64,000 nt of DNA from Polytrichum commune (Eukaryota; Streptophyta; Polytrichopsida; Polytrichales; Polytrichaceae). The notes beneath the pieces are model-generated. The model worked only from the letters and a program-made list of their open reading frames with translations, was not told the origin of the DNA and did not search any database. Positions within the stretch are counted from its first letter, which is position 1. Each line of letters opens with the position of its first letter. Location: NCBI GenBank assembly GCA_950295325.1, contig OX485808.1:19116527-19180526 (forward strand). The letters run 5' to 3'. The translations under genes were made by a program, and so were the position numbers. Positions 1 through 64,000 of the stretch are shown here, one piece after another.

Positions 1-519
1 CCACAAACACGAGTCGATGTACAAGCTTCGGAGCCTAGTCTTTTGGGAAATGGAGAGGTTCGAGAGGAGTTTGATGTGGACGACCATTACGTGGGGCCGG
101 CTAGTAGTCGTCCCCCACCATCTTTCCGCATTGCAGTGGATTGTCATAAAGGTTATATGCTCATTTTGCGTCTTGGAGACGAGACATATGCAAAGCCAGT
201 GTGGGTGGCAAGAGCTTTGTCCAAACCCAATTTTGTAACTTCCAGCCCTCATTTTCGACAAATATAAGTGGAGTACTATCGACCGACAGCAAGGAATGAA
301 GATGTGATTCGGCATTATACAGGCTGGGATACAAACCCTAACTTTCGGTGGAAGGTGGATTCTGAGCACAGTCCATCTTGGGTAGATACAGATTCCATAT
401 TCATAGCATGGAAACCACGGAAAAACCATAGTGGATCAGTGTCCATCCCTCAAAAGTACATAACTTTTGCAAAAGACAACCTTGCTCGGATTGCACAAGA
501 AGCAACCCACGTTGAATGA
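1..519 (+). pseudogene. C-terminal fragment of a DUF7869-type transposase, broken
   Basis: The frame is open from base 1 and closely matches the C-terminal ~170 residues of the transposase gene ending at 41135. Shared blocks include NGxVREEF, HYVGP, VDCHxGY, the FRQI/VEY junction, GWDTxxNF, AWKPRK and FAKDNLARIA. An in-frame TAA at 265-267 falls exactly between FRQI and VEY, so this copy is inactive. The N-terminal part lies outside the window. The family carries an RNase H-like fold believed to act in DNA transposition; that is family knowledge, and this fragment lacks the catalytic region. The protein ends at the TGA at 517-519, and its 3' tail (1011-1049) also matches the other copy. Confidence 0.85.
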
Positions 520-1180
520 GAAGTTGGTAGGATTGTGTTAGCATGATTATATTTTAATACGTAATTATAGCAATATAAATTACACATATGTGTGCTCTTC
601 AAAATTGGGGCAGAGTTTGGGTAGAACTTACGAATACTATATTGTTTGGAGTTGGATGAATATCCATTTACTATATTTCAAAAAAAATGAAGTTCATCTT
701 ATTATTATGTTTGGGACTATATTGTCGAATGAAGAAATATGCATTTATTACATGCACTTTGTATGTTGCAATGTCTATATTCTATTGTGCATGCTAATAA
801 TAGAAATCATTTTATATGTTTTTTGGGTGAAACTTGTTTGGAGTGCTCTACCCAATGTGTTTTTGTTGATGAAGTTGGTGTCGAGTGCTCTACCATATGT
901 GCTTATGTCCACACATCATAGATTTGGGATATTAGAACATATAATATAATTGAGATTGTTGACAATATAGTTTCGGGCCTCTTCAAGTTCTTTGATCCAT
1001 ATATTAATTTGAGACTAGAGAAAGTCTCAATTTAACGAATATAGTGTTAACTACATTAAATGTTTAAATCCTCAAATATGGCCCCACATATATAACCAAT
1101 TACCGACCCTACACCTCATTTCAGGCAATCAAATATGTTCAAAACACTTTCAATTCAGAAACTCGAGCCCACACCTAATT
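520..1180. other. No gene seen; 3' flank of the DUF7869-type fragment
   Basis: AT-rich sequence. The open frames here (for example around 590-949) are low-complexity, hydrophobic by base composition and have no recognisable motif. The only structured part is the tail at 1011-1049. Confidence 0.6.
1011..1049 (+). repeat. Conserved 3' tail of the DUF7869-type element (copy at left edge)
   Basis: A GAGACT...AGTCTC stem is followed by TTTAACGAATATAGTGTTA. The same order is found at 41503-41541 downstream of the second copy (GAGACTTT-CA-AAAGTCTC, then ATTAACGAATATAGTGTTA). Sequence beyond this point differs between the two loci, so this is a candidate 3' end of the element. No matching inverted copy was found at the 5' side. 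Confidence 0.6.
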
Positions 1181-1760
1181 TCAGATTTGTCAAAAATGGG
1201 CACCTATCCCACCCTCTTGGTTCCGAGAGGGTGCCGATTTCACATTAATGTCAAACCAAAATCCACATAATCACCTACAACTGATTTCAGAAACTACACT
1301 ATTTGATCACCTAGCCCATCCTCTCGGTTCCGAGAGGGTGCCCCATTTCAGATATTTATCAAACCACAATCTACATCTAAATTCTGAATCCTCACAAATT
1401 GGCCACCCACCCCACCCTCTCGGTTCCGAGAGGGTGCCCCATTTTGATACAAAACTCACATTCAAACCTACGCTTGATTGCAGAGAGGGTGCCCAATTTC
1501 ACACTATTTCAAATTCATATGCGGATTGGTTTCAAATTCATATGCGGATTCGTATATCAAATATGTTCAAAACACTTTCAATTCAGAACTCGAGCCCACA
1601 GCAGTTTCAGATTTGTCAAAAATGGCCACCTAGCCCACCCTCTTGGTTCCGAGAGGGTGCCCATTTCAGATATATATCAAACCCAAATCTAAACCTGAAA
1701 TCTGAAATCTCACATAATGGCCATCTAGCCCACCCTCTCGGTTCCGAGAGGGTGCCCCAT
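1180..1760. repeat. Repeat family A: tandem units with a TCTCGG-TT-CCGAGA dyad
   Basis: Five imperfect units, roughly 95-225 bp apart, each carry a dyad CCTCTCGG-TT-CCGAGAGG (about 11-bp arms, 2-nt centre) at 1210-1233, 1318-1340, 1413-1436, 1636-1659 and 1731-1754. Two copies have CTTGG for CTCGG in the left arm. Between dyads are phrases such as AAAATGGCCACCTAGCCC and ATCAAACCCAAATCTA. The dyad core is shared with the satellite at 20.5-26.7 kb. Open frames across this region are repeat-derived. Confidence 0.85.
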
Positions 1761-1794
1761 TTCACATTAATATCAAACCCAAATCTACACCTGA

Positions 1795-2150
1795 AATCTG
1801 AAATACCACCTGATTCCGAGTCTACACCTGATTTCAGAAACTTCAAATATGGTTTTGGGTTTTGCTTCCCACCAGATTCCTTGTCTACACCTGATTCCAG
1901 AAACTTCAAATATGCTCCCGAACACTTCCCACCAGAATCCGAGTCTACACCTGTTTTCAGAAACTTCGAATATGGTCCCCAACACTCCACACCAGATTCC
2001 GAGTCTACACCTGTTCTCCGAAAGTTCGAATATGGTACCGAACTCTTCCCACCTGATTCCTAGTCTACACCTGATTTCAGAAATTTTAATTATGATTCCT
2101 ATTCCCACCAGATTGCAAGTCTACACCTGATTTCAGAAACTTCGAATATG
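1795..2150. repeat. ~60-bp tandem repeat
   Basis: Six units of about 60 bp each contain a form of GATTCCGAGTCTACACCTG followed by TTTCAGAAACTTCRAATATGG. Unit starts are near 1811, 1875, 1935, 1995, 2055 and 2111. The array adjoins repeat family A and lies 5' of the MULE-like gene; it may be subterminal sequence of that element. Confidence 0.85.
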
Positions 2151-2356
2151 GTGCCAAATACTATTGAGCCAGAAACTGGACCCAACACCCTAAAGTGTAC
2201 CGAGAGGCCGCCCCTTCAGGTCTTCCCATCCGACCGTCATTTCGAATCTTCATTCCCCCCGCCCAATCAGAAACTCGAGCCCGCCCTAATTTCAGATTTT
2301 TCTAATATGGCCCAAATAATAACAAAATCTGCCCACCCTATACGACGTGACACAAA

Positions 2357-2755
2357 TCAATATCTCAGTTTTACTTCAATTGTCATATGTGACATCCAAT
2401 ACAAGCTTACTGTGCTGATTGAGTCTTCTCTTGTCTCTTCCCTTGAGTTGCTCTGATTAGAATTGGTGCGATGCTCGCTCTCTGCCATTGATGGTGCGCG
2501 TGAACCACTGTCGTCCCCTTCTTCCTCGATTGGTTTCAAATTCATATGCGGATTCGTAGATCCTATCTCATCCACATGACACTGCTTGCTTAAATCTGAA
2601 GGAGTCCCTCTTCCCTCTATGCTCGTTAGATCTTTTTTCTTAAGTTCTCTCCGTTTCCTTTGTTTCGAAGTGCTGAAACTCGTGCCTCCCTTTCTCCTCT
2701 TCCGCTTTGTGGCTACATCGATTGTGGGAACTGTATTGTCACTTGGTTCCTTCAT
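2357..2755 (-). CDS. Hypothetical basic protein, divergent from the MULE-like transposase
   Basis: A 132-codon ORF that starts at an ATG 200 bp from the transposase start and reads away from it. The N-terminal third is rich in Lys/Arg (KRKRRKGG, KQRKRRELKKK), which looks like a nuclear localisation signal, followed by a Ser/Glu-rich stretch. No known domain was recognised. The 199-bp gap between the two starts would be a shared promoter; a TATACT is near 2860. It could be an accessory gene of the element or a chance ORF. The C-terminus runs into repeat-like sequence, so the true end may differ by splicing. Confidence 0.4.
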   Translation of the reverse strand: MKEPSDNTVPTIDVATKRKRRKGGTSFSTSKQRKRRELKKKDLTSIEGRGTPSDLSKQCHVDEIGSTNPHMNLKPIEEEGDDSGSRAPSMAESEHRTNSNQSNSREETREDSISTVSLYWMSHMTIEVKLRY

Positions 2756-2954
2756 GTGTACGTCCCGGTCCCCCAGTAATTCCCTTACTCTTGCTCTCTA
2801 CTCTCTATGCATCGCTCTACTCCACACCAAAAAGGACCATTCATTCACCTTCTCTTGTTTTTATACTGTGGGTAGATGATATTTAGGGTTTTGCGATGCC
2901 TAGGGTTTAAGTTCCCTTAGTGGACGTCTTTTACTGTGCTCTTTCTCTTTCTCC

Positions 2955-5900
2955 ATGGCTTCCTCATCCACTGTGCCCTCTGTGTCAGAAATGGTTGAGC
3001 TCCGTGCCAATGGCCTCGGAATCCCTATTCTTTTCCCCATAGATGCAAATGGTTTTGCATCTGTCTCTTCACTTCACCTCAGTATCAGATTCTCATTGCA
3101 AGATAGTACAATCTGGGTCAAACGCGAGATTTATGATACTGCTACTTCTCTTTTGTCATTGACCATGCGTGAGAATCCTAGGGTTGCCGACAGCGGCTCG
3201 TCAATGTGGGAACTCTGCGCTGGTAAATACAGGGTGTACGGACTCCCATGTCCTTCCACGAATGTATCCGCAAATATCCGTACCCCTCCCCATTCCTCTG
3301 CGTCCACTTTCTATACTCCTCCCTTGGTCAATGTTAAGACTGAGCCCGGTACGCAGACTGTCATACATCTTTCCGATTCCTCCGACGGTGATGATCCCCC
3401 CGTTTCCACTCCCATTCACAAGCCATCCCCATCCTCCGTCCGTTCCACCTTTGTTACCCCGCCTCCTCCGTCTCCTCTTCCTCCCTTTCCAGGCAAACCC
3501 CCGAATTCCATGCTTCAATGTCTACGTTCCCTAGCTTCCATGCCTGGTAGGGAGAACATCCTCAAGAAGCTGGATTATGACACCTTACAAATTGAGGAGG
3601 TCAATTTCCTCCCCCCTCGCTTTGATGGTGATATTATGTTTGTCCTGCCCCCACTCGGTGTCTCTTCCTCTCATAAGAAGGCACAATCCATGGACGGCAT
3701 GGACAAACGCTATGACGGCCATGTTTGGACTAAGACCCAGACCACCAATATCACCAATGACATGGGCCTTGCTTTTCGCTCCTCCAGTTGTGTTGGCCAC
3801 CTCCAATGCCAAAATCCTCTTTGCGATTACCTACAACGTGCTCATCGGACTTCCTCGGTCAATGATACTGATTTCGACGGATTCACCAAGGAGCCCTTCC
3901 CCATTGGTGGACCCTTGCCTTTGGGATCCACTCTCATATGCCGGATATGTAAGGAGCCACCCAAATGCATTGCACCATGTCATGCCAAAATCTTCTACGT
4001 CCACGGCAAAGGCACCACTCAGCGTGCTTGTATTCATCTGGGCAACCATCATCATCCCGTCAAGGTTGGCAATTGCAGAGATAGCCAACAGCGCATCGAC
4101 GCCCTCATCGAGGAGCACGTCGAGCGGACGCCCCAAGCCACTCATAGCAAAATAGTCCTCGAAGCCAGCAAGGACCTTGTGGGTGAGTTCCTCCTCCGCA
4201 ATGATAGTGATCCTCATCACCTTCTCTCGTTGGAAGAACTTGAACCAGTTTTTGATCGTTGCAAGGAGTTGAATTCCCCCCACCTCCGTAACAAGGTTAC
4301 CAATTTCAAATACTTACGTAGGTTAGGGGTTATGGATGGAATCGCCAAACTTCGAGGTGTCAGCAACTGGGCCTATGTCCAGCGTAATCAATTTCCGGGC
4401 CAGGGTGACGAAAAGGACAAAGTTTTCGTTTTCAAGATGTCCGAGGTTGGCCCTGGTAGTGGGGTCGACTTGGTTAAGCGTATGCAACCTGGTGGGGATC
4501 TCGAGCATGCTTGGATGATGTCTGACCATGTCAAACGCGTCGCCAAGTGGACCACCATGGCCTGCCACGTATACGACGGTACCTACCAGCGCATCATGAC
4601 CATCGCTTGCTGCGACTTCCAATCCGAGGACAAGGATGCTCAAGTTCTTTTCTGGCAGAACCTCAACCAAGTCATGGCCCGGCACGGTGTCCCACATCCA
4701 AACTTCATTGGCTTCATGGCAGACAGTGCCCAAGCCAATTGGAACGCTGTGCGAATTGTGTATGGTTCAGGAGATCCTAAAGTTCCACTGGAAGGCCGTG
4801 AACGCACTTGTTATTTTCATTGGAAACAATCGCTCGAGAAACATACAAAATCGTATATTAAACATGAGTTACAAGACCAACATAGACACCTTTGCCTTCA
4901 ATATCAAAATGCGTCGTCTATGGAAGAGGCCGAGACTAGGTACCTAGCTATCAAGGCTTGGTGGTCTTCGTCGAATTGTACAAGTGAAGACGGTCTCAAG
5001 CACCTCCAGCTATGGCTTGCTTTTTGGCACTTCCGCTACCTTCAATGGGGTGGTTTCATGGAACTGGTACATCTCCCTTCTCTTTCTTTCTTGTTTTTTC
5101 CTTTCATTATTTTCATGTTTCTGTGCTCGCTCTAATACTCCATTTTTTCAATCAGGAAAAGGTATTGACCCCAGACCAGTTGGCCGAGATGCCGTCGTGC
5201 AATCTTGCGGAGTCCGTCCACAACAAGTGGCTTCAAGCCTCCGGCAACAAGGGTGGAGACCTATACGTTGCTACCGTGGACGACTACATTCGCGCCTTCT
5301 TACAAGTTGTTGCATACTTCCAATTCCTTAAAGGTGGAGTTGGCGGTGATGGTCCAAGCAAAGAAGAACTCAAGCTTAGGGGAGCTCAACGTCGAGCTCA
5401 GCGTACTGGCGACCCCACAGTGTTGCAGAAGGTGTGATCACTCCAATTGGCGATGATGGCGAGACCCACCGCCCCGATACCGTCAACTTCTCTCGCCCTC
5501 CCCCCGCGAAGCGCATCACTCGATCTCAACCTGTATCACTACCTACTATCATTGAGGAGTCTTCCCCGTGTGTTCAAGAGGTTCAAGTGCTTTCTCCAGC
5601 AGGAATTGGTTTTCAGCGTGTCACTGCCGTACAAGAAACTAAAGTAGATGTCTCTCTTTGGCATATTGCCCGCATACCCCATACCTCAGGAAAGTCTTGT
5701 TGGGCTAATCATGCTGGCACGAAGAAGAAGTGCACCGCAAGAATCATCACCAATAATAAGAGCGTCCCTGCACCGACCTACACCGGTATGTGGCATCATT
5801 ACACACTCCAAGCGGAGAAGCGAATGGAATTCGTCTTTTGCCCAGATGACATCGAGCATTGTGTAAAGGACCCTCGTCGGAAATGGGTCATACCGTTCTC

Positions 5901-6525
5901 TGCTGATGATCAGAAACCTCCTATTCCCCCAATTTGGCCCGTCAAGATTGGGACCAACCTCACCCGTTCGGAGATCTTCGCGCTTGAAAACGCAGGTTTT
6001 CAATTCCCACCAAAGGAACACATCACACCAACTCGACTCTTCACCAATTCCGCTCCCCCACTGGATATGTCTGGAATCCGTATTCCAGACAACCCAGACT
6101 TCATCCCTCCGACAAGATTGTCCAAGGTTGTTCGACGATCCACCAGCGCACCTTCGGCAAAGCAGAGGCAGATGGTTGCCTCTGCTGAAGCTATGCATGG
6201 TACTGTTCTGAAGTTAACAATGATCCCTCAACCGGGATTTGGTTGCATTATCACTCTGCAGTCCAAGGCAGAACCGCAACCCCCCATCTACCAAGTGACA
6301 GTCAGTTCTCTTCCAGAGTGCAATTGCGCATTTTTCTTGGATATGATTTCCAAGTTCGGCCGCAAACGAAATCCTTATCTGAATTGTAAGCATCTCTATT
6401 ACATCTTCATCAAGGTTTCTAATTTGGATCCTGAAGTGAATTTGTTCATTCACACCCCGACCTTTAGCTTCAATGAAGTCAAACTCATCCTCGAAGGGGG
6501 TCTTTTGACACATTCTATTTCCTAG
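2955..6525 (+). CDS. MULE-like transposase (copy 1), two exons, one frame change
   Basis: Predicted DNA transposase acting on its own element in the nucleus. Exon 1 (2955-5066, 704 codons) starts at an ATG in MASSSTVPSVSEM. It has a Pro/Ser-rich region, a Cys/His finger near residues 328-372 (CxxC, then CxH and GNHHHP) resembling the WRKY-GCM1 fingers known in MULE proteins, and a DDE-like core: D541 in YDGTY, D590 in MADSAQANW, C-x-FHW after it, and Glu candidates at 657-660. Intron 5067-5155 is phase 0. Exon 2 (from 5156) ends with a SWIM zinc finger, CNC...CKH, near 6319-6396. Around 5434 the frame changes (TGA at 5435-5437); compared with copy 2, about 30 codons are missing here. So it is either mildly broken or has an unrecognised splice. 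The rest is open, much better preserved than copy 2. MULE assignment is by motif reading, not by search. Confidence 0.85.
5067..5155 (+). other. Phase-0 intron in MULE-like transposase copy 1
   Basis: The 89-nt intron starts GTACAT after ...MEL, has a branch-like TCTAATAC near 5131-5138 and ends TTTTTTCAATCAG. The exon frames join as MEL/EKVLTPDQLAEMPSCN. Copy 2 has an intron at the same codon boundary (12469-12571), which confirms it by comparison. Confidence 0.9.
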
Positions 6526-6696
6526 AATTCATCTCAGCCTACCAATACATTGGGTCCTACTAGACGTGCCAATTGTGAACATCATGTGAACTCATAATTG
6601 TTTGCTATAATAAATAAAATCCCATGCATTGTTTTTATTCCCTTCAAGATCTTTTATTACAATACGGAATTGTATCAAGCATGCCTACTATATCTA
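6526..6696. other. Short spacer between convergent ORFs
   Basis: This 171-bp gap holds the 3' end of the transposase transcript; an AATAAA-like run (AATAAATAAAAT) near 6610-6621 is a possible poly(A) signal. Confidence 0.5.
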
Positions 6697-7239
6697 TCAA
6701 CTATACTTCCGTGTTTTCATCCTCCTACATGCTTCGGACTTCTTTTCATCGTCCCTTCTTGATGGAGGTGGACCCTGTCGAAGCAAATCAACGTACGAAA
6801 CCGTTTTATCCCTCATTCGATCCTTCAATGGACGACGATGCGGTGATAATCCTCTCATTCTATTGCGAAACGACAAAGACCTCGAAGATTCGCCTACCAT
6901 CTTGACTTCCTGCTCCGTGTCAATTGCCTTGTCTTCATTCAAATTAGCCGCATCATTTGCCTCACTATTCATGCACCTTGTTTCCTCCTTCTCCTGCACA
7001 TCACCTTGCTTTTTATCTTTTTTTGCATATCGTTTCTGCTCCTCCTGCATCCTCCACCTCCATGCTTGTGTGGACTGCGAAAATGGAATGAGCTCGTAGT
7101 CATCACTATGTTGATTTCCAGCACCTATGTCATGTTTCGACGATGTATTAAAGGGAACATGGGGATCTCCTAGACTTCTAATATCTTTCTCCCATCCTAG
7201 GCCAGCAAACATGTCTCTCTCCTCTCCCATTGTGTGCAT
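6697..7239 (-). CDS. Hypothetical 180-residue charged protein, convergent with the MULE-like transposase
   Basis: ORF from ATG at 7239 (MHTMGEERDMFAGLGW). It is hydrophilic, with a Lys/Glu/Gln-rich middle (RMQEEQKRYAKKDKK) and a basic C-terminal half (SLSFRNRMRGLSPHRRPLKDRMRDK). No known domain was recognised. It ends 172 bp from the transposase stop and faces it. Autonomous MuDR in maize also has two convergent genes, so a second element-encoded protein is conceivable, but that analogy rests on position only. Copy 2 has no visible equivalent at 9-11 kb. Confidence 0.5.
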   Translation of the reverse strand: MHTMGEERDMFAGLGWEKDIRSLGDPHVPFNTSSKHDIGAGNQHSDDYELIPFSQSTQAWRWRMQEEQKRYAKKDKKQGDVQEKEETRCMNSEANDAANLNEDKAIDTEQEVKMVGESSRSLSFRNRMRGLSPHRRPLKDRMRDKTVSYVDLLRQGPPPSRRDDEKKSEACRRMKTRKYS

Positions 7240-7907
7240 ATGTCTCTACATCCGTATTGGATGCGAGTATAACTTATGTCCTCATTTATATACAGCTGAA
7301 GATAATATCACAAACAATCATTGTTGGAGTCCAAGTTCTAGAGTTGACTCACACATAGGACAAAGACAAAATTGATGGAATAAAAATGAAGCAAGTTGAT
7401 CGTCCTTTGTATTTTGATTGACTCATTCTTCAATTATACCAACCTCCATATAATTATTCTCATTCGTTCTTTCTTGGTTCATCATTGGTTTTATCATATA
7501 CTTTTATGTTTTATCTTAATTTTATCTCCTCCTGATTTCCAAATGTAATGAGACCCTTTCAAATTCAGGGCCTTTTGATTTATTTTTTGACCTAAATATT
7601 CCACGGAAATAGGTCACAATTTTATTCCATTTAAAGAGAATCCAGAATATACTGAGAATATTCAATACTTTTAAAAAATACTTCTAAATTTGGTATGAGA
7701 AGTTTACTAAATTTAATTCCTTTCCGCTCTCCGCTCTCCGCTCTACGCTCACATAGTTGTGTCGTCCGCAGTCCAGCCTCCGAACGCTTCACCCTCACCA
7801 GCTGGCTCAATAAGGCTAAGCAACATGTTGACACTCCCTTTGCGTAACCCCCTTCATCCCCAACATCTAGCCGTCGCCTTGACAATTGCATATTTGAGCT
7901 GCCCCCC
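7240..7907. other. No gene seen
   Basis: AT-rich to 7720, then C-rich with a repeated CCGCTCTCCGCTCT near 7730-7745. Small open frames have no recognisable motif. The sequence before 7908 continues directly into 9019 once the LTR insertion is removed. Confidence 0.5.
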
Positions 7908-9018
7908 TGTGAGGCCAAACCACCGATCCTTATGCGTCCTAGTCCGGGTGAGGGCGTGGGTCTCACATTCATATTCGTCCTAGTTTAATCCTTCCACCAT
8001 CATTCCTCCCCATCACATTACACATCCATTTGGTCACACCAATTTATTCCATATCATGAGTACAAACGTTAACAAACGTTTTTCTATATTATTGCTCTCT
8101 TAACACCCCCTATCAACACCCCACACAAGTGCACACCCGATTACACGGATAGCTAATTATCTAGCTAACCCATCCTTCTAAGCTTAGGTGACTAGACATA
8201 ACTAACCCATCATTCTAATCTCCCCTAAGCCCAGCTCTGTCGCAGCTCCTCTAAGTCCAGCTCTACCGCAGCTCCCCTAAGTCCAGCTGTTGTCGCAGTT
8301 CCTCTAAGTCCAGCTCTGCCGCAGCTCCCCTTAGCCCAGCTCTGCCGCAACTCTCTAAGTCCAGCTGTTGTCGCAGCTCCCCTAAGCCCACTGCTGTCGC
8401 AGCTCTCTAAGTCCAGCTGCCGCAGATCCTCTAAGCCCACTGTTGTCGCAGCTCCCCTAAGCACACTTCTGTCGCAACTCCTCTAAGCCAACTGCTGTCG
8501 CAGCTCCCCTAACTCCACTGTTGTCGCAGCTCCCCTAAGCCCACTGTTGTCGCAGCTCTCTAAGCCAATTGTTGTCGCAGCTCCCCTAAGCCCAGCTCTA
8601 CTCTCTACGCTCCCTCTAACCAGCTCTACTCTCTACAACAACACACAAAAAAAAAAACCAAAAACCAAAAACCAAAAACCCGAGGAGGGCTTAACCCCTT
8701 ACCTCTCCCCTACATAATAGGACCTTATCCTATCCACTAAACCCTCATCCCCTAAACCAACAAGATAGATCCCAATTCAAACACTTAAACCCAAGGACCT
8801 TCCCCTTGATTCATCAAACACTACTCACTTAACCAAAACACTCCTTAATGCCACTAAGCTTCTCATTAACCACACAAAATAAACTTAAGGCCTAAAACAT
8901 AAATCCACACCAAGCCTCACTCTTTTTATATTTTTTGATATTTCAATAATGACCTCAAACGCAATTCTAAATAAATTCTAAGCATAAAACAAATATGAGC
9001 AACCATTTTGGGCTCATA
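7908..9018 (-). mobile_element. Solo LTR, large LTR family (family 2, short variant), TSD CCCCC
   Basis: 1111 bp, begins TGTGAGGCCAAACCACC and ends TTTTGGGCTCATA. Flanked by CCCCC at 7903-7907 and 9019-9023. The ends match the nested copy at 60475-63799 and, more distantly, the copies at 18930, 47069 and 60897. Orientation is inferred from those with TATA and AATAAA signals. A ~30-bp tandem repeat fills 8220-8600. The TSD is in a C-run, so by itself it is weak, but the ends are family-conserved. Confidence 0.8.
8220..8600. repeat. ~30-bp minisatellite inside the solo LTR
   Basis: About a dozen units of the type CTCCCCTAAGCCCAGCTCTGYCGCAG. The open frame on the minus strand here (LRGAATTAGL-like) is a product of the repeat. 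Confidence 0.85.
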
Positions 9019-11024
9019 CCCCCCACCCCACCTGCTTGCTACCAGCTACCGAATCCGGAATTCCAATGTCAAATCCTCACCAATGCCCCCACGGTCTGCA
9101 ATCGCAATGCTAGTCCGGCAGCTTCCCTAATGTTCAGAGTTGGTCTCTTCGACTGCCCTATGAAATTCTGCCCTCGTGCCCTTTTAGCCTGAATTCATCA
9201 CCTTTGGCGGCGACTCTAGTTTTTGATTTCAAGTCCAGCTCAATTGCAAAATGGGGGGTTGCTTATGAGAGTTCGGTACTGAACCCTTCCTTCATGGTGC
9301 CTTCATTCAGTGCAGTGTGGTTGCGGCTGCGCTGGGTCACCTTAGCTACCATAAGTCGGCAATCGGTGAGGCTTCACCAACGCCGGCCTCCCAGAATCTC
9401 CCCTGCCTCATTTTCCAGCTTTCTGCCTCAACCTCCCATCCCAGCTGCCGCTTCGGCAACTTATTCTATATGTGGCCAACATCACCCCCCCTAGCCCTCG
9501 GTCGTCACATTGTTTTTTTTTGGGCAGCGCCTCCTCTCACAGCCACACCTCATGTTTTCGACCGTTCCAGCAAAGAGTGGGAGTCGCCTCCCTGACGGTT
9601 CCTCGACCCCTCCACTCCGAAGCCTCTCCCCTGATCCGGAAATCAAACCCCTGATCCATAATTTGGGAGCCCCCCCCATCCTAAAACAAATAGCAACCTA
9701 GCCTAATGTCACCCATCACACCTACCTAAAAGAACTATCACCCTTGGCTTAAACCGATTCAAGACGAAGCTATTTTGCGAGCGGTGAGCAGTGAGCGGTA
9801 ATTTCCGAGATATTTTGATTAAAATGTTATTTTAAGCAGCAAGTTTATGGTATTTTTGGACTAAATTTATTTTCTAAACTTAGTGAACAGTGTGACCTAT
9901 GACCGTGGACTCGGGGGAGGCACTCCCTTGTATATTTTGCATACACCTGCGATAATGACCTATTAAAATGGGGGCTATTTACCTATGAGAAAGGATTATA
10001 AGGGATGCTAATTTTTAAAATAATGGTAAATTATTGTGATTATTTGCACCCTATTGGTAATTATAAATTCTTGGATGGTTGATTTTATGGTACCCTATAT
10101 TACTTATATGTCCAGGCTTCCGGTGGTGATTGCTTGATTGTTTTCGATTGTTTGGAAGCCGAATCCTCCGATTGTTCCAGGGCCTCGGAGAAGCAAAGTG
10201 CCACTCTTGCACCAAGTTGAGGTTTGCCAACTAGGGTTGACGGAGGCGGGGGCGAGAGAGGGCGGGAGCAGAGTCCGGGGAGTTCTGTAGAGGAAACGGC
10301 TAATTGCCGAGCTTTCTGGAGGTAGCTCGGATTTTTCAATTTTTACCCGAGAGTGGGCCTAGAGAGTGCAAAATTTATCGGCTGATAGCCCCCATTTCCT
10401 AATGTATTTAGGCAATTAGCCGGCATTTTTTTTTCATTTATGCAATTTCCGAAAGGTCTAAGGTGGGGCCGGTTTTATATTTTGGTGGCAAAGTATTTAA
10501 TTTTTGAAACTATCGCTTTTTCTCCATGCTATTTTATATGTACCACTTAGGTAATTTAATCATGTTTTGTCAAATGCTATATTACATATAATCATGTTTC
10601 ACAATCCCAAAGCACCCTATACTACATCTAATAATTTTACAATTTTACGCCAAATTTTTATACAAGACCCTATATTTTATCGCACGTAGTTCCTACGTTT
10701 TTCGCCAGTGCCCCCCCCGAGACCGTGGACAATTAAGGGCTCTGATACAGGAAAAAATGTTATTGTATCAGTGAAAAATATGGTTTAGGGTGTTAAATTG
10801 AACATTTGGAACTAATATCAGTAATAAATATGGGTTTGTCTCAAGTCAAACACGTACTGTTTTAGTATAATGAGAATTAGTGGTACTCTAAAAAGGTCAC
10901 GCAACTTTGGAACAACGAAATACATGTGGTGCGTCAAATGTCTTGTAGTGGCCCTTTTAGTCTCACTACATCATGATTATAACAAATCTTGCATACATAT
11001 GTTACTTTAAAGAAACAGAAAACT
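9019..11024. other. No gene recognised; possible 3' flank of MULE-like copy 2
   Basis: The stretch 9019-9710 is C/T-rich with several short open frames on both strands but no family motif. 9780-10780 is AT-rich with an A/T-run background. A 79-codon minus ORF at 10100-10339 has no recognisable feature. No terminal inverted repeat of the MULE-like element could be identified. Confidence 0.5.
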
Positions 11025-12468
11025 CTAAGAGTCAAGGTACTTGAGCAAACCACCCTCCAAAACTCGCTTCACTTCGTTGAAGCTAAAACTAGCTGCATGA
11101 ATGAACGTGTCTAATTTTGAGTCCAAACCACAGACTACAGTAAACAAATAGTACAAATGCTTACAGTTGGCCCATTGACCCCTTTTTCCAATTTAGTCGC
11201 CATGTCCTTGAAGTTAGGACAAGTGCATGCTGGCAGCTGCGAAATCGTCAAGTAGTATTGCTGAACCTTTGGGGGCGTGCCGGAATCCAAGGAGACGATG
11301 CATCCTAAGGCAGGGGCTGGAAGTATGCACAGTTTGTGCACTTTGGCTTTCAGTGATAGGGCTGAGGCACAATTATTGGCGTGTTTTGTTGACGGGGCCT
11401 TCTTGTTGCGCCTAATCAACTTCCCTGAACGCCGGGTGGGAGACTCATCTGGATATGCAGGAGTCGTGTAGCTTGCTAAGTCCAAAGGTAACGGGTGGTC
11501 CTGAAAAATTCTGGAAGGTGTCATCTCCTTCCGCTGGACAGTCTAAATCCTGCGTTTTCTAAAGAGAGGATCTTTTTGCAGGTTAAGTTGGTCCCCAACT
11601 TAACCGGCCATACCTCCGGAACGTTCGGGACTGAGACCACCCACCTCCTTTTTGTACCCTTAATGCATCTCTCAATGTCGTCATTGCAGAAAAAGAAGTC
11701 TTGAGGGTCCAATCTCTTCTTCCGATAGTTATCCATGAGGCCTGAGTAGGTAGGTGCAGCGGTGCTCTTCCCGTCTTGTACAATCCGAGCGACGCACTTC
11801 TTCTTGGTGATTGCTTGTAGAGCAAAGCAAGCCTTCGCAGATGTCTTAGGCAGCCGTGTGATGTGCCACTGGGCAGGGTTGCATAATGTCTCCTCAATCG
11901 CGGTGACGTGGTGCCGATCCACCCGCTGCGGAGCGTCGTGTGTTGGAAATTGCGGTTGGTCTTCATCTGCAGTTGTGGGAGAATCTGGAGTTGTCACAGG
12001 AGGTGGAGAATCATTCAGTCGGGCAGATCTGGTTTGGACGCGTGGTCGGGATATACTGATCTTGTCTGGCCTGTGAGATTCAATTTCGTCACCGAAAGTA
12101 GTATCCGGTTTACGCTTCAGAGAAACAAATACCTCTTCCCCTTCGAGGTGGGGAGTCCTGGTGCACCACTCGTCACCGCCAGGCATCTTCAAGATGGCCT
12201 CATGCAGCGGTTTCGAGATTCCTGTTTTTACGGCAGACCTCTAAGCACGCCTCAGCTTCAATTCCTCCTTCGACGGTCCAGTTCCAGGGTTGTCTCCTTT
12301 TAGGAATTGAAAATATGCTAAGCACTGCATGAAAGCACGCACGAAGTCATCGATTGTTGCCACATAAAGGTCGCTGCCCCGATCGCCAGATTGCTGCTTC
12401 CACTTGTTGTGGATAGATTCAGCAAGGTTACATGATGGCATTTCCGCTAGTTTAGCTTCACTTAGATC

Positions 12469-12571
12469 CTGCAATGCCCATACAGTCCGAATTAGAATAA
12501 TGGCGGAATCAATGTAGTTGAACCATAAAGTGGGAACTATACAGGAAATATAGAGGGAAGTATAGACTTAC
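12469..12571 (-). other. Phase-0 intron in MULE-like copy 2
   Basis: On the minus strand the donor is GTAAGTCTATA after ATGGAGTTG, and the acceptor is CATTGCAG before GATCTAAG. Same position as the intron at 5067-5155. Confidence 0.9.
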
Positions 12572-14338
12572 CAACTCCATAAATCCACCCCATTGGCGGT
12601 AACGGAAATGCCAGAAGGCCAGCCAGAGCTCAAGTCGAGGTAGACCTTGTTCAGTTGCTGCCCCGGATGACATCCACCATGCCCGAATTGCCAAATACTT
12701 TGTCTCGGCCTCCGCCATCAATTTCGCATTCTTGTATTGCTGGCATAGTATTCGATGCTGATGTTGCAGGTCTTAACGGATATCGGCCTTGGTATGTTTC
12801 TCCAAGGACTGCGTCCAATGGAAAAAACAAGTCCTCTCTCTATCCACCATCTTCTCAGACGCATCTCCACTTCCGTATATGATTCGAACAACATTCCAGT
12901 TGGCTTGGGCACTGTCGGCCATGAAACCTTTAAAATTGACTTTGTCCACTCCATGTTGAGCCATGAGAGCGTTCAGGTTCTTCCATACAACTGACTGGGC
13001 TGCAACATCTTCAGACTGCATGTCGCATACTGCGATGGTCATGACACGGCAATATGTGGAATCGTACACATGGCAAGCCATTGTCGTCCACGACCTGACC
13101 CGTTTGACATGGTCAAACATTATCCAGGAGTTCTCCAAGTCACCACCGGGTTGCATTCGTTTGACCAGGTCGACTCCGCAACCCGGTCCAACTTCAGACA
13201 TCTTGAAGACAAAGACCTTGTCCATGTCCGCTCCTTGCCCTGGAAACCTATTCTGCTGCATGAACCTCCAATTGCTAGCACCGCGTAACTTGGTAATACT
13301 GTCCATGACTCCAAAGCGACGCATAGTCCTGAACGTGGTGACTGCGTTACGAATGTTGGGCGAGGTGAGGTGCTTACACCGATCGAAAATAACTTGCAGC
13401 TCGTCCAGCTCCAAGATCTTTTGTGGGTCGCCTTCTTTAGCAAGGAGGAGTGGGCCCAGTACTTCCTTTGCAGTTTTAAGCACAATAGCGGAGCGAGTGG
13501 CTGATGGGGTGCGTTTGACTTGATCCCCAATCAAGGTGTTTGTCAAATCGATGAAGTCCCGATGATCACCTGACTTGACGGGATGGTCGTGAGATCCCAA
13601 GTGCACACAAGCCCTCGTCATGTGAGGTGTCGCGGTAACATAGTAGATCTTGGCAGTGCAGACAGCAACACAGGTGGGAGGGATGTTACATGATTTGCAA
13701 ACAACGGTCGAACCAGTTGGAGGCTTGGACCCCACTTCAAACAATTTCTCAGATAATCCTTCCTACTCTGTTTCATTCACTTGGGAAGTCCTGTGGTCTC
13801 GCCGAAGATACTCACAAGCAGGATTGTCGCAACAGAGGTGGCCCAAACAAGAAGATGTACGAAACAAAAGCTTGAGATCATTCTGAATATTGGTTGTAAT
13901 TGTGCGAGACCAAGCATGGCCATCGTACCTTCTATCCATTCCACGAAGCAGCTTGGCCTTTGTATTCTGGCCATGGTCACCTAAAGGTGGAAATTCGAAG
14001 ATAACGTCCCCATCGTAACGAGGGGGAAGGTAATCAACCTGCTGGAGTCTGATCGCATCAAAGTTAATTCGAGATAACACACTTTTGGACCGCTTACGAG
14101 CTCCAAGGCGCATCAATGAATGAATGATACTGACAAGAGGACTTGCCACAACCTTGGCCTGACCAGGATTAGGAGACGGACTAACAGGAGGAGTTGTTTC
14201 CTTGCGAACTACTTGTGGAGACAATGAAGCTTGGACTCTGCTTGCTGATTTTAAGAATTCAACATCGCCGTCGGAATCATCACTCAACTCATAAATTGTA
14301 TTTAGACCGGGCTCAATTTTGACCTTAGACAGCACCGG

Positions 14339-15276
14339 TGTCGCACACCTCTCCATGAGGAGTGCCCGCAACACCATGGGCACAAGGGGGACCCCGGAGT
14401 GACACCCGGGACTTGTGGCGCCATTGGTGAGAGGGCCCAAGTATTCTTGGTGTGGGTGAGGGCCCCGGGCGTTGAGAACGCCTCTCACCCACGGGGACTA
14501 AGAGTCATGAGGGTAAGGCCATAAGTTTTGAGGAGCTTATGGCGGTGGAATTCTAGAATGCTAAGGAACACCTCAATCGGAGGTGCTAGCTAGGAGATAT
14601 GGCCATTTGAGTGGGGCGCTGTCCCGGGACAGCACCCTGGGACAGCAGTGACCTGGGAGTGGTGCCCGGGACTGCCAAGGTTTGAAGAGCCATAACTTCA
14701 TCAATACTTTCCCGAATGAGGCAAGCAAGGGGTCCATTGGCATCTACGGAAAGAGTAGGTGACGATAGAGTGGTCGCTTGAGAGCATCAGACATCATATG
14801 TAGAAGTTATTGTGGTCTGAAGCTGCTGGGGGGGTTCTAGCCCCAGCGGCTAAGGGAAAATGTCCACTTGGCCCCAACCCTTGTAGAGAGACAAAAGGAT
14901 ACTTGATGGTGGGGTAGGGGCCCCGCCCAAAGTCCTAGAGGCTTATATGGGTGAGGCGGCTTAGCCGACCGACCCCCCCGGAGCATACTTGGCAATGTGC
15001 TCCGGGTAGTTGTAGTGTTGTTTTGGCAACACGATGATCAACTCAAGAGTGGACTTCCATGGATGGAAGTCCACCTTAGCCATTGGCTACCTACGAAGGG
15101 GAGAGTCCCGAATGCATGTGTAGGAGGGTTTGGTGACCTAGCCATGAGCTTGAAGGTCCGCGGTTTTGGGAGCTAACCATGCATGTGCGTGGGATGTGCA
15201 GGTTAGCGCTCGTGGCACTTGCTAGGTTGGAAAGGCGGTCAAGCTAGGTGAAGGAAAACTAGCAAGGGTTGCGACA
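14339..15276 (+). mobile_element. Solo LTR, family 1, TSD ACCGG, inside MULE-like copy 2
   Basis: 938 bp, starts TGTCGCACACC and ends AGGGTTGCGACA, with a terminal TGTCGC/GCGACA inverted repeat. Exact target duplications ACCGG are at 14334-14338 and 15277-15281. Two close relatives lie at 15797 and 32554. It splits exon 1 of the transposase; removing it and one ACCGG restores the coding junction. No internal retroelement region, so a recombined solo LTR. Strand is that of the reading above; a TTATATGGG near 14943 may be a TATA box. Confidence 0.95.
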
Positions 15277-15796
15277 ACCGGTCTCTTAATGCTAACAGTG
15301 GAAGACTCCTTAGGTGTTAGAAGTTCAGTGGAACACTCAAACATAGACTCGGAGACTCCATATACACGATATTTCTAGGCTTCAACAACCAGAACGTACC
15401 GACGTCATTATCTACTCTAGTCTGACGAACTGCATGTGAAACTAGACCGGTATGATCGTCAAAAACTTCTTCTTCGACAAAGATAGTGACCTCACGATAT
15501 TGAAACCTCAAACTCAATGTTGCACAAGTGACTATAGCATGACTGTCTTCACCTAATGGAAAGAGGACCGGAACAGAATGAGGTTCAGCACGAAGCAGGG
15601 CCATAGTATACCACAGAACTCTGAACAAAACAAGTACTGTGAACATTGAAATGGCATGAATATATAAGAGGGAACAAATTACAGTGCAAACTGGTAATTT
15701 ATGTACAAGCAAGCGGAATTTCAGAAGATAATAGAGAGTCATGGAGAGTAAGCTGAAAGACGGCTGAAAAACCATTTTTGGATGCAAGTCCGAGAT

Positions 15797-16770
15797 TGTC
15801 GCGCACCTCTCCATGAGGAGTGCCCGAAACACCATGGGCACAAGGGGGACCCCGGAGTGACACCCGGGACTTGTGGCGCCGTTGGTGAGAGGGCCCAAGT
15901 GATCCTAGTGTGGGTGAGGGCCCCGGGCGTTGGGAACGCCTCCCACCCACGAAGACTAGGAGACACAAGGGAAAGGCCATGAGTTATGCGTAGCTCATGG
16001 CGTGGTGATTCTAGAAAGCTCAAGAACACCTCAATCGGAGGTGTGAGCTAGGAGTTATGGCCATTTGAGTGGGGCGCTGTCCCGGGACAGCGCCCTGGTA
16101 CAGCAGTGCCTGGGAGTGATTCCCGGGACTGCCAAGGTTCAAACAGGCATAACTTCCTCAAGACTTGCTCAAATGGGGCACGTGAGGAGTTCATCGGCAT
16201 CTACGTGAAGCGTAGATGAGGATGGAGTGGTTGGTTGTTATGATCAGACATCATACAAGGAAGTTATGATGGTCTGAAGCTGCTGGGGGGTTCTAGGCCC
16301 AGCAGCTAAAGGAAAATGTCCACTTGGCCCCAACTCTTGGTAGAGAGACAAGAGGTTGGTTGACGGTGGGGTAGGGGCCCCGCGTGAAGTCCTAGAGGCT
16401 TATATGGGTGAGGTGGTGTGGCCTCACCCACCCGAGGCCGAACGGCATGGCCTCCATGGGCTTTGGCCCATTGTGAGGCCATAGTTGCCTAGTATGGTTC
16501 GGGTTGTTGTAGTGTTGCTCCGGCAACGTGATGATCAACATAAGATTGGACTTCCACGGATGGAAGTCCACATCTAAGGATTGGTTACCGATAAACGGGT
16601 GAGTCCCAAAATCCAAGTAGGAGGGTTGGTTCCCCTTCTATGAACTATATGGTCCGGGGTAAGAGGAGCTAACCATTAGCATGGCGGAATGCGAAGGGTT
16701 AGCGCTCGTAACCTTTGCTAAAAATGAAAATTGGCAAGATTGTCAAGGGGGCTTAGCAAGGGTTGCGACA
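15797..16770 (+). mobile_element. Solo LTR, family 1, TSD GAGAT, upstream of MULE-like copy 2
   Basis: 974 bp, TGTCGCGCACC...AGGGTTGCGACA. Target duplications GAGAT at 15792-15796 and 16771-16775 are exact. It sits about 190 bp upstream of the transposase start, in the same orientation as the LTR at 14339. Although the two LTRs flank 520 bp, they are not a pair: each has its own TSD and the 520 bp is transposase exon sequence. Confidence 0.95.
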
Positions 16771-17042
16771 GAGATAGGTAAGAAACCGATATCTATTTCA
16801 AACATAATATTCCAATATAAATAGAGCAAAAGAGGTGGGCGTATCATATACACTCACAAGTTGTTATGTTTACCTGTTTTCAAATAGTAGAAACCAAGAA
16901 CAGACATACATTCTAAACATTGTTGGTTATAATATATATTGGCAAATAAGGCCATAAGAATGACGGCCGCCACGAATAATGTGGAGAGCATGATAGTAGC
17001 TCTGCAATAATAAATCCCAAACAATAGAATGCTGCATTGTGA

Positions 17043-17471
17043 TTAACGACAAAGACGCTTATGGGGCCCTTTGCCATTTTTGTCACCGTCATGTTTATGA
17101 CAATGGTCAATCCCTAAACTATGAACTGCAGTGCATCCTGCGCAACCGAGTTTCTGTCGTTTGGGAAGTGGGGAACTCCTTAATACAGATCTAGAGTACG
17201 TGCCCGGTTTAATAACCCCTGCTCTAGAATAGGCATGAGTCTGTAAAGTAGACATGTCCTCTATGAGCGTTGCAACATCCGCTTGCAAAGATGGAGTCCG
17301 TGCATGTGGACTCTGAACAACGACCGCTGGAGTAACTGAGGAGTCAGGTGGGTTGTCAATCTTCATGTTGTTGACAACTGCGAAACCATTGATGGACAAC
17401 GTGGTGTGAACTTGAGATGTACAAGGAGAACCTAAAGGAGCAGGGCTTGGGAGACTTGAGTCAGTACCCAT
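17043..17471 (-). CDS. Hypothetical protein with a C-terminal Cys/His cluster
   Basis: ORF of about 142 codons from the ATG at 17471 (MGTDSSLPSPAPLG); an upstream in-frame ATG at 17534 would add 21 residues. The N-terminal part is Ser/Pro-rich; the C-terminus has PLPKRQK (a likely nuclear signal) followed by CAGCxAxHxLGxDHCHKH, which could bind a metal. No family recognised. Reads in the same direction as MULE-like copy 2, upstream of it, and may be a first exon or accessory gene of the same element. Evidence is only the open frame and composition. Confidence 0.4.
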   Translation of the reverse strand: MGTDSSLPSPAPLGSPCTSQVHTTLSINGFAVVNNMKIDNPPDSSVTPAVVVQSPHARTPSLQADVATLIEDMSTLQTHAYSRAGVIKPGTYSRSVLRSSPLPKRQKLGCAGCTAVHSLGIDHCHKHDGDKNGKGPHKRLCR

Positions 17472-17911
17472 TGGAGAAGAATATGATGAGATGACATGAA
17501 GGAATGGGTACAAGCAATCGGGTATTATATACACCTAGGGTAGACACCAATGCGCGAATATTTGATAACATGTTAGATCAATTAATAATGAATGTTTATT
17601 TATGTAAATGTTGGACACCCTGTTTCATGTAGGAAAAGAATGTACTACAATAATAGTCAATACTTTATCAACCACCAAATATCTGACATGGCAGGATTCT
17701 ATTATGTAGAATAGGTTTTAGTGCCGCCAATTGTAGTGTATTAATGCTGTGTGGATTAACAGAGGAATAAATCAAGGAAATGCAGATTAATTATCTAAAT
17801 CCAATGTGAACACAATTATCCAAAATGTGAACATAATGATGGAGAATAGATGTTAATTATGACAGAGTTGACAATGATATATAAGATCTGTTTGCTTCAA
17901 TATTATTAGAG

Positions 17912-18271
17912 ATGAACACTAGGTCGAGAGCGAGAGCAGATCAAGAAGTTAGGAGGACCATTGAAAAGCAGAGGCGTATTGAGAGAAGGCAAAGGTTAGA
18001 ATCAAGAGGGAGCTTAGGAACGCCGTACAACTTGCGGACAACAATGGGTAGACGAGGGGTTAATTCTTCTAGGGGCACAGGTAGAGGTTCCAAAGGGGAA
18101 AAAACGTTTGATGTTTCAGAGGTAGCTCCAGTAGTATTATTTCCTATATCGGAGGAAGACAACGAAGTTGACAAAGGGGGCAGTGAGGTGATGTTTATTT
18201 GCAATCATAATGAAATTCTTATATGTGCAATCATAATGTTAAGTTCTATCACGGATAGTTGGAACAGATGA
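17912..18271 (+). CDS. Hypothetical Arg-rich protein
   Basis: ORF of 119 codons beginning MNTRSRARADQEVRRTIEKQRRIERRQR, strongly basic in the first third, then Gly/Arg-rich, then an acidic patch (ISEEDNEVD). The part after about 18190 may be intronic (GTGATG after GGGSE). It diverges from the ORF at 17043-17471. No domain recognised. Confidence 0.35.
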   Translation: MNTRSRARADQEVRRTIEKQRRIERRQRLESRGSLGTPYNLRTTMGRRGVNSSRGTGRGSKGEKTFDVSEVAPVVLFPISEEDNEVDKGGSEVMFICNHNEILICAIIMLSSITDSWNR

Positions 18272-18839
18272 GACCCTCTAAATTCCCTTGTTGTGTGGGC
18301 AATGGTATCGGCTCCTTTATGTTGTGTTTTATGTTTGGTGGGGGATTGTGAATTGGGTTTGGTTTGGGTATCTGGAACAGGGAATGACGCAGACACAGGT
18401 TCAACCTGAGGCAACCTCCAGTGCCTCAACATCAGATCAAAGTGAGGAGCAAGTTTGTAAAGATTGTAATCAATTGGTGACTTGAATGGTTTTGGGTTTA
18501 GGGTAAGGGGTCTTTCCAATGCTAACACTGTATACGGCAAAATTCATAGCTAATGAGCACAGGACATATACACTTAACAGATCCTTGGCGAATTCGATCA
18601 AGGCGCTGATAATGGTGATCTTCGCGAAGCAAGCATGGACAATGGAAAAACAGCAATTCGGGGAAGAGGTACGTTGTCCCACACAAAAATACCCGGAATT
18701 TTATTTTTTTGCATAGTGTTCGGAGATCCAAGATTGTGAACTGAAATAAGGTAGACACCTATACCTGTTGAGGGAGACATTTCTAGTGAGGGGGAGGGTT
18801 GACGGTTGAGGGTGAGGGTGAGGGTTTTGTGTCGTTCTT
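18272..18839. other. No gene seen
   Basis: Short ORFs on both strands overlap one another and have no recognisable motif. GGGTTTAGGGTAAGG near 18492 and a GAGGGTGAGGGTGAGGG run near 18795-18825 are simple sequence. Confidence 0.5.
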
Positions 18840-18929
18840 GGAGTTTCGGCCAATGTCTGATGTGAGGATAGTTAGGTGTGTCATGAGTGTAACCTGATAT
18901 GAGGTAAGTTTGCATTTTGAGGAATAAGG
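18840..18929. repeat. Left end of satellite family B before the LTR insertion
   Basis: Contains the same phrases (TAACCTGATATGAGGTAAGTTTGC, broken here for length: CCTGATATGAGG) as the array resuming at 20504. The array is therefore interrupted by the solo LTR at 18930-20503. Confidence 0.7.
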
Positions 18930-19674
18930 TGTGAGCCCAAAATTGTGCCCACATGTGGTGATTAACTCTTCGAACCCAATTTGTGTTTGACTTTGATGTG
19001 TTATGTTTATTCACAAAACATAAAAAGAGTGAAGTGTGGTGTGAATTTAAGTTTAGGCATTAGAATGTGTTGTGTGATTATTTCAAGGTTGAATTCAATA
19101 AGAGTATGCCTTGATAATGTGAGTAGGGGGTAAGGTGAAGCAAGGTGAGCTCCGCGGGTTAAATGCCCACTTTTGGATCCACCTTGGTAGTTTAGGAAGA
19201 AGGAAGCTTGGTGGATGGGGATTAGTCCCTACTTTGGAGGAGAAGGTTAAAGGATTGTGATTGGGGGTGCTAATCCTCTCACCCTATCCTCACCTCTCTC
19301 TCCCTCTCTCCCTCTTTGGTACTTAAGGTGTTTTCTCTCTCATTTTTCTCTCTCTCCATCAAGTGCTCTCAAGGGAGCAAGCTCTTAAGAGCTTGAGCCA
19401 CGTGGGTGGGTTATTAGTTTTTAGCGAAGGTAGTTAGTTAAGCTCTCTCTCTCAATGCCTTCCTAGTGGGGGAGCTCTTAGAGTTTAAGATTGGACGTGT
19501 TGATTAGTTAGTAGTTAGTGAAAATAGCGTATTAGATTATTTCATTACTTAAGAGCAAGGAAAAGGAAAGAAGGATAAAGACTTAGAAAACATGTGATTA
19601 GGGAATGAGAGGATTTGTATTAAGGTGCAACTAGTAGCTGGGTTACCCATTCGGGTATGGTAACCCCATGGACT

Positions 19675-19965
19675 TAGACTGCAGCTGGCTGCTGGTGGGT
19701 TAGACCACACCGAGACCGTGTGACTGCAGCTGGGCTGCTGGTGGGTTAGACCACACCGAGACTGTGGCAACTACAGCTGGGCTGCTGGTGGGTTAGATCA
19801 CACCGAGACCGTGTGACTACAGCTGGGCTGCTGGTGGGTTAGACCACACCGAGACCGTGTGACTGCAGCTGGGCTGCTGGTGGGTTAGACCACACCGAGA
19901 CTGTGGCAACTGCAGCTGGGCTGCTGGGGGTTAGACCACACCGAGACCGTGGCAGACTGCAGCCG
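19675..19965. repeat. 45-47-bp minisatellite in the solo LTR
   Basis: About six units of the type GCAGCTGGGCTGCTGGTGGG followed by TTAGACCACACCGAGACYGTG. Not present in the sister LTRs at 47069 and 60897, which carry different minisatellites. Confidence 0.88.
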
Positions 19966-20208
19966 CAAGGCTTAGCAACAAATCATTTTAGACCATCTAG
20001 GGGTTAGCAAGGCTAGTTCAATTAGTAAGTGTTAGCACATAAAACAAAAAAACTAAATCACATTAGGCCACTTTAGGGGTGGCTAAATAGTTAGATTCAT
20101 TGGGCTAGTTGGTACCACGTGTGGGTTGTATGAGTGTGTTTAACCATTGATAAAAGTGTTTTTCAACACTTGCACCAATCGGTCAAAAATAACTCACTTG
20201 CATTATTA

Positions 20209-20373
20209 ATGGAGAATGTGGAGGACTCTTGCAATGGCAAGAGAGATGGGGTGAAAATCAAGAGAGTGAAGGGAATGTCCGTAAGGGCATGTGCGGCTAA
20301 AGCCGCGGGTTGGACTCTTGAGAAAGCCAACTCTAGCACTAGCCAAGAGGCCAACATCAATAAAGCACAATGA
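20209..20373 (+). CDS. Conserved LTR-embedded short ORF (copy 1 of 3)
   Basis: 54 codons, MENVEDSCNGK...GMSVRACAAKAAGWTLEKAN...NINKAQ. The block [LV][KR]ACxAKxxGWTLE and the C-terminal xNK are shared with ORFs at 47198-47377 and 62268-62447. A CAAGTG/CACTTG-type hairpin with a T-run lies just 5' (20153-20173). The stop overlaps an AATAAA (near 20358), and the ORF ends 130 bp before the LTR end. Function unknown; it could be the remains of a leader ORF or of a gag N-terminus. Confidence 0.5.
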   Translation: MENVEDSCNGKRDGVKIKRVKGMSVRACAAKAAGWTLEKANSSTSQEANINKAQ

Positions 20374-20503
20374 GTGAGACAATATGTGTTCATTTGAACA
20401 TGACAATTACCTTGCACATGGTTCAATATTGTAATAGATAAATGTGATTCTCAAAGTCATCACCCGGACTAGGACGCTAAAGGGTGGTGGATTTGGCCTC
20501 ACA

Positions 20504-23440
20504 TAAGGGTAATCTGATATAAGGTTAGATAGGTTTGAAATTTAATTCCAGTGCCGAGATTGCCTTTCTCGGTCCCGAGACATATTGTTTGGTATTGTAG
20601 TTATACTTGTTATAAGTGCAATCTGATATGAGGTTAGTTTGCAATTTTGGGTATAAGGGTAATATGATGCAAGCTTAGAAATTTCTGAAATTCGAGGGAC
20701 AAGTTTGAGTGACTCGGTCCCGAGACACATTTTCTGGTATTCAAACTCTAAACCCTACAATGATAGTTGATATTGAAATCTAGAGATACTTGGTATAAAG
20801 GTACTCTGATATGAGGCTAGATATGTGTGTTTAAAGTGAAATATGATGTGAGGTCTAGATATGCTAGTATTAAGGTCAAACTGATATGAGGTTAGATATT
20901 TGGGTTACAAGTGCAATCTTATATAAGGTTAGTTAGCTATGTTCAACTTGGGTATTAGGGTAATCTGATGTAAGCTAAGTAAGTTAAATCTGATATAAGC
21001 TTAGTTTGGGTAACCTGATATAAGCTCAGTTAGGGCCGAGATTCAAATAAGCTTAGAAAATTCTGAAATTCCAGGGCCGAGTTTGAGTGTCTCGGTCCCG
21101 AGACACATTTTCTGGTATTCAAACTGTAAACCCTACAATGATATTTGATATTGAAATCTAGACATACTTGGTATAAGGGTATCCTGATATGAGACTACAT
21201 ATGTGTGTTCAAAGTGAAATCTGATATGAGGTCTAGATATGCTTGATACAAGTGTAATCTGACATGAGGTTAGAAATTTGTGTCATAGGTGAAATCTGAT
21301 GTGAGGTCTAGATATGCTAGTATTAAGGTCAAACTGACGTGAGGATAGATATGTGAGTTACAAGTGCAATCTGATATGAGATTAGTTTGCAATTGTGGGT
21401 ATAAGGGTAATTTGATTTAAGCTTAGAAATTTCTGATTTTCCAGGGCCGAGTTTGACTGTCTCGGTCCCGAGACACATTTTCTGGTATTCAAATTCTAAA
21501 CCCTACAATGATATTTGATATTGAAATCTAGATTTACTTGGTATAAGGGTACTCTGATATGAGAATACACATGTGTGTTTGAAGTGAAATCTGATGTGAG
21601 GTCTAGATATGCTTGAGACAAGTGTAATCAAATATGAGATTAGGAATTTGTGTTATAAGTGTAATCCGATGTGAGGTCTAGATATGCTAGTATTAAGGTC
21701 AAACTGATATGAGGTTAGATATTTGGGTTACAAGTGCAATCTTATATAAGGTTAGTTAGCTATGTTGGGTATTAGGGTAATCTGATGTAAGCTAAGTAAG
21801 TTAAATATGATATAAGCTTAGTTAGGGTAGTTTGATATAAGCTTAGTTTGGGTAACCTGATATAAGCTCAGTTAGGGCCGAGATTCAAATAAGCTTAAAA
21901 AATTCTGAAATTCTAGGGCCGAGTTTGAGTGTCTCGGTCCCGAGACACATTTTCTGGTATTCAAACTATAAACCCTACAATGATATTTGATATTGAAATC
22001 TAGACATAATGGGTATAAGGGTATCCTGATATGAGACTACATATGTGTGTTCAAAGTGAAATCTGATGTGAGGTCTAGATATGCTTGATACAAGTGTAAT
22101 CTGATATGAGGTTAGAAATTTGTGTTATAGGTGAAATCTGATGTGAGGTCTAGATATGCTAGTATTAAGGTCAACCTGATGTGAGGTTAGATATGTAGGT
22201 TACAAGTGCAATCTGATATGAGGTTAGTTTGCAATTTTGGGTAGTAGGGTAATATGAGGCAAGTTTAGAAATTTCTGATTTTCCAGGGCCGAGTTTGAGT
22301 GTCTCGGTCCCGAGACACATTTTATGGTATTCAAACTCTAAACCCTACAATGGTATTTGATATTGAAATCTAGATTTAATTGGTATAAGGGTACTCTGAT
22401 ATGAGACTACACATGTGTGTTTGAAGTGAAATCTGATGTGAGGTCTAGATATGCTTGATACAAGTGTAATCTGACATGAGGTTAGAAATTTGTGTTATAG
22501 GTGAAATCTGATGTGAGGTCTAGATATGCTAGTATTAAGGTCAAACTCATGTGAGGTTAGATATGTGGGTTACAAGTGCAATCTGATATGAGGTTAGTTT
22601 GCAATTGTGGGTATAAGGGTAATATGATTTAAGCTTAGAAATTTCTGATTTTCCAGGGCCGAGTTTGAGTGTCTCGGTCCCGAGACACATTTTCTGGTAT
22701 TCAAACTCTACTACCTACAATCATAGTAGATATTGATATCTAGATATGTTTGTTATAAGTGTACTATGATATGATGTTAGAAATGTTTGTTAGAAGTGTA
22801 ATATGATCTAAGGTTAGATATTTTGTGTTGTAAGGTCTATATGAACTGGGGTTGAATATGGGTGATATCACTGTAATCTAATGTGAGATTAGATATCTGG
22901 GCTATATCTGTTATCTGATATCGGGTTAGATATGTGTGTGATATGAGGTTAGATATGTGTGTTATAAGTATAATCTGATGAGAGGTTATATTCGCTTGTT
23001 ATAAGGTCAATCTGATATGAGGTTGAATATGGGTGTCATAAAGGTACTTTGATCTGTGGTTAGATATGTGGGTAACAAGTGTAACCTGATAAGAGGTTAG
23101 ATTTCAGTATTATATAAGGTTAGAAATGAGTATAGATATGTTTAATATAAGGGTAAACCGAAATGAGGCTAGATTTGTGAGTTATAACGGTAATCTGATA
23201 TAACGTTAGATAGGATTGATATAAGGGTAATATGATATGAGGTTAGATTTGTGTGTTTGTATGGTCAATCTGATATCAAACTCTACCACCTCTACTGTGA
23301 GTTGACAGTGATTACTAGGTATGAATATGACTTTCTCGGGTCTATTTCTATTAGATATGTGTGCTATAAGTGTCCTATGATATGTGTAATCAATAAAAGT
23401 GTAACGAAAGGTAGTTATGAAGTTGAATATTACTGCCGAT
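20504..23440. repeat. Satellite family B, long-unit section (about 370-470 bp)
   Basis: Units of about 370 bp (one of about 470) are marked by the dyad TGTCTCGG-TC-CCGAGACA at about 21088, 21459, 21931, 22301 and 22671, with diverged forms at 20567 and 20711. Between dyads a 35-45-bp phrase (AATCTGATRTGAGGTTAGATATG with changes) repeats many times, so the array is two-tiered. After 22740 the dyad is missing and only the shorter phrase continues. No coding potential. Confidence 0.92.
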
Positions 23441-26400
23441 TTTCATAGTCTCGGTCCCGAGACACTATTTGAGACTATCAAACTCTACCACCTCACTTTG
23501 AATTTATGGGTTATAAGTGTAATCTGATATGTGTGTACTGTGATATAACTGTAAGGATAGGTAGGTTTGAAATTGAATTTTAGAGTTGATTTCTAGTGTC
23601 TCGATCCCGAGACACTATTTGACACTATCACACTCTACCACATCACTATGGCTTTAAGGGCTATAAGTGTAATCTGATGTAAGTGTAAGGATAGTTAGGT
23701 TTGAAATTGAATTTAAGAGTTGATTTCTAGTGTCTCGTTCCCGAGACACTATTTGAGACTACCAAACTCTACCACATCACTATGGCTTTAGGGGCTATAA
23801 GTGTAATCTGATGTAAGTGTACTCTGATATAAGTGTAAGGGTAGGTAGTTCTGAAATTGCATTTAAGAGTTGATTTCTAGTGTCTCGGTCCCGAGACACT
23901 ATTTGAGACTATCAAACTCTTCCACCTCACTTTGAGTTTATGGGTTATAAGTGTAATCTGATATGTGTGTACTTTGATGTAACTGTGAGGATAGGTAGGT
24001 TTGAAATTGAATTTTAGAGTTGATTTCTAGTGTCTCGGTCCCGAGACACTATTTAAGACTATCAAACTCTTCCACCTCACTTTGAGTTTATGGGTTATAA
24101 GTGTAATCTGATATGTGTGTACTCTGATATAAGTGTAAGGATAGGTAGGTTTGAAATTGAATTTTAGAGTTGATTTCTAGTGTCTTGGTCCCGAGACACT
24201 ATTTGAGACTATCAAACTCTTTCACCTCACTTTGAGTTTATGGGTTATAAGTGTAATCTGATTTGTATGTACTCTGATATAACTGTAAGGATAGGTAGGT
24301 TTGAAATTGAACTTTAGAGTTGATTTCTAGTGTCTCGGTCCCGAGACTGTATTTGAGACTATCAAACTCTACCACCTCACTGTGACTTTAGGGGCTATAA
24401 GTGTAATATGATTTAAGTGTACTCTGATATAAGTGTAAGGGTAGGTAGTTCTGAAATTGAATTTAAGAGTTGATTTCTAGTGTCTCGGTCCTGAGACACT
24501 ATTTAAGACTATCAAACTCTTCCACCTCACTTTGAGTTTATGGGTTATAAGTGTAATCTGATATGTGTGTACTTTGATGTAACTGTGAGGATAGGTAGGT
24601 TTGAAATTGAATTTTAGAGTTGATTTCTAGTGTCTCGGTCCCGAGACTGTATTTGAGACTATCAAACTCTACCACCTCACTGTGACTTTAGGGGCTATAA
24701 GTGTAATATGATTTAAGTGTACTCTGATATAAGTGTAAGGGTAGGTAGTTCTGAAATTGAATTTTAGAGTTGATTTCTAGTGTCTTGGTCCCGAGACACT
24801 ATTTGAGACTATCAAACTCTTTCACCTCACTTTGAGTTTATGGGTTATAAGTGTAATCTGATTTGTATGTACTCTGATATAACTATAAGGATAGGTAGGT
24901 TTGAAATTGAATTTTAGAGTTGATTTCTAGTGTCTCGGTCCCGAGACTGTATTTGAGACTATCAAACTCTACCACCTCACTGTGACTTTAGGGGCTATAA
25001 GTGTAATATGATTTAAGTGTACTCTGATATAAGTGTAAGGGTAGGTAGTTCTGAAATTGAATTTAAGAGTTGATTTCTAGTGTCTCGGTCCCGAGACACT
25101 ATTTAAGAGTATCAAACTCTACCACCACACTTTGAGTTTATGGGTTATAAGTGTAATCTGATATGTGTGTACTTTGATGTAACTGTAAGGATAGGTAGGT
25201 TTGAAATTGAATTTTAGAGCTGATTTCTAGTGTCTCGGTCCCGAGACACTATTTGACACTATCAAACTCTTCCACCTCACTATTACTTCTGGGGCTATAA
25301 GTGTAATCTGATGTAAGTGTACTCTGATATAAGTGTAAGGATAGGTAGTTCTGAAATTGAATTTAAGAGTTGATTTCTAGGGTCTCGGTCCCAAGACACT
25401 ATTTGACACTATCAAACTCTACCACCTCACTATGACTTCTGGGGCTATAAGTGTAATCTGATGTAAGTGTACTCTGATATAAGTGTAAGGATAGGTAGTT
25501 CTGAAATTCATTTTTAGAGTTGATTTCTAGTGTCTCGGTCCCAAGACACTATTTGAGACTATCAAACTCTACCACCTCACTATGACTTCTGGGGCTATAA
25601 GTGTAATCTGATGTAAGTGTACTCTGATATAAGTGTAAGGATAGGTAGTTCTGAAATTGAATTTAAGAGTTGATTTCTAGGGTCTCGGTTCCGAGACACT
25701 ATTTGACACTATCAAACTCTACCACCTCACTATGACTTCTAGGGCTATAAGTGTAATCTGATGTAAGTGTAATCTAATGTAAGTGTACTCTGATATAAGT
25801 ATAAGGGTAGGTAGTTCTGAAATTAAATTTAAGAGTTTATTTCTAGTGACTCGGTCCCGAGACACTATTTGAGACTACCAAACTCTACCACATCACTATG
25901 GCTTGAGGGGCTATAAGTGTAATCTGATGTAAGTGTACTCTGATATAAGTGTAAGGATAGGTAGTTCTGAAATTAAATTTAAGAGTTGATTTCTAGTGTC
26001 TCGTTCCCGAGACACTATTTGACACTACCAAACTCTACCACATCACTATGGCTTGAGGGGCTATAAGTGTAATCTGATGTAAGTGTACTCTGATATAAGT
26101 GTAAGGATAGGTAGTTCTCAAATTGAATTTAAGAGTAGATTTCTAGTGTCTCGGTCCCGAGACACTATTTGACACTATCAAACTCTACCACCTCACTGTG
26201 ACTTTAGGGGCTATAAGTGTAATATGATTTAAGTGTACTCTGATATAAGTGCAAGGGTAGGTAGTTCTGAAATTGAATTTAAGAGTTGATTTCTAGTGTC
26301 TCGGTCCCGAGACACTATTTGACACTATCAAAGTCTACCACCTCAATATGCCTTCTTCGGCTATAAGTGTAATCTGATGTAAGTGTACTCTGATATAAGT

Positions 26401-26690
26401 GTAAGGGTAGGTAGTTCTGAAATTGAATTTTAGAGTTGATTTCTAGTGTCTCGGTCCCGAGACACTATTTAAGACTATCAAACTCTTCCACCTCACTTTG
26501 AGTTTATGGGTTATAAGTGTAATCGGGTATGTGTGTACTCTGATATAACTGTAAGGATAGGTAGGTTTGAAATTGAATTTTAGAGTTGATTTCTAGTGTC
26601 TGGGTCCCGAGACACTATTTGAGACTATCAAACTCTTCCACCCCACTTTGAGTTTATGGGTTATAAGTGTAATTGGATATGTGTGTACCT
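23441..26690. repeat. Satellite family B, regular 150-bp section
   Basis: About 21 tandem units with a period close to 150 bp. Dyad starts are at 23881, 24031, 24181, 24331, 24481, 24631, 24781, 24931, 25081, 25231, 25381, 25531 and 25681, then about 147-168 bp apart. Each unit reads TTGATTTCTAG, dyad TGTCTCGG-TC-CCGAGACA, CTATTTGAGACTATCAAACT, CTACCACCTCACT, ATAAGTGTAATCTGAT. Alternating unit types (with GTTTATGGG or with CTTTAGGGG/CTTCTGGGG) suggest a higher-order pattern. The array ends abruptly in the pseudogene at 26654-27409. Confidence 0.95.
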
Positions 26691-27409
26691 CTGCTTTCTG
26701 GAACGTACGGAGCTAGCATGACTGGCGGGGAACTGACCTTTGCGCCCTCAGTTACGCCAGACTTCTCCATGTCATCCCTCGTTCTCTTCGAAGGAGTGGA
26801 ATGTCTGCTGGTACCTTCCGTCAATCTACTCGCAGTGGGAACAGGCCGCGGAGCACTTTTGGATCCGCCTGCACCGGATTGCGTTGGTTTCTTGGGACTC
26901 TTCTTCTTCTTGTTGGCCTCCAACACAACACTGTTGGTCTTGGAGATGTTCAAGCACAAAGCGGTCAATTTCCTGGCTGTCTAGTGTTGACTTAGGCTAT
27001 ATTTTGTGAAGAGTTTTGTCAGATCGAAACGCTTTCCCTCCTCTTTAACATGCATCTGCGCGTAGTTGTGGGAGAAGGTGTATGCCAAGTAGTCCAGCAA
27101 CACGTTGACGTGGTCATTGTTGTACTTCATGTTGAGGATTACGTAATTGCCCTATGCCTCCACGGAATCTATCTCCCATGTTGCCATCTGCACCCACTGC
27201 TCTGGTTCATCGTCTTTGGTATTGAGCTGGTAGACGAAGCGGAGGACAAATGTTCCATCCTCTAACATCTCTGGAAGCACCGTCCATTCTTTCATGAAGC
27301 CCTCCTGTGGGACATAATTGTCATTCCCATTGTCGTTGGTCACCGACTCTGGGACACTCTCCAACTTCTCCCCGAACATCTCTATCGCGCTTCTGTTAGG
27401 GATGGCCAT
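26654..27409 (-). pseudogene. Broken gene of unknown family facing satellite B
   Basis: One minus-strand frame starting MAIPNRSAIEMFGEKLE (ATG at 27409, directly after a TTTTGCAG acceptor-like sequence) continues to 26654 with two in-frame TAG stops, at 27152-27154 and near 26980. The first half has an ordered, mixed hydrophobic pattern (WTVLPEMLEDGTFVLRFVYQL, WVQMATWEIDS, NYVILNMKYNNDHVNVLLDY in pieces); the second half is basic and low-complexity (KKKKSPKKP, Ser/Pro/Thr-rich). I do not recognise a domain. The last codons come from satellite B, so the 3' end is lost. Palindrome cluster C1 starts 87 bp upstream, as cluster C2 does before the DUF7869 gene. Confidence 0.65.
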
Positions 27410-27495
27410 CTGCAAAACAACATAGGTAGTCAGGATCGTATTTAGCAGACAGAGTTCTACAATTTTCAAATATGTTGAACAATGGTTGTTGAGAT

Positions 27496-27983
27496 ATTTA
27501 CGAACGCACGTTCGTAAATGTGTTATGTTTGAGAGGCTGTCCTTTTGGCTTTAGAAGTTTATTTGTTTTAAATACCACTATGTTTATATTATTTTGTTCT
27601 GTTGTGACTTATAGTGATTTATATCTTCAAGTTGTCCAACATGTGTTTACGAACGCACGTTCGTAAATCTTTGGACGGGCACAAGGCAGGTCACTTACGA
27701 ACGCTCGTTCGTATAATGAGGTATGGGAAGGGATTGTGTGTTTACGAACGTGCGTTCGTAAATACTCATATTGTTATGTATTCTTTGTTTACGAACGAGC
27801 GTTCGTAAATTTTAGGGGTTTAGGGGTGCGTGTTTACGAACGCGCGTTCGTAAACACATGAACAAAGGATGGGTTGCGTGTTTACGAATGTGCGTTCGTA
27901 AACACATGGACTGGGAGGGGTCACAACAGGTTTGGTTTGCAGGTTGTGTTCACATTTACGAACGATCGTTCGTAAATGTGAAC
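27496..27983. repeat. Palindrome cluster C1: eight ACGAACG-N2-CGTTCGT dyads
   Basis: Dyads at 27496-27519, 27646-27667, 27696-27713, 27741-27762, 27788-27809, 27830-27857, 27878-27905 and 27948-27983. The centres are CA, CA, CT, TG, AG, CG, TG and AT. Symmetry extends beyond the core with different outer arms: ATTTA..TAAAT, GTGTTTA..TAAACAC, and GTTCACATTTA..TAAATGTGAAC in the last, a perfect 36-bp palindrome. Only the copy at 27878 has a core mismatch (GAATG). They lie 5' of the minus-strand pseudogene. Function unknown. Confidence 0.97.
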
Positions 27984-30216
27984 TTCTTGAATGCGTTGTG
28001 TCCGTACGTGTACGTATACGTATATGTATGCACTTCAACTCTGAAGAATGCTTGCGTTCGTGCCTGCAACACTGGATCAGAACCAGGATACTCAATCCAA
28101 ACCAGTGCAGAATTCATAAAGCATACACAACATGCCAAATCTCATGCTAAACAAGTTGACAATACAAACAAAACCCATGGAATTCAACAATGCAGAATTT
28201 CAGAATGTTTGGGAAGCGAGTTTAGAAGGATTACTTCACTCACATTGCAATGTGCTTGACCTTCTTTCTTCTTGCTGAAAATTTTGGAACACTCTTTGTA
28301 TACAATTGAATGAGACCTAAACCCTAGCAACTACTCATGTGCACTGAAATTGCAATCTTGCAACTCTCAAGCTCCCTTCTTCCAAGCTTGCAACTATCAA
28401 TCTCACAAAAACAACCACTAAAACACAGCTTGTAACTCTGAAGCCTACAAACTTGAAGCTGTCACCTAGTAAGTTGTCTTCTCCGAACTTGCAACTATGA
28501 AGCTCACAAAAACAACAAAAAAAGAAAGCTTGCAACCTGCACAAGCTCACAACCTCAAAAGCTCTCTACTCCTGATGCGCATAACTCTGAAGCTCTCTAA
28601 TCAGATTCGTTCCAAACTGAAGAAAAAAGATGCGACTCCTAAGATGCCAAAAAAACACATAAACTAAAGCATTCTAAATTTTGCCAGAGCTTCGCTCCGC
28701 TCTACTTCGCTCCTCCTCTCTCTGCTGGGAATGAGAATGAGGAGGAGAGAAAGGGGCGCGGGGAGGTAGCCGGCACCGCTAGGGTTTCCCTGCGGCTGCC
28801 ATGTGGCATCCCTCCACTGGCCCGCGCTTGACATTGTGGGAACACGTGAACACCAACATATCCGAATTGGCGGTTTTAAGTGCCTAATCCGGTCTGTCCG
28901 GATGACCCTAGTATCATCCAGGGATTCTGTGAAGTGTAGGAGGTCTAGAACTTTCCGTACCTGCTTATTTCCTCTTCCTTAGCCAAATTTCCGGAAACCC
29001 TAATTCCCGGACTTTTGGTCTTTGGGGACACTCTTAACATTTTTCCGGAGTGTGCCTTTCTGGATTGTACCTCTAGATCCTAATTATAATGCTTACTCAC
29101 CCCTCTCTACGTCGACCCTCTAGAATAGGTGGTTTCTTCCGGTGACGACGTCCTCGATAAGATTGGAATCCAGAAACTCCCTCACAGTTAATCCGGATTG
29201 ATCAGATCCGTTTTGGCAGGTCACACAGAGAGATCCGGATTGTTTCTTGGGACCATAGTGACCAGAGGAGTCCGGATTCCGATCGGAGATCTGACTCGAC
29301 GGGATGAGTGGATGACCCGTACCACTCTCCGGATTGTCCCGTCCACCGGTGATGAGGCCTTTTTGGAAGATCGGATAAATCCGGATCCTTTCCGAACCTT
29401 TGCCTAATCTTCCCCGCGGTTGTCTCACCGGGACGGTACGCTGACGTCCGGAACAATGAGGATCTCTTCCTACTACACTCCGGAGGTGGCCTCCAACACG
29501 GAACCCTTGCTGATCCGGTCCTTCCCTTCACCTCCCGACGGATCGGTCCGGCTACCTCTACCTTGGATTCTACTCAATCTGAGCTAACTGGGCGATCCGT
29601 ACCACCATCCGGATGGGTCCGCCTAAGGGCGGTGGGACCTCTTCAGAAGATCAGATTGGCGTAAGTCCGGATCCCTTCCGGATCTCACCCAATCTTCCCA
29701 GCGGCTATCCCACCTAGACGTTACTCAACCCACTGGATTAGTGAGGTTTCCCTCCCACTACACCCAGAGATGATCTACAAGGCGATAACCGGATCTGATC
29801 CGGGTCTCCTCTCTCACGTCCTATCCGGAACTCCTACCCCTCATGCTCTCTCTCTTCCTCCGCTAACGCTCTCCGGACCATCCACACAAACATTAATCAA
29901 GGAAAGTCAAGAATGAGAAGTCAAGGCATTCATTAGAGTAGGAGTAATCAGAATACAACAATGGAGAAGGAACCCTTCCCCAACTCCTTATTCAGCCTTA
30001 AGTAGAGGCCCTAAAATCCCTAAACTGAGGGCGGCGGCCCAAGCGGCCGCCGCTAAGGAAAACCCTAACTACACCTGGTCTCCCGGATTTCCCGGATCAA
30101 GATCCGGATTTTCCGCTGACACTGCCAAGGGAAAATTTTATTACTCATCTTCAAAAACTCCTAAGTCCTACCTGCCTACCTCTATTCTGCCTAACTAAAC
30201 TAGCTATTCTCCTCAA
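27984..30216. other. No gene seen; CCGGAT-rich 3' flank of the gag-like ORF
   Basis: 27984-28680 has scattered CTTGCAACT and CTCACAAAAACAAC repeats. 28680-30200 is GC-richer with a great many TCCGGA/CCGGAT words. A diverged direct duplication of about 290-bp period is seen, about 29310-29500 against 29600-29790 (shared TCCGGATCC, CTAATCTTCC/CCAATCTTCC, GCGGYTRTCYCACC, CACTACAC). No intact ORF; probably 3' non-coding sequence of the retroelement-like unit on the minus strand. Confidence 0.55.
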
Positions 30217-32288
30217 CTAAGAAGAGCGGTGTTTCTTCGGAGCCGATCCCTCCTTTGAGTGACTGCCTAATCCGCTGACGGCGGATGAGCCCCCTCCCGG
30301 CGATGCCTTCTGCAGCCGCGTGAGCATCCTCCTCATGTTTGGAGACGGGGCAACCTCGTCCTCCGAATCTGCTGCTCTCTCGGTCCGCGGTGTCCCGGTC
30401 CCTGGTGTTCCGGAAACTGTCCTTGGGGTTCCGGAAACTGCCCCCATCCGGAGGCTCCGGACCGGAGAAGGACCGCTTCCGGTGCCTTGCTCCGGATTCC
30501 GTCCGCCCGAGATTGAAGCCGTCCGCGGATCCCTGTTGGAGGCCGCCCTTGAGGGTGGCGGAGGAAAGGGACTGACCATTTGGCAGTCCTGAGGAGACGA
30601 TGGCGAGGCGTGGGTCATAGGGGCTTTGCCCCTACTCGGAGTTGCCTCCCGATCAGAAGTCTGGTGCCGGATCGGCGTCCTAGCCCTATCCGGAGTCCGG
30701 GATCGATCCGAGTTTCGCGGAACCGGGGACTGGCCTCTCCCGGATCGGACCGACCCGGTACTCTTCTTCCTCACCTGGGGAAAACGGGCCTGTTCCGTAG
30801 CCCTCCCGGAACTAGCCGGCTGCGAGCCGCCTCCCTGCTGGCTGGGTCCTGCAGACGTCGACGGATTCTGCACTAGGGCCACTTCACCAACTACCTCATA
30901 GAGGGTTCCGGTTGGTGACCCAGGCGGACCCGGATAAAGTACCCGCCGGGGTGTTCCACTTGGCGGAACCACCCTCTGGATTTCCGCCAAGAGGTCCTTC
31001 ATCGTCCGTGAGTACTTCACGAGGATGGGAAGGATCTGCCTGGCGGAAGCGGGCTCTCCGGACTCCATCATCCGGTCGTAGAGGTGTTCCTTGTTGACGA
31101 TCTCTGCCGGATGCCCCACCAACTCCCGGATCCGGCTGAAGACCACTGCATGCTCTGCGTGGTACTTCCGGATCTCTTCGCTCTTCTGACTCAGCTCCTG
31201 AGTCATGGCCGCTACCTGCGCGGTGAGATGGGCGTTCTCCGTCTTGGCCTACTCCAACTCCTTCCTGTCCGCCCTCTTTGCCAACTCTCGAAGGATGTTT
31301 CCGGGCCGCAGTTGTCCAGAGCCTGGTTCGCCCCTCGGACGATGTGTTCCATTCGGTAGTACTGGTTCTGCAGGTCCTCCATCCCTTCCTAGACCCGTTT
31401 GAAGGGATTCTCCGGAAAGTCCCAAGCGGATAGATCCACATTCCGCCATGTGGTCTCCCGGCTGGGTCCGGGTTCCGGATGATGATGAGGAAGAGGAGGA
31501 GAGAGTGGCCTCGAGATGGTGGGCGGCGGGCTCCCGGGTGAGGAGGGAGGTGCTTCCGGGATGATTGGGTCGCTGGAAGTCTCCGTCTCGAGGTCTCCGG
31601 GTTCCGGGAGCAGCTTGTAGGTGACCTCGTCCGCCGCTATCGTTAGCAGGTCTTCCTCCTCCGCTAGGATGCAGTCGAAATGCTGGTAGAGGTGCAAAAT
31701 GAAGGGGGAGAGAAAGGAGGGTTTCCGGCCGATGTGGGGGAAGGCCCGTCCGACTATCTCCTGGATGATCAGGCCCTAGTTCACCGGCCGGACTCCGGAC
31801 ATTGCTCCAAACAGTGTGTTAGCCATGGTGAGGCTAATCCGCTTTGGCTTGTCCGGATTGAGAATGGGCAGGAGAAACTCTAACACTCTCCGCTCCCTAA
31901 GATTCCGGCAGTTCCCAGGGTGGAATCCGTCCTTTGGATCCGCGTCCCCTCTGAACTTTCCGGCGAACAGGCCGTCGCGGCGGCCGGCCCACCCCTCTGC
32001 AATCCCCCTGGGAAACCCGTAGACCCTATTCCAGGTATCCGGAGTCCAATGTTCCGGATCCCTCCTCTTTGTGCCTAGCCACTGATTGCCTCTCTCGAAC
32101 TTAAACTCACGGAGGGTATCTTCCGCTCTGAGGTTCCAGGGTTTAGAGAGCAGCCCTGCGCAGCCCATGACCCGGAGATCTTCCGCGAGCTCCTGCAGCT
32201 CCCTATCATCCCTCGGAATTGCAGGGGTGAGGGCTTTGAGCGGAATCGGGATGGGGTGTCTCTGATCCTCTTCCCGGGCTTCCGGCAT
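30217..32288 (-). pseudogene. Broken gag-like / plant transposon-protein ORF
   Basis: Minus-strand coding remains of about 690 codons. It begins at the ATG at 32288 (MPEAREEDQRHPIPIPLKAL), has a globular N-terminal part to about 31690 with an in-frame TAG at 31776-31778, a Pro/Ser-rich linker, a stop near 31389, then a frame change near 31330. A coiled-coil-like segment follows (ELAKRADRKELE, stop, TENAHLTAQVAAMTQELSQK), then a long Ser/Pro/Arg-rich tail to 30217. The plan of helical domain, linker, coiled coil and basic tail resembles the gag-like first ORF of plant retroelements and 'putative plant transposon' proteins, but no diagnostic motif such as a CCHC knuckle or a protease was found. 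Base composition (GC-rich, CCGG-rich) is unlike its neighbours. Confidence 0.55.
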
Positions 32289-32553
32289 TTTCCTCCCTTT
32301 CTACCTTTCCGGTTTGCACACTCCCTCTCTCTCTCTTCCGGATTCCCTCTCTTCCGTCTAACTGCTACAGAGTCCCGGCAAGCCAACTGCCGGTGACTGA
32401 AAAGTGCTGAGTCCCAGCAATCCAACTGTTGGCGGCTCGAAATGACAACAACCTCACCACTCGTTCTCTCAGCAAGTTTGTCTTTCGTGAATCAGAAAAA
32501 AGTAGGAAGGAGAAGGAAGGGACCCCTAAATATCCCTCCCCTGTTACCGTTTG

Positions 32554-33526
32554 TGTCGCGCACCTCTCCATGAGGAGTGGCCGAAACACCATGGGCACAA
32601 GGGGGACCCCGGAGTGACACCCGGGACTTGTGGCGCCGTTGGTGAGAGGGCCCAAGTGATCCTAGTGTGGGTGAGTCCCCGGGCGTTGGGAACGCCTCCC
32701 ATCCACGAAGACTAGGAGGCACAAGGGTAAGGCCATGAGCTATGCGTAGCTCATGGCGTGGTGATTCTAGAATGCTCAAGAACACCTCAATCCGAGGTGT
32801 GAGCTAGGAGTTATGGCCATTTGAGTGGGGCGCTGTCCCGGGACAGCGCCCTGGTGCAGCAGTGCCTGGGAGTGATTCCCGGGACTGCCAAGGTTCAAAC
32901 AGGCATAACGTCCTCACCACTTGCCCGAATGGGGCAAGTGAGGAGTCCATCGGCATCTACGTGAAACGTAGATGAAGATGGAGTGGTTGGTTGCTGGAAT
33001 CAGACATCATACAAGGAAGTTATGATGGTCTGAAGCTGCTGGGGGGTTTTAGGCCCAGCGGCTAAGGGAAAATGTCCACTTGGCCCCAACTCTTGGTAGA
33101 GACACAAGAGGTTGGTTGACGGTGGGGTAGGGGCCCCGCGTAGAGTCCTAGAGGCTTATATGGGTGAGGTGGTGTGGCCTCACCCACCCGAGGCCGAACG
33201 GCAAGGCCTCCATGGGCATTGGCCCATTGTGAGGCCATAGTTGCCTAGTATGGTTCGGGTTGTTGTAGTGTTGCTCCGGCAATGCGATGATCAACATGGG
33301 ATTGGACTTCTATGGATGGAAGTCCACATCTAGGAATGGGTTACCGATTAAGGGGTGAGTCCCGAAAGCAAAGTAGGAGGGTTGGTTCCCTCCTATGAAC
33401 TATAAGGTCCGGGGTAGGAGGAGCTAATCATTAGCATGGCGGAATGCGAATGGTTAGCGCTCGTAACCTTTGCTAGAATTGAAAATTGGAAAGATTGTCA
33501 AGGGGGGGCTAGCAAGGGTTGCGACA
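32554..33526 (+). mobile_element. Solo LTR, family 1, TSD GTTTG
   Basis: 973 bp, TGTCGCGCACC...AGGGTTGCGACA; exact target duplications GTTTG at 32549-32553 and 33527-33531. It is very close to the copy at 15797-16770 along its length, more than to the one at 14339-15276. It sits about 265 bp upstream of the gag-like ORF, so it may have landed in that unit's promoter or LTR. Confidence 0.95.
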
Positions 33527-34018
33527 GTTTGGGTTAACGGAAAATGGTTATAACGGTTTTCCGACAGTCTTCCCCCAACCGTCATAAACCCGTTGTAACC
33601 GCCACTTCCGGTCCATTGGATAATCTTGGCGCGTCCGTTACTTGGTCCGGACCAATGGTTCGGATCATAATTACACGGTCTGCCCATTCAATTTGACGGA
33701 CCGGTCATAGTACTTATTTTAAGTCGTTTTATCACACAAGGCGGAGTTAGAATACCCTATTTCCTAGTACAAGTAATTTTAGCCTAAGAGACCCTATTAT
33801 CTTCAGATAAGCAAGGAAAAATACGGAAATGGAATCTGTATTTCTGTATTTCCGTCTTTCCGTCGAATTTGGACTCCCACAGACATGGATGGGATGGGAA
33901 GGGATGAGCATGGGAGATGGGAAGGGATGAGGAGGGGGAGATGGGTGGAGATGGGAGGGTGTGAGGGGGATGGGTGGGATGGGATGGGTAGATATGGGTA
34001 GATGAAGGGGGGTAGGGG
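33527..34018. other. No gene seen; G-rich simple sequence
   Basis: Begins with AACGG-type phrases (GGTTATAACGG, CCCGTTGTAACCG). 33880-34010 is a purine-rich run of GGGATGGG/GGGAGATGGG words, which give spurious Pro/Ser ORFs on the other strand. Confidence 0.55.
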
Positions 34019-34445
34019 CAGTGGTGATTTTTCACAAGGTCCCTAACATGTCTAGGGACATGTTCATTAAAAAAAAACATTTCCAGTGGAGAGGTTCTTA
34101 GAAAATGAACCGGTTTTTGGACGTGTCAAATTTACTTTGGACAGGTACTAAAAATAATGTTATTATAATTTTTGTCCAAAAAACATAAATGGTATAAATA
34201 TCAATTACATTATGTCATATATGACATGTGAATATAAGCATAATGCAATCAAACCACTAATACCCAATCAAAATATCAAATTGAAGTGCTTGATTCACCT
34301 GCATACATTAATTCATCAACCACAAAATTTAGAACCTTTTTAACATAATATCAAAGATTATAATTGAAGGTACACTTAGCAATTGAATAAGAATCATTAT
34401 ATATGAATATGATCAAAATTTTAAAAATAAATACCTACTTACCCT

Positions 34446-34736
34446 TCAAAGAAGTGGATGAATTCTCCTATCCTTCATGTTTCTCCAAACAAGCATCACT
34501 GCATTCCAATTGATGTTTTCAACTGGAATATTTGCACATGAAATGCGCATCAAAGCATCTAAAGTTTCCAACTTCAAACTAGTACGTAGATGATTTTTTA
34601 TTAGGTTTTGTTTAGAAAAACCCCTCTCACATATTGCAGTGCATGACACAAAAAGGTAGGTTGAATCTCCTCGACCGCGAAGCCTACCAGTTCTTGTTCC
34701 AAAAAAAAAACTCAAATCCTTCACCCAAAACCTCAT
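34446..34736 (-). pseudogene. hAT transposase C-terminal dimerisation-region fragment
   Basis: 96 codons. The segment CERGFSKQNLIKNHLRTSL, then LDALMRIS, matches the conserved ERxFSxxNxIKxxxRxxL...LxxLxRIS pattern at the C-terminus of hAT transposases (ZNF862/ZMYM1-like group). The DDE core and BED finger are absent. It lies between the two hAT ends described above. Confidence 0.85.
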
Positions 34737-34865
34737 AATCCCTCATGCCCAAAAGATATAGAAAGAATGTGTGTAAGAGATACCTAACTAACTCAGATTT
34801 GTCAATGGGAAGAGCTTCAATACCTGCTCGATGGGAAGAGCTTCAAAACTCAAATGGAAGAAATT

Positions 34866-34882
34866 GGGGGGGGGGGGGGGGG
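34866..34882. repeat. 17-nt poly-G tract
   Basis: Unbroken run of 17 G in the hAT element; length may be a sequencing estimate. Confidence 0.9.
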
Positions 34883-35620
34883 CAATGTCGTGGAGGGAAT
34901 GCGGGCGGTAGCAGCTGAAATTAGCAAAAAGACATAGTACTGATGGCATTGAAGCAAGATCCTATTGTTTCCAAGTGCAACCAATCACATGCCAACATCT
35001 TTCGGTTTATCTTTATTAATTGGTTTTTTCTTTAACCTTTTCATGGACGGGTTGGTTTAGAAATTACTTGTTTTGGGACGGGTTGTTTTTTCTTTAACCT
35101 TTCCATGGACGACTTGGTTTAGAAATAATTACCGGTTTTGGGACGGGTTGCAATATTTTTTGCCGTTCAATTCAAGGCTTTTGGACGTGGACGGGCAAAA
35201 ACTTTGTGAAAAATCAGCCTTGGGTGGGGGGGTTTGAAAAAGAACAACTATACAAAATGTACAAGTAACACTTGTACAACTTAAACCCAAAACCATGAAC
35301 ATTTATAGAAATAACACTAATTGTTTTTAAAAAGAGGACCCTAAGGTTTAATACAAAAAAAACATAAACGATAGTATATATAATTCAACTTAACTATTAA
35401 TTGAATGAAACATTCTACAATATGTAACACTTATAACGACTTGAATGTATAAGTAATGAGTTCACATTAAATTCATGATTTGTAAACCCTATATGTAATG
35501 GATGCGTCTATCACATTTAACTTCAATAACTTAGTAAACATGCTTGAATTTTTTTTATCGTCATTCATCTGAGGACATTTTAGATTGAACTTGTGCATTG
35601 CAGCCATGTGGTCGAACACA

Positions 35621-35661
35621 CTAAACTCTAAACTCTAAACCCTAAACCCTAAACCCTAAAC
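35621..35661. repeat. Short interstitial telomere-like repeat
   Basis: Two CTAAACT-type units followed by three exact CCCTAAA units. This is the usual land-plant telomere word. At this length it is more likely a chance or promoter motif than a telomere remnant. Confidence 0.75.
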
Positions 35662-36917
35662 ACTATCACCAACCCTAAACTCTACATCCCTGCATCTTTG
35701 TATCTTACATGGTAGTCTTGTATGTGGCCATGTTGTGATCTATGGGCATGTCAAAATGATCTACCGATGTTCGATGGATTGGAAATTGTTTTATTCGATT
35801 CATATCAATCGTAATAATTGAGAATCATGCCGATTGTCATTTAGAGATTTTAAATTAATTGAATTGAGACAAAAATTTGGTTTATGTGATTAATGAAACT
35901 TGAAACTTAAGAGTTATGATGAAATAATAACTTAATAGTTATTAGAGAATTTGATCACACAATCCATACTTAATATTATTATAACTTGCATGTCTTAGGC
36001 CCTAAATTCATGCGTCAATGATTTTCTGTTCATGGGTCCATGAGTCCCACTCCCACCTTATTGAGTGATATAAATATAGTTTCTATATTTAGTTTCTTTT
36101 ATATATCAGGGTTAAGAAGAGTTATAGATGGTATTTCCATTGAATTGATTCAAGTTCCATTAATTCTCGGTATGTTCCCTTCCTTTGGGGTCTATTTCTC
36201 ATTTCATGTGCAAATATTTTCATGTAACTATGTTTCATAATTTCGTTAACTTCAATGCCTTTATGTCTAATATTAGTTGTATCCGATTTGGAAACTATAC
36301 GTATGGAAGTTTTAGTTTGTAATTACAAGTCCATATTTGAAATTTAAAGTGCGTTCTTAAATACTAGTCTCAAAATCAACTAAATGACTCCAATTACCAA
36401 ATATACCATTATTGTATTAGATATGAATTGTTAATTAACTTGGACTTCACACCTTGGTTGCAAATCATTTAATCTTCTATGTCAAAATTCATAATATTTA
36501 AATATCATGTAACATATATATGTATATATATATATATAGATTTGGTGGTTCAGACCTTGGTTACATCTAAGGTGTGCGACCGATTTACATTTTTTTTCCA
36601 ATATAATGTGCGTGCATGCAATACATGTTGCATACAAAATGCTATTTATATAATTGGTCATGGCGGGAATGGCATATTGGTAGGTCTAGGTAGGGGGCGG
36701 GAATCCGCTTTTTAAAAAGCATCCAAGAGATTTTGAACCACCGGGGGGAGGTACTTAAAGCTTTTCCCCCCACGGGAGAGCTCTTTTCTGCGGCTGATGG
36801 GAGGTGTGCGCTCTAGAGAGTCGTCGGAGCACGCTCAAGCCACCCTCCTGTTCGCCAACCGTACTCCTCACAGGTACAGGACATAGCATACCCCTCAAAT
36901 ACCGCCGCAAATACCGG
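35662..36917. other. No gene seen
   Basis: AT-rich, with a TATATATATATATAG run near 36525-36540. Around 36710-36775 there are short inverted segments (GCTTTTTAAAAAGC; GGGGGG...CCCCCC). Small ORFs have no motif. Confidence 0.55.
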
Positions 36918-36921
36918 ATAC

Positions 36922-37908
36922 TTACGAACGCGCGTTCGTAAAGATGAGGTCCCATTACTAGCACAGTTGGATCGGACGGAATGCTGTGGGTTTACGAACG
37001 CACGTTCGTAACTACCAAAGTAGACCAGAGTCGACGTTGTGACACATGTATATCAATCATGTGCAATGCGAATGTGGTTCATTTACGAATGTGCGTTCAT
37101 AAATGTGGCATCTACGATTTTATGTGTGTACAATTATAAATATAATGGTTGTTCATTTACGAACGTGCGTTCGTAAGTACGCCATCTATGATTTCCTGGT
37201 GTACACCTTCAGATAGGGGTTGCTGTGGTTTTACGAACGTGCGTTCGTAAAGATGAGGTCCCATCACTAGAACTGTTGGATCGGACGTAATGTTGTGGGT
37301 TTACGAACGTGCGTTCGTAACTACCAAAGTAGACCAGAGTCGATGTTGTGACACATGTATATCAATCATGTGCAATGCGAATGGTGGTTCATTTACGAAC
37401 GTGCGTTCGTAAATGTGGCATCTACGCTTTTATGTGTGTACAATTATAAATATAATGGTTGTTCATTTACGAACGTGCGTTCGTAAGTACGCCATCTTTG
37501 ATTTCCTGGTGTACACCTGCAGATAGTGATTGCTGTGGTTTTACGAACGTGCGTTCGTAAACATGCTATCTATTTTGTCCCGGTATAATCTTGGAAATTC
37601 AGGATAGTTGTGGTTTACAAATTTTGCTTGTGAATACAACATGCGAGTTTTGTCCTGGTTTACAGGAACAACTCCTCGTTTATAAACCTTTATACCCAAA
37701 CTCATTCATCCTATGCTATACGAACGTGCGTTCGTATAAAAAACTTCTACGTTCTGCTCATGCAGGTCGATGGTCTGTAATTAACGAACGCCCGTTCGTA
37801 AATTCCACCTGCGATCAATATGATAGCACCTTGAAAGGCTTTATAAGTTATTGACTTCCACACACAGGCACATTCACTATTGCAGTTGTATACGAACGGA
37901 CGTTCGTA
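36922..37908. repeat. Palindrome cluster C2: twelve ACGAACG-N2-CGTTCGT dyads in tandem units
   Basis: Dyads at 36922, 36992, 37081 (two mismatches), 37157, 37231, 37301, 37391, 37467, 37541, 37717, 37784 and 37891. Most are 70-90 bp apart. The centre is TG in eight; others are CG, CA, CC and GA. The first nine sit in two copies of a 309-bp unit (GATGAGGTCCC at 36943 and 37252). Outer arms vary but stay symmetrical (ATTTA/TAAAT, TATA/TATA). The cluster ends about 110 bp before the DUF7869 start codon. A half site CCGTTCGTGAATGTGAAC lies in the gene at about 38071. Confidence 0.97.
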
Positions 37909-38015
37909 TTTAGAACTTGACTGATTTGACATGCTGCGTTGAATGTCGTCCATATTGGCTGACATTCTTTCGTTTATGTTTGGGTCTCCTGGTGCCTCTG
38001 GTTTTTGTAGGTGGG

Positions 38016-41000
38016 ATGGCGATGCATGTGGGTGGTAGTTCTCTGGAGTTGTCAACAGACATGTCGTCCTCCGTTCGTGAATGTGAACTTTCATCCTCAT
38101 CCGCGGGTAGTTTTGACGACACAAACGTGGAGGGTGTGTCATTGCGTACATCTTCTCATGATTCTTTTCAAGTGCACGACCGTTCTCTACATTCCGGTGT
38201 GGACGACGGTGACATTCATTTGTGTGCAGGATATGGTAGGGAGAAATGGGTGGGCCTTGATGTGGTTCTACTTAATGATCTAGGTGTCCCGGTAGCAAAT
38301 GACATATGTAGAAACTCCGATCCCCGTGAATGTGTTGATGCAAATCCCCTTGGTCTCCATGATGTTGGGGTGTGCATCTTGAATTCTTTGCTTCCGCTTG
38401 AGGTCCGTGTGACTTGGAGGTTTTTATTGCGCCAATGGCCCCTTCATCGGGTTTATCATGAAGAAGTAAGCTTGTGGGATCATGGGCGACGGCATGAGCA
38501 AGTTCAATCAACCTTGGTTTCCAACACTCATCCTCGCAAAGGCCTCCGTACATATGATTCTAGCCGCGCGCCTCCTGAGGATAAAGAGCGTCGACGGGAT
38601 CGCATATTAGGAGACGATTATATCCGTCTCGTGTCCGCCAAGGACTGTTGTGCAAAAAGATGTTGCCAATTTTTCCCCCGCGAAAAAATTAAGTCTTTGC
38701 GTCAGGAGATGTGGCTCGCGGATTTTCGTATGAGGTCAGCAAAAAAACTCGAGGTCCATAGAAATTTGCACCTTGATGCCCATGGCCATAAGGTGGTGAC
38801 CCTCGAGAATGTGGAAGTGTGTTGTACCGCATGGTATACCATTCATGCCGTCTCCAAGGCTGACTTTTATAGGTTTAGAAAGTATTCATCATTGGGTCGT
38901 CGCTCTCGATTTCATGGCAATGCGGGCACAAAGAAACCTAGGGAGGCTACACTCCAAGCCTCCGCCACACTCTCCACGATCATAGTGCCATTGGCCGATG
39001 CAATGCCCCACAAGACGAGGACATTGTCGACAGGGGAGAAAGTTGTTCAAATGGTGTTGCCCACATGCACAAAATGGAAGAACATATTAACGGATATCAA
39101 CGAAGTGGGTCGCATAGCGGGTTGTGGGCCCATTTCTTTGTCCAAGTTGAGTGTCATTAAAAACCAACAATTTGCAGAATACATTTTGAAGAGACCTGGT
39201 GACAAGTTCGCGAGGTGCACGACGTGTGAAAAATACAAAGGTCTTCGAGATGCCCACCCCATAGGTACTGAGTCTCATACCAGGCATCAGGCAAAATATA
39301 TTGAACATGTCAACAACCAAAAGGCTCACCGTCAAGATTACTACAAGAACCGTGCTCTGTCCATAATGAGGCCTACAGAGGTTCTAACAATTATCCATGA
39401 TAAAATGGACCACTCGAAGACCGCATGCCCTTGTTATGCTCGTAAAATAAAGGCCACGGATGGTCTTTTCAAGTTGCCCGTATCTGTAACAGGTTTGTAT
39501 GGCATCACAAACCTATATTCACCCTAAATCCAATTTTATTGGGTGTGTTTTCCAAATGTTCTACTTCAGTGGTCTCTTCATTTTTTGGAGATTAACCCAT
39601 CATTTGTTTTTTATAGGTATGATTGCCCACGGCCATGGGGACGTAAAATATGCCCATTATGGTTTGGATTTTTACCCTGGCGATGCTAACCACACGGTGG
39701 GTTCATTTGCAAAACTCTTGCGCGATCTAGAGAAACCGCCGATACAGTCTTCACGTGCATTGTTTGATGGGTGTGGAACGACACCCCTTTATGAGGCAGT
39801 GCTTGTGGGTAAGAAGGTTTGTATGTCGTCATTGCCGGAAGTATCGGAGAGCTTATTTGTGCAAAACCTTTGCCTCCAACTCTCCACGTTCAACTTGATA
39901 ATTGCGCAAAGGACAACAAATGTCGATACGTATTTTGTTTTTGGTCTTTGCTTGTGGCAAAAGGTATCTTCAAGGAGGTGTTTGTGTCTTTCTTGATGGT
40001 GGGACACACACATGACGACATTGATGCGTCTTTCGGACGGTGGAGCATGAAGTTGCATGAGGAAGATTTTCCAACCATACCACTTCTTATGAAATCGTAT
40101 ATGGATTTGGACCATATGCCGGTGATTCTGCACATGATCGAGGAAGTACCAGATTTTAAGGCCTTCATCAAGCCATACATGTTGAAAGGAGGGGACCGTT
40201 TGGTGGGACACACCAAAGCACAACAATTCCGATTCTATATGAGGGATGATGGTCTCCCGGCCATGCAATTCAAGCTTTTGTGCACATCTCCTAATTGGGG
40301 CCCGGATGATGGTATACTAATATGGCGTCAAGACAATGATGGGAAATGTTTGCTCCCGGATAGGGATCCAAAGCCTTGTAAACCCGACCCCATGAGGAAT
40401 GGACCGGAGATCATCAAAGGCATATCCGGATTCATTGAATATTGGAAGGAGTTGTGTAAGGAGGACATCACTAGACGTGTTAGAGATACTCATGAACCAT
40501 TGATTTCATATTGGGATCGCATTCGCTCGGCCCTAGTGACAGTTGATGGCGACACCCGTACGACTTTGACAAAAAGGTTTTGGCCACAAAGTCGTTTGAC
40601 GGTTGTCGAGTCCGACACCATGTTTTTCAGCAATGGAGACGTTCGTGAAGAGTTCGCAATGGATGAACATTACGTTGGCCCTACCCGCAATCGACCGGCA
40701 CCGTCGTTTCGTGTTGGGGTTGATTGCCACGAAGGTTATTTGGTGCTCGTACAAGCTGGGGATGAGGAGCATCCCAAGCCAATTTGGTTGGTGAAAGCAT
40801 TGTCTTCACCCAATTTTGTTCGAACTAGCCCCAACTTTCGTCAAATTGAGGTGGAATATTGCCGTCCAAGCACTAAAGACCAGAACGTGCTTCGCACTTA
40901 TTTAGGTTGGGACACCAAAAAGAATTTCAAGTGGACAGTGGACTCAGTGTACAAACCGGTTTGGATAAACACGGATACTATACTTTGTGCTTGGAAGCCG

Positions 41001-41135
41001 CGCAAAGGTTCCAAAACAGAATCAATGACCATCCCCCAAAAACATATAGATTTTGCCAAGGACAATTTGGCACGTATTGCAGCTGCGGAAAATGACTCGG
41101 ACAATGGATATGAAGCGGAAAATGGAGATGGGTAA
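38016..41135 (+). CDS. DUF7869-type putative transposase, near-complete
   Basis: First in-frame ATG is 38016 (MAMHVGG), just after an acceptor-like TTTTTGTAG at 38002-38010, so a 5' UTR intron is possible. The N-terminal region is Ser-rich; a Cys-rich block follows (CCAKRCCQFF, later CCTAWY), then CTTCEKYKG, and MDHSKTACP near 39403. Intron 39493-39616. The core continues with QLDNCAKDNK (about 39890) and FLMVGHTHDDIDASFGR (about 39995). These are the hallmark blocks of DUF7869 proteins, thought to be RNase H-like DDE enzymes. The frame changes between about 39813 and 39880: a TAA at 39810 closes the downstream frame on its left. So there is a frameshift or a small undetected intron (GGTAAGAAG near 39808 resembles a donor). 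The C-terminus matches the fragment at 1-519. Confidence 0.75.
39493..39616 (+). other. Phase-1 intron in the DUF7869-type gene
   Basis: 124 nt, starts GTTTGTATGG after ...GTAACAG and ends TTTTTTATAG; exons join as SVT-G-MIAHGHGD. Inside the intron the upstream frame hits a stop at 39525-39527. Confidence 0.85.
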
Positions 41136-41502
41136 ACATAACATACTAGGTGGGAGTTAATGGCGAGAGGCATGTGAGCTTAGCAAGCTTGGTTTTTAAT
41201 AGACTTAGTAGACTTGTCACATTCCATTGTGGCATATGTTTGGGATGTGCCATCCAACTTTATAAGACCCTTACTTTTGGGATGGGCACCCTAAACTCTA
41301 AAATGACATAAACAATTTGTTTTTAAAAGTCCATTGTTATTTTTCACATGGACTACACGTTTTCATTGTAATTGAGACGTTCTATTTTTAGTAATGAGAA
41401 TATTCTTCGCATTCGAATTTATACATCATCATGTTCTTGATGTTCCCAATATTCTATATGCCCACAATATTGGCATCCCAAACTATGGGCATATTTAATT
41501 TT

Positions 41503-41541
41503 GAGACTTTCAAAAGTCTCCGATTAACGAATATAGTGTTA
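41503..41541 (+). repeat. Conserved 3' tail of the DUF7869-type element
   Basis: GAGACTTT-CA-AAAGTCTC, a perfect dyad with 2-nt centre, then ATTAACGAATATAGTGTTA. Lies 368 bp after the stop codon. Shared with 1011-1049, where the dyad arm is partly mutated. Confidence 0.65.
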
Positions 41542-44500
41542 TGAACTAGTTTTCCCTAAATTCCCTATCCATTCTAAATTTTAATATTATCATTCTAACT
41601 AAAAGTGACCCCACGGAGTGGTGGACCACTCTAAGGGCTCACACACGCCTTTCTCCTCTAGCATTGGATCAAATCTTGTTGCATTGCCGTATCGTACCTT
41701 GGATGCGAAGGATTCCATCTTGTCTTGATTGAGACTGTTCAATGCCACACCGTTTGGCCCCGATCTCTCTTTTCCAATCCTCCCAGATTTGGATCTGGAT
41801 ATATCTACTACGGTTTTATTCTTCTAACCTTGTTTTCCTTCCTATCGATTATCAACTATCCCTAATCGTTTGAGGGAACCTCATGCATTCACTGTTCTAA
41901 AAGGCCCAAATCTCGAAATTGCGCTTCTTTTTCCTTCGGCGCTCCATTGTTCCTTCAACTGCTCTTTCTTGGGCGTCCACTTTGACTAACCCACAATATT
42001 TAACCTATTACGACACACATGTTGTAGGCTACATTACTTCTACATCCACCAACGGTGAGGGCTCCTTATCAGCAATCGACTTGTCTTTGTTTTGGGCATG
42101 GCCACTCTCAAAATTTTATTTTAAACACTGACATATTCATCATTCTGATAGGGTGTTTTTGGGTGGTAATTATTGTTAGTAACTTTTTTTGGTAACAACT
42201 ACAAATAGTTGAATACATGCCTTTTTCTATTTCAATGTTTCTATGTTGGATGAATGAGAGACACACTTGTATACAATAATTTTCTCTCTCCCACATTAGT
42301 GATTACTTAGGAAGGTGGCTCACACCTAGATGTAGAAGATTTCTAAAACTACACATAAATAAAACATTCCTTCACGGGCATTCAATAATTAACATGGAGT
42401 CTAGTGAGTAAACTTGAATAAGTAGCCAAAAATATAATAATTTGGAAGAGGGGAAATAGATCACTATAAGAAGATCTCTAAACTAAACAAAGAGAGAACA
42501 TTACTTCATGTACAATCAAGAATCAATAATATACATGAAACCAAGATCTAATTAGTATGCTTGAATGGAAACTATGTCGGATGAGTAAACATAAAATCCA
42601 GATCTAATGAGTAGCCAAAAATATAAGAAAATCTTCACAAACCTTTTGTGTGACAAAGAAATGATAGAACTCCCATGTATGGAAGAAAAATCACTAAACA
42701 CTACTCATCCTTGTTGACTCCGGCACAAAAGTTCTTAATGTTGTGGGGCCCTAGGGTTTTCATATCAAAGTACCTCTACCTCCTTCTAGTGAGGGGTTGA
42801 TCACACCGGCCAATTTTGGCACCATCCGTCAGCATCTTCAGTTGTAATAATGTGAAAAGTGATGGGCCAACATCTATTTCTCAACATAATCCCCAACAAT
42901 TTCATGATTGAAACCGGACGGAAAAGTTGGTGTGATCGGGGCATGAGACTCATCCGCCCAAGTTCAATCCCACAATTCCATCCACTAAGTTATGTGTAGT
43001 GTACATGGTTACTTCACCAACCCCTACATTATATCTACACAAAGTAACCATTAGTGCACACCATTACCTTGTCTACCGGTATTCTATTGAGGGCAAAAAA
43101 TCCATTGAGGCTTGCACTTTTAACTGATGCAAACACTTGGAGGCTCGTACTGGCTATGGTCATTGGCAAAATTCCAATGAATCTCTTTTCAAATCCTCAA
43201 GAGAGCACTGCTGCCTACAATCATTAGGGTGACGAAGTCACATATGGATGATAATATAAAACATTGTCCAAAATTGTACACATTTATTCCAAAATTGGTG
43301 GTTTCATCTAGGTTTTATGATTTTGAAACTGGAAATTTGACAATTCATTCAAAAATAACCTCACAATTTTTTCATGTAATCATATTGGTGATAGATTGTC
43401 ATAAAATATTGTAATTACTTAATTGAAGAGCCATTTTAGTTCATGAAGCACACCATGGGGGTGCAGCAAAAAAATCCCCCTTCCAAGTTTGTTGTTAGCG
43501 TTTTTATAATTAGGTCACATCAAATTGGAAAAAGATTTTTGTTTTTTTTTTAAATCTTGATTGAGGGTTCAAAATGACAAAAAAATTAGAACCATTAGGG
43601 TCAACAACTTCTTTGTGTTTTCAGCGTCCCATGTTATATGTGTCACACATCTCAACCAATTGAAGAAAACCCAGGGTTGCTTTGCACACACCTATTACCA
43701 ACACTTAAGAACTCATGATATATTGATACAATGCTCAAAACTTACATGCTAAGATGTGTTCAATTTGATTTTCACCTACTATAGCTCTCTAGTACTTGGG
43801 AAAAAATAAATATTTTTAAAAGTGCCTAAATTTATGGAAAATGAATTTTTTTGAGTGTCAAAAAAAAACAAAAAATAAAAAACATTCAAAGAGTGTCTAA
43901 AATCATAATAATGCAAGTGACATTCATTGGAATTCAACAAAGTAGCATCAAATAACTTCAACTGTGTCAACAAAGCAAAATTTGTTGCCAAGCAAAACCC
44001 TAACATACAAGTAAAAGACAAACTTTAGTAAGGAAAGTGTTTAGGTTAATCGTAGTTGCCATATATGAAATTAGGAAAAACATCCATGAATTATATAAAT
44101 GACTTGGATGAATGTCTAACTTAATTTTAATGACTTTTTGAATTTACCCAATTTTAAAATATTATTTTATGAGTTGCCTAACTTACTTTTGCACTTTAAT
44201 TAATTATTAGGCAGAAAGGTGCCCAAACTACTAGAGAGCTACGTTATCAACAAGACCCAACAAACTTAATGTATTATAATAGTAATAATTGTCCTTATGT
44301 GATTTAAAAAGTAATTATAGATGTAGTTATCTTGTTATGTATTGTTTTGAAAGCAATTGACAATGTAAACATGGTAAAAGGCAAGCTGGCCAAAAGCCAA
44401 AAAAAGGAAGAAGCTTGATCTAAGCCTCCTGCTTATTGAAGAGCCGATCGTACTGTGGGCCTAACTTGCTATACTGATTATCCCAATTGATGAGGGAGGG

Positions 44501-45584
44501 CTCATAGTGGGTGTGGAAAATTAGTGTAGGTGATACTAAAAAAATTCTACGCTATGATATTAGTGCCACCAAAAGATCTAGGAAGCAATGTTCATCTCGG
44601 CACTCTTCACTAAAAGTATCATTTAGGGTAACACTATTCACTGAAGGAACTCGTACAATTCATCCTAGACTATTCACTAACAAGCATGTGTTTGCATACG
44701 GTTTTTTTAATCACTCTTCAAGGACTTTAGTAGAGCACAAATTACTTTTTTTTATGAAAGGTACGGTAAATGAGCATGTGTTCATGAATAATATATCATT
44801 CAATTAAAATTTAAGCCATCATTGATTTGGAGACTTGACAAAATAATGTGTGTTTTAGGAATTAGTACTGAACAGACTAATTGGAACAATTGACTTAGTC
44901 AAATATGGTAGACAACTCTTATTCATCTACATTTTATATGTTATTATAACAAATGTATTTGAGTGGTATGTGGTTAGGTGTGCCTCCAAGAACAAATACC
45001 AAAAAGACATGTATTTAATAGGGATTGGATTGCAAGCTCGGATTTTGATAACCATTCTAGGTTCAATAGTCAACATAGTAGGGAGAGACCAATATGATCA
45101 TTAAATGAGCACAAGAATTTTCACTTCTATGATGAATAAGTCATTCCTATGAGCTCCAAAAACTATGAGAAAAGTGGGTACAACCTTCATTTGGATTTGC
45201 TAACCATCTCATACTAATGGCATGTTTCATATCCTAGGAGAAATGGGCTAGTTAAAAGAAGTAACCATTTAAGACCCATCAACCTTATAGATTTATGCTT
45301 ATGATTCTCTCATCACACTTGCATCTCGATATTCACTACATTAAATATACCAATTAATGAGGGTGGTACTAATTCAAGTCACAAGAACAATCTAGCCAAA
45401 TCTCAAAGTTACTGAGGGCTAAAGTTGCTATTGAGTGACACTAAATTCATGAATATGGTAAATTCTATGCTCCTTTACAATAGATTTGAAGAAAATTAGT
45501 GTGTGTTTGTGATTAGTGAACACGACGCATGTTGGTGAATAGTGCGAAAGTGTCGGTACATTCATGCCAAGTGCAAGTACTTTA
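41542..45584. other. No gene seen
   Basis: About 4 kb, mostly AT-rich. Open frames are all under 100 codons and show no family motif. Between 44590 and 44670, and again at 45530-45550 and 46796-46830, words like AGTGAAGAGTGC and GAATAGTGC appear in opposite orientation, which may mark ends of a decayed larger element around the PIF/Harbinger insertion. Confidence 0.5.
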
Positions 45585-46792
45585 GGGCCGGTTTACACTA
45601 CGGTGGAGAAGGCCTCCGGTCGGTCAAGAATGCTTGGCCAAGACATGGTTATATGAGGCAAATGGTGGATGTGTCGGAGAAGAATTAAAGGCAATAAAAT
45701 ATCTCTTAAGGAGTCTTGACCAGTTGAAGTCTAAACACCTAGAGGAGAAGTCCACCGGTGAAGAGAAGTTCACCTAATGGTGAAATTCTTTTGTGATAAA
45801 AACCCATAATTCTCTACATTCACATTGTATCAAAAGATTTCAACAAGAATTGTGTTCATAAGAATTGTGTAATATAATGTTCAATTTTATTCAAAAGATA
45901 ATGAAAATTGCCAAATTGCCAATTGTCAAGTTTGGCCCATGTAGGAAATAAATGTCTCCTCGGGTGTTTAAGAATGAAGAGGGGAAAACCCATACACATT
46001 GGACAAAGCACTACTCTTTGGTATTATTTAAGACATGCTCTCCTCTTAATCATCCTCATCAATTTCTCTCTTCTTATCTTTGATCTTCAATCATGAATAA
46101 TCGAAGAAGAGAGATTTTGTGCTCTCTTATGATCTTTATGGTTTTGAAGTATTTTATCGTTTCAACTATGGCGATACAAAAAACCATCATGTATCACCAT
46201 AATGCTTCAATTATGATGATGGCATATTTTTGGTTTGGGAGCAAGGAGAGGGTGGTGTGGAAATTTGACCGGCCAAGTGGATATGTGTCACAATTTCTTC
46301 TTGGATCATATAATGTAAAAATGTTCAAAGATCGTATATGGGTGAGTAAGCCTACTTTTATTTATTTATGTCATTTGCTTGGACCCATGTTGAGCAAGAA
46401 ATATACAAAATTAAGACTTTGTATTCCAATAGAGTGAGAGAGAGTGAGAGAGTGAGAGAGAAGCTTGCCAACACCTTAGGTTTTGAAAAAAACCAGATTT
46501 GAAATCTACAGTCCAGATTTGTTTTTGAAACTTAATTTTTTATTGAGTTGGGTTTCTCCGGAGGACGAGTTTCTTGTCCGGCCTCTTGAGGCCGGAGAAG
46601 CCCAACTCCAAAAGTGCCGCCATGTAGGTGGCCATGTCATTTTATCATCCATGAGAAAAGTTCACCACCATTGTTTTCTTCACCTAGTGTAAACACCCAC
46701 CGGTCAAGAGTTGCATTTTCGACCAATCACAATTGAGAAACGCCATTTTTTTCATGACCGGTGGACTTCTTCACCGTGATGTAAACCGACCC
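45585..46792 (+). mobile_element. PIF/Harbinger-type element, non-autonomous, TSD TTA
   Basis: 1208 bp. Left end GGGCCGGTTTACACTACGG; right end, reverse-complemented, GGGTCGGTTTACATCACGG. The 3-bp duplications TTA at 45582-45584 and 46793-46795 are the usual choice of this superfamily. It contains a transposase N-terminal fragment at 46093-46437 and no catalytic region. Confidence 0.88.
46093..46437 (+). pseudogene. PIF/Harbinger transposase N-terminal fragment
   Basis: 114 codons. The part MFKDRIWVSKPTFIYLCHLL followed by GPMLSKK..LRLCIPIE matches the conserved start of Harbinger transposases (FRMSKPTFxxLxxLLxPxL then the basic/acidic I-P-xE step into the helix before the DDE domain). It ends at a TGA followed by a GAGAGTGAGAGA run; the DDE domain is missing. 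Matches the family assigned from the element ends. Confidence 0.7.
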
Positions 46793-47068
46793 TTAAGTGA
46801 AGAGTGCGAAGTGTTGGTACTTTAAGAGAATAGTGCCAAGTGCCAAGATGATTCCTAATCTTAAATTATACTTAGTCTTAGATCTACAATCTTTTAGTGA
46901 AACTAATTCATAGCGTAAAGGAATTAAGGGTTGGTTCACACAAGGTCCCAAGTCCTAAGTCCCAAGTCACTTGAGGTAATACGGGCAATCTTGACAGTTG
47001 AGAGCATGGAAGTTGGGACTTACCACTTCACACGGGTCCCAAGTCCCAACTATGACATGGATGCCTAC

Positions 47069-48540
47069 TGTGAGGCCAAACCCACCACCCTTAAGCGTCC
47101 TAGTCCGGGTGATGGTTTTGAGACTCGCATGTGTCACACCAAAAGTAGCAACATAAGATATAAGTCCCATCTCGATGAACCCCCAACTTCTCTTAAGTCA
47201 TGATGTTTTATTAATGCAATTTTCTTGAGTGGGTATAGCATTGGCCGCCTCAAGGGTCCATCCCACGGCCTTAGCTACACATGCTTTTAAGGACTTCCCT
47301 CTTGAAACCTTAGTTCTGGCCGTTGATTCTTCACTAGTGTTCGTCACCTCGCTGAAGTTGTGACTTGTTGACTCCATGTAATGAGTACACAAGTGTTAAA
47401 AAACATTCATCACTCTCATCACTTAGCGTTACATCATATTCCGTAATTCTTCGCCATTCACTCCCAAGTTCGTTCATTCTTCGCCATGGCACCCTTAAGT
47501 GCTTGATTACAATCCCAATAATTTAACTACAAGTTCCCCCCCTTGATATCACCTTATGATGCCTTGTAGTCTACTCCCTAGCTAAATGCTCATTACCTAA
47601 TTAGCATTAGGTAATATTCTTATTAACTAACTATGACCCAATCTAATGTCCCAGCTGTCTAACTTCTGAACCCAATATTATATTTCCAGCAACTAAATAC
47701 TGTATTTCTAGCAACTAACCCTCTGACTAAATACTGTATTTCCAGCAACTAAATATTGTATTTCTAGCAACTAACCCTCTGACTAAATACTGTATTTCCA
47801 GCAACTAAATATTGTATTTTTCAAACTTCTAAGAGCTCAACTCCTTAGAGTAAAGAGAGCTTTAAACTCAACATGAATGTGGATGCTACAATTCTAAATG
47901 CCATGATTCCAAACATTATAAATCTAAATATCATGAATCTAAATTCTATAAGTCACATATAACAAGCTAAGCTCTAAATGTCTCAACCAAAAACTACTCC
48001 TAACAAATGTTAAACTAACTTCAAGGTGAATGAGTCTTGGTTCTTCACCTTGAGACCTTGCACGTACATGTGCTCCGTTCTTGCTTCCCACACCCACACT
48101 TATAACACGTCGAGTGCCAAGGAGCACGAAAGAAAGAGGATGAGAGAGGGAAAAATGAGGGTTTATATAGTGAGTTGAGAGGGAGTAGGTGAGCACCCCC
48201 AAGGCTCAAGATAAGCCTTTGTGATCATTTCCTACTTTGTAGGCTCTCATCCTATCCTCAAAGCCCTCGCCTCTTTAAACTAACCACATAGATCCTAATT
48301 CAAACATTTAACCCAAGGAACTACCCTTGGTTCACCACCCCCTATGCTCACCTAACTAAGGAACTTCTTCACGCTACTAACTTCTAATAAATCTATTCCA
48401 CACTAGCCTAATGCCTAAACATAATTTCATTCAAGCTTCACTATTTTTATAATTTTGTGAATAATCATAAAACATCAAAACATAACTTCTAATGGTTTCG
48501 AAGAGTTAAGAACATATATGAGCACCATTTTGGGCTCACA
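47069..48540 (-). mobile_element. Solo LTR, family 2, TSD CCTAC/CCTAT, in a MITE
   Basis: 1472 bp, begins TGTGAGGCCAAACCC and ends TTTTGGGCTCACA. Flanks CCTAC (47064-47068) and CCTAT (48541-48545) differ by one base. On the minus strand it has a TATATAAA box (48169-48162), a CT-rich stretch after it, the conserved short ORF and an AATAAA. Minisatellite of CTAAATACTGTATTTCCAGCA type at 47690-47820. Confidence 0.92.
47198..47377 (-). CDS. Conserved LTR-embedded short ORF (copy 2 of 3)
   Basis: 59 codons from MESTSHNFSEV (an upstream ATG at 47392 would add five). The end SLKACVAKAVGWTLEAAN...INKTS lines up with the ORFs at 20209 and 62268. The AATAAAA signal overlaps the last codons and the ORF ends 129 bp before the LTR end. 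Between this copy and the one at 62268, most differences are substitutions that keep the frame. Confidence 0.55.
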   Translation of the reverse strand: MESTSHNFSEVTNTSEESTARTKVSRGKSLKACVAKAVGWTLEAANAIPTQENCINKTS

Positions 48541-48786
48541 CCTATATGATAACATTTTTTAGAGGCGAAACTTGGGACATCCGCTGCGAGTTGGGTCGAG
48601 CAAAAAGCTAGACCCAACTCTCAACCCAAATCCCGCAAATATTTTTGCATAAAATAATCAAGATTCGACTTCAATGACAATAAACCAAATTTTTGTGATT
48701 ACTTGAAGCTCACAAGTTACAACTTTAACTCCAATGTTGGGACTTGCTAACATGAGTGAGACTTTGGACCTTGTGTGAACCAACCC

Positions 48787-50330
48787 TTAGTATCACCTTC
48801 GTTAATTTCCCACCCTCACTAATTGGTATATATAGTGTAGCATACACAAGAGTGGCAAAAACTCTTTGTGTGTCTTCACGAACTGGTCCAGTTTTGTACC
48901 AAGATCTGGGATTCTATGGCTTACTTACATGGAATACAAGGTCATTAATATGAAAACAAATTTACATTTTGGTCGTGCTGGATTAAATCTCTCCCTATTC
49001 ACTGTTATGCTCATGATTTACTGCATCCCTATTTCCTAGTAAACACCTATCATCCCTTCTTTTTTGTGGCTACTACACCTCATAAGGTAAAACCTCCTAT
49101 CAATGTAGAAACCCGATGACCGCTATCCTATGTAACCTAGCCTATAAGTTGGAAGATTCAAAATAAAGAATTGGTGGCAATTAAAGTCCAAAATTGGCGC
49201 TACTAAGTGTAGATATGGGCGATTGATTGCATATGGAGTGTTGATTAGTATCCTAATTGAGGCATGCTTAAGCATGATGTATGTTGGTTAATTTCGAACT
49301 GCGACATATGAAACCTCAAATATCAATGTTACACAAGCATTTTTTTGTCATTAGGGTTTGGGAGCTCATATTTGCACCAAACGAACTCAGACTTTCTAAT
49401 CTATTGTGGTGTGTGAGGCAGTTGCCTAATCATCATCGCAAGGGTATTGCAAAACATTAAGGTTTTGTAGAGGGAATGAAGTCCATAAGGATCGGATTTA
49501 GGAACAAGGGTTTGTGTATGGTTAGGTATTTTCCGAGTTATTGATGTGTGGATTTGAAGCATTGAATTCCAATGTGGATGGCAAGTATTTGGAGGCCATA
49601 GTGCGAGGGTACAAATTGGGTTTGCTCACATGTGTGGATTACAACAATCTTTTTTTAGTGCGAGAATGTGGACGACATCAACATGCATTTGGGAGCCACC
49701 AATTATGGCCTGCACTTGGCAACTGACATGTATGGATTTTTATTTTTATTGTTTTGTGGCATTTTATTGATCTTGATGTTTATTTTTTTTATCGAATCTT
49801 GAAACCCTCGTCCAAACCATGCCTCCGTCCAACAATATTGACTTTGTAATTTATGGTGTGAAGTAACGCATTGTATTGATGCCTACAAGAAATAATTTTA
49901 AGTCTGAATAGGTTGTATGCTGATGAAATCTTCAATAAATAGATTGATTGAACCATATACTTGAACTTTAGCTATTGAATTGTGGCCCAAAAGGATACTC
50001 TGTGATAATCCCAAAGTAGTGTGTTGGGTAATTGTGATTGATGTTTTGTTATTGAATAAGCCAACCACAATGGCAGCGTAGTTTGAAGGAGTTTGTTTGA
50101 TTATGAATTTCAAATCTAAAGATAGGAGGAAAACTTGGAATCATTTTGAAGACAATTCATGAAGGAAGAGGCAACCTTTGTGCTTCATCATGAAGCCTTG
50201 AACAACCTATTGATTTAGAGGTATATTCAACAAGGGCTACATGGTTGTTTCATTACACATAGGGGTATAGCACTACATAATCATAATTGCATTGGTACGT
50301 GCATTTTGGAAATTTCATAATGAATCTATT
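48787..50330. other. No gene seen
   Basis: Open frames under 75 codons with no recognised motif. Mixed AT-rich sequence without clear repeats. Confidence 0.5.
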
Positions 50331-50467
50331 TTTTGGGGATAGATCTAAATGTCCAAAGATTGATGTGTGTTACTTTGTTTCAATTATCTTTCAATTATGA
50401 AACATGCACAATATGGAAACAACGTGGACGATGTGGATCGGTAGTGGCAATGGATGTAACATGGAGT

Positions 50468-50551
50468 GATGGGACAACACATGTTGTGGATGATGGGACA
50501 ACACATGTCGTGGATGATGGGACAACACATGCCGTGGATAATGGGACAACA
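50468..50551 (+). repeat. 24-bp minisatellite
   Basis: Three and a half units of GATGGGACAACACATGTTGTG plus 3 bp; in the plus frame it encodes VDDGTTHV repeats. Units at 468, 492, 516 and 540 of the 50-kb block. Confidence 0.9.
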
Positions 50552-50599
50552 ATTCCCTAGCCAATGGATTATGTTGAACAAGGTTCTCAAGGCGCTCCT

Positions 50600-52335
50600 A
50601 GAGTAAAGCCAGAGAGAGCGAAGCAATAGCAACAAGGAAAGCTGCTAGGAAGGAAGTAGAAACAAACGTCGATTTGAAGCATTCTGGAGGGCAAAAATCT
50701 CCCACATTGAGAGTGAAAGTCGGTGGTGGCATAGATGGCGAATCTAAAGATAAAAACGCCTTTGATGAGGCATTCCGTAGCTTGGTTCCTAGGATATTGG
50801 ATGTAAGCATATTAAAGTGGAAGTTGTAGCGTCCTAGCTTTGTAGAGAAGTTGAGGTCCGCCATAGATAATATTTTAGTACTTGGAACATAATCTATCAC
50901 ACCTGGGCTTCAAAAATGTTGTGAAAAGACAAATGAAAACATAGAGGTAAAAAATGAAAGGTTGGTTCATGTCTGGGAAAAAACAATGCCCAATTTTCAT
51001 TGAACCTGATCAATGGGCACGATTATGTGAATATTGGTCAAAACCCGAGACATAGCAGAAGATGCATGGCTAATGCAAGGAAACAAGTGAAGAACCGGTC
51101 AAATGTTAGGAGGGTTAAAAAACCTGGAAAAAAAACTCAATCGGTAAATTTTAGAATAACTCCATTTCTATGTGTGTTGTGTTTTTATTATAATTAGATG
51201 TATAATCATCATCTAAGGTACCTTGATTTGATAGAGGAAAAAATGACAAAGGAGCTATGGGATTACTAAAAGTGCAGAAGATTGACATGAGTTTCAGCAC
51301 ACTGGGGCTTGTACATCTGTAAGTTTTTTGTTTTATGCAGTCATTTCATAGTTTTCTGGGTAATCATTTGGTAGCTATATTGTAGTCATTGTGCAATGTT
51401 GTGATAGTCATTTTTATTTGTTTGGCATAGTTGTGGTTATGTTTTGTAGACATTTTGTTTGTAATGTCTTCGTTTTTTTTAATGCCTAGACTAACAATTT
51501 ATTGTGATTATGTGTGAACAACAAGGTGATTTTGGAAGGATGTCAACACGGATTAGTGCATTAGAAAGTACGCAAAATGAAATTTAGGAAACAATTGTCT
51601 GAAGTTTTGCATACGTCCCAAACCAACTAGTAGTCTTTACAACATAATACCTTGGCTCTCAATAACCTTTTGTCAATGGTCTCCATTATGATCCTGAAAA
51701 TAGGTAACCCAAGGTTTGTGTCTGAGCCTTAGTCTCCTACAACTCATAATACTAACTCACATATGCCTAGTGCAAATCCTATGTTTAAATCGGTGGCATG
51801 TACTGCACATGACACCCCCCGCAAGAAATCACATAGGGTGACTAGGAGTGAAGATGCCACTCATGTGGCAAAGTTGAATGGGAAGGGTGTGATGGGGGGT
51901 TCTAGGAGTGCAGAGGGTAGTAGTAGGATAGGTGCTAGTAAGGTAGGTTGGACAGTGAGAAATGGGAGTCTAGGAGGTAGAGTTATGGAGGGTGGGAGTT
52001 CAGGAGGTGGGGGTAATGTTGTTGAGGCTACATAATGTGCAGAAGGTGTCAATGTAGTTGCTCAGGTTGGAGAGCCCACTCATAAACAAGTTGGGAATGT
52101 AGAGGGTGGGGGGAATTTTGGTGAACGTGCAGGAGGTGGGAGTAAGATAGAGGCAAGTGCACATGATGGGAGTGAAACAATTGAGAATGTTGAGGGTGGG
52201 AGTGGAGGGTCTGGGAATGGAGATGGTAGAATCCCAACAACTGGGAATGATGACATGGCTCTGCCATTGTCACAGGGAAGAGAGTCCCTCCTACTAACAC
52301 AAGGAGAAGAACTAAGCATAAGTTTCCCACAATAG
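50600..52335 (+). pseudogene. Degenerate coding remains upstream of the FCP1-like region
   Basis: Fragmentary plus-strand coding is visible at about 50635-50890 (KAARKEVETNVDLKHSGGQK, stops follow), 51000-51197 (RKQVKNRSNVRRVKKPGKK, basic) and 51763-52332, a Gly/Ser-rich stretch with one TAA at 52033-52035. The basic and Gly-rich composition resembles linker regions. All belong probably to one broken gene with the FCP1-like part downstream, but the exon structure cannot be established. Confidence 0.4.
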
Positions 52336-52376
52336 TAGGTGCTAATGCCAATCAAGATGCTCATTCAGGTGACTAG

Positions 52377-53078
52377 ATGACCACGGACCTCCGGAGGATT
52401 GATACCTACATTCCAACCAAAGTATTGATTTTTAATGTCCATGGCACGCTTTTTGATTGTAGTCTATTGTTTGACCCGAATCCTAATACCTCTATTTGTA
52501 TGACTACCAAGTCCTTGACACATAGGTTTGTATGTATGCCTTGGCTTATTGAATTCATAGATAGGTGCTTTGAGAACTTTAGAGTTGCATTTTGGGGTAT
52601 CAATAGTAAATCATACATGGAAGAGGTAGTGGTTGAGATCATGCGGAAGTTTGAGGGCTTGGATAGTCACAAACCTAATTTTTGTTGGTCAACAAAGGAA
52701 TGTGAGGAAGTTATTGAGGAGATTGGGGTGTCAATGTAGGAAAAACTACTGTCAAAAGTGTGGAGGATTTGACCGATATGGAATGATGGCAATACGATGA
52801 TCATTGATCACTATGAAGCTAAGGTGGAGTGCAATCCAATTGCGAACATCATCATCCCGCCCCAATTCTATGTGGAGGACATGATAAAGCTTGCAGATGA
52901 TAACAATTACTTGAGAAAACATTTGTGGCATGTTCTCCAAGGCCTATTTGGTAATCATGATGTTCACAGTTTTTGTGTGTGTTTCATGATACCAATCAGG
53001 CAATTGGGGAGCATGTTTCAAAACTATATGAGGTTGCAAGGACAACCAAGAGCACAAAGATCACATATTCAAACATGA
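52377..53078 (+). pseudogene. FCP1/NIF (CTD-phosphatase-like) domain, broken and catalytically altered
   Basis: One frame with two in-frame stops (52737-52739 and about 52770). The order KVLIFNVHGTLFDCS, then PWLIEFIDRCFENFRVAFW, FCWSTKECEEV, KVW, NTMIIDHYEAKVECNPIAN, IIIPPQFYVED and LRKHLWHVLQGL follows the NIF/FCP1-homology fold of HAD phosphatases. In active members the first motif is DLDETL or similar (DxDxT); here it is NVHGTL, so both aspartates are lost, and the later DD is DH. It is either a pseudo-phosphatase domain carried by a mobile element or an old gene copy; the stops make the present copy non-functional. Confidence 0.7.
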
Positions 53079-53335
53079 ACTAGTCATGACATCCTAAGTT
53101 GTCATGTGAGGGGACTTGTTAGCTACTAGTTCACATTGTGCAATATCCCCTCACCTATGCCTTAATTAAGTTGACTAATCGGTTGACTTTGGGTTTGTGT
53201 GCAAACAAGTCAAGGGAGGGAGCTTCGAATAAGGACGGTGCAAGTAGTGGACATCACATCGACAAATGATGGGCCCAATGTGCATCGGGTAAATCCTTGA
53301 CTCCAATTTGATTTTTTTGTAATAGCTTGTAATGT

Positions 53336-53728
53336 TTGTATTTGTTTTTGTTGCATGATTTCTATGTTGGTAGATATGTTAAGCCTTGGTGGTGGGGCCA
53401 TGTGTTTGCTCTATGTCATCAATATATGTTTAAGTTGTTGCATGTTGTGGATGTTGGGTTGGGGCGGTTTAGTATTGGCCAAGTTATGCACTTGATGAAA
53501 TTCAAGAGTCCAAGGCAGAAGGTAGCATCGGGAAAGATTAGTGGTGTGTGGGGGGTAGATAAATTTTATTTCAAACCAATTCCTCAATTCTTCTACAAGG
53601 TTGATGTTACACATGCTCAAGTAGTTGATGCCCCTCTCATGCATCCCCATGCAACATGGGATCAATTTTTGGTAAATGATGTGATAGGTGGTAGTGTGTT
53701 ATGGAGCCATAAGCATTTGAATGCTTAG
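53336..53728 (+). pseudogene. Unknown coding remnant after the FCP1-like region
   Basis: Open frame of about 130 codons; the stretch VMHLMKFKSPRQKVASGKIS through FYFKPIPQFFYKVDVTHAQVV has protein-like composition, but I do not recognise it. It may be a later exon of the same broken gene. The first ~40 codons are less convincing. Confidence 0.3.
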
Positions 53729-56700
53729 ATGTATAGAGGCATAGTTTATAGGTTTAAAATACATGGATGCAATGTAGGATGAAGCTCCATTAACATACCA
53801 CAATGAAGGAACTAGGATTGGCATATGATACTCAAAGGAATATTGCAATGTGTAAGTGCACATTCCCAAAGGCATTTTTGATGAGTCATGTTGCATTGAT
53901 TGTATGTATTCAACACACTTTCCTAAAACCTGCATGTTTTATACAAAAAAAATCCACAAATGACACCAATATGACTTTGAGTATTTGTCCATTAGCCAAT
54001 CAATATGCACTGACTAGAACAATTACACAATGTAGTCATTCTTAAAGGATTGCAGTCATTTGGGTGTTGTGAAGAGTATGACGTGTCGTATTAGGTGGTA
54101 CGTATGGATGCCACCCGTAATGCTCAAAAACGAAAACAACTAATGATGTAGTAAAGTATGACTTTGTAAACTTGATTGATGACTTTATACAAATGGATTT
54201 ATGACTCCATATAGTCATAAATAGAATGTTGTGAGACATTGAATTGACACGTCAAAACACCAAGTGTACACGTGTCAAGTACACAACCATTTAAATGACC
54301 CATAGATGATTATTGACGATCACATGCAGTCATTCTTTGAATGATGTGTGTTGTTAACTCAACTCCAGTCGCTTAAAAATGTGTGGATATGTCATATATC
54401 AACAACATATTCAATGACTAATCTATGACTCTAATGAAGTACACATGGCACTAAGAGGACCAGTTGATGACATGAGGCAACATTATTAACTGGCACATGG
54501 ACAAAAAATGATGCAATCCAGTTGAAGTGGCATTGTAGTTCACGGCATGAACGCCATGTGTATGCTACATGGCATAATCGACAAATGCAATTGACTAAAG
54601 AATGACTACGAAGGTGCACATGTGGCATCATTTATATGGATTGGGATGACCATGTGTACATGTAAGATTATGACATATGGCACAAACATGCAATTTACAA
54701 TACTAAATGAGTCATTTTAATGGGTGACATGGCGTAGTGAATCATTGTCCACATGGGATTAACAAGGGGTATGACATCAATGCCACATCAATGTTTCTCT
54801 TGCCACATAGGATAGTGACATGGATGCCTCGTCAATGGGTGGCTACCATGTAGGAGCCACATGGTAAGGGATCCTCACGATTGTCCTATATGACTAGGTT
54901 GACGAGGATGCCACGTCATGTCCACAACAACTATATGTCCGTTACAACTCATCCATAATAACTAAAAGTTATGTAATCATTGTGGTCCTTTACGACATGT
55001 TTTAGAGTTATAAACATAGTTGTTGATTGCTGATTTTTTTTCTAGTGAATGGAAACAACGTGGATGACCCAAAATTGCTAAAATTTTACCAACTTTACCA
55101 CCATGACTAATTCAAGGGAGTGAGTTTGGCTTTATTGTCGGTGCATTCCAAACCAGGCATAATCCCCCAAGGGGATCAACCAAGGAAAGGACCCCGGGCA
55201 AAGGAGATACTCAAGTTCCAAATGATGAGAGAGGTAAACAAGCAAGAGAGGTACTTATGATGTTTGAAGGTGGAGTACATGTTTGATTTATTCATTTTGC
55301 AAACAATGTGGACAATGTGTTTGAACTATGACTATAATTCCAAGTGATTTCCTTTCTCCATATTCTAAGATGCTTCGGAACCATATGTGCGGTCATGTAG
55401 CGAGCAATTTACACATGACAAGTTTGACGAGCTCTGCCATTATGAGGGGCCTTTTGGGCGACATGTGGATAGCCCTCATAAAAATAAATATGAAGGAAGG
55501 TATAAACTTCATTTAGGTATAGTACAAGGTGAACAATTTTGACAACACCCATGAATGTCCTTTAAGGAATCAAAATGATATCTTAGATAACCCTATTCGT
55601 TGTAAATTAACTTTGTCGGTGTACTCAATATGGAGTATGAAATGTAGGTATGATCCAAAATATGCTTCACAATACAAATCTAAGCACACCAAGTATGTGA
55701 AGTTTTCTAAAATAGTCCTCTTACTGTTAGACACCCAAAAGTAGTACCACAACCGTGAATGCCCCCTTATTTAGATTATTTGCAAACTCTTTCATGGACC
55801 ACAATACCCAACTTAAAATGGAGTTAATCAAAATTAAAGTTCGCATCATGACTCTCATGGACAACTTGAAGATTACGGATCAATTTGCAGTTGATGGGGA
55901 CCGCACCAATGACACAATTTAACGATTTTTTAAAATACTATATTGATGTCCCAGCCAAAGTGTTGTACCCCTTTAAATTCTGGAATTCAGGCGTTAGATA
56001 ATATCATTTTTTCATCAATGATTTTGAAAACACTCAATCAAATTTGAAGTTCATTAGCTCGTTAGAGCTTTAATATATAAATAAAATTCCATTTGTTTCT
56101 TGAGCATTGATCTATAGAATCATGAAAGTTGGGACATGTTTCAATTTCTTTCTTGAATACTTACAAAACTAACCCAAACTTATGGTAGTTTAGTGCTAGA
56201 AATATTTGTTTATCAATAAACATGCATTAATGATAATCATAATTAAACAACAAGGAGTTCTAGGTTCCAATTTTATTTTTGTTAATGTTTCATTATAGAT
56301 TTATCAATGCAACATTATCAATAAAAGATGGAGAACAAGAAAGACCAAGCAAATAACACCCACATATCTTATACTAGTCCAACATTGGCTTAATCAACAC
56401 CCATGCCAAATTCCAATGCTCTCTGTCACTTTCTCATTCTTTACCTTAGCCAATATGAGTTTGCCCAATCAAACTTAATAGACCAAGCATTCTTCTAGAA
56501 AGTGGAACAATACACCCGGTGGTATAGATAGATTGGGGGCCTAGGAGATACTTGTCACACGATGCACATAGCCACCATGGCTTAGATTTGTGTTTCTATT
56601 CCATGTTTTATTCACCCATACATGTCAAGTTGAAGCCATACCATTTTCAAAACCAAAATTTCACTCTAGATTTTTTTGTCATGGTCTTGAGGGGTGCACC

Positions 56701-57830
56701 TTCTGTTAAAAACTAGAAACCACATACGTTCACAACATACTCTTAAACCCCCTATATATACAAAGTTTATTTTTCTAAATCAAGAAATACACGTACAATT
56801 TCAATGATAAAAATACAAGTGACTATATGTATACCTAAATAAAATTACATGTATATACAGTCATTAACATAAGTATAGAAAATACAATCAATCCCTATCA
56901 TATTGTAGAATGCAAAACCCTAGCATTCATCATAAAGTCATTGAAGATTTTTCATCCCCCAAATGCAACTCATAAGCATCTAAATCTATAATATATGTCA
57001 TAAAAACTAATGCAATTATTGTTTTAAAAGATCAATATGATCATGTGAAGTTTTTTTTATCAAATGATTGGGAAGATCATAAGTCCATTTGTTGGCCTTT
57101 TTGATACCAACATAAGCCAATGTCCATGTTTGATAGATTGTCCATCAAGTCAATTGGTCATCTTTGTTTCATCCAATATTAAATACTTATCCTATAAAGT
57201 CTAGTGACACTACCATACAAGTACAAATGTTGTATATGTTCTAGAGGTCCATCATATATGTACATAACTACGAGCCCTTATTTTGTGTAGCATATGTATA
57301 CCCCGGGGTGGCAACTCAAACAAATAATTACAGGGGGCTTGTCCAAAAACTTCACAAAGCCATAGATTATGTACACATGATTGTACATATAATCTAGATT
57401 ATGTTTCAAATTATTAGGATTCAAGAGTTTCAAAAGAGAAGCGGGAGAGAAGCCACCGAGAGAAGTCGGGAAGAGAGTTAGCATTAGGGCTCACAAGCCA
57501 AAATAATCTAGATTATCTTCAAGTTTTTGTAATTAGGTCTGATGGAGAGCAGAGTGATTTGAGCATGTCTATGTATAATACATCAATAATTTGAAAATAA
57601 TGTGGATTTTCTCTTGGACAGGGGGCTCGTCCATAAGATACAGTGACTATCAAAACTGAGTATGAAAAAGCCTAGTCTACCTTTAGCCATTCATATTTTA
57701 TAATTTATTGCATTTAATGCCAAATCAGTTCACGGCTCAAGTATACATGCATGTAAATGATGTGGCTACCAAATTACAAGTCCAACAATGCAAGATAATT
57801 TGAGAAAGATCTAGATCAAAGTAAATTAGC
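53729..57830. other. No gene seen; non-autonomous element debris
   Basis: 53990-55040 has many GTAGTCATT, GACATGGC and CCACATGG words, similar in kind to 59840-60470 and 63800-64000, and probably belongs to one or more decayed MITE-like elements. 55040-57830 is AT-rich; two GACAGGGGGCTCGTCC/TACAGGGGGCTTGTCC phrases (57330, 57617) are direct repeats of unknown meaning. Confidence 0.5.
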
Positions 57831-59080
57831 TCCAAAACTCAGTTATGCTCACACTTGGATTACGCAATGAATGCTACAAATCTGACATGTACAAGTGGTT
57901 TTCTGGGTCCGATTTTTTGGGTGGGCATGTTCTTGGCCTTCACATTTATAATTGTGTCCCCATTCAGTGGACATCATGTATGCAAATTGAACAAAATGGT
58001 TTCATTGAGGTCTCTCTCTGCTACTGGTAGAAAGCAAATAGAAGAAGCTATTTTAGAGAAGTTGAGGAGGGGTGAAAGTACTAGAAATGTTGCTAGAGAC
58101 TTACAGATGTCCCAAAGTTGGGTTGCACAATTCCGTAAGCAACATTTGAGTGAATTGAGTGATGTCAATGACAGTTTTGGTGGCAGGCTACAGGTGTACA
58201 GTGCAGCTGATCGTAGAGCCTGTGTGAGAGAAATCACTGTGAGTGGCTTAGAAACTGCACACAAAGTTGGAAATTACTTGAGAGAAGAGCTTCATGTTGG
58301 TATGAGCGATAGTACTGTGAGGAGAATCTTAGACAAAGCAGGTTTGAAATGTAAAGTGAAGCAAAAGAAACCAAAGCTCACACTTCTTCAAATTAAGGGA
58401 CGATTAGAATTTGCTAGACGTCATTGCCATTGGACTGATGATGATTGGGATCGTGTAGTATTCTCCGATGAAACAAAAATCAACCGATTTTGCTCTGATG
58501 GTCGCAGTTGGTGTTGGTTTCATGATGGACAGAGTAGAAGTGCTGGAATGGTGCAACAAGCTGTCAAGTTTGGAGGTGGGGGAGTGATGATGTGGGGTTG
58601 CATGACTCCGAGTGGCCCTGGTATGATGTGTAGGATTGAGGGAAGAATGGATCAGTACATGTATAGAGAAATTTTAGAGCGAGAGTTGATTCATACACTA
58701 CATGCATACAATTTGGATCCTGCCAATTTGATTTTTCAACATGATAATGACCCGAAACATACATCCAAGAGTGTGCGCCGTTGGCTGAATTCGCAAGAAT
58801 TTACTGTTTTGAAGTGGCCGATGCAATCTCTAGACTTGAATCCGCTCGAACACTTGTGGGCAACTTTAAAATGTCGACTAAACCAATATGAGAGACCTCC
58901 CAAAGGAATGTTAGAATTGTGGGAGCGTGTTGAGGATTGTTGGGCTTCAATTACTCCCAATGAGTGTAAGAACTTGTATAGGAGCATGTCTAAGCGCATT
59001 GCAGCTGTTATAGCTGCTAAGGGTAGGTGGACAAATTTTTAACTTTGTTCTAGCTTGTGTGAGCAAAATTGAGTTTTGGA
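57831..59080 (+). mobile_element. Complete Tc1-type (DD34E) transposon
   Basis: A 24-bp inverted repeat at 57831-57854 and 59057-59080 (TCCAAAACTCARTT..GCTCACAC, 22 of 24 matching) brackets the transposase gene. The span of about 1.25 kb is normal for Tc1-like elements. Outer limits are not fixed: AAAGTAAA on the left and TTTACTTT on the right are also complementary, separated from the inner repeat by a small gap, and either could contain the TA target. So the true ends may lie up to 20 bp further out. Confidence 0.88.
57996..59042 (+). CDS. Tc1-like transposase, intact
   Basis: 348 residues from ATG 57996 (MVSLRSLSATGRKQ); earlier in-frame ATGs exist but they begin at the inverted repeat. 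It would cut and paste the surrounding element. Residues about 10-50 form a helix-turn-helix (RGESTRNVARDLQMSQSWV), a second one covers about 65-115 (DSTVRRILDKAG). Catalytic motifs: D158 in FSDETK, D250 in QHDNDPKHTS and E285 in LDLNPLEHLW, with exactly 34 residues between the last two, the DD34E signature. GGGGVMMWGCM and RMxAVIxAKG-like end are also typical. No stop or shift. Length is normal for the family. Land plants usually carry mariner-like DD39D elements, so the type is unusual here. Confidence 0.95.
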   Translation: MVSLRSLSATGRKQIEEAILEKLRRGESTRNVARDLQMSQSWVAQFRKQHLSELSDVNDSFGGRLQVYSAADRRACVREITVSGLETAHKVGNYLREELHVGMSDSTVRRILDKAGLKCKVKQKKPKLTLLQIKGRLEFARRHCHWTDDDWDRVVFSDETKINRFCSDGRSWCWFHDGQSRSAGMVQQAVKFGGGGVMMWGCMTPSGPGMMCRIEGRMDQYMYREILERELIHTLHAYNLDPANLIFQHDNDPKHTSKSVRRWLNSQEFTVLKWPMQSLDLNPLEHLWATLKCRLNQYERPPKGMLELWERVEDCWASITPNECKNLYRSMSKRIAAVIAAKGRWTNF

Positions 59081-59181
59081 TTGAACTTCACTTTACTTTT
59101 TGTTTGTACATGTATACTTGTGTGTAATAGGCCTCAATTCCCATGGAAGTATGACTGATTGCAATGATAATCCTATGCAAT

Positions 59182-59840
59182 TTATGGTTTCATTTTTGGT
59201 GCATCCAATTTCCTTACACTGAAATCCAATTCCTCCCATGCCATGAGCCTTTGCATCCTGGATGGAAATTCTTCCAAAGCATTGCAGTCTCGCATGTAGA
59301 GTTTTTTCAAAGACCTCAAATTTCCCAATTCTTCTGGAATCTTCTTCAAGAATTTGCATCCATTAATATTCAATTCCTCCAATGCCACGAGCTTGTGCAT
59401 CCCGGTTGGAAATTCTTCCAAAGCATTACAATCCCACATGTAGAGTTTCTTCAAAGACCTCAAATTTCCAAATCCTTCCGGAATCCTCCTCAAGGATTTG
59501 CATCCACCAAAATTCAATTCCTCCAACGTCACAAGCGTGCGCACCCTGGATAGAAATTCTTCCAAGGCAACGCATTCTTACATGTAGAGTTTCTTCAAAG
59601 AGCTCAAATCCCCCCAAACCTTCCGAAATTCTCTTCAAGGATTTGCATCTACTAAAATTCAATTCCTCCAACGCCACCAGCATGCACACCCCGGATGAAA
59701 TTTTTTCCATAGCTTCGCATTCTTACATGTAGAGTTTCTTCAAGGACATCAAACCCCCCAATCCTTCGGAAATCCTCTTCAAGGATTTGCATCCACCAAA
59801 AATAAATTCCTCCAACAACACCAGCGTGTGCACCCCACAT
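59182..59840 (-). pseudogene. NLR-type leucine-rich repeat remnant
   Basis: The minus strand encodes about nine LRRs of 24 residues, alternating LxALEELNxxGCKSLKKIPEG-type and LGNLRSLKKLYMxDCNALEEFPSG-type units, as in the C-terminal LRRs of plant NLR immune receptors. 59182-59565 is open (127 codons); further 5' (59566-59840) the same repeats continue only across several frame changes and a TAA near 59578. No NB-ARC, TIR or coiled-coil domain is in the window, and the 5' end is cut by other repeats. Non-functional fragment; it lies 100 bp from the Tc1 element. Confidence 0.88.
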
Positions 59841-60474
59841 AACTACAACAAAATCGACAAAAAACGACTTTGTTTATGATTGTTATTTGAATCGTTGAGG
59901 ACTACAATGACTATTAATTTTTGTGTTATTACGGACGACTTGTAACGGACAGACAGTCGTTGGGGACGTGACGTGGGAACCTGGATGATATAGTCGTATA
60001 GGGTAGTCGTAAACATGTTGAGCGGACGTGGCAAGCCGAGATGACACAGATTTCACGTGGCATTACGTGGCATCCATGACACGACGTCACATCCAGGTCA
60101 TCATCTGACGTGACATCCACGCCATGACCTCACATCCAGGTCATCATCTGACATGGCATCCACGCCACGACCTCACCTCCAGGTCGTCATCTGAGTTGGC
60201 TCTCACGCCATGTCAACAAACACGTGGCTTCCGAGTCAATTGGCCATGTCATCGTTATATGTGGGCAACTAATATAATGTCACGTGTCCATAAACATAGT
60301 TCATGTGTAGTCATTTGCCGATTGCCATGTGTATCCTAAACGACTATTATGTTACTATTGAAGAACTACATGCTAGTGACATGTGCACGGGTTTAGGCCA
60401 TCTGTCAGTACATTGAGGCCTTGTTTACTCTTTCATTAGTGGGACATTTGAGTGTGTGTACCGAGGTATCAGGG
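59841..60474. other. No gene seen; probable MITE-like sequence interrupted by LTRs
   Basis: Repeated phrases ACGTGGCATCCACGCCAYGAC and TCACATCCAGGTCATCATCTG alternate here at 60060-60200 (given in pieces, 30-60 bp period). Sequence of the same flavour (GTGTCATTTG, CACGTGG) resumes at 63800 after the nested LTRs. Confidence 0.55.
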
Positions 60475-61149
60475 TGTGAGGCCAAACCACCCACCCTTAT
60501 GCGTCGTAGTCCGGGTGAGGGCATGGGTATCGCATTCATGCTAGCCTAGTTAGATCTTCCCACATCATCAACCTCCATTGCATCTCACATCAATTTTGAC
60601 ACTCCAATTTATTCCATGGCGAGGTTACAAGCGTTGAAGAATGCTCTTCTCTAATGTCACACCCGTAATGCATCCCATCGTAAAACCCACATATCTAATG
60701 AATACTTAATGCCACCACCTAGTATGTTGTGATTTTCCTACTTACTAATTAACTAATTACTTAGGCAAACCCCATATGCTACTCCTAACTAACTAGCCTA
60801 TATTGTGTCACAAGGTGGATGCCACTACCATCTCTACCTTATTTCAACCGTGGCAACTAGTGTGTACCCGGGACTAACTTCGAGCTTGAAACCCAGTGTG
60901 AGCCCAAAATGGTGCCCACATGTGTTCTTAACACTTTGAAACTATTAGAAGTTATATTTTGATGTTTTATGATTATTCACAAAAATATAAAAAGAGTGAG
61001 GCTTGAATGAAATTATGTTTAGACCTTAGGTTAATTAGAAGTTTAGCGGTGTGAAGAAAGTTCCTTAATTAGGTGAACATAATGTGTGGTGAACCAAGGG
61101 TGGCTCCTTGAGTTAAATGTTTGAATTAAGATCTGTGTTGTTGGTTTAA

Positions 61150-61510
61150 GAGTTGAAGGCTTAAATGATAGGATGAGAGCCTACAAAGTAGGAAATGATC
61201 AAAATGTTTATCTTGAGCCTTGGGGGTGCTCACCTACTCCCTTGAAGGCTTAAAAGATAGGATGAGAGCCTACAAAGTAGGAAATGATCAAAAGGTTTAT
61301 CTTGAGCATTGGGGGTATTCACCTACTCCCTTGAAGGCTTAAAGGATAGGATGAGAACCTACAAAGTAGGAAATGATCAAAAGGTTTATCTTGAGCCTTG
61401 GATGTGCTCACCTACTCCCTTGAAGGCTTAAAGGATAGGATGAGAGCCTACAAAGTAGGAAATGATTAAAAGGTTTATCTTAAGCCTTGGGGGTGCTCAC
61501 CTACTCCCTT
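61150..61510. repeat. 90-bp minisatellite in the nested LTR (U3 side)
   Basis: Four units of about 90 bp, TTGAAGGCTTAAAGGATAGG, then GAGCCTACAAAGTAGGAAATG, ending GGTGCTCACCTACTCCC. They lie immediately before the TATA box, so the copy has a multiplied upstream region; the sister LTR at 47069 has a single such unit. Confidence 0.9.
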
Positions 61511-62267
61511 TCACCTCACTATATAATCCTCACTCTCCCCTCTCCCTCTTTTTTTCTTCCTTTGTGCTTCTTGGCACCCAACGTGTTATGAGTGTGGGTG
61601 TGTGGGAAGCAAGAAAAGAGCACGTGTGTGTGCAAGGTCTCAAGGTGAAGAACCAAGATTAATTATCCTTGAAGTTAGTTGACACTTGTTGGGAGTAGTA
61701 TTTAATTTGAGGCATTTAGAGCTTGGCTCGTTGTGTTCAACTTATAGAATTTAGACTTATATCATTTAAATTTATAGTGTTTAGAATTATGACATTTAGA
61801 ATTATAGCATCTAGATTCATGTTAGATTTAAAGCATTCAACCTTGTAGGCTTTAAAGCGGAGGCCACTTAGGCTAGTTGCTGGTTTGAAGTTGGAGGCAG
61901 TCGGCTTAGTTGCTGGTTTGAAGTTGGAGGCAGTTAGGCTTAGCGGCTGGGTTGAAGAGGGAGGTTAGTTAGGCCTAACGGCTGGGTTAAGTAGAGCCAG
62001 TTAGATTTAGCGAATGGGTTAAGGAGGAATCTAGTTCCAACTAGTTGTGCACTCCCGAGTCTAAGCTAGATCGACAACCTAAATAACTACTAGTTTGTGA
62101 GGATGGTTAATTAGACTAATTAGTTAGGCTAGAAGGTTAGGCTAGTTGGTTTAGTGGTTGCATTATGAGATGAAGTTGGGAAGGATTTGTGAGGGACTTG
62201 TGGGAGAGGAGGTAATGTTAAGTTATACAAGTGTTTTTCAACACTTGTATTAAAACTTATGTGCTTC

Positions 62268-62447
62268 ATGGAATCAACACATCATAGCCTCAGCGAGGTG
62301 TCATGCACCAGTGAAGAATCGACAACCAGAACCAAAGTTGCAAGGGGGAAATCATTGAAGGCATGCGTGGCAAAGACAGTGGGGTGGACTCTGGAAAAAA
62401 CCAAGGATGTGTCTATACACGATGTTCACACTAATAAAATGTCATGA
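62268..62447 (+). CDS. Conserved LTR-embedded short ORF (copy 3 of 3)
   Basis: 59 codons, MESTHHSLSEV...RGKSLKACVAKTVGWTLEKTKD...NKMS. A stem ACAAGTGTT/AACACTTGT with T-rich loop stands 30 nt before it (62227-62248). AATAAAATG overlaps the last codons and the ORF ends 132 bp before the LTR end. It begins about 750 nt after the TATA box, so it would lie in the long R region of the retroelement RNA, if transcribed. Confidence 0.55.
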   Translation: MESTHHSLSEVSCTSEESTTRTKVARGKSLKACVAKTVGWTLEKTKDVSIHDVHTNKMS

Positions 62448-62584
62448 TTTGAATTAAGTTAGAAACTCATAAAGGTAGAACGTACATCCCATGTTACCAC
62501 AAGTTGTTATGTTACACATGTAATCTCCAAACCTATTACCCGGACTAAGATGCTTAAGGGTGGTAGGTTTGGCCTCACACCCAG

Positions 62585-63250
62585 CTGGCTGGGCCGAATC
62601 CCAGCTTGCTTTCGCACCTGAAACTAATCTCCTTGGCCGAATGTTGTTGGCCGAATCCCAGGCTTGCCTTCGCACCTGAAATTAATCTCCTTGGCTGAAT
62701 GTTGTTGGGCCGAATCTCAGGCTTGCCTTCGCACCTGAAACTAATCTCCTTGGCCGAATGTTGCGGAACAAATCCCAGCTTGCCTTCGAACCTGAAATTA
62801 ATCTCCTTAGCTGAATGTTGCTGGGCCAAATCCCAGCTTGCCTTTGCACCTGAAATTAATCTCCTTAGCCGAATACTGCTGGCCGAATCCCAGCTTGCCT
62901 TCGCACCTGAAACTAATCTTCTTGGCCGAATACTGTTGGCCGAATCCCAGCTTGCCTTCGCACATGATACTAATCTCCTTGGCCGAATGTTGCTGGGCCG
63001 AATCCCAGCTTGCCTTCGCACTTGAAATTAATATCCTTGGCCGAATGTTGCTGGGCCGAATCCCAGCTTGCCTTCGCACCTAAAACTAATCTCCTTGGCC
63101 GAATGCTGCTGGCCGAATCCCAGTTTGCCTTCGCACCTGAACTAAGTTCCTTGGCCGAATGTTGCTGGCCAAATCCTAGCTTGCCTTCGCACCTGAACTA
63201 AACTCCTTGGCCGATTGTTGCTGGGCCGAATTCCAGCTTGCCTTCGTACC
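62585..63250. repeat. 58-60-bp minisatellite in the outer LTR
   Basis: About eleven units: GGCCGAATCCCAGCTTGCCT, TCGCACCTGAAACTAATCTC, CTTGGCCGAATGTTGCTG. The long open frames on both strands here come from the repeat. Confidence 0.93.
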
Positions 63251-63276
63251 TCAAAAACTCGGCTCCTCCTCTCTCC

Positions 63277-63459
<183 letters not shown>

Positions 63460-63799
63460 ATACTCCCAAACTCAAGGTCATAAACCCCTTGTGGAGAGGG
63501 ACACCCGAGCTTATCCACTAAGTCCCCAACCTTAAACCAACATGGAAATGTCCTAATTTAAACACTTAAACCCAAGGCCCTTTCCCTTGCTTCATCAAAC
63601 ACCACTCACTTAACCAAAACACCCCCTAATGCCACTAAGCCTTTAATTAACTACACAAAATAAGCTTAAGGCCTAAAACATAACTCCACGCCAAGCCTCA
63701 CTCTTTTTATATTTCTTGATGTTTCAATAATGACGTCAAATGCAACTTCAACTAAGTTTTAAACATAAAACAAATATGAGCAACCATTTTGGGCTCATA

Positions 63800-64000
63800 C
63801 ATGGGTACACGTGTCATTTGTAATGGCTCACTTCTCCACGTGGATGCATAAATGACTAGAATTCGACAGCGGCAACAAATTTTTTTCTTCCTGTGCGGCC
63901 ATGATTATGCCACGACAGATTTGTATCATGCCATTTTGACTGCGAAGCAACTCTGAATGGTTAACAATGACTACATTGCAAAAGGTGTGCAGTCATTGAT
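63800..64000. other. No gene seen; continuation of the MITE-like sequence
   Basis: Contains GTGTCATTTG, CCACGTGGATG, AATGACTACATTGC and CAGTCATTGAT words as in 53990-55040 and 59840-60470. It reaches the window edge. Confidence 0.5.

Follow-up and report, generated by a model that had tools for sequence, protein, structure and literature searches.

What are the closely spaced palindromes immediately upstream of a DUF7869 gene in Polytrichum commune, and what kind of protein, if any, would be expected to act on them? The 64-kb stretch of DNA analyzed here, referred to as the window, was originally predicted to carry a dimeric protein-binding array at this position, possibly one on which the element's own transposase acts at subterminal or promoter sites. 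A pattern scan of the window for the dyad ACGAACG-N2-CGTTCGT with up to two mismatches returned 20 sites, compared to a mean of 0.05 and a maximum of one in 100 dinucleotide shuffles. Eighteen of these are exact, with the site at 27884 carrying one mismatch and that at 37085 carrying two; raising the limit to three mismatches added a single match in the window, an overlapping one at 27693. A scan for perfect palindromes (arms of at least 9, centers of 0-8) found a 2-nt center in 28 of 56 palindromes versus 0.2 expected from five Markov shuffles, and these 28 include 13 ACGAACG-type dyads and 13 of a second type, TCTCGG-N2-CCGAGA.

All 20 sites lie in two arrays. Array b, as delimited by the pattern scan and by position-by-position counts (36922..37909, no strand assigned), consists of dyads of the form TTACGAACG-N2-CGTTCGTAA with core positions 36924, 36994, 37085, 37159, 37233, 37303, 37395, 37469, 37543, 37720, 37784, and 37892. 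The twelve dyads predicted upstream of the DUF7869 gene are thus present at 36924-37907, 11 of them exact and one with two mismatches, and their predicted spacing of mostly 70-90 bp agrees well with the 8 of 11 intervals that measure 70-92 bp (177, 64, and 108 bp for the remaining three). The gap of about 110 bp to the start codon was likewise borne out: 108 bases separate the end of the last core (37907) from the first ATG of the open frame at 38016. A decayed thirteenth dyad, ACAAATTTTGCTTGTG (37617..37632, no strand), may also be present, judging by eye from its position 74 bp past 37543 and from its left flank; this candidate was missed by the pattern searches. While array b is real, the extent reported for the dyads was too small, since eight more at 27500-27973 had been overlooked. 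The pattern scan places this array a at 27496..27983 (no strand), with cores at 27500, 27649, 27697, 27744, 27791, 27836, 27884, and 27958 (intervals of 149, 48, 47, 47, 45, 48, and 74 bp), the last of these within a perfect 36-bp palindrome at 27948-27983. Array a lies 90 bases from the ATG of an adjoining minus-strand gene. In the 64-kb window all 18 plus-strand occurrences of the half-site ACGAACG fall within a dyad, as do 19 of the 22 occurrences of CGTTCGT, leaving three outside. No isolated dyad with up to two mismatches was found in the 64 kb away from the two arrays, and none with up to three mismatches was found in the window 3' of 37907.

The arms of the dyads are kept and their centers vary, as had been proposed, but the conserved core extends to 9 bp per arm rather than 7. 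Both arms are invariant at positions 1, 3-5, and 7 in 20/20 sites; positions 2, 6, and 8 show one or two departures on one side only; and position 9 is T on the left in 18/20 sites and A on the right in 17/20, with positions 1-9 kept in at least 17/20 sites on either side. The 20 centers comprise eight dinucleotides: TG (10), CA (3), CG (2), and one each of CT, AG, AT, CC, and GA. Each dyad contains four CpGs in its arms, and 77 of the 80 are intact, with all three departures being C-to-T or G-to-A. In contrast, 13 of the 20 centers read TG or CA, as CpG decay would produce, and CpG and TpG observed/expected ratios in the window (0.61 and 1.2, respectively) are as in a CpG-methylating, CpG-losing genome. 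Many of the centers may once have been CG, in which case the arms would have stayed intact in the face of the same decay.

Part of array b is a tandem duplication. A tandem repeat search identified a 310-bp unit present in 2.1 copies at 94% (36922..37565, plus strand), with four dyads in each of the two full units, so the 12 sites of array b are not independent and part of their regularity comes from duplication; with one copy retained per duplicated site, array b contributes eight distinct sites, the set used for the flank-orientation test. Aligned over 310 positions, the two full units show 16 differences and one gap. These differences fall at 3/8 center positions, 2/56 arm positions, and 11/246 other positions, with change in the centers exceeding that in both the arms (Fisher p 0.012) and the remaining positions (p 0.006). 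In this pair of units the arms are no better kept than the spacers (2/56 versus 11/246, p 1.0), and the case for arm constraint rests on older repeats because this comparison alone fails to separate the two. Among 76 within-array spacer pairs, 20 scored z>3, consisting of four recent duplicates and 16 diverged pairs, and the other 56 scored z<=3. In the 16 diverged related pairs, spacer identity was 0.60 of the longer spacer (0.52 in shuffles), or 0.75 over aligned columns (0.70 in shuffles), compared to 0.955 in the arms, and in the 56 pairs the spacers stood at 0.46 of the longer spacer versus 0.44 in shuffles and the arms at 0.98; in all of these figures the pairs overlap and are not independent, and the arms are the search key by which sites were picked. 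A decayed site, such as the candidate at 37617, also drops out of the site count.

The two arrays differ in their underlying units, with a spacing of about 47 bp in array a, for which the tandem repeat search reported no unit despite this regularity, and mostly 70-92 bp in array b. Leave-one-out tests of flank orientation were positive for 8/8 sites within array b, and scoring with flank models revealed no consistent orientation shared by the two arrays: the array b model placed 3/8 array a sites forward (sum -8.0, sign-flip p 0.65), and the array a model gave a sum of +10.2 for array b. A single element spanning both arrays and split by insertions was considered, and flank orientation gave this no support. 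A few short flank matches between the arrays do occur, among them a stretch of 32 bp including the dyad that is 94% alike between 27734-27765 and 37293-37324, and common descent of a few sites across the arrays is possible. Taken with the diverged context, the differing units, and the unoriented flanks, it is the dyad, more than its surroundings, that is common to both arrays.

The gene downstream of array b, with exon limits judged by eye, has a first exon at 38016..39492 that encodes the N-terminal part, a GT...AG intron at 39493..39616 that keeps the frame, and a second exon at 39617..41135 (all plus strand) that encodes the DUF7869 domain. An acceptor-like TTTTTGTAG lies just 5' of the ATG at 38016, and there is an apparent frame change near 39.81 kb. 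Inside the coding start, at 38072-38090, is a lone half-site, CGTTCGTGAATGTGAACTT, of which 18/19 bases equal the right side of dyad 27958 by eye. The Pfam profile PF25273 (DUF7869) matches 39813-41132 (E 5.5e-38, 130.9 bits versus a curated cut-off of 26), and exon 1 contains no Pfam domain above cut-off. PF25273 was the only family found in the three scanned pieces of this gene, none of which matched a Mutator domain. The earlier description of this gene as a transposase is not established here, as Pfam assigns no function to the PF25273 domain; the predicted structure of 39813-41132 has a mean pLDDT of 31, too low to judge an RNase H-like DDE fold, and a literature search on the name DUF7869 returned no match.

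A second, older DUF7869 copy was identified by sequence comparison at the left edge of the window (1..519, plus strand), where its 3' end with an in-frame stop is present and its 5' side lies beyond the window, leaving one copy whose 5' side can be inspected. Over 164 codons the two copies share 57% amino acid identity, with 70%, 81%, and 40% identity at first, second, and third codon positions, respectively; dN is 0.30, and the calculation gave no usable dS (-1), which we take as saturation. Third positions being far less alike than first and second positions, the DUF7869 protein was under selection for a long time. The similarity resumes in a 52-bp stretch located approximately 355 bp beyond the stop codon in one copy and 480 bp in the other (81% identical), where a GAGACT..AGTCTC stem-loop is followed by TTAACGAATATAGTG at 41490..41541 (plus strand), matched at 998..1049 (plus strand) in the second copy, and finishing in ..TATAGTG in both. 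We infer that this stretch is the 3' end of a DUF7869 element. Dispersed, diverged copies with a common terminal sequence are a trait of DNA transposons, seen here for two copies; a 5' counterpart of this terminal sequence was not found within the window.

The gene adjoining array a is of a different kind. In the ORF list it consists of three open pieces interrupted by in-frame stops (26690..27409, minus strand), and an acceptor-like TTTTGCAG immediately precedes its ATG at 27409. Pfam profiles all stayed below cut-off, the best being PF02613 over 26984-27151 (E 0.012, 16.1 bits versus 22.2). The gene presumably belongs to a mobile element; since it has no DUF7869 match, a link of both arrays to a single element family would be conjectural.

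Many DNA transposons have subterminal repeats, and in Spm/En these are TnpA sites that accompany CACTA terminal inverted repeats and a 3-bp target duplication. Like Spm/En, array b presents many short sites near an element gene, and the 3' end shared by the DUF7869 copies reads CACTATATTCG in reverse complement. Unlike Spm/En, in which subterminal repeats are found at both ends, the dyads here lie only 5', no matching 5' terminus is present in the window, and the protein domain is DUF7869. VANDAL elements, for their part, are Mutator-type, and anti-silencing VANC proteins are known from Arabidopsis. The original view that no described element has this layout proved too strong, as arrays that are much alike are described for VANDAL/VANC (PMC5735166), where the motif arrays are specific to each family, lie in noncoding DNA both upstream and intronic, and grow by tandem repetition. 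In these accounts (PMC5735166, PMC10398659) VANC21 binding depends on motif density in noncoding DNA, and the high motif density is unique to the VANDAL element. The likeness lies in the dense array in noncoding DNA upstream of a gene, here 108 and 90 bases from the ATGs, and in its construction by tandem repetition, which is seen in array b. VANC6 motifs are also mentioned there in AT9TSD1, an element unrelated to VANDAL (PMC5735166), which would parallel the presence of array a beside an unrelated gene. The VANC21 motif, YAGTATTAY, is non-palindromic and occurs in one orientation, in contrast to the symmetric arms of the dyads here; VANDALs also carry a Mutator-type transposase (VANA), in place of which we find the DUF7869 gene, with no Mutator domain in its three scanned pieces. 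Given the DUF7869 gene and the palindromic motif, this element is not a VANDAL, and no VANC-like protein was identified here.

Searches beyond the window returned no dyad arrays in viral_contigs, with spacers of 25-55 and 50-80, and no relatives of DUF7869 in viral_contigs, with phages and PDB also giving no hits; such zeros say little on plants, as the records in the collections are viral, phage, bacterial/archaeal, and PDB ones. The genome_contigs collection (bacterial/archaeal; spacers of 25-55 only) yielded 12 stretches whose outer bases differ from those of the dyads, of which 11 belong to a single Saprospiraceae MAG and the twelfth to Actinoplanes. The Saprospiraceae stretches (L001, L003-L012) are closely spaced REP-like palindromes, AGACGAACG-N2-CGTTCGTCT, on 10 contigs, which resemble the dyads in having the same 14 inner arm bases and closely spaced pairs and differ in their outer bases (mostly AG..CT), their center (mostly GC), and their bacterial genome; we read this likeness as chance convergence. 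A serine-recombinase site, in which the 2-nt center would be the crossover, was rejected, as 12 tandem sites are unlike a crossover site; no recombinase family was found among the Pfam matches of the 20 scanned ORF pieces. Mutant lox arms resemble the dyad half-site, which we take to be chance.

Several other explanations for the arrays can be weighed against these data. One is a passive palindromic minisatellite that has no function and is kept by conversion or duplication. The 310-bp duplication fits such a history, as do other palindrome-bearing repeats in the window, namely the 34 TCTCGG-N2-CCGAGA sites; within the 150-bp satellite of 21 units, this palindrome is slightly better conserved than the remaining bases (0.964 versus 0.921). 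It is difficult to reconcile with spacers that sit at or little above the shuffle level when the arms are at 0.955-0.98, with 18 arm bases that are identical in two arrays with different units, and with centers that vary when the arms do not, and we regard it as improbable. It is somewhat less probable still that the dyads act as RNA hairpins in a 5' UTR or as extruded DNA cruciforms. Folded as RNA, the 22-nt consensus reaches -8.7 kcal/mol (z -3.7) and 27945-27986 reaches -23.3 kcal/mol (z -6.7), with 37290-37332 weaker relative to shuffles (-11.8 kcal/mol, z -1.9), and outer pairs 9, 13, and 15 exceed column shuffles (p 0.017, 0.015, and 0.009, respectively). Against this, position 1 would lie inside the 4-nt RNA loop and is nonetheless invariant in both arms in 20/20 sites, positions 1-8 show no compensatory change, every change being one-sided, and pairing at outer positions 10, 14, and 18 does not exceed that in shuffles, with 11, 12, 16, and 17 not significant.

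Protein binding can be considered in more than one form. That the dyads are transposase sites near an element end, subterminal repeats of the TnpA type, draws on the TTAACGAA present at the inferred 3' end, a sequence that resembles the half-site TT(T/A)ACGAA. This part of the original prediction is weakened, as no dyad with up to three mismatches lies between the DUF7869 gene and the inferred 3' end, the 3' terminal sequence has no 5' copy in the window, and array a adjoins another gene; we consider it quite unlikely. Dyads restricted to the 5' side argue against sites for transposition ends and in favor of control of expression or chromatin. Such control could come from the host, the dyads being sites of a dimeric transcription factor in an ordinary enhancer array captured by the elements, a reading that we hold unlikely but worth retaining: the arrays of two unrelated genes are about equally far from the start codon (108 and 90 bases), and a TATA-like stretch can be seen by eye at 37840. 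A host factor would be expected to have single sites too, yet the 64 kb contain neither an isolated dyad nor an ACGAACG outside the dyads, with CGTTCGT found three times outside them. We know of no plant factor with this 9-bp half-site.

The reading that we tentatively prefer, which falls somewhat short of an even chance, is that the arrays are predicted clusters of dimer-binding sites in 5' noncoding DNA, amplified in tandem, that likely serve an element-encoded control of transcription or chromatin, as in VANC. The proposed dimeric binding array fits well with the 9-bp symmetric arms, the free 2-nt center, half-sites found nearly only in dyads, and arms kept while spacers diverge. In this model, a symmetric protein dimer would bind each dyad, contacting two TTACGAACG half-sites 2 bp apart whose centers, at approximately 9 bp, would be near one helical turn. 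Arrays in noncoding DNA on the 5' side of mobile-element genes may grow by tandem duplication and so raise the local density of sites, and a protein of the same element family could then act on them in de-repression or anti-silencing. By this analogy the dyad cluster is probably a switch by which the element controls itself. If the dyads are such an element-specific switch, the VANC-like layout would extend to an element outside the Mutator type, and amplifying a target array would suggest itself as a common way for transposons to address copies of themselves. Since every half-site contains CpGs, methylation-sensitive binding would also be directly testable. A bolder extension, which we consider rather unlikely, is that DUF7869 elements use a second system of anti-silencing or self-activation that evolved independently, convergent with VANC and directed at palindromic CpG target arrays, and that several families here follow the same design of CpG arms, 2-nt center, and family-specific letters; such a range of families is hinted at by the TCTCGG-N2-CCGAGA arrays, which are unrelated and lie within this window.

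These TCTCGG-N2-CCGAGA dyads number 34 with up to one mismatch, versus 0.07 expected, at 1215-1749 and 20567-26612. The five near 1.2-1.75 kb have the center TT and outer bases CACCC..GGGTG, and the 29 in the region of the 150/370-bp satellite have mostly TC as the center and often AGTG..CACT as outer bases. The remainder of the window contains a variety of other repeats and genes. Two related genes at 2907-6522 (plus strand) and approximately 11037-15604 (minus strand), with 55% amino acid identity over 608 columns, have a Mutator-like look by eye, with a SWIM-like CNC..CKH end, and no Pfam match at cut-off. A TGTCGC..GCGACA repeat is present in three copies (14339-15276, 15797-16770, and 32554-33526) with 5-bp direct flanks ACCGG, GAGAT, and GTTTG, as solo-LTR-like insertions; the first two lie within the minus-strand Mutator-like gene or a short way upstream of it. 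Four premature stops in broken minus-strand genes (26981, 27152, 31389, and 31776), noted by eye and not systematically, are TAG and likely arose from CAG through CHG methylation decay; the stop in the left-edge DUF7869 copy (265-267) is TAA, so TAG is not a rule. A Tc1/mariner-type transposase gene is present at 57828-59039 (DDE_3, E 7.9e-14; HTH_Tnp_Tc3_2, E 4e-12), with no ACGAACG-N2-CGTTCGT dyads near it. A CTAAACC repeat of 6.4 copies is located at 35621 and, together with the intron, points to a genome of plant type. The segment at 34025-35216 has inverted ends, TGATTTTTCACAA and TTGTGAAAAATCA, with no target duplication established, and by eye is possibly a hAT-like element.
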